DNA of 43,165 nucleotides from Halanaerobiales bacterium (GTDB taxonomy: Bacteria > Bacillota > Halanaerobiia > Halanaerobiales > DATFIM01). Positions 1 to 43,165 of the stretch are shown here, one piece after another; positions within the stretch are counted from its first letter, which is position 1, and every line of letters starts with the position of its first letter. Location of the stretch: contig DATFIM010000052.1 in NCBI GenBank assembly GCA_035270125.1, forward strand, positions 1 to 43,165, given 5' to 3'. The translations under genes were made by a program, and so were the position numbers. A model generated the notes under the pieces. That model saw nothing but the letters and a program-made list of their open reading frames with translations, did no database searches and was not told the DNA's origin.

Positions 1-2
1 AT

Positions 3-1148
3 AAGAACAATTTAGATTTAATTAGACAAAAAATTAATATAAAAGAAAATAGAGTTAAAAACTATAGAAAACGGAAAGTATCTTTAGAAGAAGAATTAAA
101 TAATTTAACAACCATCAATAAGAATATTAAAGAATTTCTTAATAAAGAGCCTGAGAAATTGGAATTAAAGAGAAGTTTAAATGAAGATGCTTTTTGGAAT
201 AATGTTCTAGAAAAAGAAAAGATTGAAATATTAAAAGATTTAAGTTTGACTAATCAAATTATGAATCCTCTTTTCGAAAAATTAAAAGATAATTATACAA
301 ATAATCAAGTTAAAATTAATAGTATACCCAGCCAAATAAATTATTATAAAGAAAAAATACCAAAAATAGAATCTGAAGTTAAAAATTTAAAAAATGAATT
401 AGAAAATAAAAATCAAAAATTGAGTAATTTACAAGATAATATTAAACACTATTATAGTATTTATAATGAATATGAAAAAGATTATAAGAATTTAATTTTT
501 AATTATGAGCAGGAAAAGATCAGAATAAATTCATTAGAAAAACAGGTAAAATATTATAAAAATTTCGCTCCAGAAGAAATAAATGAACAAATCAGTGAAT
601 ATAATGAGTTGATTTCTACCCAAAAAAAAGAAATCAAAAAACTGGAAAATAAATTATATGAGTGGAATCAACAGGAGCAAAGATTAAAATCTGATTTAGA
701 AAATTATAAAAAGATTTATCAAAATGAAGTTGAAACTTATAGAGGTTTAGTTGCTGATAAACTAGAAAGTGAATTAAAAATTGATTCCTTAAAAGCACAA
801 GTTGATTTTTATAAAGAAAAATATGAAAGCACTAAAAAAGATATCAAAGAATTACAGGATGTAATTTGGGAAGCAGAAATCAAAAAAGAAGCTTTAACTC
901 AAAGAGTAGAAGATGTGGAAAAAACTTATAGTATGTTATCCGAAAAAGTTGAAGAAGCTAGACTCACTGAAGCTCAAAGGTCTAGTGATGTTAAATTCAT
1001 TGCTGAGTCAGTTCCACCTACTCAACCTATGGGAACAAATTTAAAACTTAATGTAGCAATTGCTGGAGTGTTAGCTTTAATGTTAGGAGTATTTATAGTA
1101 TTCTTTAGAGAATTCTTAAAAGAAGAAGAGGAAGAAAAAAATAAATAA
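3..1148 (+). CDS. Wzz-like polysaccharide chain-length/co-polymerase protein, 5' truncated
   Basis: The frame is open from base 3 to the TAA at 1146-1148 with no convincing start, so the gene begins upstream of the window; the TTG at 159 is only the first possible start codon. Most of the visible protein is Lys/Glu/Asn-rich heptad coiled coil. It ends with a short Pro-containing stretch (PPTQPMGTN), one transmembrane helix (about 25 residues, beginning LKLNVAIAG) and a charged cytoplasmic tail with an EEEEE run. A long coiled coil followed by a Pro-rich segment and a C-terminal TM helix is the layout of the C-terminal half of Wzz/PCP chain-length regulators of polysaccharide export; the N-terminal TM helix would lie outside the window. 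The following methyltransferase and MOP-type exporter suit a surface-polysaccharide locus. No kinase domain is visible. Assignment rests on architecture rather than on a catalytic motif. Confidence 0.6.
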   Translation, partial: KNNLDLIRQKINIKENRVKNYRKRKVSLEEELNNLTTINKNIKEFLNKEPEKLELKRSLNEDAFWNNVLEKEKIEILKDLSLTNQIMNPLFEKLKDNYTNNQVKINSIPSQINYYKEKIPKIESEVKNLKNELENKNQKLSNLQDNIKHYYSIYNEYEKDYKNLIFNYEQEKIRINSLEKQVKYYKNFAPEEINEQISEYNELISTQKKEIKKLENKLYEWNQQEQRLKSDLENYKKIYQNEVETYRGLVADKLESELKIDSLKAQVDFYKEKYESTKKDIKELQDVIWEAEIKKEALTQRVEDVEKTYSMLSEKVEEARLTEAQRSSDVKFIAESVPPTQPMGTNLKLNVAIAGVLALMLGVFIVFFREFLKEEEEEKNK

Positions 1149-1187
1149 GTAACAAAATCACTTAAACAAAATATTAAAAACATATTG

Positions 1188-1218
1188 AAAGTGGAGATTT
1201 AATTATCTCCACTTTTTT
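1188..1218 (+). terminator. Rho-independent terminator after the Wzz-like gene
   Basis: An 11-bp stem, AAAGTGGAGAT (1188-1198) with ATCTCCACTTT (1205-1215), a 6-nt loop, and a T run to 1218. It ends the upstream polysaccharide transcript. Confidence 0.9.
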
Positions 1219-1306
1219 CTTATGAAAATATATGAAATATGCTTTTAATCATAAAAATAAAATGGTATACTCTAAAAAAGCAAATGAATAATGGAGGTTA
1301 AATAAA

Positions 1307-1966
1307 ATGCAATCTCAAAACTGTAGATTATGTGGTAGTAAATCTAATTATATAAAAACTGAAACACTAGAAGAAGATTATTATCATTGTCCTGAATGTG
1401 ATTTGATTTTTATGGATAAAAAAGATGTAATTTCAACTGAATCTGAAAAAGAGAGATATCAAGAACATGATAATACCCATGAGAATGAAGGTTATGTTAA
1501 TATGTTTGAAGATTTTATTGAAAGAGCTGTAGAGCCATATTTTGATTTTGCCAAAGAGGCAAAGGTTTTAGAATTCGGTTGTGGACCCGGTCCTGTTCTA
1601 GCTGATCTTTTGGAAGAAAAAGAAGTAAAGGTGGATCTTTATGATCCCTATTTTTTTCCTGATGAAAGTTATAAAAATAAAAAATATGATTTAATTACCT
1701 CTACTGAAGTTTTTGAACATTTATTAAACCCCGCAAAAGAAATAGAAAGTTTATTGTTTATATTAAAAGAAAATGGTATTATGGCAATTATGACTCATTT
1801 TCATAAAAAAGATGAAGATAATTTTATATTTGAAGATTGGTGGTATAAATGGGATAAAACTCATATTACTTTTTTTAGTAAAAAAACAATGAAATGGATT
1901 GCTGAAAAATATAATCTTGAAGTTCTTTTTATAGGTAATAAAAAATTATGTGTATTTAAAAAATAA
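1307..1966 (+). CDS. Zinc-ribbon class I SAM-dependent methyltransferase
   Basis: 219 aa. The N-terminus is a zinc ribbon (C6xxC9 ... C28xxC31). A Rossmann methyltransferase of the Methyltransf_23 type follows: SAM motif I VLEFGCGPG at about residues 85-93, an acidic residue after strand 2 (VDLYDP), then YDLITSTEVFEHLLNP, the usual motif IV/post-motif region of this family. The C-terminal part has WDKTHITFFS, common in methyltransferases of polysaccharide loci. The ATG has a GGAGG site at 1293-1297. It sits 12 nt upstream of the exporter gene and is probably co-transcribed with it. A possible -10 (TATACT, 1266-1271) lacks a clear -35. The substrate cannot be read from the sequence; a sugar, lipid carrier or small molecule is possible. 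Confidence 0.8.
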   Translation: MQSQNCRLCGSKSNYIKTETLEEDYYHCPECDLIFMDKKDVISTESEKERYQEHDNTHENEGYVNMFEDFIERAVEPYFDFAKEAKVLEFGCGPGPVLADLLEEKEVKVDLYDPYFFPDESYKNKKYDLITSTEVFEHLLNPAKEIESLLFILKENGIMAIMTHFHKKDEDNFIFEDWWYKWDKTHITFFSKKTMKWIAEKYNLEVLFIGNKKLCVFKK

Positions 1967-1978
1967 AGGAGAATATTA

Positions 1979-3325
1979 ATGAGAAAAAAAGATGAAGAAG
2001 TTAATTATATTAATTTATTAAGATTTTTTATACCCCTTGCTGTTATGCCAATGATGATTTCTATGACTCACACAATAATAAATGCATCTTTAGCTAGATT
2101 ACCTTTACCAGAGATGAGTATAGCGATTTTTACAGTTGTAAAATCTATAACCAATATTGCTAATGCGCCTACAATAATGGGACGACAGATAATGGTTTCT
2201 TTAGTAGATAGTAAAGATAACTACCAAAGAGTTAAAAAGTTTGTCTGGACTATGGCATTTTTCTTATTTTCAATAATTTTATTATTTGGTCTTACTCCTT
2301 TAGGCAACTTTTTATTAAAGGATATGATTGGAATAAAAAATCCAAAGGAAATAGCATTAGCCAAAACAGCTTTGATTGTGACTAGTTTTTTACCCATAGT
2401 AGTTTTATTTAGAAATATATACCAGGGTATGGCTACAGCTCTCAAAAGAACCAAAATTGTTGTTCCCGGTGTTTTATTGCGTTTGATTATAATCAGTGGT
2501 TTTTTATGGTGGGTAGTAAGCACTGAAATTATGACAGGCGTAATGGCAGGTAGTATTGCCTGGATAGTGGGGATAGCAATTGAAGGAAGTTTTATATTTG
2601 GCTTTATAGTATATTATTATCATTCTCCCCTTAAAGCAGCTGAGAAAATGCCAGATCATAGTCAGGGAAATCTAAATTTTATAAAAATATTTAAATTTTT
2701 TGCTCCATTAGCTTTAATGATGTTATTAACTAAAGCTTTACAACCTATTATTCAAAGTGGAGTTGCAAGGGGACAGTCTCCGACTATTTCGCTAGCAGCT
2801 TATGGAGTTGCCTGGACTACTGTTTTTCTTTTTTCAGGTTCACTTAGAATGCTTAATCAATTGTCAATGGTTTATACTGATAAAGTTTATGATAAAAATT
2901 GGAAGAAAGTTAAAAGATTTTCTATTATGGCTGGAATTTTAATTTCAATAATTATGGTTATAGTAGCTTTAACTCCAGTGGGATATTTTCTTTTACATAG
3001 AATAATTGCAGTTTCAAAAGAAGTAACAGATTTAGCTCAACAAACAATTCTTGCTTTTTCTATTTATCCCCTCATTAGAGCTTTTAGAGAATCTTATTGG
3101 GGTGTACTTATGAAACAAAGAACAACCAAGGTTATTGCCAGTGCAAAAACAGCTAATTTAATTGTAGTTAGTCTTGTCGTTTTAATAGTCTTAGGAGTGC
3201 TTTCTCTTTCAACAACTATACCAGCAGCAGTAGTAGGAGCAATAGCTTTTACTTTAGGAGAATTAGTAGAAACAATTGTTATTTGGCGAAGTACGCTTAA
3301 TAATGATAAATGTGTAGTTAAATAA
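1979..3325 (+). CDS. ANKH-like/MATE-related multi-pass exporter (MOP superfamily)
   Basis: 448 aa with about 12 hydrophobic segments and two similar halves: NLLRFFIPLAVMPMM near residue 10 and IFKFFAPLALMMLLTKALQ near residue 236. This 'FxxPLA' repeat and the following (N/Q)xxxARx segment look to me like the two halves of the animal progressive ankylosis protein ANKH, a member of the MATE/MOP exporter group. That comparison is from memory. An alternative is a lipid-linked oligosaccharide flippase, which the neighbouring Wzz-like and methyltransferase genes would favour. SD AAGGAG lies just upstream of the ATG. The gene ends at the TAA overlapping a possible start at 3325, but the next gene most likely starts at 3403. 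Confidence 0.65.
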   Translation: MRKKDEEVNYINLLRFFIPLAVMPMMISMTHTIINASLARLPLPEMSIAIFTVVKSITNIANAPTIMGRQIMVSLVDSKDNYQRVKKFVWTMAFFLFSIILLFGLTPLGNFLLKDMIGIKNPKEIALAKTALIVTSFLPIVVLFRNIYQGMATALKRTKIVVPGVLLRLIIISGFLWWVVSTEIMTGVMAGSIAWIVGIAIEGSFIFGFIVYYYHSPLKAAEKMPDHSQGNLNFIKIFKFFAPLALMMLLTKALQPIIQSGVARGQSPTISLAAYGVAWTTVFLFSGSLRMLNQLSMVYTDKVYDKNWKKVKRFSIMAGILISIIMVIVALTPVGYFLLHRIIAVSKEVTDLAQQTILAFSIYPLIRAFRESYWGVLMKQRTTKVIASAKTANLIVVSLVVLIVLGVLSLSTTIPAAVVGAIAFTLGELVETIVIWRSTLNNDKCVVK

Positions 3326-3402
3326 TGGTTGATAGATTTGAAAATAATAAAAAACAAGAATATAATGAAAATAGCAATAATATTTTAAAAAGGGTGATGA
3401 TT

Positions 3403-4380
3403 ATGCAAATAAAAAATGAAAATCAATTTTTAATTATAGGTTTTTTAGTATTAGCTTTATTTATGGTACCAATGATTGCAAATAATAATGTTCAAGCTGA
3501 AGCAACTAAGATTAAAATTCAGACACCACCTATTCCAGCAGCACTACCATTACTTTGGATAGAAGAAACAGGACAGATGGAAGATTTAGTTGATCTTGAC
3601 ATAAATTTATCACCTGACCACCAGAGAGCTTTAACCCTTATTAATAAAAATCAAATAGATATGATGATGACCGGGGTTAATGTTGGTGCAAAGGCTTATA
3701 ATAAGGGTATGAATTTAGAAATGCTTAATGTAAATACCTGGGCTATAGATTATTTGTTAACAAATAATTTTAAGGCAGAAAATTGGAATGATTTAAAAGG
3801 AAAAACTTTATCCCTTCCTTTAAAAGGAGGACCACTTGATTTTTTAGCCAGATATTTTCTAAATAAAAATGGCTTAGACCCTGAAAAAGATGTAAATATT
3901 GTATATAGACCTCTTCCTAATGGAGCTCGTTATTTTATGACTGGAAAAGTAGATTCAATTTTATTACCTGAACCACTTGTTACTGTAAATTTATTAAAAA
4001 ATGAAAATGCTGTACTATCAATGGATATTCAAAAAGAATGGGCAAAATACAATGATGGTGATCAAAGAATTCCTTTTGTAGGTCTCTTTGTTTCAAAAGA
4101 ATTTGCCCAAAATAATCCCCAAAAAACTAGAGTGCTAAATGGACTTTATATAAAAGGCTTAGAATGGGTAAATAGCAATCCAGAAAAAGCTGCTGAACTT
4201 GGAGCAAAAAACTTTAATTTACCTAAACCAGTTCTGCAAAAATCATTTACAAGGATAAATTTGAATTATTATTCTGATAGAGAAACTAAAAAATTAACAG
4301 AAAATTATTTTTCTCAAATTTTAGAAATGTATCCTGAACTTTTAGGTGGTAAAATGCCAGATGAAAATTTCTATAATTAA
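3403..4380 (+). CDS. ABC transporter substrate-binding protein, NitT/TauT (SsuA/ThiY-like) family
   Basis: Exported solute receptor of an importer made with the next two genes. I place the start at the ATG at 3403, 8-9 nt after an AAAAAGGG site; ATGs at 3325 and 3397 have no suitable SD. From there the protein is 325 aa with a signal peptide: short charged N-terminus, hydrophobic core (FLIIGFLVLALFMV) and probable cleavage after VQA. There is no lipobox Cys, unusual for a Gram-positive-type receptor. The body fits the SsuA/NMT1-like fold: a loop IPAALPLLWIEE, the DLKGKTLSLPLKGGPLDF hinge segment, and a helix GLDPEKDVNIVYRPL before the second lobe. The ligand is not deducible; this family takes sulfonates, nitrate, thiamine precursors and others, and I see no riboswitch upstream. 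Confidence 0.85.
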   Translation: MQIKNENQFLIIGFLVLALFMVPMIANNNVQAEATKIKIQTPPIPAALPLLWIEETGQMEDLVDLDINLSPDHQRALTLINKNQIDMMMTGVNVGAKAYNKGMNLEMLNVNTWAIDYLLTNNFKAENWNDLKGKTLSLPLKGGPLDFLARYFLNKNGLDPEKDVNIVYRPLPNGARYFMTGKVDSILLPEPLVTVNLLKNENAVLSMDIQKEWAKYNDGDQRIPFVGLFVSKEFAQNNPQKTRVLNGLYIKGLEWVNSNPEKAAELGAKNFNLPKPVLQKSFTRINLNYYSDRETKKLTENYFSQILEMYPELLGGKMPDENFYN

Positions 4381-5155
4381 TTTTTTGCAAAATAAATTAA
4401 AAACAGCTTTAATAAGCACCATCTCTTTCTGGGTGGTGCTTATCAGTTGGATGATTTTAGCTGATAATTTTAATCCTCTTATTTTACCTAATCCAACTCA
4501 GGTTATAAATGCGTTAATTACATTATTTGAAAGTGGAGAATTACAACATCATTTTTTCATTTCTATTCGTAGAACTTTTATTGGATATAGTAGTGCTGTT
4601 ATTTTTGGAATTGCTCTGGCTTTAATACTTGCTAAAAGCTGGATTTTGCGTAAAATTCTTAGACCTTTGATTACGGTAATTCAATCTACTCCACCTATTA
4701 TCTGGTTAGTACTGGCAGTTATTTGGTTTGGTATTTCTGAAGATCTCACTCCAATTTTTTTAATATTTATAGTTAGTTTACCAATAATTTTTATAAACAT
4801 TTATGAAGGTATTAAATCAATTGATAAAGAATTAATAGAAATGGCTTCTGTTTTTAAATCATCACGAAAAAAGATATTAAAAGAGATATATCTTCCCTCA
4901 CTTATGCCCTATTTACTTTCTGCCTTAAGTATAGCTTTTGCTTTTGCCTGGAAATCAACTGTTTTCGCAGAATATTTAGGATCTTCCAGTGGGATAGGTT
5001 ATGCTTTAAGTATGGCGAATAGTAATTTGGAGACAGCTGAATTATTTGCCTGGGGAATCATTCTTGTTCTGTTTATGCTAATTGTTGAATATTTAATTCT
5101 TGCCCCTTTACAGTCTAAAGTTATGAGGTGGAAAGAAAATGGAAAAAGCAATTGA
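4361..5155 (+). CDS. ABC transporter permease, SsuC/TauC-like
   Basis: Inner-membrane permease with about 6 TM helices. The ATPase-docking EAA loop is visible around residue 160 (IEMASVFKSSRKKILKEIYLP, written here as its core EMASVFKSS ... IYLPSLMP), as is normal for the BPD_transp_1 family. I choose the ATG at 4361, preceded by AGGTGG; an upstream GTG at 4346 has no SD. The gene overlaps the receptor gene by 20 nt and the ATPase gene by 17 nt, which indicates translational coupling in a three-gene importer operon. Length (264 aa) is normal for the family. Confidence 0.88.
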   Translation: MKISIINFLQNKLKTALISTISFWVVLISWMILADNFNPLILPNPTQVINALITLFESGELQHHFFISIRRTFIGYSSAVIFGIALALILAKSWILRKILRPLITVIQSTPPIIWLVLAVIWFGISEDLTPIFLIFIVSLPIIFINIYEGIKSIDKELIEMASVFKSSRKKILKEIYLPSLMPYLLSALSIAFAFAWKSTVFAEYLGSSSGIGYALSMANSNLETAELFAWGIILVLFMLIVEYLILAPLQSKVMRWKENGKSN

Positions 5156-5924
5156 ATTTAAAAATATTGATAAAAAATTTGAAAATTTAAAAGTATTAGA
5201 AAAAGCCACCTTTACAGTCAATAAAGGTGAAATAGTATGTCTTTTAGGACCATCAGGGAGTGGTAAATCAACTCTCTTTAAACTGGCAGCTGGACTTATT
5301 GAAAAAGATAGTGGTCAAATTGTAATCAATGAAAATTTAAGAAAAGGGTATATATTTCAAAATCCAAGGCTTCTACCCTGGAAAACTGTGGAAGAAAATT
5401 TGATATTTGTTCAGGAAAATTATCTTCCTAAACAAAAGGCTAAAAAAATAAGGGATAAGCTCCTGGAATTAAATGGATTGGATAATTTCAAAAATAATTA
5501 TCCTGCCCAGCTCAGTGGAGGAATGAAACAAAGATTAGAGATCATAAGAGGACTTTCAATATTACCAGATTTTCTTTTAATGGATGAACCATTTAAATCT
5601 ATTGATACTCAACTTAAAGTTAATTTGAGAAAAATGTTACTTAGATTTTATGAAAAGATGAATTTGAGTGTTCTCCTGATAACTCATGATCCTGAAGAAG
5701 CAGTTTTACTTGCTGATAAAATTTTTATACTTTCCGGGAAACCAGCAAGTATAAAAAAAGAATTTGTAATTAATGATCCTCAGGAAAAGCGAAAATTAAG
5801 TGATGATAATTTATTTGATATTATCCAGGAAATAATATCTATATTTATGGAGATAGTGGATGATTATCGCTGGGATAAAAATCAAAAGACTGAAGAGATT
5901 TTTTCCCAGATGAAGGGGAGATAA
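5139..5924 (+). CDS. ABC transporter ATPase, SsuB/TauB-like
   Basis: 261 aa. Walker A GPSGSGKST at about residues 37-45, Q-loop YIFQNPRLLPWKTVEENL (typical of NitT/TauT ATPases), signature LSGGMKQR, Walker B FLLMDEPF and switch His in LLITHDPEEAV. It powers the importer formed with the permease and receptor encoded just upstream. About 50 residues follow the nucleotide-binding domain, with no recognised fold. SD AGGTGG lies inside the end of the permease gene. It ends 2 nt before the phospholipase-like gene, so all four genes are probably one transcript. Confidence 0.9.
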   Translation: MEKAIEFKNIDKKFENLKVLEKATFTVNKGEIVCLLGPSGSGKSTLFKLAAGLIEKDSGQIVINENLRKGYIFQNPRLLPWKTVEENLIFVQENYLPKQKAKKIRDKLLELNGLDNFKNNYPAQLSGGMKQRLEIIRGLSILPDFLLMDEPFKSIDTQLKVNLRKMLLRFYEKMNLSVLLITHDPEEAVLLADKIFILSGKPASIKKEFVINDPQEKRKLSDDNLFDIIQEIISIFMEIVDDYRWDKNQKTEEIFSQMKGR

Positions 5925-5926
5925 TT

Positions 5927-6805
5927 ATGCCTGATTTTTGGACTCATCTTATAGCTGGTGAGGAAATGATAGAAAAAAGTGAAAATAAAAAACTTATTAG
6001 TTTATTTTCTAATAATCCAGAAATTTTTAATTTTGGCTGTCAGGGACCTGATTTCTTTTTTTATAGTGATTTTTGGCCCTGGATTAAAGAAAAAAATGGT
6101 GTGGAATTAGGGGAAAAGATGCATAAAGAAAAAACTGATATTCTTATTCTAGAGATTTCTAAATATTTAAAAGAGATAAAAAAAGACAAACAAAATGAAA
6201 AAAAATATGACAAATTATTAATTTATTTAAGTGGATTTATAGCTCACTATGCTCTTGATCTTAAAGTCCATCCATTTATTTATAAATATGGTGGGGAAGG
6301 TAATGATCATAAAAAATTAGAAATGGAACTTGATTTAAAAGTTGCTAAAGAAAAGTGGTATTTAAATATTGAAAAAATTTTTCCAGTTAATTTTTTTGAT
6401 TTTGGTGATCAATTACCTGACTATTTAACAGAATTCTATATTTATATATTGAAAAAAGTTTTTGGTTTTTCTAGAAATTATAAACAAATTAATAAATCTT
6501 ATCAGGATTTCAAAAAATTTCATCGAATTTTTTATAGTCCCCAGGGTATAAAATCATCTATTATTCAAATTATTGATAAAGTAGCTCCTATAGAAATAGC
6601 TCTTTATAGTTATAAAGGAAATTCTAATTTTAAAATACTTAATGAGCAATTATATAATAAATTTGAAAAAAGGTATAATGAAGGTATTAAAGAGGCTTTG
6701 CGTTTATATAAATTGCTTTTTTCTTTTTTGAATGGAACAATTTCTGAACTTGAATTAAAAATTAAAATAGAAAAAAAGAATTTTTTGGGAAAGAAAATCA
6801 GTTAA
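5927..6805 (+). CDS. Zinc-dependent phospholipase C-like protein (PF00882-type)
   Basis: 292 aa, starting MPDFWTHLIAGE, the usual N-terminus of clostridial proteins annotated as zinc-dependent phospholipase C. Possible metal ligands are spaced as in that family: H7, D42 (GCQGPDFFF), H66, H107 with D111 (HYALD), H115 and H128/E132. No signal peptide is present, so a cytoplasmic role is likely, unlike secreted clostridial alpha-toxin. It lies 2 nt after the ATPase gene (SD AGGGGAG) and is the last gene of that operon. Its stop overlaps the stop of the facing transporter gene by a few bases. Family assignment is good; real phospholipase activity is unproven for these short cytoplasmic relatives. 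Confidence 0.75.
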   Translation: MPDFWTHLIAGEEMIEKSENKKLISLFSNNPEIFNFGCQGPDFFFYSDFWPWIKEKNGVELGEKMHKEKTDILILEISKYLKEIKKDKQNEKKYDKLLIYLSGFIAHYALDLKVHPFIYKYGGEGNDHKKLEMELDLKVAKEKWYLNIEKIFPVNFFDFGDQLPDYLTEFYIYILKKVFGFSRNYKQINKSYQDFKKFHRIFYSPQGIKSSIIQIIDKVAPIEIALYSYKGNSNFKILNEQLYNKFEKRYNEGIKEALRLYKLLFSFLNGTISELELKIKIEKKNFLGKKIS

Positions 6806-8070
6806 TGCTGAGCTTCTTTCCTTCCTTTTTCTACATTTACAGTTGTTAAAACGATCATTCCTAAAATGAAAAAAGCAGCCACAGAAATTATTCCATATCT
6901 GCTTGAACCAGTTAGTTGCCCCATATAAGCAAATACTGTTGGGCCAACTATTGCCGCAAATTTACTTGAAATACCAAAAAATCCAAAAAATTCAGCAGAT
7001 TTATTTTTGGGAACCATACTACCATATAATGAACGACTAAGAGCCTGAGCTCCACCCTGTACAAGGCCTACCATTCCTGCTAATATCCAAAAATCAAGAG
7101 CTGTATCTAAAAAATAGCCATTAATTGTGATCAGGGTATAAACAATTAGTGCAATATATATTCCTTTTTTAGCACCAATTTTTTCACCAAGTTTTCCAAA
7201 AATAAGAGCACAGGGAATACCGATAAATTGTGTTAAAAGTAAAGCCCCTATAAGATCAGATTGACCAATTCCAACTTCTCTTCCATAAATTGTAGCCATT
7301 CTGATAATGGTTCCAATTCCATCATTAAAAAGCCAGAATGCTATTAAAAATTTCCATAATTCCCGATACTGCCTAATATTTTCCAGGGTGTTTTTTACTC
7401 TATTAAAACCAATAGCAGCATATTTTTTTACTTCTAAAATTTCTTTTCTTTTTTCAGGATCTGGTAAATATTTAAAAGTAGGTATTGAAAATAAAAACCA
7501 CCAGATTGATACTGTTACAAAACTTAATTTAGTAGCCATTAAAGTACCATTTATCCCAAACAAAGAGGGTTTTGAAATCATCAAAAGATTTATAGCCAGG
7601 AGTATTCCTCCCCCAAGATACCCAGCTGAATAACCAAGAGATGAAACATAATCAATTTTAGTATTATCAGTTATATCAGGTAAAAATCCATCATAAAAAA
7701 CATTTCCTCCTGAGAAACCAATATTTGCAATAATAAAAAATAATGAAGCTAATATATAATTACCTTCGTTTATGAAAAATAATAACCCTGTTCCAATTAT
7801 GCCTAGATAGGCAAAAACTCTTAGGAAAAACTTTTTTGAGTCTGAATGGTCAGCTATTGCTCCTAATATAGGAGAGAGTACTGCAATGACAATCATAGCA
7901 CCAGTCTGGGTGTAACCCCAATAGGAAGTAGCTAAATTGTTTGGCAAATTAACTGCTGCAACATCTTTATAAAAAATCGGAAGAACTGCTGATAAAATTG
8001 TTGTAGCAAAAGCAGAATTTGCCCAATCATAAAGGGCCCAGGAATAAATTTGCTTTTTTTCTTTATTCAT
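6802..8070 (-). CDS. MFS transporter, UMF1 / Atg22-like family
   Basis: About 422 aa from the ATG at 8070, which follows a GTGGTGGA site; upstream in-frame codons to 8184 look like untranslated leader. The N-terminus KKQIYSWALYDWANSAFAT is the hallmark of UMF1 (Atg22-like) transporters, and about 12 TM helices follow, with a cytoplasmic loop rich in Lys/Arg in the middle (PDPEKRKE). A second signature, GGAQALSRSLYGSMVP, is in the C-terminal half. The natural substrate of bacterial members is generally unknown; the yeast vacuolar homologue exports amino acids. The gene is monocistronic, divergent from the encapsulin operon, and convergent with the phospholipase-like gene with a 4-bp stop-codon overlap and no terminator between. 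Confidence 0.85.
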   Translation of the reverse strand: MNKEKKQIYSWALYDWANSAFATTILSAVLPIFYKDVAAVNLPNNLATSYWGYTQTGAMIVIAVLSPILGAIADHSDSKKFFLRVFAYLGIIGTGLLFFINEGNYILASLFFIIANIGFSGGNVFYDGFLPDITDNTKIDYVSSLGYSAGYLGGGILLAINLLMISKPSLFGINGTLMATKLSFVTVSIWWFLFSIPTFKYLPDPEKRKEILEVKKYAAIGFNRVKNTLENIRQYRELWKFLIAFWLFNDGIGTIIRMATIYGREVGIGQSDLIGALLLTQFIGIPCALIFGKLGEKIGAKKGIYIALIVYTLITINGYFLDTALDFWILAGMVGLVQGGAQALSRSLYGSMVPKNKSAEFFGFFGISSKFAAIVGPTVFAYMGQLTGSSRYGIISVAAFFILGMIVLTTVNVEKGRKEAQH

Positions 8071-8177
8071 TATTCCACCACACTTTCTTTTCTTAATTAC
8101 TCTTTCTTTGAAAATTAAGTAATTTCCTGCATTGAAATAAAGTTTTAACAAAATTTTTACATATAGTATTAATTTAG

Positions 8178-8206
8178 TTGACATTAAACTCCTAAAAAGA
8201 TAAAAT
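8178..8206 (+). promoter_or_regulatory. Sigma-A promoter of the encapsulin operon
   Basis: TTGACA at 8178-8183, a 17-bp spacer and TAAAAT at 8201-8206, about 48 bp before the ferritin-like gene ATG at 8255. Near-consensus housekeeping promoter; no obvious operator was seen around it. Confidence 0.8.
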
Positions 8207-8254
8207 GTTAATAGAGCTTAATGATAATCAATATTATTCAAGGAGGGTATAAAT

Positions 8255-8638
8255 ATGGCCGAATTTCATGAAGATAATCTTTCTGAAGAAGCAAAAGATT
8301 ATCACCGTATCATAAAAAGTTTAATGGAAGAATTAGAAGCAGTTGATTGGTATAACCAAAGAGCAGATGTAACTACAGATCAATCTGTACAGGGCATAGT
8401 AGAACATAATCGTGATGAGGAAATTGAACATGCAGCTATGGCTATTGAATGGCTTAGACGTAATGATCCAGTCTGGGCAGAGGAGTTAGAAACTTATCTT
8501 TTTACTCAATCTGAAATTACAGCTGTTGAAGAAGAAGCTGAAGGTGGGGGAGCTGAAGGAGAAGAAGACACAAATAATACTTCCACTTCAACTAACCAAT
8601 CTCTTGGAATTAGTAGTTTAAAAGGAGGGAACAATTAA
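8255..8638 (+). CDS. Encapsulated ferritin-like protein (EncFtn), encapsulin cargo
   Basis: 127 aa. Ferroxidase cargo loaded into the encapsulin shell encoded next. The segment MEELEAVDWYNQRAD ... RDEEIEHAAMAIEWLRR matches EncFtn. Aligning W32/Y33 with W38/Y39 of the Rhodospirillum rubrum protein gives metal ligands E26, E56 and H59 in the places of E32, E62 and H65 (numbers of the known protein from memory). The two short helices are followed by an acidic, Gly- and Thr/Ser-rich linker (about 85-113) and a C-terminal tail SLGISSLKGG, the typical shell-targeting peptide. SD AAGGAGGG. The stop and the next start share one base (TAATG), so cargo and shell are translationally coupled. Function: oxidises Fe2+ and passes it to the shell interior, protecting against iron/oxidative stress. 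Confidence 0.95.
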   Translation: MAEFHEDNLSEEAKDYHRIIKSLMEELEAVDWYNQRADVTTDQSVQGIVEHNRDEEIEHAAMAIEWLRRNDPVWAEELETYLFTQSEITAVEEEAEGGGAEGEEDTNNTSTSTNQSLGISSLKGGNN

Positions 8639-9435
8639 TGGATATTCTTAATCGCTCATTAGCACCAATACCTCAAGAAGCCTGGGATTTTATAGATGAT
8701 GAAGCTCGTGAAATTTTAACTATGAATTTAAATGCACGTAAAGCTGTTGATTTTGTAGGCCCTAAAGGTATGGATTTTGGTGTTGTAAATACTGGTAGAA
8801 TAAAAGAAATAAATGGTAATGTAGAGGGAGCTGAATTTTCCAAACGTGAGGTATTACCTCTTATAGAAGTAAAAGTACCATTTAAATTAGATAAAAAAGA
8901 AATTGAATCTTTGGCTAGAGGAGCAGTGGATGTAGATACTGATCCTTTAGTAGAAGCTGCCAAAAAACTTTCCAAAATAGAAAATGATGCTATTTTTTAT
9001 GGTCTTGATGAAGGGAATATAAGTGGTATAATCTCAAGTCTAGATACAGGTGAGGTAGTTTTAGAAAAAGAAAGAAACAAACTAGTTTCTTCTATTGTTT
9101 CTGCAGTCAATGAGCTACAGGATGATGGGATTGAAGGTCCATTTAATTTAATGCTCGGTGAAAAGCTTCATAATTTAATTTATGAATTAGATGATAAAGG
9201 TTATCCACTTGTAAACAAGCTGGAAAATGCTATTGGTGGAGAAGTTGTTTTTGTGCCTACTCTTGAAGATGAGGGTGTACTTATTTCAACTAGAGGCGAA
9301 GATTTTGAGCTTATAGTTGGACAGGATATTTCTATTGGTTATTCAAAGCAAACTGGAGATGAATTAGAATTTTTCTTCTATGAAACATTTACATTTAGAG
9401 TAAATGATCCAGGAGCAGCTGTTCAGGTAAAATAA
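8638..9435 (+). CDS. Encapsulin shell protein (family 1, HK97 fold)
   Basis: 265 aa, the usual length of T=1 family 1 encapsulins (linocin-M18/CFP29 family). Conserved stretches include the N-terminal helix LAPIPQEAWDFIDDEA that forms the cargo-binding site with the C-terminal region, the E-loop/P-domain region (FKLDKKEIESLARGA), and the family-typical end GQDISIGY ... FTFRVNDPGAAV. It self-assembles into a nanocompartment that stores iron mineralised by the EncFtn cargo upstream. Its ATG overlaps the cargo stop (TAATG) and has AAAGGAGGG upstream. A strong terminator follows, so cargo and shell form a two-gene operon. No extra domain is fused. Confidence 0.96.
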   Translation: MDILNRSLAPIPQEAWDFIDDEAREILTMNLNARKAVDFVGPKGMDFGVVNTGRIKEINGNVEGAEFSKREVLPLIEVKVPFKLDKKEIESLARGAVDVDTDPLVEAAKKLSKIENDAIFYGLDEGNISGIISSLDTGEVVLEKERNKLVSSIVSAVNELQDDGIEGPFNLMLGEKLHNLIYELDDKGYPLVNKLENAIGGEVVFVPTLEDEGVLISTRGEDFELIVGQDISIGYSKQTGDELEFFFYETFTFRVNDPGAAVQVK

Positions 9436-9455
9436 ATTTAAGGCATTGATTAATT

Positions 9456-9485
9456 AACCTCCCTGTAAAAAAGGGAGGTTTTTTT
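9456..9485 (+). terminator. Rho-independent terminator of the encapsulin operon
   Basis: Nine-bp stem AACCTCCCT (9456-9464) with AGGGAGGTT (9472-9480), A-rich loop, then a T run. It isolates the encapsulin operon from the riboswitch-like leader downstream. Confidence 0.92.
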
Positions 9486-9575
9486 GCAGGAATATGAGAA
9501 TAATTGTTGAAATAATAATTAAGCAATAAAAATTATTCTTAATATTTTGAAATGCAATTTTGAAAATTTAATAAA

Positions 9576-9670
9576 GTTCCGAGTATTCTCTTCTAAAGCT
9601 ATATCATTGCCAGGAAGAAATACCGATGGGTTATTGGAGAAATCTAATTGCCTCCCATTCTTGGAAAGGA
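9576..9670 (+). promoter_or_regulatory. Candidate Moco/Tuco-type riboswitch aptamer
   Basis: The untranslated region 9486-9735 (about 250 nt) holds this structured segment. TTCCGAG at 9577-9583 begins it and GCCTCCC (9650-9656) followed by TTGGAAAGGA (9661-9670) ends it. From memory, CCGAG near the 5' side and GCCTCCC plus GGAAAGG near the 3' side are conserved parts of the molybdenum/tungsten cofactor RNA motif. TTCTC (9586-9590) can pair with GAGAA (9637-9641) as an internal helix. A terminator follows directly. The downstream MobB and molybdopterin-fold-like proteins agree with this ligand. I could not run a covariance model, so the class call is tentative; that this is a structured cis-regulator is more certain. 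I see no clear promoter in 9486-9575, only weak TTGAAA boxes. Confidence 0.55.
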
Positions 9671-9683
9671 AATTATTATTTAT

Positions 9684-9718
9684 AATTCTCCTTTCTTTAT
9701 GGAGAATTTTTTCTTTTT
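9684..9718 (+). terminator. Leader terminator / riboswitch expression platform
   Basis: Stem AATTCTCC (9684-9691) with GGAGAATT (9701-9708) and a T-rich tail to 9718, lying before the first gene, so it works as an attenuator. TCCTTTC (9689-9695), in the left arm and loop, is exactly complementary to GAAAGGA (9664-9670) at the end of the aptamer. The two pairings exclude each other: if the aptamer holds GAAAGGA, the terminator forms; if not, an antiterminator can. That predicts repression by ligand. Confidence 0.85.
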
Positions 9719-9735
9719 AAAGTAATAATCTGGAG

Positions 9736-10236
9736 GTGATAAAAATCAAAACAAAATTAATAATTCTGTTTTTAGTGATTTTAATAACAGCTATATCATT
9801 TTTTGTTATAAGTAATAATTCAGAATTAAATAAATATCTAACTGATAATATAACTGAGATAAAGTTAATAAAAGATAATGGTAAGGTAGTTGAATTAGAA
9901 CAAACTATTATCTCAGAAGGATTTAAAGATGATATCAAGATACTACTTACTATAAATATTAATGATGATAAAATAAAAAATGTTGATGTTATAGAAGAAG
10001 ATGAATCTGAAGGTTATGGTAGTTATATTAATGAAGATTGGTTTCAAAGAAGATTTAAAGCTAAAAATACAGATGAAAAATTAGAAACTATTAAGATGTC
10101 TGCTAAACAAAATAATCAAATTGTTGCTGTTACTGGAGCAACTGAAAGTAGTAAAGCAGTTGTTAATGGTGTTAATTTTGGTATTGATAATTATAACAAA
10201 ATTAAAGAAGAAGTTAATTTGCAAAAAATTAATTAA
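9736..10236 (+). CDS. Membrane-anchored FMN-binding domain protein (RnfG/NqrC-like)
   Basis: First gene after the attenuator; about 166 aa. An N-terminal hydrophobic helix (residues 8-25) anchors or exports it. The C-terminal region carries VTGATESSKAVVNGV, the FMN-binding domain motif in which the Thr of GAT (T136) receives covalent FMN phosphate through ApbE in RnfG/NqrC-type proteins; no apbE is in this window. Start is uncertain: the GTG at 9736 overlaps the SD (GGAGGTGAT, 9732-9740), whereas the best-spaced codon is an ATC at 9745 (giving K-T-K-L after the start). The role in the cluster may be extracytoplasmic electron transfer to a redox-sensitive substrate; this is inference. Confidence 0.75.
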   Translation: MIKIKTKLIILFLVILITAISFFVISNNSELNKYLTDNITEIKLIKDNGKVVELEQTIISEGFKDDIKILLTININDDKIKNVDVIEEDESEGYGSYINEDWFQRRFKAKNTDEKLETIKMSAKQNNQIVAVTGATESSKAVVNGVNFGIDNYNKIKEEVNLQKIN

Positions 10237-10251
10237 ACAGGGGGAATTAAG

Positions 10252-11325
10252 GTGAAAATTAAAAAAGCATTATCAATTTTTATTATGTTAGTGATGGCAA
10301 TTGTTTTATTTAGTACAGTTACTATAGCTAAGGAAGATGAATTTAAGATAATTGGTTTAACCGAAGAAGATATTACTGTTTCTATAAGTGAATTAAAAGA
10401 TCTTCCATCTGTGACAAGAGATGTTACTTCTGTCGATTCCAGCGGTGATGAAGATAATTATACTGTAACAGGAGCTCTTTTTTCTGATTTATTAGAAAAG
10501 AAAGGAAAATCTCAAAAAAATCTTAAGGCAGTTAGATTTATAGCAAGTGATGGTTATTCAATAGAAGTTTCTGAAAATATTTTAGAAAATAGAGATATCA
10601 TTTTAACCTATGAAATTGATGGTGAAGCTCTCTATGAAGAAGCTAAACCTATGAGAATAGTGATTCCGGAAGAAAGGGCTATGTACTGGGTGAAAAAAGT
10701 AACAGAGATTAAAGTTATTGATATGAAAGAAACAGTGGAAATTAATAATCTGGTATTTTTAGAAACAATTAATTCAGAGTTAGAAAAAGTTGACTATACA
10801 TATTATGAAAGTAATGATAAAGCGGTAAAAATTTCTGAATTAATAAAAAAATTAGATGTTGAAAAAACGGGAAGAACTGTATATATGGAAGCTGCTGATG
10901 GATTTACAAAGGATGAAAAAACTGAAATATTTGAAAATGGCTATTTTAAAGTAACTGGTGAATATGTCCCTATGTTTTTATCCCCAGATATACCTAAAGG
11001 AATGTATGTAAAAAATCTCTTATTTGCTAGATATGGTTCTGCATCTATTTTTTCTCTTAAGCAGTCTCTAAATGTTCATAAACATCAAACAATAGGAGAA
11101 AATAAAGGCGTATCTTTAGCTGAAATTATATCAGAGAGTGGTTTGAAAAAAGGAGATAAATATAAATTAATAGCAATTGATGGTTATTCAGTTGAAGTTG
11201 ATGCAGAAGAAACTAAAAATGCTATTTTGTATTTTGATGGTGAAAATGTAGTAAGAGTTTCTTTTGCTAATCTCAGTGGAAAATACTCTGTTAAATATCT
11301 CTATAAAATTTTACCAATTAATTAA
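10252..11325 (+). CDS. Exported protein with three tandem molybdopterin-fold-like domains
   Basis: 357 aa with a signal peptide (hydrophobic core IFIMLVMAIVLFSTVTIA). The mature part looks like three related units, at about 30-155, 160-265 and 270-357, each with a 'L..L/I...G ... DGY/F...V' core (e.g. FIASDGYSIEV, IAIDGYSVEV). The first unit is nearest to the sulfite-oxidase molybdopterin domain (PF00174-like): VTGALFSDLLEKKG, IASDGYS, KPMRIVIPEERAMYWVKKVTEIKV. None has the catalytic Cys, so binding rather than oxidoreduction is likely. GTG start with GGGGG upstream. It lies 15 nt after the FMN protein and just before the ECF S component. I infer an extracytoplasmic receptor or scaffold for a pterin-like ligand; the ligand is unproven. 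Confidence 0.65.
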   Translation: MKIKKALSIFIMLVMAIVLFSTVTIAKEDEFKIIGLTEEDITVSISELKDLPSVTRDVTSVDSSGDEDNYTVTGALFSDLLEKKGKSQKNLKAVRFIASDGYSIEVSENILENRDIILTYEIDGEALYEEAKPMRIVIPEERAMYWVKKVTEIKVIDMKETVEINNLVFLETINSELEKVDYTYYESNDKAVKISELIKKLDVEKTGRTVYMEAADGFTKDEKTEIFENGYFKVTGEYVPMFLSPDIPKGMYVKNLLFARYGSASIFSLKQSLNVHKHQTIGENKGVSLAEIISESGLKKGDKYKLIAIDGYSVEVDAEETKNAILYFDGENVVRVSFANLSGKYSVKYLYKILPIN

Positions 11326-11363
11326 TCTAATAAATAATTGGTTCAGACTGAGGTGAAAATCAT

Positions 11364-11909
11364 ATGCTTAAGAAATTTTTAAATAGTTTTTCAGTATTTC
11401 AGCTGGTGATAATTGCTCTAATGGCTGGGCTTGGTGTAGCTACTAAACCTATTATTGTACCTCTGGCCCATATGATAACTGGCCCCCTTTATATTCCAGG
11501 GGGGGTTATCGCCGGAGGCTTCTATATGATGTGGCTGGTAATGGGAGCAGGTTTAGTAAAAAAAAGAGGTGCTGCTACACTTATAGCTATGGTTCAGGCG
11601 ATTATGATGGTTTCTCTCGGTATATATGGGACTCATGGTATTGTTAGTTTTTTTACTTATATAATTCCTGGTTTAGCTGTAGATTTTGTTTTTGTATTTT
11701 TCTCTGATCCAACAAAGGCTATACCCTGTTTTTTAGCTGGAATAGCAGCAAATATAAGTGGGACATTCTTAGTAAATATTGTTTTTTTTAGATTACCCTT
11801 AATACCTCTTATTCTCTCTTTAAGTAGTGCCTCACTTTCTGGGGGTTTAGGAGGATTAATATCTTATTCAGTGATTAAACAGTTTGAAAAATTTGATATA
11901 TTAGATTAA
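11364..11909 (+). CDS. ECF transporter S component, YkoE-like
   Basis: 181 aa, about 5-6 TM helices. The segment GPLYIPGGVIAGGFYMMW followed by a hydrophobic helix and GTHGIVSFFTYIIPGLAVD resembles the YkoE (PF09819) family of substrate-specificity subunits, known mainly for thiamine/HMP-type ligands. Substrate-capturing subunit of the ECF transporter whose ATPases and T protein are encoded by 13955-16011. There is no TPP riboswitch near; the leader instead resembles the Moco motif, so the usual thiamine assignment does not follow. ATG with GAGGTG 8 nt upstream. It is flanked on both sides by exported molybdopterin-fold-like proteins, suggesting a pterin-related ligand. The family is fairly sure; the ligand is inference. 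Confidence 0.75.
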   Translation: MLKKFLNSFSVFQLVIIALMAGLGVATKPIIVPLAHMITGPLYIPGGVIAGGFYMMWLVMGAGLVKKRGAATLIAMVQAIMMVSLGIYGTHGIVSFFTYIIPGLAVDFVFVFFSDPTKAIPCFLAGIAANISGTFLVNIVFFRLPLIPLILSLSSASLSGGLGGLISYSVIKQFEKFDILD

Positions 11910-11929
11910 GTTTAATTTGAGGTGATTTT

Positions 11930-13450
11930 ATGAAAAATAAAGATGTATTTTTATATATTATTTTAATAATTTTAATAGTTTTGAGTGGCTTTTTATTTTA
12001 TAATAAATTTGATTTAGTAGTCAGTAATGATTCTGGATATATTCCATTTTTTAAGGTAGAGGGAGATATAAAAGAAGTTATTAATACAAATGATTTTAAT
12101 GAATTAAATAGTCTAAAAAAAGTATCAATAAATTATAAAGAAGAAAAAATAAAAGTATATAAACTAAAAGATATTTTGAATAAAACTAAACCTCTTTCTG
12201 AGAATTATGATATTGTTTTTTCTGCTAAAGATGGACTAAGAGCTAAAATAACATCTGGAAATATTGAAGAATCTTACATCAATTTTTCCAGTAAAAATGG
12301 CTGGGAAGCTATAAATTTAAATCATCCTATTAGTAGCAATATAAAAAGACTTGAAAAAATAACTGTTGTTTCTAAATTTAAGGAAAAACATAATAATCAA
12401 TCATTTAATATTGTTAACGAGAAAAGTAATCTTTTAGAAAAAACTCCAGGTCAGTTTTTAACTGAAGAATATTTCTATAAAGCAGTTTTTGAAGGAGCAT
12501 CTTCAGTAAATAAAAATAAAAAAAATAATAGTGTAAGTATTTATACAGAAAAAAGAGTATTATATCCTGAAGAACTAATTAATAATAAGATGAATTCAAG
12601 AACAATAATTATAGGAGATAAAGGAGAAACTTTTAATTACAGAGGAGGTATGCTGGAACTTAAAGAAAATTATCTAAACTATATTAACTCTGAAGAAAAA
12701 ATTAAAGAAGAGAAAATTAAGGGAATGATAGTTGATGCTCCTCTGCAAAGCATTAAAAATGTTTATCATGATAGTCTCCATTATTTAAAACAGAATGAAA
12801 AAGTTATGGTAATATTTTTGGATGGTTTTGGTTATCATCAATATCTTTACTGTCTTGATAATAATTTTGCACCTTATATGACAAAAATTGAAAATAATAC
12901 AAGAGCCCTGACATCCTACAAACCAGTTTCAAATACCGGACTGGCTACAGCTTTGACAGGAAAAGGACCAGAAGAACATGGAATTTATTCCCGTGATTTT
13001 AATGAATTAAAAAGCAAAGATTTATTTAAAAAAGTAGAAGAAATAGGCTTAAAGAGTAAATATATTGAAGGAAATATAAAGATATTAAATACCTCTCAGG
13101 ATCCTATTTTAAATCCTGATTTGAATAATAATGGGACTACTGATGATGAAGTTTTTGGGACAGCTAAAAAAGAGATTGAAAAAAAAGCTTCATTATTTTT
13201 TATACATTTTCATGGGATTGATGATTCTGGACATGATAATGGGCCCTATTCTAAAAAAACAATAGAGGTTATAAAAAAGACTGACGAATATATAGCTGAA
13301 TTGGCAAAAAATTGGTCTGGAAAAATAATTATAACTGCTGACCACGGAATGCATAAAACTGCTAATGGTGGAGACCACGGTTTGCTTCTTTATCAGGATA
13401 TGTTTGTTCCTTATCTAGTAACAGAAGGAGGCGATGATTATGAAAAATAA
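11930..13450 (+). CDS. Membrane-anchored alkaline-phosphatase-superfamily hydrolase fused to a molybdopterin-fold-like domain
   Basis: 506 aa. Residues 5-25 form a TM anchor. Residues about 35-150 repeat the small domain of the neighbouring proteins (VYKLKDILNKT ... FSAKDGLRAKI). From about 288 an alkaline-phosphatase/type I phosphodiesterase domain follows with all metal-site motifs visible: LDGFG (D near 298), nucleophile Thr in SNTGLATALTG (near 336), DDSGHDNG (Asp/His near 431-435), ADHGMH (near 471) and GGDHG (near 483). It should act outside the membrane, removing phosphate or a nucleotide from a phosphate ester. Next to an importer and an intracellular kinase-like protein, this suggests trimming a cofactor before uptake, such as a molybdopterin or its dinucleotide; the substrate is inference. 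Overlaps the next gene by 11 nt. Confidence 0.75.
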   Translation: MKNKDVFLYIILIILIVLSGFLFYNKFDLVVSNDSGYIPFFKVEGDIKEVINTNDFNELNSLKKVSINYKEEKIKVYKLKDILNKTKPLSENYDIVFSAKDGLRAKITSGNIEESYINFSSKNGWEAINLNHPISSNIKRLEKITVVSKFKEKHNNQSFNIVNEKSNLLEKTPGQFLTEEYFYKAVFEGASSVNKNKKNNSVSIYTEKRVLYPEELINNKMNSRTIIIGDKGETFNYRGGMLELKENYLNYINSEEKIKEEKIKGMIVDAPLQSIKNVYHDSLHYLKQNEKVMVIFLDGFGYHQYLYCLDNNFAPYMTKIENNTRALTSYKPVSNTGLATALTGKGPEEHGIYSRDFNELKSKDLFKKVEEIGLKSKYIEGNIKILNTSQDPILNPDLNNNGTTDDEVFGTAKKEIEKKASLFFIHFHGIDDSGHDNGPYSKKTIEVIKKTDEYIAELAKNWSGKIIITADHGMHKTANGGDHGLLLYQDMFVPYLVTEGGDDYEK

Positions 13451-13958
13451 AAAAATTATTTTTTCAGTATTAATAATTTTAGTGATAGTAATTGCAGTTA
13501 CAGCTTATATAAACAGAGGTAGTCTTTCTAAAAAAGATACAGCTCAAAAAGAGGCTATTGTTACTTTTAAAATAGATGGAGAAGAAGTAGATAGTATTAG
13601 TATGGATCATATAAAAGAACAGGGAGAAAAAACTTTTTCCAAAGAATTAGATACTAGTGATTCGGGTCCAGTTGAACAGCATTATACAGGGGTCCCCCTT
13701 AAAAATATTTTAAATTCATTAGATATTGATATGGGTAATAAAGAACAGGTAATAGTCAAAGCAATAGATGGTTACACTGTTGCTTTAACTGCAGAAGAAG
13801 TTATGATGGGAAATAATGTTTATCTGATTTACAAAAATAATGGTGAATTTTTGAAAACTAAAAAGCAGGGTGGAACCGGTCCTTATAGATTAGTTATTCG
13901 TGAAGATCAATTTGGTCAACGTTGGAATAAATTTGTTACTGAGGTTAATATAAAATGA
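13440..13958 (+). CDS. Membrane-anchored single molybdopterin-fold-like domain protein
   Basis: 172 aa from the ATG at 13440, spaced 8 nt from AAGGAGG; an ATG at 13434 is too close to the SD. One N-terminal TM anchor (IIFSVLIILVIVIAVTAYI), then one domain of the type repeated in the two upstream exported proteins: HYTGVPLKNILNSL, VKAIDGYTVALTAEEV, GGTGPYRLVIREDQFGQRW and a closing VTEVNI strand. This is the most complete match in the cluster to the sulfite-oxidase molybdopterin domain (DGY, then GPYRLV and W near the end), again without a catalytic Cys. It may present ligand to the ECF S component. Its stop overlaps the first ECF ATPase start (ATGA). Confidence 0.7.
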   Translation: MKNKKIIFSVLIILVIVIAVTAYINRGSLSKKDTAQKEAIVTFKIDGEEVDSISMDHIKEQGEKTFSKELDTSDSGPVEQHYTGVPLKNILNSLDIDMGNKEQVIVKAIDGYTVALTAEEVMMGNNVYLIYKNNGEFLKTKKQGGTGPYRLVIREDQFGQRWNKFVTEVNIK

Positions 13959-14641
13959 GATTATTATTAAGTACTCAAAATTTGTCATTTGGTTATAAAA
14001 ATAATAATGAAAAAATATTAAAAAATATAAATTTAAATTTATACAAAGGGGAAATTCTTGCTATTTTAGGTTTGAGCGGCAGTGGAAAAACTACTCTCTG
14101 CCACTGTCTTAGTGGTATTATTCCTCACATTTATGAAGGTGAACTCAAAGGAGAAGTGCAAATCAAAGGGAAGTCAATATTAGATTTAGATTTACCCAAA
14201 ATTGCAGAATATATAGGAATTGTTTTTCAAAATCCAGAAACTCAGGTTTTTTTTCCAGTTGTTGAAGATGAATTGGCTTTTGGACCGGAAAATTTATGTA
14301 TAAGCAGAGAAGAAATAGGAAAAAGAATAGAAAACATTTTATCTCTTTTGGGAAAAGAGAATTTGAGATATAAAAAAACAAAACATCTTTCGGGTGGAGA
14401 AAAGCAATTAACAGTATTGGCTTCAGTTTTGGCTTTAGAACCAGAAATATTAATATTTGATGAAGTAATGTCCCAAATAGATACTAAGGGAAAAAAATTA
14501 ATCAAAGAAATAATAATTTTATTAAAAGAAAAAGGGAAAACAATAGTAATGGTTGAGCATGATTTGGAAAATGCTGAAATAGCAGACCGTAAACTTCTTC
14601 TTAAAAACGGGAGGTTAAAAAAATTTGCAGGAGAATTATAA
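13955..14641 (+). CDS. ECF transporter ATPase A
   Basis: 228 aa. Walker A GLSGSGKTT (39-47), Q-loop GIVFQNPETQVFFPVVEDELAFG reduced to its family core FQNPETQ, signature LSGGEKQ, Walker B ILIFDEV, and switch His in VMVEHD. The FQNPxxQ Q-loop is characteristic of ECF (EcfA/CbiO) ATPases rather than classical importers. It pairs with the next ATPase in an A/A' heterodimer on the T protein. ATGA overlap with the upstream gene and a 17-nt overlap with the next suggest tight coupling and fixed stoichiometry. Confidence 0.9.
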   Translation: MRLLLSTQNLSFGYKNNNEKILKNINLNLYKGEILAILGLSGSGKTTLCHCLSGIIPHIYEGELKGEVQIKGKSILDLDLPKIAEYIGIVFQNPETQVFFPVVEDELAFGPENLCISREEIGKRIENILSLLGKENLRYKKTKHLSGGEKQLTVLASVLALEPEILIFDEVMSQIDTKGKKLIKEIIILLKEKGKTIVMVEHDLENAEIADRKLLLKNGRLKKFAGEL

Positions 14642-15299
14642 CAAAGCATTTCTTAAAGCAAATAATATAAGTTTTAGTTATAAAAAAGGTGAATTGCTTT
14701 TAAAAGATATTACAGCTTCTTTTTATAAAGGAGAATTTGTGGCTATAATAGGGCCAAATGGATCAGGCAAAACCACCTTTGGAAAAATATTGAGCGGGAT
14801 TTTATCTGTAGATACTGGGAAAATTTATGTTGACTCTGTAAATATAGAAAATATTTCTTTAGGTAAAATAGGCAAAAAAATTGGTTATCTTTTTCAGGAA
14901 CCAGAAAGACAGCTTTTTGCCCCAACTGTAAGAGAAGAAATAGCATTTGCTCATTCATTTATGGGAAAAACTAAAGAATTTATTGATAATAAAGTATCAG
15001 AAATGATAGAAATATTTTCTCTGCAAGGGTTAGAAAATGCCTCTCCTTATAAAATAAGTCGAGGAGAAAGACAGCGAGTAGCTTTGGCTGCTATTTTAAC
15101 AAATGAGCCTTCATATTTAATATTAGATGAACCTACAACCGGGCTTGATAGTAAAAGAAAGGGAAAGCTGGCAGAATTTTTATATGAATTAAAAAAACAG
15201 GATCTTGGTCTGGCAGTTATTAGCCATGATAAAGATTTTATAGTTGAAAATGCTGATAGAGTTTTAAAAATTTCAGGGGGTGTTATTAATGAAGTTTGA
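14625..15299 (+). CDS. ECF transporter ATPase A'
   Basis: 224 aa. Walker A GPNGSGKTT, Q-loop LFQEPERQLFAPTV, Walker B YLILDEPTTGLD and switch His in VISHDKDF. The ABC signature is altered to ISRGERQR, with Arg in place of the first Gly of LSGGE, so the two ATP sites of the A/A' pair may be functionally unequal. TTG start preceded by GGGAGG with 10-nt spacing. It overlaps EcfA by 17 nt and the T-protein gene by 11 nt. Confidence 0.88.
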   Translation: MQENYNKAFLKANNISFSYKKGELLLKDITASFYKGEFVAIIGPNGSGKTTFGKILSGILSVDTGKIYVDSVNIENISLGKIGKKIGYLFQEPERQLFAPTVREEIAFAHSFMGKTKEFIDNKVSEMIEIFSLQGLENASPYKISRGERQRVALAAILTNEPSYLILDEPTTGLDSKRKGKLAEFLYELKKQDLGLAVISHDKDFIVENADRVLKISGGVINEV

Positions 15300-16011
15300 T
15301 CCCCGTAGTAAACTTGTATTAGTATTTTCTTTTTCAAGTTTGGCAGTTTTTGTAAAAGATATATTTTTATTATTGATAGTATTATTATTATCTTTTTTAA
15401 CATCTAATTATTTTAAAGGTGACTGGTCTTTTTTAAAAAGGATTAAAAAATTTATTATACTATTTTTAGGAATAGCTTTTTTACAGAGTATTTTTGCTCC
15501 TGCTGGAGAGAGTTTATTAACTATAAGCGGTCTTCCGATTTTGACTTTAGGAGGTTTGGCAAAAGGGATAAGAGTGATTTTAAGAATGATGATCATTATT
15601 GTTTCTGCGACTATTATGAGAGGTTCTAGTTCACGAGAAATCATCCAGGCTTTAGTTCAGTGGAAAATTCCTTATGAAATTGCCTTTATGGTTTCTCTTG
15701 CTATTAGGTTTTTACCAATTTTACGAGATGAAGCTAAGGATGTATTTACTGCTATTCAATTAAGAGGAATCGAAGTTGAAGAACTTTCCCTATATAAAAG
15801 ATTTAAAGTTTATTCATATTTATTTATGCCTGTTTTATCAGGAGTTATTTATAGAGCACGGGAGTTATCTACTTCTATAGAGAGCAGGGGGTTTCGAGCT
15901 TATCCAGAGAGAACAAGTTATATAAAATTAAGATTATCGTTAAAAGATTATATTTTAATGATAACTAGTATGCTATTTACATTAATAATATTAATTTTAT
16001 ATTTCATATAA
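15289..16011 (+). CDS. ECF transporter T component (EcfT)
   Basis: 240 aa from the ATG at 15289 (MKFDPRSKLVLV, the usual EcfT N-terminus), 8 nt after AGGGGG; the GTG at 15280 lies inside the SD. Several TM helices are followed by the two coupling-helix motifs that dock onto the ATPases: IQLRGIE and ESRGFRAY (the Ala-Arg-Gly-type pair). With the two ATPases and the YkoE-like S component it makes a complete dedicated (group I) ECF transporter in one operon. Followed after 16 nt by the MobB-like gene. Confidence 0.9.
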   Translation: MKFDPRSKLVLVFSFSSLAVFVKDIFLLLIVLLLSFLTSNYFKGDWSFLKRIKKFIILFLGIAFLQSIFAPAGESLLTISGLPILTLGGLAKGIRVILRMMIIIVSATIMRGSSSREIIQALVQWKIPYEIAFMVSLAIRFLPILRDEAKDVFTAIQLRGIEVEELSLYKRFKVYSYLFMPVLSGVIYRARELSTSIESRGFRAYPERTSYIKLRLSLKDYILMITSMLFTLIILILYFI

Positions 16012-16027
16012 GAAATGGGGGATTATT

Positions 16028-16789
16028 ATCAAAATTATATCCATTTTTGGAATTAGTGAAACAGGAAAAACTGCAACTGTGGAAAATGTTGTAAAGGAAC
16101 TTAAAAAAAGAAAATATAGCGTAGGAACAATAAAAGAAATTCATTATGAGGATTTTGCTATTGATACGAAGAGGACAGATACTTTCAGGCATAAAAAAGC
16201 AGGTGCTGAACTTGTTACTGCCAGAGGATATAATGAAACTGATATTTTATATCCAGAAAAATTAGCTATAAATAAGATTCTTAAACATTATGATCACGAT
16301 TTTATAGTTATTGAGGGAGTAGATAAAGGCAATTTTCCTAAGATAATTTCTGCTAAAACTAAAAAAGAAATTGATGAAAGACTGGATGAAACTGTAATAG
16401 CTATTACAGGAGTAATTGCAAATAGTATTGATGAATATAAAGGTTTTCCTGTAATAAATAGTCTTAAAAATAAAAAGGAATTAATAGATTTGATTGAAGA
16501 AAAAACTTTTGAAAAATTACCTGATTTTCCTGAAGAATGTTGTACAGCCTGTGGATATTCCTGTAAAAAATTAAGTCATAAAATTATTAAAGGAGAAGCT
16601 AAAAGAGATGATTGTGTAATTAGCAATTCAGAAGTTACACTATTTATTAATGAGCAAAAAGTTGAGATGGTGCCTTTTGTGCAAAAGATTTTAAAAAATG
16701 CTTTAAATGGAGTTGTTAGTGAATTAGAAGGTTATGAAAATAATGCAAAAATAAGGGTTGAATTTGAACAATTAAATGAGGATGTCTAA
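16028..16789 (+). CDS. mobB: MobB-like P-loop GTPase fused to a RnfB-type Fe-S domain; non-standard start
   Basis: Open reading starts before any ATG/GTG/TTG: the P-loop GISETGKT is encoded at 16049-16072, ahead of the first standard codon (GTG 16079), so the gene must begin upstream. The best site is an ATC at 16028, 6 nt after GGGGG, giving the normal MobB N-terminus (start)-KIISIFGISETGKT. A G5 homopolymer at 16017-16021 could hide a one-base error: with four Gs, the ATG at 16015 would be in frame. Residues about 1-160 match MobB, which binds GTP and assists Mo-bis-MGD formation with MobA (no mobA here). Residues C172xxC175xxxC179 and C196 follow the CxxCGYxxC...C pattern of the PF04060 [4Fe-4S] domain; a further 50 residues end the protein. 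Confidence 0.75.
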   Translation: MKIISIFGISETGKTATVENVVKELKKRKYSVGTIKEIHYEDFAIDTKRTDTFRHKKAGAELVTARGYNETDILYPEKLAINKILKHYDHDFIVIEGVDKGNFPKIISAKTKKEIDERLDETVIAITGVIANSIDEYKGFPVINSLKNKKELIDLIEEKTFEKLPDFPEECCTACGYSCKKLSHKIIKGEAKRDDCVISNSEVTLFINEQKVEMVPFVQKILKNALNGVVSELEGYENNAKIRVEFEQLNEDV

Positions 16790-16791
16790 AA

Positions 16792-17478
16792 ATGAAAATT
16801 AAAAACCGGGAAGTTAAAATAGTTAAAAAGTTTAAAAGTAAAAGGAATAAAGTGTTTTTAGTAAAAACTGATAATAATAAAAAATATGTATTAAAAAGTT
16901 ATCGAAAAAGTAATTTTCTCGAAAAAGAGTTAGAAATAATAAAAAAATTATATAAAAAATCAGTTAATGTTCCAAAAATCATTTCTAAATCAAATAATTA
17001 TATTTTAATGGAGTATATTAAAGGAGAAACCCTTTTATCTTATATTTTAAGTAAAGAAAAGGAAAAAGCTAAATATGTGGAATTAAATGAGATGTTTCAA
17101 GAAATATTTGACTGGTTGAATAATTTTTATAATGTATTTGATGAAATAAATATAATAAAAGGGGATGTAAATTTAAGAAATTTTATTTTAAAAAAAATTA
17201 ATGGAAATAAAATAAAAATTTATGGTTTAGATTTTGAAAATCTCAAAACTGGAGATAAAGAAGAAGATATAGGGAAAATGTGTGCATTTATTATTTGTTA
17301 TAAGCCTGAATTTAGTAACTGGAAGAAAGACTTTATAAAAAGATTTTTTGAGTTTATGAATTCAAAGCTTGAACTTAATCCTGATCTGACTTGCCAATAT
17401 TATCATAATGAATTAAAAAATATTGAAAAAAGAAGAAATTTAAAAGTAAAAAATAAAATTTATGAAATTTTAAATTAA
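16792..17478 (+). CDS. Protein-kinase-fold small-molecule kinase-like protein
   Basis: 228 aa, cytoplasmic, Lys-rich. Kinase-like landmarks: K35 in KYVLKSY (ATP-site Lys), E46/E48 as salt-bridge candidate, hinge ILMEYIKGETLL (71-82), catalytic loop KGDVNLRNF (D125, N130, in place of HGDxxxxN), and a metal-binding GLDFEN (D147). The layout resembles the RIO/Kdo-kinase/APH group of small atypical kinases. It starts 3 nt after the MobB-like gene and is the last gene of the riboswitch-controlled cluster. Because the cluster also encodes an extracytoplasmic phosphatase-like enzyme, this protein may re-phosphorylate the imported compound. The substrate is unknown; a protein kinase role cannot be excluded. 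An 8-bp inverted repeat follows (17478-17485/17512-17519). Confidence 0.6.
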   Translation: MKIKNREVKIVKKFKSKRNKVFLVKTDNNKKYVLKSYRKSNFLEKELEIIKKLYKKSVNVPKIISKSNNYILMEYIKGETLLSYILSKEKEKAKYVELNEMFQEIFDWLNNFYNVFDEINIIKGDVNLRNFILKKINGNKIKIYGLDFENLKTGDKEEDIGKMCAFIICYKPEFSNWKKDFIKRFFEFMNSKLELNPDLTCQYYHNELKNIEKRRNLKVKNKIYEILN

Positions 17479-17507
17479 CTTATTTCAGTTGAATGTGTGT
17501 TTATAAC

Positions 17508-17536
17508 TTGTAAATAAGTGAAAGTTGTATTATAAT
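17508..17536 (+). promoter_or_regulatory. Promoter of the structured leader and ABC importer operon
   Basis: TTGTAA at 17508-17513, 17-bp spacer, TATAAT at 17531-17536; predicted start near 17543, exactly where base-paired leader sequence begins. The inverted repeat ACTTATTT (17478-17485) / AAATAAGT (17512-17519) overlaps the -35 and could be an operator or chance. Confidence 0.75.
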
Positions 17537-17540
17537 AAAG

Positions 17541-17741
17541 GCGAAAAGTTAAAGGCAGTATCTTATTATGAGAACTGTACTTGTTAGCTTTTCTGATAGC
17601 TTAAAAATTACATAATTTAAGTTTTCTACCTGGATCTAATTGACCGGGATAGAAACGGAAAAATATAGCTATCCTTAGAAAGAGGATAACTATATTTATG
17701 AGAAAATTATGCCTTCCGTCTCTATTGTGGGGGGCTTTTTT
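17541..17741 (+). ncRNA. Structured 5' leader with attenuator, unassigned class (candidate riboswitch)
   Basis: This explains the gene-free stretch 17479-17776. In order: an outer stem GAAAAG (17543-17548)/CTTTTC (17588-17593) enclosing CAGT (17556-17559)/ACTG (17574-17577); CTTAAA (17600-17605)/TTTAAG (17616-17621); a longer helix with TTTCTA (17623-17628)/TAGAAA (17650-17655) and inner CC/GG pairs; and a strong hairpin with arms 17661-17675 and 17683-17697. ACGGAA (17655-17660) can instead pair with TTCCGT (17714-17719), which overlaps the left arm of the terminator. Such alternatives are how transcriptional riboswitches work. I compared purine, T-box, ykkC, c-di-GMP, SAM and TPP motifs from memory and none fits. 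Confidence 0.6.
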
Positions 17742-17746
17742 GTTTT
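17711..17746 (+). terminator. Attenuator terminator before the ABC importer
   Basis: GCCTTCC (17711-17717) pairs with GGGGGGC (17729-17735), partly through G-U pairs, followed by TTTTTTGTTTTT. It ends the leader 35 nt before the first coding gene. TTCC of the left arm is shared with the alternative pairing to ACGGAA at 17655-17660. Confidence 0.75.
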
Positions 17747-17776
17747 TAATTAAAATTTTTAAGGAGTAAAATAAAT

Positions 17777-18544
17777 ATGGATGATAATAATATTCTAAAA
17801 ATCAAAAATTTAACTAAAAAATTTGGTGGAGTAAAAGCTTTAAATAATTTTGAAATGAAAGTTAAAAGAGGAGAAATCCATGGTTTGATAGGGCCCAATG
17901 GGGCTGGGAAATCAACACTTTTTAATATAATAAGTGGTTTTTTAGAAGCAGATAAGGGAGAAATCATTTATAATAATAAAAATATAAATAATTATAAGCC
18001 TGAGAAAAGAGCAGCTATGGGAATTAGCAGAACTTTTCAAAAAAGTAATATTGTCAGTGAAATGAGTCTTGTTGATAACATTATTGCAGGAATGTATAGA
18101 GAACAAAGTAATCCACTAAAAGATTTTTTTGGAAAACATTTTACTATTTTTAAAAGAGAGAAAAAAAGAAAAAAGCAGGCTAAAGAAGCTCTTCGTTTTG
18201 TTGGTTTAGAAAATTATGAAGGTCGTTGGAGTGATGAATTAGTCTGGGTAGAAAGACAACTTGTTCAATTAGCAAGAGCAATTATTTCTAAACCTGATAT
18301 TTTGCTACTTGACGAGCCGGCAGCAGGAATGGGAAGCAAAGAAAAAAAGAGAATAAAAGAAGTTATTGCTAATATTAATGATAAAGGAATTACAGTTGTA
18401 GTTATCAGTCATGATTTAGATGTAATTATGGAAATTTGTGATCAGGTTAGTGTTATTAATTTTGGAGAATTGATTTTTGCTGGTGATACCGAAGCAGCAC
18501 GGAAAAATGAAAAAGTTATGGAGGCATATACAGGTGAAAAGTAA
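17777..18544 (+). CDS. Branched-chain amino-acid-type ABC importer ATPase (LivG-like)
   Basis: 255 aa. Walker A GPNGAGKST, Q-loop SRTFQKSNIV, Walker B ILLLDEPAAGM and switch His in VVISHDLDVI are typical of LivG. The ABC signature is strongly degenerate: where LSYGQQR is expected the sequence reads LVWVERQ, so this subunit's contribution to one ATP site may be impaired, leaving hydrolysis asymmetric with the LivF-like partner. SD AAGGAG, 10 nt before the ATG. First gene of a five-gene importer under the structured leader; overlaps the next gene by 11 nt. Confidence 0.88.
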   Translation: MDDNNILKIKNLTKKFGGVKALNNFEMKVKRGEIHGLIGPNGAGKSTLFNIISGFLEADKGEIIYNNKNINNYKPEKRAAMGISRTFQKSNIVSEMSLVDNIIAGMYREQSNPLKDFFGKHFTIFKREKKRKKQAKEALRFVGLENYEGRWSDELVWVERQLVQLARAIISKPDILLLDEPAAGMGSKEKKRIKEVIANINDKGITVVVISHDLDVIMEICDQVSVINFGELIFAGDTEAARKNEKVMEAYTGEK

Positions 18545-19244
18545 AGAAAAATTACTTGAAATAGATAGTTTATATTTAAATTATGGTTCTATAAAAGCTG
18601 TAAAAGGAATAAGTCTTTATTTAAAAAAGAATGAAATTGTAACTTTAGTAGGAGCTAATGGAGCAGGAAAGTCTAGTTTGCTTAAAGGTATAATGAATAT
18701 AGAAAAGACAAAAGGTGATATACTTTTTAAAAATAATAAAATAAATAATTTGGCAACAGAAAAAATAGTCAACAAAGGTATTAGTATAATTCCAGAAGGG
18801 CATTTGATTTTTTCTTCAATGACAGTCTGGGAAAATTTGCAATTAGGAGTATATCAAGGAAACAAGGATAAAGATATAACCTTAGAAGAAATATATAATT
18901 ATTTTCCTATTTTAGAAAAAAGGAAAGAGCAAAAAGCCGGGACATTAAGTGGTGGTGAACAGCAGATGCTTTCCATTGGCAGAGCTTTGCTTTCTGGTCC
19001 TGAACTTCTTTTAGTAGATGAACCTTCATTAGGACTTGCTCCCCAGATTGTTCAGGATATTTTTACAATCCTAAAAAAACTAAATAAAGATGGATTTACA
19101 ATTTTACTTGCAGAACAGAATGTAAAAAAATCTCTTGAAATAGCAGATCGAGCATATGTTTTAAAAACAGGTGAAATTGTCAGAGAAGGAAAAGCAAATG
19201 ATATGTTAGCAGAAAGTAATTTTATGGATTTATACTTAAATTAA
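18534..19244 (+). CDS. Branched-chain amino-acid-type ABC importer ATPase (LivF-like)
   Basis: 236 aa from the GTG at 18534, 9 nt after GGAGG; codons back to 18477 overlap LivG and have no SD. Walker A GANGAGKSS, signature LSGGEQQM, Walker B LLLVDEPSLGLAP and C-terminal LLAEQNVKKSLEIADRAYVL are the standard LivF features. All catalytic motifs are intact, in contrast to its LivG-like partner. It energises uptake through the two permeases encoded next. Confidence 0.9.
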   Translation: MKSKEKLLEIDSLYLNYGSIKAVKGISLYLKKNEIVTLVGANGAGKSSLLKGIMNIEKTKGDILFKNNKINNLATEKIVNKGISIIPEGHLIFSSMTVWENLQLGVYQGNKDKDITLEEIYNYFPILEKRKEQKAGTLSGGEQQMLSIGRALLSGPELLLVDEPSLGLAPQIVQDIFTILKKLNKDGFTILLAEQNVKKSLEIADRAYVLKTGEIVREGKANDMLAESNFMDLYLN

Positions 19245-19260
19245 AGTGCAGGTGGAAATT

Positions 19261-20139
19261 ATGGAAATTGTGTTAGCACAAATTGTAAATGGTTTTTCTT
19301 TAGGCAGTATATATGTTTTATTAGTAACAGGTTTTAATTTAATGTTACTTGTTGCTAGAATAATACAATTTGCCTATCCTCAATTTGTAGTTTTATCTAT
19401 GTATGCAAGCTGGGCTGTTTTGGAAAGTACAAACAATATATTTTTGGCAGCTCTGGCAGCTATAATATCTTCAATAATTTTAAACTTATTAAGTGAACCT
19501 ATTTTTAGAAGGATAAATAATAGAGAAAATGTTGATATAAATGCTTCTTTTGTTGCTTCTATGGGGTTGAGTATGATAATTGTAGAAATCATGTCTCATT
19601 CTATTAATAATGGATTTCCAGTGTCTTTTCCAGATTATTGGGGAGGGAAAAATTTATTTTCCTTTGGTTATATAAATTTAGGTAGAGGGGAATTTTATGC
19701 CCTGACTGGCGGAATAATATTGGTCGCGATATTCTTTTATCTTTTATATCATACTCATTATGGAAGAGTTTTTAGGGCGATAGCAGAAAGTAGAAAAACT
19801 GCTAAACAGGTAGGACTGGCTGTTTTAAAATCAAGTATTTTAAGTTATTTAGTAGCAGGTATATTAGGCGGAATAATAGCAATTTTATTTTCCATGTTAT
19901 TAGGCTCAGCCTCACCTTGGCTTGGAGAATCTGTAGCTCTTAAAGTTCTAGCGGTTTCTATTACAGCAGGTTTAGGTAATCTTAAAGGTGGGTTGTATGT
20001 TGGATTGAGTCTTGGTATTCTTGAGTCTTTAGCAGTTGGTTTTTTAGCAGGTTCCTGGGCGAATGTTATAGCCTTTGTCTTAATGCTTATAGTTGTCTTA
20101 ACAAAACCTGAGGGACTTTTTGGAGCAGCAATTGAATAG
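19261..20139 (+). CDS. ABC importer permease (LivH-like)
   Basis: 292 aa from the ATG at 19261 (SD AGGTGGA); a GTG at 19246 lacks an SD. N-terminus IVLAQIVNGFSLGSIYVLL is the classic LivH opening, with 8 or so TM helices and the LivH ending TKPEGLFG. The cytoplasmic coupling loop RAIAESRKTAKQVGL is where the ATPase docks, though RAxAxDxxxAxLxGI is the more usual form. Integral membrane subunit of the importer. Confidence 0.88.
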   Translation: MEIVLAQIVNGFSLGSIYVLLVTGFNLMLLVARIIQFAYPQFVVLSMYASWAVLESTNNIFLAALAAIISSIILNLLSEPIFRRINNRENVDINASFVASMGLSMIIVEIMSHSINNGFPVSFPDYWGGKNLFSFGYINLGRGEFYALTGGIILVAIFFYLLYHTHYGRVFRAIAESRKTAKQVGLAVLKSSILSYLVAGILGGIIAILFSMLLGSASPWLGESVALKVLAVSITAGLGNLKGGLYVGLSLGILESLAVGFLAGSWANVIAFVLMLIVVLTKPEGLFGAAIE

Positions 20140-20168
20140 ATTAATTAGTAATACAGGAGGTTTTTCAT

Positions 20169-21014
20169 TTGTCTATAACTTTTAATTATTTTATAGGATT
20201 TTCATTTATATATATATTAATGGCCTGGGCAATATATCTACCTTACCGGGTTAAAGATTTGCATTTCTTAACAGTGGCTACAATGGCTGTAACTGCATAT
20301 TTTAGTGGGGTGGCAGCTGTTAATTGGGGATGGCCTTTTTATTTAGTCTTAATTAGTGGAATATTATTAGGAGCATTAATTTCTTATATAATATCATTTG
20401 TTATAGGAGATGTTCCCACTTTTACTGTTGTAATTGTTGGAATAACATTTATTTTTATCACAAAAACTGTAATTGAAAATACAGATTATTTAGGAGGGAC
20501 AATGGGTTTTTTTGCAATTCCTGCAGTTGATAACATTTTATTAATTATGACAGGTATAACCTTAGTTATTTCATATTTTCTTTATATGATTGATAATTCT
20601 CAATTAGGTAGAGCTGCTTCGGTTATTTTTGCTGATAAAAAAATGGCTTATAGTCTTGGTATTAAGCCTAAAAGAATTGGTCGATTGTTTCAAACAATAA
20701 GTGGTGGAATTGCTGGAAGTGCTGGTGTTTTATATGCTTATTTTACTGGAAGTCTTTTTCCTGACTTTTTTTCATTTCACCTGGTAGGAACTCTGATGAC
20801 AATTGTTTTTATTGGTGGATATAGTACGATGTGGGGGATAATTTTTTCAGCCCTAATTTTAGGAGGAGTACCTATTCTTTTGCCAAGTGCAGTATCTTCC
20901 TGGAAAAATTTGATATATGGTGTATTATTGGTATCTGTGATTTTAATAAAACCTGATGGTTTAATAACTAAAAAATTTCTTTGGAAAATAAAAAATAAAA
21001 TTAAGGGGATGTAA
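20169..21014 (+). CDS. ABC importer permease (LivM-like)
   Basis: 281 aa, TTG start 8 nt after AGGAGG. Multi-pass LivM family member (N-terminus IYLPYRVKDLHFLTVA, end ILIKPDGL). The coupling loop reads SVIFADKKMAYSLGIKPKRI, close to the LivM pattern AxxxxxxxAxxxGI. Forms the heterodimeric pore with the LivH-like subunit. 29 nt separates it from the LivH gene, and the receptor gene starts 2 nt after its stop. Confidence 0.86.
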   Translation: MSITFNYFIGFSFIYILMAWAIYLPYRVKDLHFLTVATMAVTAYFSGVAAVNWGWPFYLVLISGILLGALISYIISFVIGDVPTFTVVIVGITFIFITKTVIENTDYLGGTMGFFAIPAVDNILLIMTGITLVISYFLYMIDNSQLGRAASVIFADKKMAYSLGIKPKRIGRLFQTISGGIAGSAGVLYAYFTGSLFPDFFSFHLVGTLMTIVFIGGYSTMWGIIFSALILGGVPILLPSAVSSWKNLIYGVLLVSVILIKPDGLITKKFLWKIKNKIKGM

Positions 21015-21016
21015 AA

Positions 21017-22183
21017 ATGAGAAATTTATTTAAAATTTTTATTTTTTCACTTATAGTAGTAGTTGCTTTTTCTGGAGTTTCTTTTGCTCAAAATGAAGTG
21101 AAAGTTGAGAAATGGACTATTCCTTTTTTAAATAGTGTAACAGGACCTATTGCCAGTATTGGGGAATATATGTCCTGGAGTGCTAAATATGCTGCCAGAG
21201 AGATAAATGCAAATGGTGGTATTAGAGGAAAGGATGTAGAAATAAAGATATATGATACAGGAGTTGAACCAGATAAAGGTATAAAACAAATGAGTAAAGT
21301 AGTTGATGATGCTCTGGTAGTAATGGGACCTGTACCAGAAGCAGTAATTATGGCAGCAGTTCCTCTAGCTGCAAGAAATGGCCTGTTTTCCATGCCTGTT
21401 TCAACGAGTTATGAATATGCCCAAAAATATTTTCCCTGGACATTGTCCTGGTATCCACCAACTGATGAAAAACTTCCACCTATAACTGAATTATGGGCAG
21501 AAAAAAATCCAGAAATGAAAAAAGTGGTTCAATTTGTAGAAAAATGGGCAGCCTGGCCTGGAATGGCAGATGCTCATCAAATTGGTCTTGAAAATAAAAA
21601 TGTTGAAGTTGAAAACATAGAAGTACCACAAAATATGGTTACTTTTGATTCCTTAGTGGTAAAAGCTTTATCTAAAAATCCTGATGGTATACTTCTAACA
21701 ACTAATTCAGATAAAGCAGCTAAAATAATAAAACAATTAGAAGATAGAGGTTGGAAAGATAAAGAAAACATTTTAGTATTTAGTAGTGCTGATGATACTC
21801 CCCTTTATACAATAGGTGGAAAAGCACTTGAAGGAATTTCAATATATAATTATATTAATCCAAATAGTAATAATCCTCGTTGGCTTAAATTTAAAGAAGA
21901 GTACAAAAAGGATCATGATGGTAAAGCGCCAGGATCTCTTGCTACAAATTATTATGATGCAGTATATATGATTAAAGAGGCTATTGAAAATAAAAAAATA
22001 ACTGGTGATCCAGCTAAACTTGAGGAAGAAAGAAAAATGATTAGAGATTACACTCGCAATGTAGATAATTTTGAAGGAATCCAATTAACCTGGGATATGA
22101 ATGAAGGAGTACCAGGGTCAAAAGGTGCCTTCTTATTTAAAATAATCGATGGAGAGAAAAAATTGATTGGTGAAGTAAAATAA
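21017..22183 (+). CDS. ABC importer substrate-binding protein, LivK-like (periplasmic-binding family)
   Basis: 388 aa. Signal peptide MRNLFKIFIFSLIVVVAFSG with probable cleavage after SFA; no lipobox Cys. The mature protein has the type I receptor fold of Leu/Ile/Val-binding relatives: TGPIASIGEYMSWSAKYA, INANGGIRGKDVEIKIYDTG, GPVPEAVIMAAVPLAARNG and NYYDAVYMIKEAI. It delivers ligand to the LivHM-like permeases. The ligand could be a branched-chain amino acid, urea, an amide or another small molecule; the pocket cannot be read reliably by eye. The regulator upstream may sense the same compound. No clear terminator follows before the promoter at 22208. Confidence 0.88.
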   Translation: MRNLFKIFIFSLIVVVAFSGVSFAQNEVKVEKWTIPFLNSVTGPIASIGEYMSWSAKYAAREINANGGIRGKDVEIKIYDTGVEPDKGIKQMSKVVDDALVVMGPVPEAVIMAAVPLAARNGLFSMPVSTSYEYAQKYFPWTLSWYPPTDEKLPPITELWAEKNPEMKKVVQFVEKWAAWPGMADAHQIGLENKNVEVENIEVPQNMVTFDSLVVKALSKNPDGILLTTNSDKAAKIIKQLEDRGWKDKENILVFSSADDTPLYTIGGKALEGISIYNYINPNSNNPRWLKFKEEYKKDHDGKAPGSLATNYYDAVYMIKEAIENKKITGDPAKLEEERKMIRDYTRNVDNFEGIQLTWDMNEGVPGSKGAFLFKIIDGEKKLIGEVK

Positions 22184-22207
22184 AGAGATGTAGTATAAAT
22201 AACTTAA

Positions 22208-22236
22208 TTGACCTTCGAGGTGATATATAATATAAT
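22208..22236 (+). promoter_or_regulatory. Promoter of the minimal SUF operon
   Basis: TTGACC at 22208-22213, 17-bp spacer and TATAAT at 22231-22236. The spacer contains the small palindrome ACCTTCGAGGT (22211-22221), overlapping the -35; it could bind a regulator but is short. Confidence 0.8.
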
Positions 22237-22278
22237 TAATGATGAATTAATAAGAGTTTTTAGAGAGGGGGCATTTTC

Positions 22279-23043
22279 TTGACTAAAAGAAAAGTGCTGG
22301 AAGTTAATAATCTTAATTTAGTATTAGATAAAACAAAAATTTTAAAGGATTTTTCCTTTGATTTAAATGAAGGAGAAGTTTTTGCGGTGATTGGTCCTAA
22401 TGGTTGTGGTAAATCCAGTTTAGCCTATACATTAATGGGGTTAAATGGTTATCAAGAAAATAGTGGAGAAATAAAATTAAATGGTGAAAAGATAAATGGA
22501 TTAGCTACTAATAAAATCGCCCAAAAAGGTATGACACTTGCCTGGCAGGAGCCTGCCCGTTATGAAGGAGTTACTGTGCGGAAATTTCTATCTCTTGGGT
22601 TGGAAAGCCAGGGTAAAGAAGTAAACGAAAAAGAACTTGCTGAGGCTTTAGAAGAAGTTGCTATAGTTCCCAGTAAATATCTTAATAGAAAAATTGATGA
22701 TACTTTAAGTGGTGGTGAAAGAAAGAGAATAGAACTTGCTTCTATTTTGCTTATGGAACCGGATGTGGTTATCCTTGATGAACCTGATTCTGGAGTTGAT
22801 GTAGTTGCTTTAAATAATATAAGTCAGGTAATAGAAGATTTTCGCGAAAAGGGAACAGGAGTTATTTTAATAACTCATAATGAAGAAATGCTCCAGATGG
22901 CTGATAGATCTGTATTAGTATGCAATGGAGAAATATTAAAAAGAGGTGCACCAGAAGATATAAGTCGTTATTTTAAATTTGAATGTGTTCCCTGTGAAGA
23001 TGAAAATTATCAGGAACATCTGGAGGTGAGTTCTCTTGGATGA
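22279..23043 (+). CDS. sufC: SufC-like Fe-S assembly ATPase (minimal SUF / SMS type)
   Basis: 254 aa. ABC ATPase of the SufC family: Walker A GPNGCGKSS, Q-loop LAWQEPARYEGVTV (SufC-like), signature LSGGERKR, Walker B VVILDEPDSGVD and switch His in LITHNEE. TTG start after GAGAGGGG. It pairs with the SufB-like scaffold encoded next, whose start lies 8 nt inside its end. The tail adds a CxxC (CVPC), which I do not recall in standard SufC. No sufS, sufU, sufE or separate sufD is nearby, so this is the two-gene SMS arrangement described for archaea and anaerobic bacteria. Role: ATP-dependent assembly of [4Fe-4S] clusters. Confidence 0.88.
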   Translation: MTKRKVLEVNNLNLVLDKTKILKDFSFDLNEGEVFAVIGPNGCGKSSLAYTLMGLNGYQENSGEIKLNGEKINGLATNKIAQKGMTLAWQEPARYEGVTVRKFLSLGLESQGKEVNEKELAEALEEVAIVPSKYLNRKIDDTLSGGERKRIELASILLMEPDVVILDEPDSGVDVVALNNISQVIEDFREKGTGVILITHNEEMLQMADRSVLVCNGEILKRGAPEDISRYFKFECVPCEDENYQEHLEVSSLG

Positions 23044-23974
23044 TTATGAGATGATGGTCGATGCTTATAAGGATGCCGGGGGAGATGATGTTTTTTCTGA
23101 TAGTGATGTAGCTCATATAGTTCTGGAACGAGATAAAGTTTTAGGAACAAATAGTGTTGAAGGACTTGAAGTCGATGTTAAAAAACAAAAAGCGGGTATG
23201 GTAGCTGTTAAAGTTACAATACTTGAAAATTATAAAATATCCAATCCTGTTCATATGTGTTTTGGAGTTTTACCCGAAAAAGGGAAACAGGTAATAGATA
23301 TGGAAGTAGAAGTTGAAAAAAATGCTTCTGTAGAAATTATGGCTGATTGTGTTTTCCCAAATGCAACAGAAGTTGTACATGAGATGGAAGCAGATATTAT
23401 TGTTCATGAAGGTGGTAGTTATCTTTATGAAGAAAACCATTTTCACGGTGATGATGGTGGAGTTAAAGTACTAGCTAAATCAAATATTGAATTAAAAAAG
23501 GAAAGTGAATTTAAGACAATTTTTAATCTTCGTAAAGGAAGAATTGGTGAAATAGAATTTGATTATGAATCTGTTGTTGAAGATAATGCAGTTTTAGAAA
23601 TGATAGCCAGAATGCAGGGTTATGCAGATGATAAAATAAAAATACGCGAAGCTGGTGACCTTGTTGGCAAAGGTTCTCGAGGTTATCTTGAAACAAAAAT
23701 AGCTCTTCAGGATCAGGCAGAAGCAGAAGTTTTAAATGAATTAACTGCTTTAGCTGATGGTGCCAAAGGACATGTTGACTGTACTGAAATAATTAAAGAT
23801 GAAGCTATTGCCAGGGCAGTTCCTATTGTTGATGTTCGTGATCCAGGTGCCAAAGTTACTCATGAAGCTGCTATTGGTAGTGTGGACAGTACCCAGCTTC
23901 AGACATTAATGGCCCGAGGTCTTGATGAAGAAGATGCAACAGATGTTATTGTACAGGGGATGTTAAATAGTTAA
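23036..23974 (+). CDS. sufB: SufB-like Fe-S scaffold (minimal SUF / SMS type)
   Basis: 312 aa, shorter than SufB (~470) and SufD (~420), with only the beta-helix core and C-terminal helices of the SufBD family. Conserved C-terminal pattern: VTHEAAIGSVDSTQLQTLMARGLDEEDA. One Cys, in GHVDCTEII, sits at the SufB-like position thought to hold the nascent cluster; a second Cys lies in MADCVFPNA and another in HMCFGVL. TTG start 9 nt after GGAGG within sufC. A homodimer with two SufC-like ATPases is expected. A strong terminator follows. Confidence 0.85.
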   Translation: MDDYEMMVDAYKDAGGDDVFSDSDVAHIVLERDKVLGTNSVEGLEVDVKKQKAGMVAVKVTILENYKISNPVHMCFGVLPEKGKQVIDMEVEVEKNASVEIMADCVFPNATEVVHEMEADIIVHEGGSYLYEENHFHGDDGGVKVLAKSNIELKKESEFKTIFNLRKGRIGEIEFDYESVVEDNAVLEMIARMQGYADDKIKIREAGDLVGKGSRGYLETKIALQDQAEAEVLNELTALADGAKGHVDCTEIIKDEAIARAVPIVDVRDPGAKVTHEAAIGSVDSTQLQTLMARGLDEEDATDVIVQGMLNS

Positions 23975-23986
23975 AATCAAATATAT

Positions 23987-24024
23987 AATCTCCTCTGAAA
24001 TTATTCAGAGGAGATTTTATTCTT
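23987..24024 (+). terminator. Rho-independent terminator of the minimal SUF pair
   Basis: Twelve-bp perfect stem: AATCTCCTCTGA (23987-23998) and TCAGAGGAGATT (24005-24016), then TTATTCTTT. Confidence 0.88.
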
Positions 24025-24060
24025 TAAGTAGTTAAATTATACATATGGGAGGTAATAATT

Positions 24061-25479
24061 TTGGGAGATTCCAAAAAAAATTTGAATAAAGAAATTACTA
24101 TTATCGGTGGTGGCGTAGGAGGTTATGTGGCAGCTATTAAAGCAGCTCAGATGGGTGCTGAAGTCGCTTTAATTGAAAAAGAAAATATTGGTGGAGTTTG
24201 TTTAAATAGAGGTTGTATACCTACTAAAGCTATGGTACGTTCTGCTGAAGTTTATGATAATATAAATGATGCAAAACAATTTGGCCTGGATATTGATAAA
24301 GAGGCCGTATCTGTGAATATGAAAAAAGTAGTTAAGAGAAAAGATAGAGTTGTAAGAAGATTGGTGAAAGGTGTTGAACATCTTTTAAAATCTCATGATG
24401 TAGAAATAATTGAGGGAGAAGCAGAATTTGTTGATGAAAATAAAGTTTTTGTAAATTCTGAAGATAATGACTTGGAAATAAAATCAGAAAAGATTATAAT
24501 TGCTACCGGCTCAAAAGTAAGTAAAATTCCTATTGACGGAATTGATCTGTCAGGAGTAATAGATAGTAATCAGGCTCTAGAATTAGATGAACTTCCTGAA
24601 AAAATGGTAATTGTCGGTGGAGGATATATAGGTATGGAATTTGCCTTTATTTATGCCAATTTTGGGGTAGAAGTTACAGTTGTAGAATTTTTAGATGAAA
24701 TTCTTGGAAATTGTGGTCCTGATATGTGTAAAGAAATTCACCGTTCAGCTCGTAGAAAAGGGATCAATATTCTCACTGGAAGTAAAGTTGAAAAAATAAG
24801 AGAAGAAAATAATGAATTGGTAGTAGAATATACAAAAGATAAAGAAAAAAATGAAGTAAAAGGAAATAAAGTTCTTATGGCTGTAGGTAGAGAGCCATAT
24901 TTTGAAGGTCTGGGAATTGATAAAATAGGTATTAAACTTGATAAAAATGAAAGAGGAATTAAGGTAAATAAAAAAATGGAAACTAATATTCCTGGCATCT
25001 ATGCTATTGGTGATGTAACTGATGAAATTCAGTTGGCTCATGTTGCTTCTCATCAAGGTATGATAGCAGTTAAAAATATTTTAGGTAAAGAAGTTGAAAT
25101 GGATTATGATGTTGTCCCCAGTGCTATTTTTACCAGTCCTGAAATAGCAAATGTTGGTTTAAATCCTGAACAAGCAGAAGAAAAAGGAATTGATTATGAA
25201 ATTGGATATTTCCCATTTAGAGCAAATGGTAAAGCTTTAGCTCAAGGGGAGAGACAGGGCTTTATTAAATTAATACAGGAAACGAATAGTGGAAAAATAA
25301 TAGGTGCTAAAATAATTGGTACTCATGCTTCAGACCTTATAAGTGAAGTAACTTTAGCTATTAAGAATGAACTAACTGCAGAAGATATTGCCGAAACTAT
25401 TCATACTCATCCTACAACTGCAGAAGTTATTCATGAGGCTGCACTTGATTTGGTTGAAGAATCAATTCACTTTGCATAA
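24061..25479 (+). CDS. lpd: Dihydrolipoamide dehydrogenase (E3)
   Basis: 472 aa flavoprotein that reoxidises dihydrolipoyl groups with NAD+. FAD motif GGGVGGYVAA near residue 16, redox disulfide C47-LNRG-C52, NAD motif VGGGYIGMEFA in the middle, FAD-contact YAIGDVT, and C-terminal active-site HTHPTTAEVIHEAA (His-Glu pair). No N-terminal lipoyl domain. TTG start 8 nt after GGGAGG. Co-oriented with lplA 29 nt downstream, giving a lipoate-use pair; the partner E1/E2 or glycine-cleavage genes are not in this window. Confidence 0.92.
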   Translation: MGDSKKNLNKEITIIGGGVGGYVAAIKAAQMGAEVALIEKENIGGVCLNRGCIPTKAMVRSAEVYDNINDAKQFGLDIDKEAVSVNMKKVVKRKDRVVRRLVKGVEHLLKSHDVEIIEGEAEFVDENKVFVNSEDNDLEIKSEKIIIATGSKVSKIPIDGIDLSGVIDSNQALELDELPEKMVIVGGGYIGMEFAFIYANFGVEVTVVEFLDEILGNCGPDMCKEIHRSARRKGINILTGSKVEKIREENNELVVEYTKDKEKNEVKGNKVLMAVGREPYFEGLGIDKIGIKLDKNERGIKVNKKMETNIPGIYAIGDVTDEIQLAHVASHQGMIAVKNILGKEVEMDYDVVPSAIFTSPEIANVGLNPEQAEEKGIDYEIGYFPFRANGKALAQGERQGFIKLIQETNSGKIIGAKIIGTHASDLISEVTLAIKNELTAEDIAETIHTHPTTAEVIHEAALDLVEESIHFA

Positions 25480-25508
25480 TAAAAAAATATAGTTGGAGGG
25501 TAAATAAA

Positions 25509-26558
25509 GTGAAAGAAACAAAAAAATTACTAATGGCTCATTCAGAACAATATAACCCCTGGTATAATTTAGCATTGGAAGAATATTTGTTAGACAATAT
25601 TAAATCTGGAGAAGTTATGCTTTATCTCTGGCAAAATGATAAAACTGTAGTTATTGGTAGAAATCAAAATGCCTGGAAAGAATGTCAGTGTAAAAAGCTG
25701 GAAAATGAAGATGATGGCCATTTAGCTCGTCGTCTTTCTGGAGGTGGAGCAGTATATCATGATCTAGGTAATTTGAATTTTACTTTTATTATGGATAGGG
25801 ATTTATATGATCTGGATAAACAGCTTGAAGTTATTTTAAAAGCAGTAAATAAACTGGGGATTAATGCAGAATTTTCAGGTAGAAATGATTTAATTGTAAA
25901 TGGAAAAAAGTTTTCAGGTAATGCTTTTTATTTTGGTACAAATTCAGCTTATCATCATGGTACCCTTATGTTTGAAACTGATTTTGAAAAATTAGTAGAT
26001 TATTTACAGGTTTCTGAGGAAAAAATCAAATCAAAAGGTGTTGAATCTGTGCGTTCTCGAGTTGCTAATTTAAAAGAAATAAATCCTGATATAAGCCTTA
26101 ATGCTCTTAAAAAAGCATTAAAAGAAAGTTTTGGAGAAGTATATGGTAGTAATGAAAATGATATAAGTGAAGATGAATATTATGATCCATCTCAAATGAA
26201 TGAAATAGAGGATTTATACGAAAAATATTCTTCCTGGAAATGGCGTTATGGACAAACTCCAGATTTTGATATAGATTTTGAGAAAAGATTTAACTGGGGA
26301 GAAATAGAAATTGGATTAAAATTAAAAAATGGGGTAATTAAAGAAGCAGATATATATTCTGATGCAATGGATGTTCAATTAATAGAAATGATTAAGAATG
26401 GACTTGAAGGTACTTCTTTTAAAAGAACAGATATTTTAAATAGTATTGATGATCTTAAAGAAAAAGAAAGTAATTTCAGTTATACAGAAGCAGCAGATTA
26501 TAGTCAAAAAGGAGTTGTGGAGGACCTTAAAGATTGGTTAAAAGAAAAAGAAATATAA
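25509..26558 (+). CDS. lplA: Lipoate-protein ligase A
   Basis: 349 aa. Attaches lipoate to target lipoyl domains through a lipoyl-AMP intermediate. The large domain shows RRLSGGGAVYHDLGN (74-88), the lipoate-binding signature; KKFSGNAFYF carries the catalytic Lys; HHGTLMFETD is the third family motif. The C-terminal accessory domain (from about 255) is present, so it is probably a complete bidomain LplA. GTG start with TTGGAGGG upstream. The enzyme depends on scavenged lipoate or on lipoyl groups; no lipA/lipB is nearby. Confidence 0.92.
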   Translation: MKETKKLLMAHSEQYNPWYNLALEEYLLDNIKSGEVMLYLWQNDKTVVIGRNQNAWKECQCKKLENEDDGHLARRLSGGGAVYHDLGNLNFTFIMDRDLYDLDKQLEVILKAVNKLGINAEFSGRNDLIVNGKKFSGNAFYFGTNSAYHHGTLMFETDFEKLVDYLQVSEEKIKSKGVESVRSRVANLKEINPDISLNALKKALKESFGEVYGSNENDISEDEYYDPSQMNEIEDLYEKYSSWKWRYGQTPDFDIDFEKRFNWGEIEIGLKLKNGVIKEADIYSDAMDVQLIEMIKNGLEGTSFKRTDILNSIDDLKEKESNFSYTEAADYSQKGVVEDLKDWLKEKEI

Positions 26559-26569
26559 TTAATTAAAGA

Positions 26570-26598
26570 AGCACTTCCTCTTAGAAAAAGGAAGTGCT
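26570..26598 (+). terminator. Bidirectional terminator between lplA and the ABC-2 operon
   Basis: Ten-bp stem AGCACTTCCT (26570-26579) / AGGAAGTGCT (26589-26598). The T tract is poor on the plus strand (CTTACTGTTT) and moderate on the minus strand, so it may serve both convergent operons. Confidence 0.7.
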
Positions 26599-26620
26599 CT
26601 TACTGTTTATGTTTAAAGTT

Positions 26621-27820
26621 TTAAGCTTTACTCCATTTTATAATTTCTTTTAAAGACATATCTTTTCCATACATAAGCATACCTACTCTAAATATTTTAC
26701 TGGCAAGTCTAATAAAGAAAAATGCTGATAGGGCTAAAATTGTTGTTGTAAGAGCAATTTCCCAGATTGGTGGAGTAGATACCCCCATTCTAAGTAACAT
26801 AGTAGTTGGAGTAAAAACAGGAATATAACTTAGTATTCTAGAAATTGTACCTGAAGGATTCTGCAATAAGATTGAAGCAAACCAGACCGGTACAATAGGG
26901 ACTATAACTATTAATCCATTTAATGATTGCCCACTTGATTGCAGGTCTTTACTACTGGCCCCAGCAATAGCATTTAACCCAGATATCATAGCAAATCCAA
27001 GTAAGAAATAGACAAACATATAGGCATTTTTAATACTGAAAAGAATATTCAATGGTAGATCAAAAAATCTATTTGCTACCAGTGAACCTGCTGCTCCCCA
27101 GACAATCACCTGACAAATCCCGAGAAATCCATAACCTAGTACTTTTCCATACATAAGATTTTTTGGAGTAAGTGATGAAAAAAGAATTTCTACAAGTTTA
27201 TCACTTTTTTCTTTATTTATACTTTGCATTAGAGCACTTCCAGAAAACATTGAAGAAAAAGCCATCAACATAGCCAGACCTAATGGTAAGAAAATAGCAG
27301 CTATTCCTGTATCATCTTTTTGCAAAGATTGAGTTTGAAAATTTACATTTTGAGTTAATCGTAATATTTGGTCAGCTGAATAACCATTTTCACTTAAGCG
27401 TTTTTCAATAACAATATTACTTAAAATATTAGAAATTACATTACCATCTAATCCTCTTAATTCTTTATAATAAACTGTTGCTTGATTATTATTTACTATA
27501 TTAGAAGGTATTAGAACAATACTATCATAATTATTAACTTCTAATATATTTCTGAGTTCATCTTTATTAGTAGTGGCTTTTATTTTTTCTAAAGTAATGT
27601 CTTCATTAGTAAAATTTTGATTTAATTCTTCATAAATATAATCGGTTTGATCAATTAAACCTATTTTAAGACCGGACTGAGAACTGCTTCCTCCAATATA
27701 ACCTGCCCCTCCTGCTATAACTAAAATTAAAAGTGGAAATATAAAAGTCATAAATAAAAAAGTTTTATTACGTATATTTTTCTTTATTTCCCATTTAGCT
27801 ACTTTAAATGTATTATTCAT
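26621..27820 (-). CDS. ABC-2 type permease, NatB-like
   Basis: 399 aa. One N-terminal TM helix (KTFLFMTFIFPLLILVIAGG), a large extracytoplasmic domain of about 150 residues and five or so further TM helices, the layout of NatB/ABC2_membrane_3 exporters. Start overlaps the end of the ATPase gene by 8 nt, so ATPase is translated first and the two form one exporter. NatAB exports Na+ in Bacillus, but related exporters carry other cargo; the sequence does not show which. Confidence 0.82.
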   Translation of the reverse strand: MNNTFKVAKWEIKKNIRNKTFLFMTFIFPLLILVIAGGAGYIGGSSSQSGLKIGLIDQTDYIYEELNQNFTNEDITLEKIKATTNKDELRNILEVNNYDSIVLIPSNIVNNNQATVYYKELRGLDGNVISNILSNIVIEKRLSENGYSADQILRLTQNVNFQTQSLQKDDTGIAAIFLPLGLAMLMAFSSMFSGSALMQSINKEKSDKLVEILFSSLTPKNLMYGKVLGYGFLGICQVIVWGAAGSLVANRFFDLPLNILFSIKNAYMFVYFLLGFAMISGLNAIAGASSKDLQSSGQSLNGLIVIVPIVPVWFASILLQNPSGTISRILSYIPVFTPTTMLLRMGVSTPPIWEIALTTTILALSAFFFIRLASKIFRVGMLMYGKDMSLKEIIKWSKA

Positions 27821-28718
27821 TTGCTACCCCTCCTTTGATGGAATTAATAAATATGTCATGAAGAGAAGGGCTTGTAATTGAAAGTTCTTTTATATCAATG
27901 TTATTACTTAGATCATCTAAAAAAGAATTTAAATTTTCAGGATTATTTATATAAAAGCTGGCTTTATTTGATTTAGCAGTATAATTACTTATATTGATAT
28001 TTCCTTTCAAGAAGTTATCATTACCACTATAAGTCATCTCAACTTTTTTTTCTTCATAATTATCTTTTATTTCATTTAAATTTCCATATAAAACTTTTTT
28101 TCCTTTATTTATAAGAAAGATTCTATCACAGAGTTCTTCAACCATGTTCATTCGATGAGAAGAAAGTAAAATACTCATCCCATCTGCAACTAATTCTTCT
28201 AAAATTGATTTAAATAAATCCTGATTTACTGGATCCAAGCCAGAAAAAAGTTCATCTACAATTAATAATTCTGGATTGTGAATTATTGATATTATAAATT
28301 GCACCTTTTGTTGCATACCTTTTGAAAGTTCATCTATTTTGTTGTTTGCATAATCATCTAATTCAAGTTTTTCAAGCCAGTATTCAGCTTTCTTTTTACT
28401 TTTTTCTGGGGGTATATTATTTAAATCAGCGAAATAAACAATAGTTTCTAAAACTTTTGTATCTTTATAAATTCCTCTCTCTTCAGGCAGATAACCCATT
28501 TTACTTTTATCATCTATAGAAAAATTACTAAAAGAAATTTTTCCTCCATCTGGGGCAATAATATTTAAAATCATTCTAATAATGGTAGTTTTACCTGCTC
28601 CATTTGGCCCCAATAATCCTAGAATTTCACCATCATATAGATCAAAAGACACATTATCAACAGCTTTTTGAGCTGCATAATTTTTTGTTATATTACCTAC
28701 TTCTAAAACTTTTTCCAT
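27813..28718 (-). CDS. ABC-2 exporter ATPase, NatA-like
   Basis: 301 aa. Walker A GPNGAGKTT, Q-loop GYLPEERGIYKD, signature LSKGMQQKV, Walker B LLIVDELFSGLDP, switch His in LLSSHRM. The GYLPEERGL-type Q-loop is typical of NatA. A C-terminal extension of 90 residues follows the core. SD AGGAGGT lies 10-12 nt before the ATG. The 254-nt AT-rich gap to the divergent tldD-like gene should hold two promoters; I see no strong -35/-10 pair there. Confidence 0.85.
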   Translation of the reverse strand: MEKVLEVGNITKNYAAQKAVDNVSFDLYDGEILGLLGPNGAGKTTIIRMILNIIAPDGGKISFSNFSIDDKSKMGYLPEERGIYKDTKVLETIVYFADLNNIPPEKSKKKAEYWLEKLELDDYANNKIDELSKGMQQKVQFIISIIHNPELLIVDELFSGLDPVNQDLFKSILEELVADGMSILLSSHRMNMVEELCDRIFLINKGKKVLYGNLNEIKDNYEEKKVEMTYSGNDNFLKGNINISNYTAKSNKASFYINNPENLNSFLDDLSNNIDIKELSITSPSLHDIFINSIKGGVANE

Positions 28719-28972
28719 TAATTAATTAACCTCCTAATTTTTATTTAAATTTGTTATTTTAATAACAATAACTATATAATAATTTCTGCAAATGAATTAT
28801 AATTCCTTCTTTTTATGAATATTAATTGTTTTTCTTAAGATATATTATCATTTACTAGAAAATTAAATAATATTTTAAGAAAAAATTAATAAATTTAAAA
28901 GGATTTTTAGGATTATTCTTGTATTAATAAATATAAGAGTAATATTTTTTAAAAAAGAATAGGAGGAATAAG

Positions 28973-30346
28973 ATGAAAGATAAATTAAAAGGTATATTTG
29001 ATACTGAGAAATTAGATTATGGTGATTTACGGCATGAAAAAAATAATGAAACTGAAATCAGCATTGAAGGAAAAGAAATAAAAAATATTAAAAACTCATA
29101 TAGAGAAGGAGGGCATATTAGAGTATATAATAATGGAAGTAAAGCTGTTGGTTCATTTAGTGAATTAGATGAAGCTTTTAAAAGTAGAGATAATCTAATA
29201 AATATTAGCAAAAGAGGATCTGAATTTCAAAAAGAAAGTATTAGATTAAAAAATGCAGAAGTAATAAAAGATAAAGTTTTTACTGAAGTTAATAATGATC
29301 CAAGAGATTATTCTCTAGAAGAAAAAAAAGATTTAGTTCAAAAATATAATGAACTTGCTTTAAAACAAAAACATGTTGTTAATACCAGATTTCATTATAG
29401 ACAATTTTATTCCAAAAGATATTTTATTAATTCTGAAGGTAGTGAAATTGAATATGATTTATTAGGAAGTTATATTACCGGTCAGATATTTGCTAAAAAG
29501 GATGGTGTGGTACAAACAAAAAGAGTATCTTTTGGAGCTTATCCTGAATTTTCTAATTTAGTAGATAGAGAAGATGATCTTTTAGGTGAAATAGATATTT
29601 TACAGCAGCTTTTAGATGCTGATCCTATCAAAGCAGGTACTTATCCAATTATTATTAATCCAAAATTGGCTGCTGTTTTTATACACGAGGCTTTTGGGCA
29701 TCTTTCTGAAGCAGATATAATAAAAAATAATCCTGCTTTTAGAGAGAAACTACAATATGGAACCAAGATGGGAAATGAAATTTTAACTGTAGTTGATGAT
29801 CCAGGTTTAGAAGGAACACCGGGTCATTATAAATATGATGATGAGGGACAAAAAGGAAGACGTACAGAATTGATAAAAGATGGAATATTAAATGGAAGAT
29901 TGCATTCTCGGGAAACTGCTGCCAGTTTTTCAGAAGAACTTTCTGGAAATATGAGAGCTGTTGATTGTCAATATACACCAATTATAAGAATGTCTAATAT
30001 TTTTATTGAAAATGGAGAATCAACTAAAAAAGAATTATTTGAGTCAATAGAAAATGGATATTATCTCCTAAATGGTAAAGGTGGCCAGACCTCAGGTGAT
30101 CAGTTTACATTTGGAGCTGAATATGGTTACAGAATAGAAAATGGTTGTAAAAAAGAAATGGTTAGAGATATAAATATTAGTGGAGAATTATTTTCTACTC
30201 TCCAAAATATTTCGATGATTGCTGATGACCTCTATTTTAATGAATTAGGTGGTTGTGGTAAAGGAAATCCAATGCAGCTTAATATGTTTTCTGGTACTGG
30301 GGCTCCCCATATTAAACTGGATAAAGCTAATGTAGGAGGGAAATAA
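28973..30346 (+). CDS. tldD: TldD-family metalloprotease
   Basis: 457 aa. The TldD metal-binding motif HEAFGHLSE (HExxxH, about residues 238-243) is intact, which marks the catalytic partner of a TldD/TldE pair. C-terminal GGCGKGNPMQLNMFSGTGAP is the usual family end that completes the zinc site. ATG preceded by AGGAGGAATAAG. It runs 3 nt before the PmbA-like gene, and the two are expected to form a heterodimer that degrades unfolded or leaderless peptides. Known roles include antitoxin degradation and processing of RiPPs; no RiPP precursor was seen nearby. Confidence 0.9.
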   Translation: MKDKLKGIFDTEKLDYGDLRHEKNNETEISIEGKEIKNIKNSYREGGHIRVYNNGSKAVGSFSELDEAFKSRDNLINISKRGSEFQKESIRLKNAEVIKDKVFTEVNNDPRDYSLEEKKDLVQKYNELALKQKHVVNTRFHYRQFYSKRYFINSEGSEIEYDLLGSYITGQIFAKKDGVVQTKRVSFGAYPEFSNLVDREDDLLGEIDILQQLLDADPIKAGTYPIIINPKLAAVFIHEAFGHLSEADIIKNNPAFREKLQYGTKMGNEILTVVDDPGLEGTPGHYKYDDEGQKGRRTELIKDGILNGRLHSRETAASFSEELSGNMRAVDCQYTPIIRMSNIFIENGESTKKELFESIENGYYLLNGKGGQTSGDQFTFGAEYGYRIENGCKKEMVRDINISGELFSTLQNISMIADDLYFNELGGCGKGNPMQLNMFSGTGAPHIKLDKANVGGK

Positions 30347-30348
30347 AG

Positions 30349-31659
30349 ATGAAATCAATTAAAAATTTAAAAAATAGATTTGAACAAAAAGAGTATTTAA
30401 AAAAGAAAATTGATAAGCTGAAAATAAATATTGAAAATTGGGATCTCCAGGACATAACTCAGGAAAATTTAACAGCCAGTTCTTTACGTGTAATTAAAGA
30501 TGGCAAATTAGGTTCTAATACAACCCTGGGAGAATCAGTCAAAGTTAAGAAAAATTTAATAGATGGAGCAGAAGAATCTGCTGATTATGGAGAAGAAACA
30601 GATCTTGTATTTAGTAAGGAAAGTATGGATAAACTTGACCCTGCAGTTCGTGAAAATTATGAAAAAGCAGATGCCGAAAAGATTTTTGCATTCATTACTG
30701 AAGTTAGTGATTATATTAAAAATAAAAATGAAGATATAGTATTAAATCTTAATTTAAATAAAAGATATGAAAAAATAAAGATTGATACAGATAACAAAGG
30801 AGACCTAAAAGAAGAATTAGTTAATTTTCATTTTGATTTTGGGGCTCCTATTCCTGGTGGAGGCTCAACTCTTTATAGATCTTTTAATCAGGAAAAAATG
30901 TTTGACGAAATTCCTAAAGCTGAAATAGATGAATTTTTAGCTGAATATGAAAATACTTATGAAATATCCACACCAGAAACTGCCAAAATGGATGTGCTTT
31001 TTTCACCAAGATCTCTTTACTTCTTTTTTATTAGTCTACAGGCAGGGATAAGTGGTAGAACAATTTTTCAGGGGACTTCACCTTTAATGAACAAATTAGA
31101 TAAAAAGATATTCTCAGATAAAATAAATGTTAATGATAAACCACAAATGAAAAATGCTGCTGGTAGAAGGTCTTTTGATGATGAGGGTATACCTACATCT
31201 CAAAAAGAAATAATAAATAAAGGTTTGTTAAAAAACTATATTTTTGACTTAGAATATGCTAATAAAATGGGAGAAAAACCTACCGGTAATGGTTTGAAAA
31301 GAACTTTATTTGGAGAAGGAATAAACACTCCAGTTTCACCTAATTTTGTAAATCCTGTGTTAGAACCTGGGGATAAAAGCAAAAAAGATTTGCTAAATTC
31401 AATGGATGAAGGAATTTTAGTTGAAAGTGTAATAGGATTTCATTCTTCAAATTATGAACAGGGTCATTTTTCAGTTCAGGCTCAGGGTTTTCATGTTAAA
31501 AATGGTAAATTACAGGGAAGATTACAGGATGTTATGATTGCTGGAAATATTTATGAAGATTTTGAGGAAATAAAAGGTGTTGGAGATGAGATTTATCCTA
31601 ATATGAAAGGCTATGCACCTTATTTATTGGTTAACAATGTTTCTGTAACAGGAAAATAA
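30349..31659 (+). CDS. pmbA: TldE/PmbA-family partner protein
   Basis: 436 aa. Same fold as the upstream TldD but with no HExxxH, as expected for the structural, non-catalytic half. Family features: VGFHSSNYEQGHFSVQAQGF (19-residue core GFHSSNYEQGHFSVQAQG) and DVMIAGNIYEDFEEIKGVG near the C-terminus. The length suits PmbA. Two genes only, closed by a bidirectional terminator. Confidence 0.88.
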   Translation: MKSIKNLKNRFEQKEYLKKKIDKLKINIENWDLQDITQENLTASSLRVIKDGKLGSNTTLGESVKVKKNLIDGAEESADYGEETDLVFSKESMDKLDPAVRENYEKADAEKIFAFITEVSDYIKNKNEDIVLNLNLNKRYEKIKIDTDNKGDLKEELVNFHFDFGAPIPGGGSTLYRSFNQEKMFDEIPKAEIDEFLAEYENTYEISTPETAKMDVLFSPRSLYFFFISLQAGISGRTIFQGTSPLMNKLDKKIFSDKINVNDKPQMKNAAGRRSFDDEGIPTSQKEIINKGLLKNYIFDLEYANKMGEKPTGNGLKRTLFGEGINTPVSPNFVNPVLEPGDKSKKDLLNSMDEGILVESVIGFHSSNYEQGHFSVQAQGFHVKNGKLQGRLQDVMIAGNIYEDFEEIKGVGDEIYPNMKGYAPYLLVNNVSVTGK

Positions 31660-31669
31660 TATAATCATT

Positions 31670-31699
31670 AAAAGAGGCCACAGTAAAGTGGCCTCTTTT
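31670..31699 (+). terminator. Bidirectional terminator between the TldD/PmbA and MBX operons
   Basis: Twelve-bp perfect stem AAAAGAGGCCAC (31670-31681) with GTGGCCTCTTTT (31688-31699). Flanking A and T runs let it terminate transcripts from both directions. Confidence 0.88.
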
Positions 31700-31730
31700 A
31701 AAATAAGTAGATTAATTAGTTTATTTGTTT

Positions 31731-33530
31731 TTATAATTCATCATTTAAATATTTATCAATACCTACTGCTGCATCATGGCCTGTAGCAATAGCATTTATC
31801 ACATCTGGACCCTGAGCAATATCTCCACCGACAAATAACCAGTCAACAGATGTTTGACTATGTTCATTGATTTTTATTCTTGGTCCTTCATATTCTACAT
31901 CTACAACATCATCTATATAACTGTTGTCTCCAGCCTGACCGATTGCTTCAATAACCATATCACATTCTAAGTTTTGAATATCATTGTCATCAAAAGTAGG
32001 ATTAAAATTCATTTCTTCATCAAAAACTGATACACAACAATTAGTACAGACATGAGCAATAGACCCATCTTCATTAACTTCAATTTCTTTAGGTCCTCTT
32101 CCTGGTTCAAAGACAACTCCTTCTTCTCTTGCTTCTTCAACTTCTTCCTCATCTGCAGGTAAAACATCTTCAGTTTCAAGGGAAGTAACAGTTACATCGA
32201 CTTTTCCATAACGCTGTTTTTGGATTCTGGCCATTGAACGGGCTATATCCATAGCAACATTACCTCCACCAATGACTACAATGCTTTCAGTAGTGGGAAC
32301 TTCCTTTCCTCTTGCCAAATCTGCAAGGAGATCTACTGCCTGATAAACATTATTATTTTCCGTTCCAGGAACTCTGGTACTTCGACCATTATGAAGACCT
32401 GTTGCTGCAAATACTGAATCATATTTTTGATGTAATTCATCAAGAGTGATATCTTCACCAACTCTGGTATTGAATATGAATTCTACTCCCAGACTTTTTA
32501 TATAGTTAATATCCTTATCGAGAGCATCATAGGGTAGACGATATTCCGGAATACCATATCTCATCATACCTCCTGCCTTTTCTTTGTCTTCATAAACTGT
32601 AATTTGATATCCCATAACACTTAAATAATGGGCAGCAGAGAGACCAGCTGGACCGGCACCGACTATTGCAATTTCTTTATCATTTTGTTCAATTTTTTCA
32701 GTTCCAAGTACCTTTTTATAATCTGCAGAATCTACGTTATCTACTGCATAGCGTTTTAACCAGCGAATGGAGATTGCTTCCCCTCTATGAGTTAAAGCAC
32801 AAACTCCTTCACATTTATGAGTACAAACTCGTCCACAAACTTCTGGAAGTGGATTATCTTCATAAATTTGTTGTAAAGATTCGTCTAAATCTTCATCGAA
32901 TATACCTCTAATATACTGAGGAATATTCATATTAGCTGGACAGGTATCTGTACATATTTCACATTCAACACAACGAGAAGCTTCTTTTTCAGCTTTTTCT
33001 TTTGAAAAACCTTCTACGATTTCAACAAAAGAGTCAACTCTTTCTTCTGGTTCAAGCATTTCCATATTTACTCTTTCTAAATCTAAAAGATCAGAATTAT
33101 CATCTCTTAAATAACCTAAAGGAGCTTCTACTTCATTAATATCATTTTCTTCATCTGGTTGAATAATAAAGTTATCTGGATCTATATCTTGATAACTATA
33201 ATCACGACTCATTTCAAGAGAACCAGTAGTGCAGGCATCCACACAAAGACCACACCAGCAGCATCTTCCATAATCAATCTGGGGTTTTTCATTTTTTTCA
33301 CCTTCAACTTTTGGTTTATCTAATAATTCAACCATATTGATTGCATCATTTACACAGACATCCTGACAGGTTCCACAACCAATACATTCTTCTAAATCAT
33401 TTATATGAAAACCTCTATATCTTTTAGCAGCATCTTTAGTTTCAGCAGGGTATCTAACTGTTTCAGGTTTTTTAACTAAGTTTTTAAAAGCTGTACCTGG
33501 TGAAAAGATGCTTTTTTTATCTTTAGACAA
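31731..33530 (-). CDS. GltD-like FAD/NAD(P) oxidoreductase with N-terminal 2[4Fe-4S] domain
   Basis: 599 aa, last gene of the MBX-like operon. Residues 46-110 form a bacterial ferredoxin-type domain: C49xxC52xxC55xxxC59 and C90xxC93xxC96xxxC100. From about 175 a GltD/DPD-like module begins, with CVECEICTDTCPANMNIP and CGRVCTHKCEGVC for two more clusters. FAD site VGAGPAGLSAAHYL and NAD(P) site VIGGGNVAMDIARS follow; a Cys-rich loop (CTNCC) comes near the end. TTG start with GAGGTG before it. Stand-alone glutamate synthase is unlikely because no gltA is present. I infer that this subunit carries electrons between NAD(P) and the NuoB-like subunit, the N-terminal domain replacing the missing NuoI/MbhN ferredoxin subunit. 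Confidence 0.85.
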   Translation of the reverse strand: MSKDKKSIFSPGTAFKNLVKKPETVRYPAETKDAAKRYRGFHINDLEECIGCGTCQDVCVNDAINMVELLDKPKVEGEKNEKPQIDYGRCCWCGLCVDACTTGSLEMSRDYSYQDIDPDNFIIQPDEENDINEVEAPLGYLRDDNSDLLDLERVNMEMLEPEERVDSFVEIVEGFSKEKAEKEASRCVECEICTDTCPANMNIPQYIRGIFDEDLDESLQQIYEDNPLPEVCGRVCTHKCEGVCALTHRGEAISIRWLKRYAVDNVDSADYKKVLGTEKIEQNDKEIAIVGAGPAGLSAAHYLSVMGYQITVYEDKEKAGGMMRYGIPEYRLPYDALDKDINYIKSLGVEFIFNTRVGEDITLDELHQKYDSVFAATGLHNGRSTRVPGTENNNVYQAVDLLADLARGKEVPTTESIVVIGGGNVAMDIARSMARIQKQRYGKVDVTVTSLETEDVLPADEEEVEEAREEGVVFEPGRGPKEIEVNEDGSIAHVCTNCCVSVFDEEMNFNPTFDDNDIQNLECDMVIEAIGQAGDNSYIDDVVDVEYEGPRIKINEHSQTSVDWLFVGGDIAQGPDVINAIATGHDAAVGIDKYLNDEL

Positions 33531-33555
33531 TTTATTTCACCTCACTTTATAAATT

Positions 33556-34665
33556 TTATCTATCAAATTCTGGTGGGCAGATTCCGAGACTTTTAGCCCA
33601 AACAGGTACATCAGCAACTCTAGTGCCAGGAAGATATTCAGTAACTCCATAAAGACCTAAAGGATTAGAGGCACCTCTAACATGGACTCTATATGGTTTT
33701 AATCCTCCATCAGAAACCATATAATAACCATATTCGCCTCTTTTTGATTCGATTTTAACATAGGCATCTCCTTCAGGGATTCTATATTTAAGAGCATTTC
33801 CTAAATCTAATTTTACAGGCCCTTCAGGAATATTATTAATAAGTTGTCTGATTATTTTTATACTTTGGGTCATTTCTTCTCTCATTATTTTTAATCTATC
33901 CCAGGCATCACCATTTTCACCAGTTGGTATTTCAAAATCAACTTCATTATAAGCAGCATAAGGCATCATTTTTCTTACATCATAAGGTTTGCCATTTGCT
34001 CTTAGTACTGGACCGGTTGCTCCCATTTCTATTGCTTCTTCCTCAGTTATTACTGCTTTACCTTTCCAACGTTTGTGAGCATTTGGGTTTTCATAAAGAG
34101 CTTTATCTAAATCAGGTAGGCGATTTTCTTCTAAGTCATCCATTACTTCCAGAATATGTTCAAAAGTTTCATCTTCAATATCCTGTCTTACTCCACCTGG
34201 TCTGATATAAATATGATAAACTCTTCCTCCAGTTATTTCTTCAAATAGATCAAGAATATAATCTCTAGCCAATGTACCCCACTGCATGACAGTATATTGA
34301 CCTATACCAGCAGCATTACCGCCAATTGAAAAAATATGTCCCTGTATTCTTGCCAATTCAAGAATTATTGATCTAATATAATCTGCTCTTTTTGGTACTT
34401 CAAGATCTCCGATAGCTTCATAACCCATAGCATAAACCATTTCATTTATATCAGGCTCTTCAACGCAAATACGAGGTACTAGAGCAGTATTTTTAATCCA
34501 GATTCTTTCTTCCATTAATTTTTCAAAACCACGATGGAGATGACCTGCATTTGGTTTAGCTTCTGTTACTGTATCACCTTCAAAGTCATAAATAATACCA
34601 TAATTTCCAGGTACTCCAGGATGGTTAGGTCCGAAAAATATTTCAGTCTGTGTGTTTTTGTCCAT
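33556..34665 (-). CDS. NuoD/MbxL-like large subunit without NiFe ligands
   Basis: 369 aa from the ATG at 34665 (SD GGAGGG). Homologue of complex I 49-kDa and NiFe-hydrogenase large subunits: GPNHPGVPGNYG, AGHLHRGFEKLMEER and IRPGGVRQD are conserved. Each of the two NiFe-binding CxxC motifs is altered to CxxE: C67-VE-E70 and C363-PP-E366 near the end. So the metal site of a hydrogenase is not possible in its normal form. Complex I subunits lack all four Cys, so this sits between the two. It fits the MBX/MBS branch of related complexes. It overlaps the NuoC-like gene by 23 nt. Confidence 0.9.
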   Translation of the reverse strand: MDKNTQTEIFFGPNHPGVPGNYGIIYDFEGDTVTEAKPNAGHLHRGFEKLMEERIWIKNTALVPRICVEEPDINEMVYAMGYEAIGDLEVPKRADYIRSIILELARIQGHIFSIGGNAAGIGQYTVMQWGTLARDYILDLFEEITGGRVYHIYIRPGGVRQDIEDETFEHILEVMDDLEENRLPDLDKALYENPNAHKRWKGKAVITEEEAIEMGATGPVLRANGKPYDVRKMMPYAAYNEVDFEIPTGENGDAWDRLKIMREEMTQSIKIIRQLINNIPEGPVKLDLGNALKYRIPEGDAYVKIESKRGEYGYYMVSDGGLKPYRVHVRGASNPLGLYGVTEYLPGTRVADVPVWAKSLGICPPEFDR

Positions 34666-35140
34666 TGTAATCCCTCCATTCATATTCTTCATTTACAAAT
34701 TCCCGAGTATCAAAATCTTTACGCATTGGGGGGATCTCATTCCAATTTTCCAGGATTAATTCTTCTAAATTATCATTTCCTTCAAATTCAACTCCAAAGA
34801 AATCATGAATATCTCTTTCATAAAATTCAGCTACTGGCCAGATTTCTTTTAGAGTTACAAAAGTAGCTTTGTCTCTATCTATTCTTGTTTTTACACTTAT
34901 ATTTATATAATCTTCATATGAAAAGAGGTGATAAACAAGTTCAAATTCATTATCATCAATCCAGTCAACACAGCTTATGGTAGAAAGATGTTTATAGCTA
35001 TTTGATTTGAGAAAACTTAAGGACTGGATTGTCTTGTCAGGTGTAAAACTGACCGAGAGATTTTGCTTTCTTTTTTTATTAATTTCAAGAGGGTCCAGAT
35101 TATTTTCAATTAATTTTATTACTTCTTTTTCATTTCTCAT
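34643..35140 (-). CDS. NuoC/MbxK-like subunit (30-kDa subunit homologue)
   Basis: 165 aa. The 30-kDa/NuoC signature is visible: AEFYERDIHDFFGVEFEGN followed by PPMRKDF at the end. The N-terminal 60 residues are variable. It contacts the catalytic large subunit. ATG at 35140 overlaps the NuoB-like stop by 4 nt (ATGA). Confidence 0.88.
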   Translation of the reverse strand: MRNEKEVIKLIENNLDPLEINKKRKQNLSVSFTPDKTIQSLSFLKSNSYKHLSTISCVDWIDDNEFELVYHLFSYEDYINISVKTRIDRDKATFVTLKEIWPVAEFYERDIHDFFGVEFEGNDNLEELILENWNEIPPMRKDFDTREFVNEEYEWRDYNGQKHTD

Positions 35141-35670
35141 TGTGTTCTCTGTACCTCCCCTAAAGCTTCTTCCTGATTTTTATGATAAAATTCAATATTT
35201 TCCTTGTATTCTTCATATCCTTTGGCTTCCCCAGTTTCAATTTTGTCTTTTAATTTTAAAAGTCCATCAAGAATAGCCTCCGGTCTGGGCATACAACCTG
35301 CAATATACATTTCTACAGGCAAATATTTATCCAGTTGTTTAATTGTATTATAGGAATCCCAGTACATACCACCATTTATAGTACAGGAGCCAAAACCAAC
35401 TACAAATTTAGGTTCCTGCATTTGTTCATAGGTATATATTAACCTTCTGAGAGTTTTGGTACTAAGATAACCAGTAACTAAAAGTAAATCTGCCTGTCTT
35501 GGAGTAGCTGCTGGTCCAATTCCAAAGCGACTCATATCATAACGAGAGGTCATTGTTGGTGGTAATTCAATAGCTCCACATCCAGTACAGTAGTGAAGCA
35601 TACTTAAGGACCTATTTTGGGCCCAATCAAGAAATTCTTTCCACTTTCCTCTCTTAAATTTATCTTTCAT
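35137..35670 (-). CDS. NuoB/MbxJ-like [4Fe-4S] subunit
   Basis: 177 aa. Holds the cluster next to the catalytic site: ligands C28 and C31 (CTGCGA), C96 (GSC) and C126 (GCMPRPEA), the arrangement of group 4 hydrogenase-like small subunits. In complex I the first motif is CC, so this looks more hydrogenase-like. It is also the likely electron acceptor from the ferredoxin domain of the 599-aa flavoprotein. Between the NuoH-like (21 nt gap) and NuoC-like genes. Confidence 0.9.
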   Translation of the reverse strand: MKDKFKRGKWKEFLDWAQNRSLSMLHYCTGCGAIELPPTMTSRYDMSRFGIGPAATPRQADLLLVTGYLSTKTLRRLIYTYEQMQEPKFVVGFGSCTINGGMYWDSYNTIKQLDKYLPVEMYIAGCMPRPEAILDGLLKLKDKIETGEAKGYEEYKENIEFYHKNQEEALGEVQRTQ

Positions 35671-35691
35671 CTCTAAAAACCTCCTAATTAA

Positions 35692-36588
35692 TTAAAATAT
35701 AATGAATAGTACCTGTACTATAGCAATCATTAGTGGCCATTTCCAGTAAAAGAGAACTCCATCTTCAATTCTGAACCTTGGATAAAGTGAACCGATCATG
35801 GTTGCTGTAATCCAGACGATAAGCATTTTGAGAATAAATATTAAAATATTTTCTGCTCCTCCAAGGAAAAGATTTACAAAAAGAGCCAATTCTATAATAA
35901 TTGTAATTGATTTTTGTAACATCATCATTCCTAAATATTTTCCACCTGATTCCACAACAGGTCCTGATCCTATTTCTGAAGGAGCTATCATAGCATCAAA
36001 TGGTTTTTTACCCATCATCCCCAGTAAAACTATAAAGGCAATAATTGTAGCTATTGGATAGGTAAAAAGGTTCCAATTCATAAATCCACCAGCCTGAGCT
36101 TCCATAAGTCCAACAATTGAAGAAGTTTGGTACTTATAGATTAAACCAAAGAGGATGACAAGAAAAGGAAGTTCATAACCTAGCATTTGAGTTAAAGCTC
36201 TGGAAATTCCTAAAGAAGCCTGAGGGTTACCAGAACCAACTGTTCCCATTGCCATTCCGAGAGAAGCTATAGCTAACAGGTATATTACTAAAATAACTGT
36301 TCCACTCATACTATAGAGATACCAGCCACCTAATGGTATGAAAAATAGAGTGGCTATTACTCCTCCTAAAGCCATAATAGAACCAAAATCGAAAATAAAA
36401 CCATGAGTTATGGCATTTTTACCAAATAGTTTTATTACATCAAGATAGGGCTGGTAAAAAGGTGGGCCATATCTTTTTTGAATTCGGGCTATTACTTTTC
36501 TGGCAATTCCCATAAAAAGTAATCCTAAAGCTGAACTAAAAATTGTGATTAAAAGAAACTTTATAGCAGTCATTAACATTTCTATCAT
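35692..36588 (-). CDS. NuoH/MbxM-like membrane subunit
   Basis: 298 aa from the ATG at 36588, which overlaps the antiporter gene stop by 4 nt (ATGA) and follows GGGGTGG; a GTG at 36597 is less well placed. About eight TM helices. NuoH signatures: RYGPPFYQPYLDVIKLFGK, SLGISRALTQMLGYELPF and IAPSEIGSGPVVESGGKY. It links the peripheral redox arm to the ion-pumping membrane arm. Confidence 0.9.
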   Translation of the reverse strand: MIEMLMTAIKFLLITIFSSALGLLFMGIARKVIARIQKRYGPPFYQPYLDVIKLFGKNAITHGFIFDFGSIMALGGVIATLFFIPLGGWYLYSMSGTVILVIYLLAIASLGMAMGTVGSGNPQASLGISRALTQMLGYELPFLVILFGLIYKYQTSSIVGLMEAQAGGFMNWNLFTYPIATIIAFIVLLGMMGKKPFDAMIAPSEIGSGPVVESGGKYLGMMMLQKSITIIIELALFVNLFLGGAENILIFILKMLIVWITATMIGSLYPRFRIEDGVLFYWKWPLMIAIVQVLFIIF

Positions 36589-38450
36589 ATTATCCACCCC
36601 GCAATGGCAAGTATCACGAAAAATAAAACAGTATAGTAGGCATAAGTTTGGCCATTACCAGTTATGATTCCTTTACGTAATGCATTTCCAACTTTACTTA
36701 GATTATTAGCAAGACTTTCATAAGCTCTGGTTAAACTTCGGGCAGCAAAATTATCAAATAGTCTATCAAAAGGACGATAATATTGATATGCATAATGATA
36801 GGCTTCTGCGTCATTCATATACTCACCTGAAGTATAAGTATCAAGTAAGCCTACAAGTTTTGATTTTTTGGCCAGCATGAATATAATTAAAGAAATAATA
36901 AAACCTGCAGTAAATACATTAAAGATTATCATCGAATTCCAGGATCCAAAAGCACCTTCTATTGTGTAAAGTGAATAATTAACCGATTCTATACCTAGTT
37001 GAGAAGAAATCTTAGTAATTATATTCATCTGTATTCCAGGTAATACGCCAAAGAGTACCATAAGTCCCATAAGAACATACATAGGTAATTGCATTATGAA
37101 AGGTACTTCTTTGATTTTTTCGTGTTGAGGTTTCAACTGTCCTAAAAATACAGTACTTAATGGTTTAAATACATACATAAATGAACCTATACTACCAAAG
37201 AAAGCAGCGAGTGCTAAAAATAAATATCCTTTTTCAATAAGGGCCTGATAAATAACCCATTTAGAGATAAAACCATTTGTAGGAGGTATTCCAGCCAGAG
37301 CAATAATTGCTGTAAGATAGGTAGCAAAAGTTACTGGCATTTTAAAAATTAGTCCTCCCATTTCATACATTTTGGTAGTTCCAGTTCTATAAATTACTGC
37401 TGCTAAAGTTAAAAATATAGCAGATTTAAAAATAAGGTGGTTCATCATATGAAGTAATCCACCGGTTATTCCTAGAGGAGTTGCCAGTGATATTCCCATT
37501 AAAATATATCCCATTTGAGAGATAGAAGAATAGGCTATTAATTTTTTCATATCTTCCTGTCTGATGGCCAGGATAGTACCGGTTACGGTAGTTATAGCTC
37601 CAAATAAAGCGAAAATATAACTTAAAATTGGTAATCCTCTATAGCTTATAGTATTTTCCATTACCTTAAAGAAAGGTAAGAGATAAAATACTAATAATAA
37701 TCCATAAACTCCAACTTTTAACATTAGACCTGATAAAAATGGAGAAAATTCTTTAGGAGCATTACCATGTGCTCCTTTTACCCAGATATGAACCGGGAAT
37801 AAGCCTGCTTTTGTTAAGAAAGGAAGACTCATCATTCCCATCAGAAGTAGTGATTTACCAGTTGGGAGATTTATTAAATATTGAGCCGCTTCTCCTATTG
37901 CAAAACTTCCAGTTTGATTATAGATAATTATAATGGCCATAAGCATTGTATAAGCACCAACTGCACTCAAAATAAAATAACGATAGGCTGATTTTTTGGC
38001 CATTTTTTTAGTACCACCAGAGATTATATAAAAGGAAGTCCAGGTCATAAGTTCCCAGAAGATAAACAAAGTTAAGAAATCTCCAGCAAGAACAACTCCC
38101 ATTATACTTCCAATTAATATCAAGAAGTTAAAATTAAAGGCAGAACTCAAATCATATTTTTCCTGAGATTTAATACTAAAAAGAGCTATCAATAATCCGG
38201 CACTGGCAGTCATTAAGGCAAAAAGCCAGCTTAAAGGATTATTTCCTAAAATAAATTCTAAGTTATTTCCCATTAAGCTAAAATTAATAGTTTGGATTAG
38301 AGACCATTTTCCGTATAAACCTATCAATTGATATAGTAAATAGGCAGAAATAATTGAAGTAATAATTCCACCAGTATATTTTACTTTTTTATTTAACAGA
38401 TAGGCAAAAAAGGCTGCTATAATGGGGATGAAAATATAATTAGTTAGCAT
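36585..38450 (-). CDS. Second antiporter-like subunit (NuoL/MbxH'-like)
   Basis: 621 aa, about 14 TM helices of a Proton_antipo_M protein plus C-terminal extension. Key pumping positions: FWELMTW (Glu in TM5), KAGLFPVHIWVKGAHGNAP with Lys in TM7/8, and KKLIAYSSISQMGYI. After the core, an amphipathic cytoplasmic stretch (from about 560, AEAYHYAYQYYRPFDR) and a final TM helix form an extension that may run along the complex like the lateral helix of complex I. It lies between the MrpD-like antiporter and NuoH, the position of MbxH' in archaeal MBX operons. Confidence 0.86.
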   Translation of the reverse strand: MLTNYIFIPIIAAFFAYLLNKKVKYTGGIITSIISAYLLYQLIGLYGKWSLIQTINFSLMGNNLEFILGNNPLSWLFALMTASAGLLIALFSIKSQEKYDLSSAFNFNFLILIGSIMGVVLAGDFLTLFIFWELMTWTSFYIISGGTKKMAKKSAYRYFILSAVGAYTMLMAIIIIYNQTGSFAIGEAAQYLINLPTGKSLLLMGMMSLPFLTKAGLFPVHIWVKGAHGNAPKEFSPFLSGLMLKVGVYGLLLVFYLLPFFKVMENTISYRGLPILSYIFALFGAITTVTGTILAIRQEDMKKLIAYSSISQMGYILMGISLATPLGITGGLLHMMNHLIFKSAIFLTLAAVIYRTGTTKMYEMGGLIFKMPVTFATYLTAIIALAGIPPTNGFISKWVIYQALIEKGYLFLALAAFFGSIGSFMYVFKPLSTVFLGQLKPQHEKIKEVPFIMQLPMYVLMGLMVLFGVLPGIQMNIITKISSQLGIESVNYSLYTIEGAFGSWNSMIIFNVFTAGFIISLIIFMLAKKSKLVGLLDTYTSGEYMNDAEAYHYAYQYYRPFDRLFDNFAARSLTRAYESLANNLSKVGNALRKGIITGNGQTYAYYTVLFFVILAIAGWII

Positions 38451-38451
38451 C

Positions 38452-39903
38452 CTACATCCCTCCTAACACAGTTGTAATATATTCAGTACTATTTAATAAT
38501 TCATTTGCGGCTTTATCCAGGGTAGTAGTAATCAATTCTGGATAAATACCTAAGGCAAAAACAAAAACTGTTAAAACTAATACTGGAATAAATACATTTG
38601 CTGTTTTAAAGACTTTTGTTTCTCTTTTTTCAAAGTATATTTTCTGAATTACTTTTAGATAATAACCTATTTCAACTATTGTAGCAAAAAGAATCAAAGC
38701 AGTTATTATTATTTTTTCAGCATTTAAACTACTATTTATTAGCATTAATTTACTAACAAAACCATTAAAAAATGGGACTCCTAAAATCCCCATAGCTCCT
38801 ACTGCAAAGCCTAGAGAAGCTATTGGTTTTTTGCTACCTAATCCTGATAGGTCCTTTATTTTTTTACTTCCAGCAGCTGATACTAATACTCCAGCACTTA
38901 TAAATAGAAGCACTTTTAAAATAGAGTGATTTACTAACTGGAAAAGACCAGCTGAAACTGCCTGAGAAGTATTTATACTAATGATAGTTACAATTAATCC
39001 CATTTGGGCAATACTTGAATAGGCAAGCATTCTTTTTATATTTTCCTGGTTATAGGCGACTAACTCTCCTATAACTAAAGTTATTATTCCAATTACCATT
39101 AAATAAGTATAAAGAGCGGGGTCGGCAAAAAGAGTAAAGAAAATTCTACCTAAAGAATAAATACCTGCTGCTGAAACAGCCCCACTAAGGATAGAAGTTA
39201 CACTTGTAGGAGCTTCACTATACACATCTGGAACCCACAAGTTTAAGGGGAATAGCTCAGCTTCAATACCGATCCCAACCATAAAGAGAAGAGTAATAAT
39301 TCTCATTAATTGGGGATTCAAATTTTCTGCTGCATTAGCAATTTGAGCCATATTTAAACTGCCGACACTGGCATAAGTAAAACCGATTGCCATTAAGAGA
39401 AAAACAGAACCGATGGCACCAATAATTATATATTTAAAAGCAGCTTCATAACTGTCTCCTCTGGAGAAGACTGTTAATCCATAGGCAGCAACACTACTTA
39501 TTTCAATGAAAACAAATAAATTAAATAAATCACCAGTCATAACCATTCCTGAAGTTCCAGCGATAATCATCAAAAATAATGAATAAAATTTATCGTTTAT
39601 TTCATAATCATGTTCTAAATTGTAAATAGCCAGAACTAAAGCAATAACATTAATAACAGCTACAGCTAGAATAGCCAATGGTCCTATATAAAGATTTATG
39701 GCAAATGGAGCCTGCCAGTTACCTATTTCAATAACCATTGGATTAAAAAGAGCTTCATTAAAATTCACAGTAATGATCCAGACATTAAAAGCTGCAGTTA
39801 AAAGAGCAACTACTGCCGGTAATTTTTTGTGTATATAGTTAAATAAAGGCATAAGAAACGCAATTAAGAGCGGTAAAGCAATAATTAGTACTGGATTCAC
39901 CAT
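38452..39903 (-). CDS. mrpD: MrpD-like antiporter subunit (MbhH/MbxH)
   Basis: 483 aa, 14 TM helices. MrpD/NuoN-like motifs: LFNLFVFIEISSVAAYGLTVF (Glu in TM5), VPDVYSEAPTSVTSILSGAVS (Lys usually nearby), KRMLAYSSIAQMGL. Na+ or H+ translocation unit. Overlaps mrpC by 7 nt and is 1 nt from the second antiporter gene. Confidence 0.88.
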   Translation of the reverse strand: MVNPVLIIALPLLIAFLMPLFNYIHKKLPAVVALLTAAFNVWIITVNFNEALFNPMVIEIGNWQAPFAINLYIGPLAILAVAVINVIALVLAIYNLEHDYEINDKFYSLFLMIIAGTSGMVMTGDLFNLFVFIEISSVAAYGLTVFSRGDSYEAAFKYIIIGAIGSVFLLMAIGFTYASVGSLNMAQIANAAENLNPQLMRIITLLFMVGIGIEAELFPLNLWVPDVYSEAPTSVTSILSGAVSAAGIYSLGRIFFTLFADPALYTYLMVIGIITLVIGELVAYNQENIKRMLAYSSIAQMGLIVTIISINTSQAVSAGLFQLVNHSILKVLLFISAGVLVSAAGSKKIKDLSGLGSKKPIASLGFAVGAMGILGVPFFNGFVSKLMLINSSLNAEKIIITALILFATIVEIGYYLKVIQKIYFEKRETKVFKTANVFIPVLVLTVFVFALGIYPELITTTLDKAANELLNSTEYITTVLGGM

Positions 39904-40271
39904 TTTAACCCCCTTATTTTTGATATATCAAGGGTACCATATTTTTCGTAAATCTTAATAGTTACAGCCAGACCTAAAGCTAAAATAGCAACGCCAATTA
40001 CAATAGCTGTAAGAACCAGGGCCTGGGGAATAGGATCTACGAAGGCACCAGAATTATTTTTAATAATTGATGTAAGTATAGGAGCATTTCCATTTTCAAC
40101 ATAACCTAATGAAACTAATAATACATTAACACCTGTATCCATTAAGCTTAACCCGATTAAAATCTTGATTAGATTTCTTTTTGTAATTACTCCATAAAGG
40201 CCAATCAAGATAAGGAGAATGGAGCCACCAAAAAAGGACCATTCTTCCAGGAAGCTAATCAATGAGATCAC
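39897..40271 (-). CDS. mrpC: MrpC / NuoK-like subunit
   Basis: 124 aa, three TM helices. MrpC/NuoK features: LILIGLYGVITKRNLIKILIGLSLMDTGVNVLLV, with core KILIGLSLMDTGVN, and DPIPQALVLTAIVIGVA. Starts at a GTG (40271) inside an extended SD-like AAAGGATGTGATC; a TTG at 40262 may be the true start. Overlaps the MrpD-like gene by 7 nt. Confidence 0.88.
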   Translation of the reverse strand: MISLISFLEEWSFFGGSILLILIGLYGVITKRNLIKILIGLSLMDTGVNVLLVSLGYVENGNAPILTSIIKNNSGAFVDPIPQALVLTAIVIGVAILALGLAVTIKIYEKYGTLDISKIRGLKW

Positions 40272-40304
40272 ATCCTTTTATAAACTTTTTGTTTGATTTT
40301 ATAA

Positions 40305-41066
40305 TTAAGCTTCTATTAAATTACTTATAATACTTGTAAGTTCAGCACCAACTTTTAGACCTATTGAAACATATATTAAAGGAATAATTCCTGCACTAAA
40401 AAGAGTGCCAATAGTTCCTGTTTCCAAAAAGTTGCTTAAAAATGAACCATCTGTATATAATCCATAAAGACCAAGACCAACAAAACTAATACCGGCGATA
40501 ACTTCTACTATTTTTAATTTGTGTTCAGCTAATTCATATTCTCTGTCTGCTAAAAACTTAAGTAAGAAGGCAGTTGCTATGACAGCTCCTCCCTGAAATC
40601 CACCTCCAGGGGTAAGATGTCCGTGGATGAAAATATAAGCACCTGCAAGTATTAATAAAGGAAATAATATTTTAATACCTGTTTTGAGAATAAGTGAACC
40701 TTCATCAACTATAAAATTTCTTTCTTTCTTTTTATTACTATATAAGACAGCTCCTAAACCAGTAGCTGCTAAAAAGAGAACAGTAACTTCTCCTAAAGTA
40801 TCAAGGGAACGGTAATTAGCTATAACAGAAGTAACCATGTTGGCTGAACCACTTTCTAAATTTTTGCTTTCAGCATAAACAACTTTTTGGTTACTGGAAT
40901 TTACACTTTTATTTATATAGAGTTTAGCAGTTCTATTTTCAATTTCGGCTTCTCCAAATTCATCAATTACTAATTGTCCTTCTTCAGGAGATATATTAAA
41001 AGCCTGTAAGATAAAAAAGCCCAATATAACTACTAAAACTAAGGCGAGTATATTTCTAAATCTCAC
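40305..41066 (-). CDS. mrpB: MbhE-MrpB (MbhF) fusion subunit
   Basis: 253 aa, an apparent fusion. N-terminal TM helix plus an extracytoplasmic stretch (30-75), then NYRSLDTLGEVTVLFLAATGLGAVL, the MbhE/MrpA C-terminal signature. From about 110 to the end is MrpB (MnhB): GHLTPGGGFQGGAVIATAFLL. So two subunits separate in archaeal complexes are one chain here. Overlaps the previous gene by 4 nt. Confidence 0.85.
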   Translation of the reverse strand: MRFRNILALVLVVILGFFILQAFNISPEEGQLVIDEFGEAEIENRTAKLYINKSVNSSNQKVVYAESKNLESGSANMVTSVIANYRSLDTLGEVTVLFLAATGLGAVLYSNKKKERNFIVDEGSLILKTGIKILFPLLILAGAYIFIHGHLTPGGGFQGGAVIATAFLLKFLADREYELAEHKLKIVEVIAGISFVGLGLYGLYTDGSFLSNFLETGTIGTLFSAGIIPLIYVSIGLKVGAELTSIISNLIEA

Positions 41067-41305
41067 TCACTTTCACTCCCTTCTGTTTTGCGTAGGGTGA
41101 TTACAAAGATTGCAGTTGTTAGACCGGCTCCAATTGCTGCTTCAGTCATGGCTACATCAGGTGCTTTTAAGAAATAAAACAGAGCAGAGGCCATTAAACT
41201 AACAAAGCCAGCCGCAATAATAGAATTTAATAGTTTATCAAAAACTAAAGCGGCAATACCACTTATTAACATAATTAGAATAAGAACACTATAGAGCAAG
41301 GTCAT
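41063..41305 (-). CDS. MbhD-like subunit (DUF4040, MrpA C-terminal/NuoJ-like)
   Basis: 80 aa from the ATG at 41305 (SD GTGGTG); codons to 41323 have poorer spacing. Three TM helices with the DUF4040 motif FLKAPDVAMTEAAIGAGLTTA. It corresponds to part of the C-terminus of MrpA, here a stand-alone gene as in archaeal MBH/MBX. No full-length MrpA exists in the operon. Overlaps the MrpG gene by 17 nt. Confidence 0.85.
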   Translation of the reverse strand: MTLLYSVLILIMLISGIAALVFDKLLNSIIAAGFVSLMASALFYFLKAPDVAMTEAAIGAGLTTAIFVITLRKTEGSESE

Positions 41306-41651
41306 CTTCATCACCACTTTCATTATTTAAAACATCTTCTTCATATTTATCTACAGTTGTTTCAGTTGTAGTTTTTATTCCACTTTTACGTGAGGCTCTT
41401 GCTATAGTATGACTACCAATTGGGTTAGTCAATACTATAAAGATTGCAATAACCAGAGTTTTCCAGAACCAGGTTGGTTCAACCAGACCAACTCCAATAA
41501 TTGTTGATAAAGCTCCCAGGGTGGTTGCTTTAGTACCTGCCTGTAATCTATTGTAAACATCAGGCATTCTGATAAGTCCTAAAGAACCTAAAAATAAAAA
41601 TATTGTGCCAATAACAATTAAAATATATCCAATTGTACTTAAAATAACCAT
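41289..41651 (-). CDS. mrpG: MrpG (MnhG) subunit
   Basis: 120 aa. Three TM helices with FLGSLGLIRMPDVYNRLQAGTKATTLG (core RMPDVYNRLQAGTKATTLG), the MnhG signature. An acidic, hydrophilic tail of about 30 residues follows, longer than usual and rich in Glu/Asp. Confidence 0.9.
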   Translation of the reverse strand: MVILSTIGYILIVIGTIFLFLGSLGLIRMPDVYNRLQAGTKATTLGALSTIIGVGLVEPTWFWKTLVIAIFIVLTNPIGSHTIARASRKSGIKTTTETTVDKYEEDVLNNESGDEDDLAL

Positions 41652-41654
41652 AAT

Positions 41655-41903
41655 TTAACCTCTCCCTTCAAGAAAACGGGCTATTACTATAACACTTGTA
41701 AAAGAAAGTGCTGCAAATACAAAAGAAATATCAAGAAAAATATATCTTTTGAAAAATAATGCAAGCAAAACTAACATAGAACTTATTACAGTTGTAACTG
41801 TATCAAGAGCGACAATTCTATCTGCAGAACTGGGCCCTTTAACCATTCTAATCACACCCAATATAACAGCCAATAATATGATTAAAAATATAAAGTTAAA
41901 CAA
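41655..41903 (-). CDS. mrpF: MrpF (MnhF) subunit
   Basis: 82 aa, three TM helices with MVKGPSSADRIVALDT, the conserved MnhF motif. TTG start immediately after the MrpE stop, with AAGGGGG upstream. Begins the next cistron without an intergenic gap. Confidence 0.9.
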   Translation of the reverse strand: MFNFIFLIILLAVILGVIRMVKGPSSADRIVALDTVTTVISSMLVLLALFFKRYIFLDISFVFAALSFTSVIVIARFLEGRG

Positions 41904-42401
41904 TTAAAAAACCCCCTTGAGCAAGTTTTCAAATTTAGTTGCAATTTTATTTTTTTGAATCTGGGGTTCTTTGCTTTCCACATCTATCCAGTGGACATAA
42001 AGGGTATCATCTATAACATCAATTGTTAGGGTACCAGGAGTTAAAGTTATAGAATTTGCCAAAAACATTTTAGACTGATCAGATTTTAGATCAGTTTTAA
42101 TGGCAACTATTCCTGGATTTATTGGTAAAGATGGATTAATAACCCTTTTGGCTACATCAACGTTAGCTTTAATCATCTCAAAAATAAAAATTGGTAGATA
42201 TTTCAGAAAAGAAAAAAATCTTTTGATAATATTATTTTCAGGACTGACTCTGGTGAAACTCTCATAAGTAAATAAAGCAATTACAATTGAAACTATTAAA
42301 CCAGTAATTAATTCACTTTTTTGGAGAGATGTAGTATAAGCCAGCCAAAAAAGAAAAATAATTGAGGTTGTAAAAACAAATCTTCTTATTTTATGCAACA
42401 A
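41904..42401 (-). CDS. mrpE: MrpE (MnhE) subunit, first gene of the MBX-like operon
   Basis: 165 aa. N-terminal TM helices, then the MnhE end: NSITLTPGTLTIDVIDDTLYVHWID, core SITLTPGTLTIDV. Two consecutive TTG codons (42401 and 42398) could start it; GGAGGG lies 3 and 6 nt upstream respectively, so the second is slightly better spaced. It is preceded by a leader of about 145 nt from the promoter at 42553-42581. Confidence 0.88.
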   Translation of the reverse strand: MLHKIRRFVFTTSIIFLFWLAYTTSLQKSELITGLIVSIVIALFTYESFTRVSPENNIIKRFFSFLKYLPIFIFEMIKANVDVAKRVINPSLPINPGIVAIKTDLKSDQSKMFLANSITLTPGTLTIDVIDDTLYVHWIDVESKEPQIQKNKIATKFENLLKGVF

Positions 42402-42488
42402 AAACCCTCCTCTTTAAATTGAATATTTAAAAATTAATTATTATTTAAATGGAAATAAAAAAATACTTAAAGATTGAGATATTTTTCA

Positions 42489-42512
42489 TTAATGAATCCA
42501 AAAATATCCCAT
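42489..42512 (-). other. Possible 7-codon leader ORF in the MBX operon 5' UTR
   Basis: On the minus strand AAGGGAGGT stands 6 nt before ATG at 42512, encoding MGYFWIH and a TAA stop. The SD is as strong as any in the operon. A hairpin GATATTTTT (42478-42486) / AAAAATATC (42500-42508) spans the ORF. Could be a regulatory leader peptide, or chance. Confidence 0.3.
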
Positions 42513-42552
42513 GTAAGTACCTCCCTTCAAAAAAATATATTACTATATTTAT

Positions 42553-42581
42553 ATATTATGATATAAAAATATAAAAGTCAA
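42553..42581 (-). promoter_or_regulatory. Promoter of the MBX-like operon
   Basis: Minus strand: TTGACT (42581-42576), 17-bp spacer, TAATAT (42558-42553). Its -35 is 8 bp from the -35 of the divergent regulator promoter, so a bound protein could affect both. Confidence 0.75.
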
Positions 42582-42589
42582 CAGGAATT

Positions 42590-42618
42590 TTGACAAAAAG
42601 GGCAGAATATCTTAATAT
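42590..42618 (+). promoter_or_regulatory. Promoter of the ArsR-type regulator
   Basis: TTGACA (42590-42595), 17-bp spacer, TAATAT (42613-42618), 44 nt before the ATG. Back-to-back with the MBX operon promoter. Confidence 0.8.
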
Positions 42619-42632
42619 ATGAATATAAAGAT
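42609..42632 (+). promoter_or_regulatory. Imperfect palindrome, likely regulator operator
   Basis: ATCTTAATAT (42609-42618) and ATATAAAGAT (42623-42632) are inverted copies matching at 9 of 10 positions, separated by 4 bp. They cover the regulator's -10 and start site, a typical place for ArsR autorepression. The AT-rich context lowers specificity. Confidence 0.5.
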
Positions 42633-42661
42633 TTTAAATAAAAAGTAGGAGATGTATTTAT

Positions 42662-42955
42662 ATGGAAAATATTATGAAAGATATGCCCCAAATAGAGGAA
42701 AAGGCAAAAATTTTAAAAGTTTTGTCTCATCCGATTAGATTATGTATTGTTAAAGGCCTTATGGAAAAAGAGGGATATAATGTAACTGAGATGCAGAGTT
42801 GTCTCAATATTCCACAGTCAACCCTTTCTCAACATCTGTCCAAGCTAAAAGATTTAGATATTTTGGGAGTAGAAAAAAATGGTCTGGAAAGGAATTATTA
42901 TGTTGTGGATGAAGATGCAAGAAGTATAGTAAAAACTTTATTTCCTGAACTTTAA
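42662..42955 (+). CDS. ArsR-family winged-helix transcriptional regulator
   Basis: 97 aa. ArsR/SmtB fold: LSHPIRLCIVKGL, recognition helix region PQSTLSQHLSKLKDLDIL, beta-wing VEKNGLERNYYVV. The metal motif ELCVCDL is absent; only Cys are C28 and C47, one residue before LNIPQST. A thiol/redox or persulfide response is possible but speculative. Divergent from the MBX-like operon with a shared control region, so it probably regulates itself and perhaps that operon. ATG with GTAGGAGATG upstream. Confidence 0.85.
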   Translation: MENIMKDMPQIEEKAKILKVLSHPIRLCIVKGLMEKEGYNVTEMQSCLNIPQSTLSQHLSKLKDLDILGVEKNGLERNYYVVDEDARSIVKTLFPEL

Positions 42956-42983
42956 ATTTAATTAAATAAAGTTATATTAGCAG

Positions 42984-43016
42984 CAGCAGTTATTTTTTAA
43001 CTGCTGTTTTTGTTTG
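42984..43016 (+). terminator. Rho-independent terminator after the ArsR gene
   Basis: Nine-bp stem CAGCAGTTA (42984-42992) / TAACTGCTG (42998-43006) followed by TTTTTGTTTG. Confidence 0.9.
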
Positions 43017-43020
43017 TTTA

Positions 43021-43049
43021 TTGACATATGTTTACAATGGTGCTATAAT
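43021..43049 (+). promoter_or_regulatory. Consensus sigma-A promoter
   Basis: TTGACA (43021-43026), 17-bp spacer, TATAAT (43044-43049): a full consensus, directly after the terminator. Drives the truncated gene at 43092. Confidence 0.92.
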
Positions 43050-43091
43050 CATAATTAGTGTATTACTCAAAAAATAAGGAGTTGATTATTA

Positions 43092-43165
43092 ATGAAAGTA
43101 ATTATGCCGGTTAAAAATGATAATGGTTGGGAAGCTGAATTAAATCCTAGATTTGGTCGAACACC
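43092..43165 (+). CDS. NifX/NafY-like (dinitrogenase Fe-Mo cofactor family) protein, 3' truncated
   Basis: Only the first 24 codons lie in the window. They start MKVIMPVKNDNGWEAELNPR and continue FGRT, matching the MKIAIPv...l.....FGRA opening of the PF02579 family (NifX/NafY/NifB C-terminal, also YjgA-like anaerobe proteins). SD AAGGAG 9 nt before the ATG. Members bind Fe-S or Fe-Mo precursors; small stand-alone copies are common in anaerobes without nitrogenase. No nif genes are visible. Confidence 0.65.
   Translation, partial: MKVIMPVKNDNGWEAELNPRFGRT

Follow-up and report, generated by a model that had tools for sequence, protein, structure and literature searches.

A candidate uptake system for salvaging the pyranopterin cofactor of tungsten and molybdenum enzymes, found behind a Moco riboswitch in Halanaerobiales and Clostridia

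The window analysed here is a stretch of 43,165 nucleotides from a Halanaerobiales bacterium (assembly GCA_035270125.1, contig DATFIM010000052.1), in which positions 9565 to 17478 form a single operon headed by a P3-less-type Moco riboswitch (Table 1). In the alignment of the leader to the RF01055 consensus, a 15-nt gap corresponds to exactly one hairpin, which was equated with the P3 of PMC2408646. RNA folding yields a terminator hairpin (9684–9708) with its U run, which competes with an antiterminator (9663–9696); a simple terminator scan did not list the terminator site of this leader. The 3' strand of the aptamer, GGAAAGGA, forms part of the antiterminator, and from this pairing we infer that the operon is off when ligand is bound.

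Table 1. Features of the operon and the evidence on which each assignment rests.
Feature	Positions	Strand	Evidence
Moco/tungsten-cofactor riboswitch aptamer, P3-less type	9565..9687	+	RF01055, 64.3 bits (cut-off 36)
Expression platform	9663..9719	+	RNA folding, energies -11.7 and -8.4 kcal/mol
Exported RnfG-like FMN-binding protein	9736..10236	+	PF04205, E 1.5e-14
SuoxA, exported, three sulfite-oxidase-fold domains	10252..11325	+	PF00174, E 1.5e-14
ECF S component, substrate-binding membrane subunit	11364..11909	+	PF09819, E 4.8e-10
SuoxPDE, membrane-anchored, sulfite-oxidase-fold domain and alkaline-phosphatase-superfamily hydrolase	11930..13450	+	PF01663, E 5.6e-17
SuoxB, membrane-anchored single sulfite-oxidase-fold domain	13434..13958	+	PF00174, E 1.9e-9
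ECF ATPase A	13955..14641	+	TIGR04520, E 1.1e-59, under the family's curated cut-off
ECF ATPase A'	14625..15299	+	TIGR04521, E 2.1e-53, under the family's curated cut-off
ECF T component	15280..16011	+	PF02361, E 1.1e-26
MobB GTPase with C-terminal Fe-S motif	16028..16789	+	PF03205, E 3.6e-22; PF04060, E 2.8e-5
Small kinase-fold protein, APH/RIO/Bud32-like	16792..17478	+	PF01636, E 1.9e-9

The FMN-binding protein carries a TGAT flavinylation motif, of which T133, G134, A135 and T136 are conserved in 33 orthologues. The sulfite-oxidase-fold domains of SuoxA and SuoxB exceed the Pfam cut-off for PF00174, and all five such domains are linked by profile-profile comparison: the first SuoxA domain to SuoxB (E 3.5e-21) and to the third SuoxA domain (2.5e-11), the second to the third (3e-8), and the SuoxPDE domain to the second (4.6e-8) and third (1.8e-9). 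Profiles of these exported domains gave no useful detection of E. coli MsrP. SuoxA, whose counterparts are lipoproteins in most relatives, gave a model (pLDDT 90) with structural matches to sulfite dehydrogenase and to PruR (PDB 7KP2, 7KOS and 7RKB; E 5e-7), which shares an exported sulfite-oxidase fold without the metal-ligand Cys. PruR is a periplasmic pterin-binding protein acting on c-di-GMP via DcpA in Proteobacteria (PMC13259868), whereas the proteins of the window are multi-domain, belong to Bacillota and are tied to a transporter and a hydrolase. The SuoxPDE model (pLDDT 92) is best matched by Xac NPP, and its metal and nucleophile set (D298, S/T334, D431, H435, D471, H472 and H483), complete as in nucleotide pyrophosphatases/phosphodiesterases of the NPP and ENPP kind, is kept at 90–100% in 50 orthologues. 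The hydrolase is predicted to be of the nucleotide-pyrophosphatase type, and all its catalytic residues are intact; unlike NPP, it is joined to a pterin-fold domain. Two genomes encode hydrolase and S component as one polypeptide, a fusion that couples hydrolysis with import. The kinase-fold protein has no informative relative in the PDB, and its catalytic residues K35, E46, D125, N130 and D147 are present at 97–100% in 41 sequences.

The first-pass annotation of this DNA had described a leader with attenuator resembling the Moco motif, an FMN-binding protein, three exported proteins with five domains of the sulfite-oxidase fold, one of them fused to an alkaline-phosphatase-superfamily hydrolase, a complete ECF transporter (S, A, A' and T) and a kinase-like protein, and each of these is borne out. 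Its MobB–Fe-S fusion stands as far as the domains are concerned (TIGR00176 also matches above its cut-off); the start needs correction, since reading from the GTG at 16079 drops the P-loop. The reading frame begins upstream, at about 16028, probably with a start codon other than ATG.

About 90 loci of Halanaerobiales and many Clostridia show this gene order in full or as a part, mostly behind the same riboswitch, and the arrangement is therefore far beyond chance. The S component itself has 228 relatives in GTDB genomes, and plasmids yielded no relative. The riboswitch precedes the cassette in eight of nine relatives' loci, the ninth contig stopping before that point. Among the genome_contigs loci that contain the hydrolase and have sufficient flank, it does so in 26 of 30. 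Of 54 well-flanked loci, 51 encode T and 52 encode both ATPases, and a kinase lies near S in 18 of the 30 well-flanked cassettes that contain the hydrolase. RnfG-like and NosR-like FMN proteins occur in cassette operons, one cassette adjoins MoaA, MoeA and a metal ABC operon under the same riboswitch (locus L167), and a divergent S component stands behind a Moco RNA together with a MobA-like protein. Of 57 Moco RNA matches in cassette loci, 43 fit the P3-less core pattern and most others are P3-less by eye. This class has been linked to the tungsten cofactor by correlation only (PMC2408646); together with the association described below with AOR, the tungsten aldehyde oxidoreductase, it points to the tungsten form of the cofactor. 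At the level of sequence, then, support extends to the riboswitch, the protein families, the intact hydrolase and kinase residues, the conserved linkage and the S–hydrolase fusion, and likewise to the missing de novo genes in enzyme-keeping carriers set out below.

The genomes that carry the cassette bear on its function most directly. MoaA is absent in 23 of 60 carriers, and MoaA, MoaC and MoeA are all absent in 20, of which 19 keep AOR; the twentieth, an Anaerosalibacter, has a molybdopterin oxidoreductase directly after the cassette. One of these 20 genomes is a complete chromosome (L097/G109). Carriers that appear from their assemblies to retain tungsten or molybdenum enzymes without these de novo genes are the strongest evidence for cofactor salvage. 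On the S tree, the label for pathway absence switches 12 times, at least seven of them on well-supported branches. In an unbiased sample of 392 Clostridia, the S component occurs in 14 of 54 AOR-positive vs one of 338 AOR-negative genomes (p 2e-12); just four genomes of this sample are AOR-positive and MoaA-negative, one of them with S, so that the sample supports the link between S and AOR and has no power on auxotrophy. Relatives without the de novo genes and without AOR had neither the cassette nor a Moco RNA. One genome with AOR and no pathway (G045) was considered as a counterexample and rejected: its Moco RNA is followed by a SuoxA that runs off the contig end, and its cassette is therefore truncated. 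The possibility that the genome of the window itself lacks the pathway was also rejected, as MoaA, MoaC and MoeA are all present; this was first counted against salvage, until the pathway-less relatives were found, and the cassette would therefore be an accessory route in this organism.

What is imported could, instead of finished metallated cofactor, be a precursor without metal (cyclic pyranopterin monophosphate or molybdopterin) to which the cell adds the metal, as the retention of MoeA in many carriers would suggest. The genome of the window also has another Moco RNA operon, with a solute-binding/permease/TOBE-ATPase metal transporter of the ABC kind and two MoeA genes. Nevertheless, MoeA is missing along with MoaA and MoaC from the 20 carriers, 19 of which keep AOR and one another molybdopterin enzyme. 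Metal-free import would thus leave these carriers no known insertase, and we consider it unlikely, if still possible. That separate metal transporter, under another Moco RNA, also speaks against uptake of tungstate or molybdate by the operon itself with metal-binding exported domains. Such oxyanion import, for which it can be said that metal transporters commonly stand under Moco riboswitches (PMC2408646) and that metals are cargo of group I ECF systems, is hardly credible: metal uptake cannot compensate for missing MoaA and MoaC, the S component comes from a vitamin family and not from CbiM/NikM, and a nucleotide-pyrophosphatase-type hydrolase would be without a role.

The vitamin family in question is that of YkoE (PDB 5EDL), from the thiamine transporter YkoEDC, which shares with the cassette its S family PF09819 and a group I layout with dedicated S, A and T genes. 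A YkoE-family importer of thiamine, HMP or another vitamin, with a coincidental Moco riboswitch, would accord with the conserved Y54 and W57 of the cassette S, which align with YkoE Y46 and W49. Across 82 S sequences, however, E77 is replaced mostly by V/I/M, Q95 always by P and D131 mostly by V/S, with the reservation that the alignment is remote and the W/Y register uncertain; neither the S component nor its profile retrieved anything in sequence searches of the PDB. The cassette has a Moco riboswitch in place of the thiamine context, Rfam scans of cassette and S loci detected the Moco RNA and no TPP riboswitch (RF00059), and the cassette adds two ATPase genes, exported binding domains, hydrolase, MobB and kinase; with MobB, pterin-fold domains and AOR-bearing genomes as its partners, we give a thiamine function very little credence. 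The first-pass annotation had held that its idea would fail if S grouped by phylogeny and genomic context with thiamine/HMP transporters and the exported domains did not match PF00174. This condition is half fulfilled: S does fall within the YkoE Pfam family, yet its context is that of Moco, PF00174 is matched and three of five thiamine residues are lost. It is similarly very improbable that the exported proteins are active extracytoplasmic molybdoenzymes which receive electrons from the flavoprotein and whose need the ECF transporter supplies. PF00174 is an enzyme family, FMN proteins are found in the operons, and Regulski et al. (2008, PMC2408646) noted as an exception that P3-less Moco RNAs precede 'putative sulphite oxidase' genes in S. 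wolfei. Unlike the sulfite oxidase family enzymes, the domains of the window lack the metal-ligating Cys: in orthologue alignment columns, no Cys is conserved within the sulfite-oxidase-fold domains, and the only conserved Cys are that of the lipobox and, for about half of the SuoxB sequences, one at a C-terminal position. No cytochrome partner was seen in the operon of the window, and the N-termini, read by eye, show no apparent Tat-type signal. The S. wolfei genes probably belong to a system of the cassette kind; in a word search of PMC2408646, neither a cobalt-type/ECF transporter nor a MobB cassette nor any role in salvage turned up.

We therefore favour, with a probability of roughly three in four and in the absence of ligand data, a system that salvages and imports the pyranopterin cofactor on which tungsten and molybdenum enzymes depend (Tuco/Moco or a closely derived form). 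The Cys-less exported proteins would bind extracellular cofactor, the hydrolase anchored in the membrane would strip nucleotide or phosphate from it, the trimmed form would enter via the dedicated ECF transporter, and the cytoplasmic kinase and MobB would restore usable cofactor; the flavoprotein probably serves to maintain this labile cofactor in its reduced state, and low intracellular cofactor would switch the operon on through the riboswitch. Ligand identity, the order of steps, transport, the form that enters the cell and what kinase, MobB and flavoprotein do are inferred, and dephosphorylation of the imported form, its re-phosphorylation by the kinase and the role of MobB remain unproven. 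The core idea of capture, trimming and ECF import was already that of the first-pass annotation, and has gained from the Moco RNA, the recurrence of the cassette, the S–hydrolase fusion and the pathway-less carriers. Evenly poised, in our judgement, is the more specific proposal that the finished, metal-loaded cofactor is the vitamin, captured at the surface, then trimmed and brought in through an ECF transporter of its own, with several lineages having independently dropped the whole pathway including metal insertion. The salvage reading is weakened by the lack of binding data for the ligand, by the de novo genes in the window's genome, by the Pfam family that S shares with YkoE, and by a PruR pocket reportedly too small for Moco. 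Also against it, in four genomes (G043, G296, G302 and G417) AOR is present while MoaA is absent and neither S nor a Moco RNA was detected, and the hydrolase is absent in 24 of the 54 well-flanked loci, about half. In addition, most carrier genomes are draft assemblies, in which one lost contig may remove several of the clustered de novo genes.

The prevailing view is that each cell requiring Moco must synthesise its own (PMC9793310). C. elegans uses ready-made dietary Moco by an unknown mechanism, and uptake of exogenous Moco has been stated to be unobserved in any other organism (PMC9793310); the likeness to the present case lies in an external, ready-made Moco, the difference in that C. elegans is an animal. 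Hundreds of genomes of orphan molybdoprotein organisms encode molybdoenzymes without a complete Moco pathway, which has remained unexplained (PMC6147048), and a candidate import system can now be attached to many such genomes. Our literature searches found no published transporter for the tungsten or molybdenum cofactor, in line with the first-pass annotation, which knew of none for Moco or its precursors. The cofactor is so unstable that its medical use is not yet possible; if the proposed system is real, its binding domains, hydrolase, transporter and kinase would be parts for handling it. An importer of this kind, if true, would explain why many anaerobes have molybdoenzymes and an incomplete pathway, and would imply that the tungsten or molybdenum cofactor is exchanged within anaerobic communities. 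For the many relatives that carry the cassette and have lost the biosynthesis genes, this cofactor would be a vitamin.

The leader of the operon matches the molybdenum cofactor (Moco) RNA family RF01055 at 64.3 bits against a cut-off of 36; 3' of this RNA lie a terminator hairpin and an antiterminator that competes with it. Aligned to the family consensus, it lacks one 15-nt hairpin, which we identify as P3; Moco RNAs without P3 track the metabolism of the tungsten cofactor (Tuco) (Regulski et al., PMC2408646). Ten tightly spaced genes lie downstream.

Coordinates of features in the window and at related loci
Feature	Position	Remarks
ABC transporter	window 3325-5924	NMT1/THI5-like binding protein
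EncFtn-like ferritin and encapsulin shell protein pair	window 8255-9435	just upstream of leader
Terminator of ferritin/encapsulin pair	window 9456-9480	
Operon, in gene order		FMN-binding protein, SuoxA, S component, SuoxPDE, SuoxB, two ECF ATPases, T component, MobB with Fe-S motif, kinase-fold protein (Pfam/NCBIfam)
MobB frame	window 16011-16100	ATG absent before P-loop; start may be ATT near 16022-16028
Pan motif RNA (RF01749)	window 17552-17656	50.4 bits; upstream of next feature
Branched-chain-amino-acid-type ABC transporter	window 17777-22183	
Membrane-bound hydrogenase/Mrp-type gene cluster	window 31731-42401	large; minus strand; also complex I 49-kDa-like subunit and glutamate-synthase-like flavoprotein
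Moco RNA and NAD-dependent aldehyde dehydrogenase	L024:8306-12341	own genome, contig C73; directly after AOR gene
Moco RNA and aldehyde dehydrogenase	L159:4619-6480	Moco RNA precedes NAD-dependent aldehyde dehydrogenase
Tandem Moco RNAs	L042:3441-3719	
Tandem Moco RNAs	L071:6096-6370	

The pan motif usually precedes pantothenate synthesis genes, and the transporter behind it may carry pantothenate or a precursor.

The first-pass annotation had claimed five related domains in the exported proteins, and profile-profile comparison does link them (three in SuoxA, one each in SuoxPDE and SuoxB), with PF00174 above cut-off in SuoxA and SuoxB. Since no cysteine is conserved inside any domain, the only common cysteine columns being the SuoxA lipobox and, in roughly half of the SuoxB sequences, a C-terminal position, these domains are without the residue that holds the metal in sulfite oxidase. 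An AlphaFold model of SuoxA (pLDDT 90) matches both sulfite dehydrogenase and PruR; the latter is a periplasmic protein with a Cys-less sulfite-oxidase fold for which pterin binding has been shown (PMC13259868). Related PF00174 proteins of [Clostridium] ultunense and Syntrophomonas bear S-layer anchors, as expected for a role in surface capture.

SuoxPDE is membrane-anchored and joins a sulfite-oxidase-fold domain to a second domain, from the alkaline-phosphatase superfamily, with nucleotide pyrophosphatases as its nearest relatives; D298, S/T334, D431, H435, D471, H472 and H483 are kept across 50 orthologues. An enzyme of this type could either free GMP or CMP from a dinucleotide cofactor or take off the terminal phosphate. 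The S component and the hydrolase form a single 623-aa reading frame in two Halobacteroidaceae-group genomes (L019, L021), which places hydrolysis at the transporter. The kinase retains K35, E46, D125, N130 and D147. The succession of hydrolase, import, kinase and MobB steps is inferred. In the Halobacteroidaceae cassettes L019, L020 and L022, a class-V aminotransferase-fold protein, possibly cysteine-desulfurase-like, occupies the kinase position downstream of MobB.

The S component is present in 10 of 61 genomes, own genome counted, and its relatives are encoded at 228 places in GTDB genomes. Among the 54 genome_contigs loci with enough flank, it is accompanied by the ATPases (52), the T component (51), SuoxB (47), MobB (40), an upstream Moco RNA (38) and the hydrolase (30); the 30 hydrolase-bearing loci include the riboswitch in 26, MobB in 28 and the kinase in 18. 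Because the hydrolase is missing from about half of the loci, the system occurs in two or more forms. In Pelotomaculum and Desulfoscipio (L070, L082, L090 and similar loci), the S component and mostly ECF parts occur without hydrolase or MobB, and large exported proteins lie near some of these loci. At L167 the cassette adjoins MoaA, MoeA and a metal ABC transporter under a Moco RNA (gene names partly read from sequence), and at L165 a distant S component behind a Moco RNA is adjacent to a MobA-like gene.

The own genome encodes MoaA, MoaC and MoeA in a separate Moco-riboswitch operon. MoaA is absent from 23 of 60 carrier genomes, and all three genes from 20, including one complete chromosome (Clostridiaceae bacterium M8S5, L097 in G109). 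Tungsten aldehyde oxidoreductase (AOR) is encoded by 19 of these 20, while the 20th, Anaerosalibacter massiliensis, has a molybdopterin oxidoreductase immediately 3' of the cassette. On the S-component tree, the pathway-absence label switches 12 times, at least 7 of them on well-supported branches; therefore, the de novo pathway has probably been lost repeatedly, or a missing contig imitates loss in some drafts. Several hundred genomes that encode orphan molybdoproteins but no complete pathway have been described without explanation (PMC6147048). In an unbiased sample of 392 Clostridia (completeness at least 95%; strong S matches only), the S component occurred in 14 of 54 AOR genomes versus 1 of 338 others (p = 2e-12). 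MoaA was missing from 23/60 carriers versus 3/40 AOR-positive non-carriers of this sample (p = 5e-4), the carriers being unmatched for completeness. Neither cassette nor Moco RNA was found in G004, G007, G010, G018 and G025, relatives without pathway and AOR. No cassette was detected in G043, G296, G302 and G417, which have AOR and lack MoaA; G045, a similar candidate, was rejected, as a contig end cuts its cassette.

A thiamine role would be suggested by the family of the S component, and YkoE Y46 and W49 do line up with its conserved aromatics. However, alignment with YkoE (5EDL, sequence verified; residues from PMC5037267) indicates that E77, Q95 and D131 are substituted in every one, or almost every one, of 82 S sequences, making this role unlikely as judged from sequence. 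No thiamine riboswitch was seen in Rfam scans of the window, cassette and S loci. Metal uptake as the whole function is ruled out by the loss of MoaA and MoaC. The preferred reading is salvage of a pyranopterin cofactor, the ligand being inferred. No ECF importer of Moco, molybdopterin or pterin was found in the open-access literature, earlier mention elsewhere not being excluded, and uptake of exogenous Moco has been stated as unobserved outside C. elegans (PMC9793310).

By inference from gene content, the loss of MoeA speaks for a metallated rather than a metal-free cofactor, and both the kind of riboswitch and the link with AOR suggest the tungsten form. Another P3-less Moco RNA of the own genome lies between an AOR gene and an NAD-dependent aldehyde dehydrogenase, which fits tungsten-cofactor sensing. 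The M8S5 genome likewise pairs a Moco RNA with an aldehyde dehydrogenase. This dehydrogenase is plausibly a metal-free stand-in for AOR, and an isozyme swap is possible when the cofactor is scarce.
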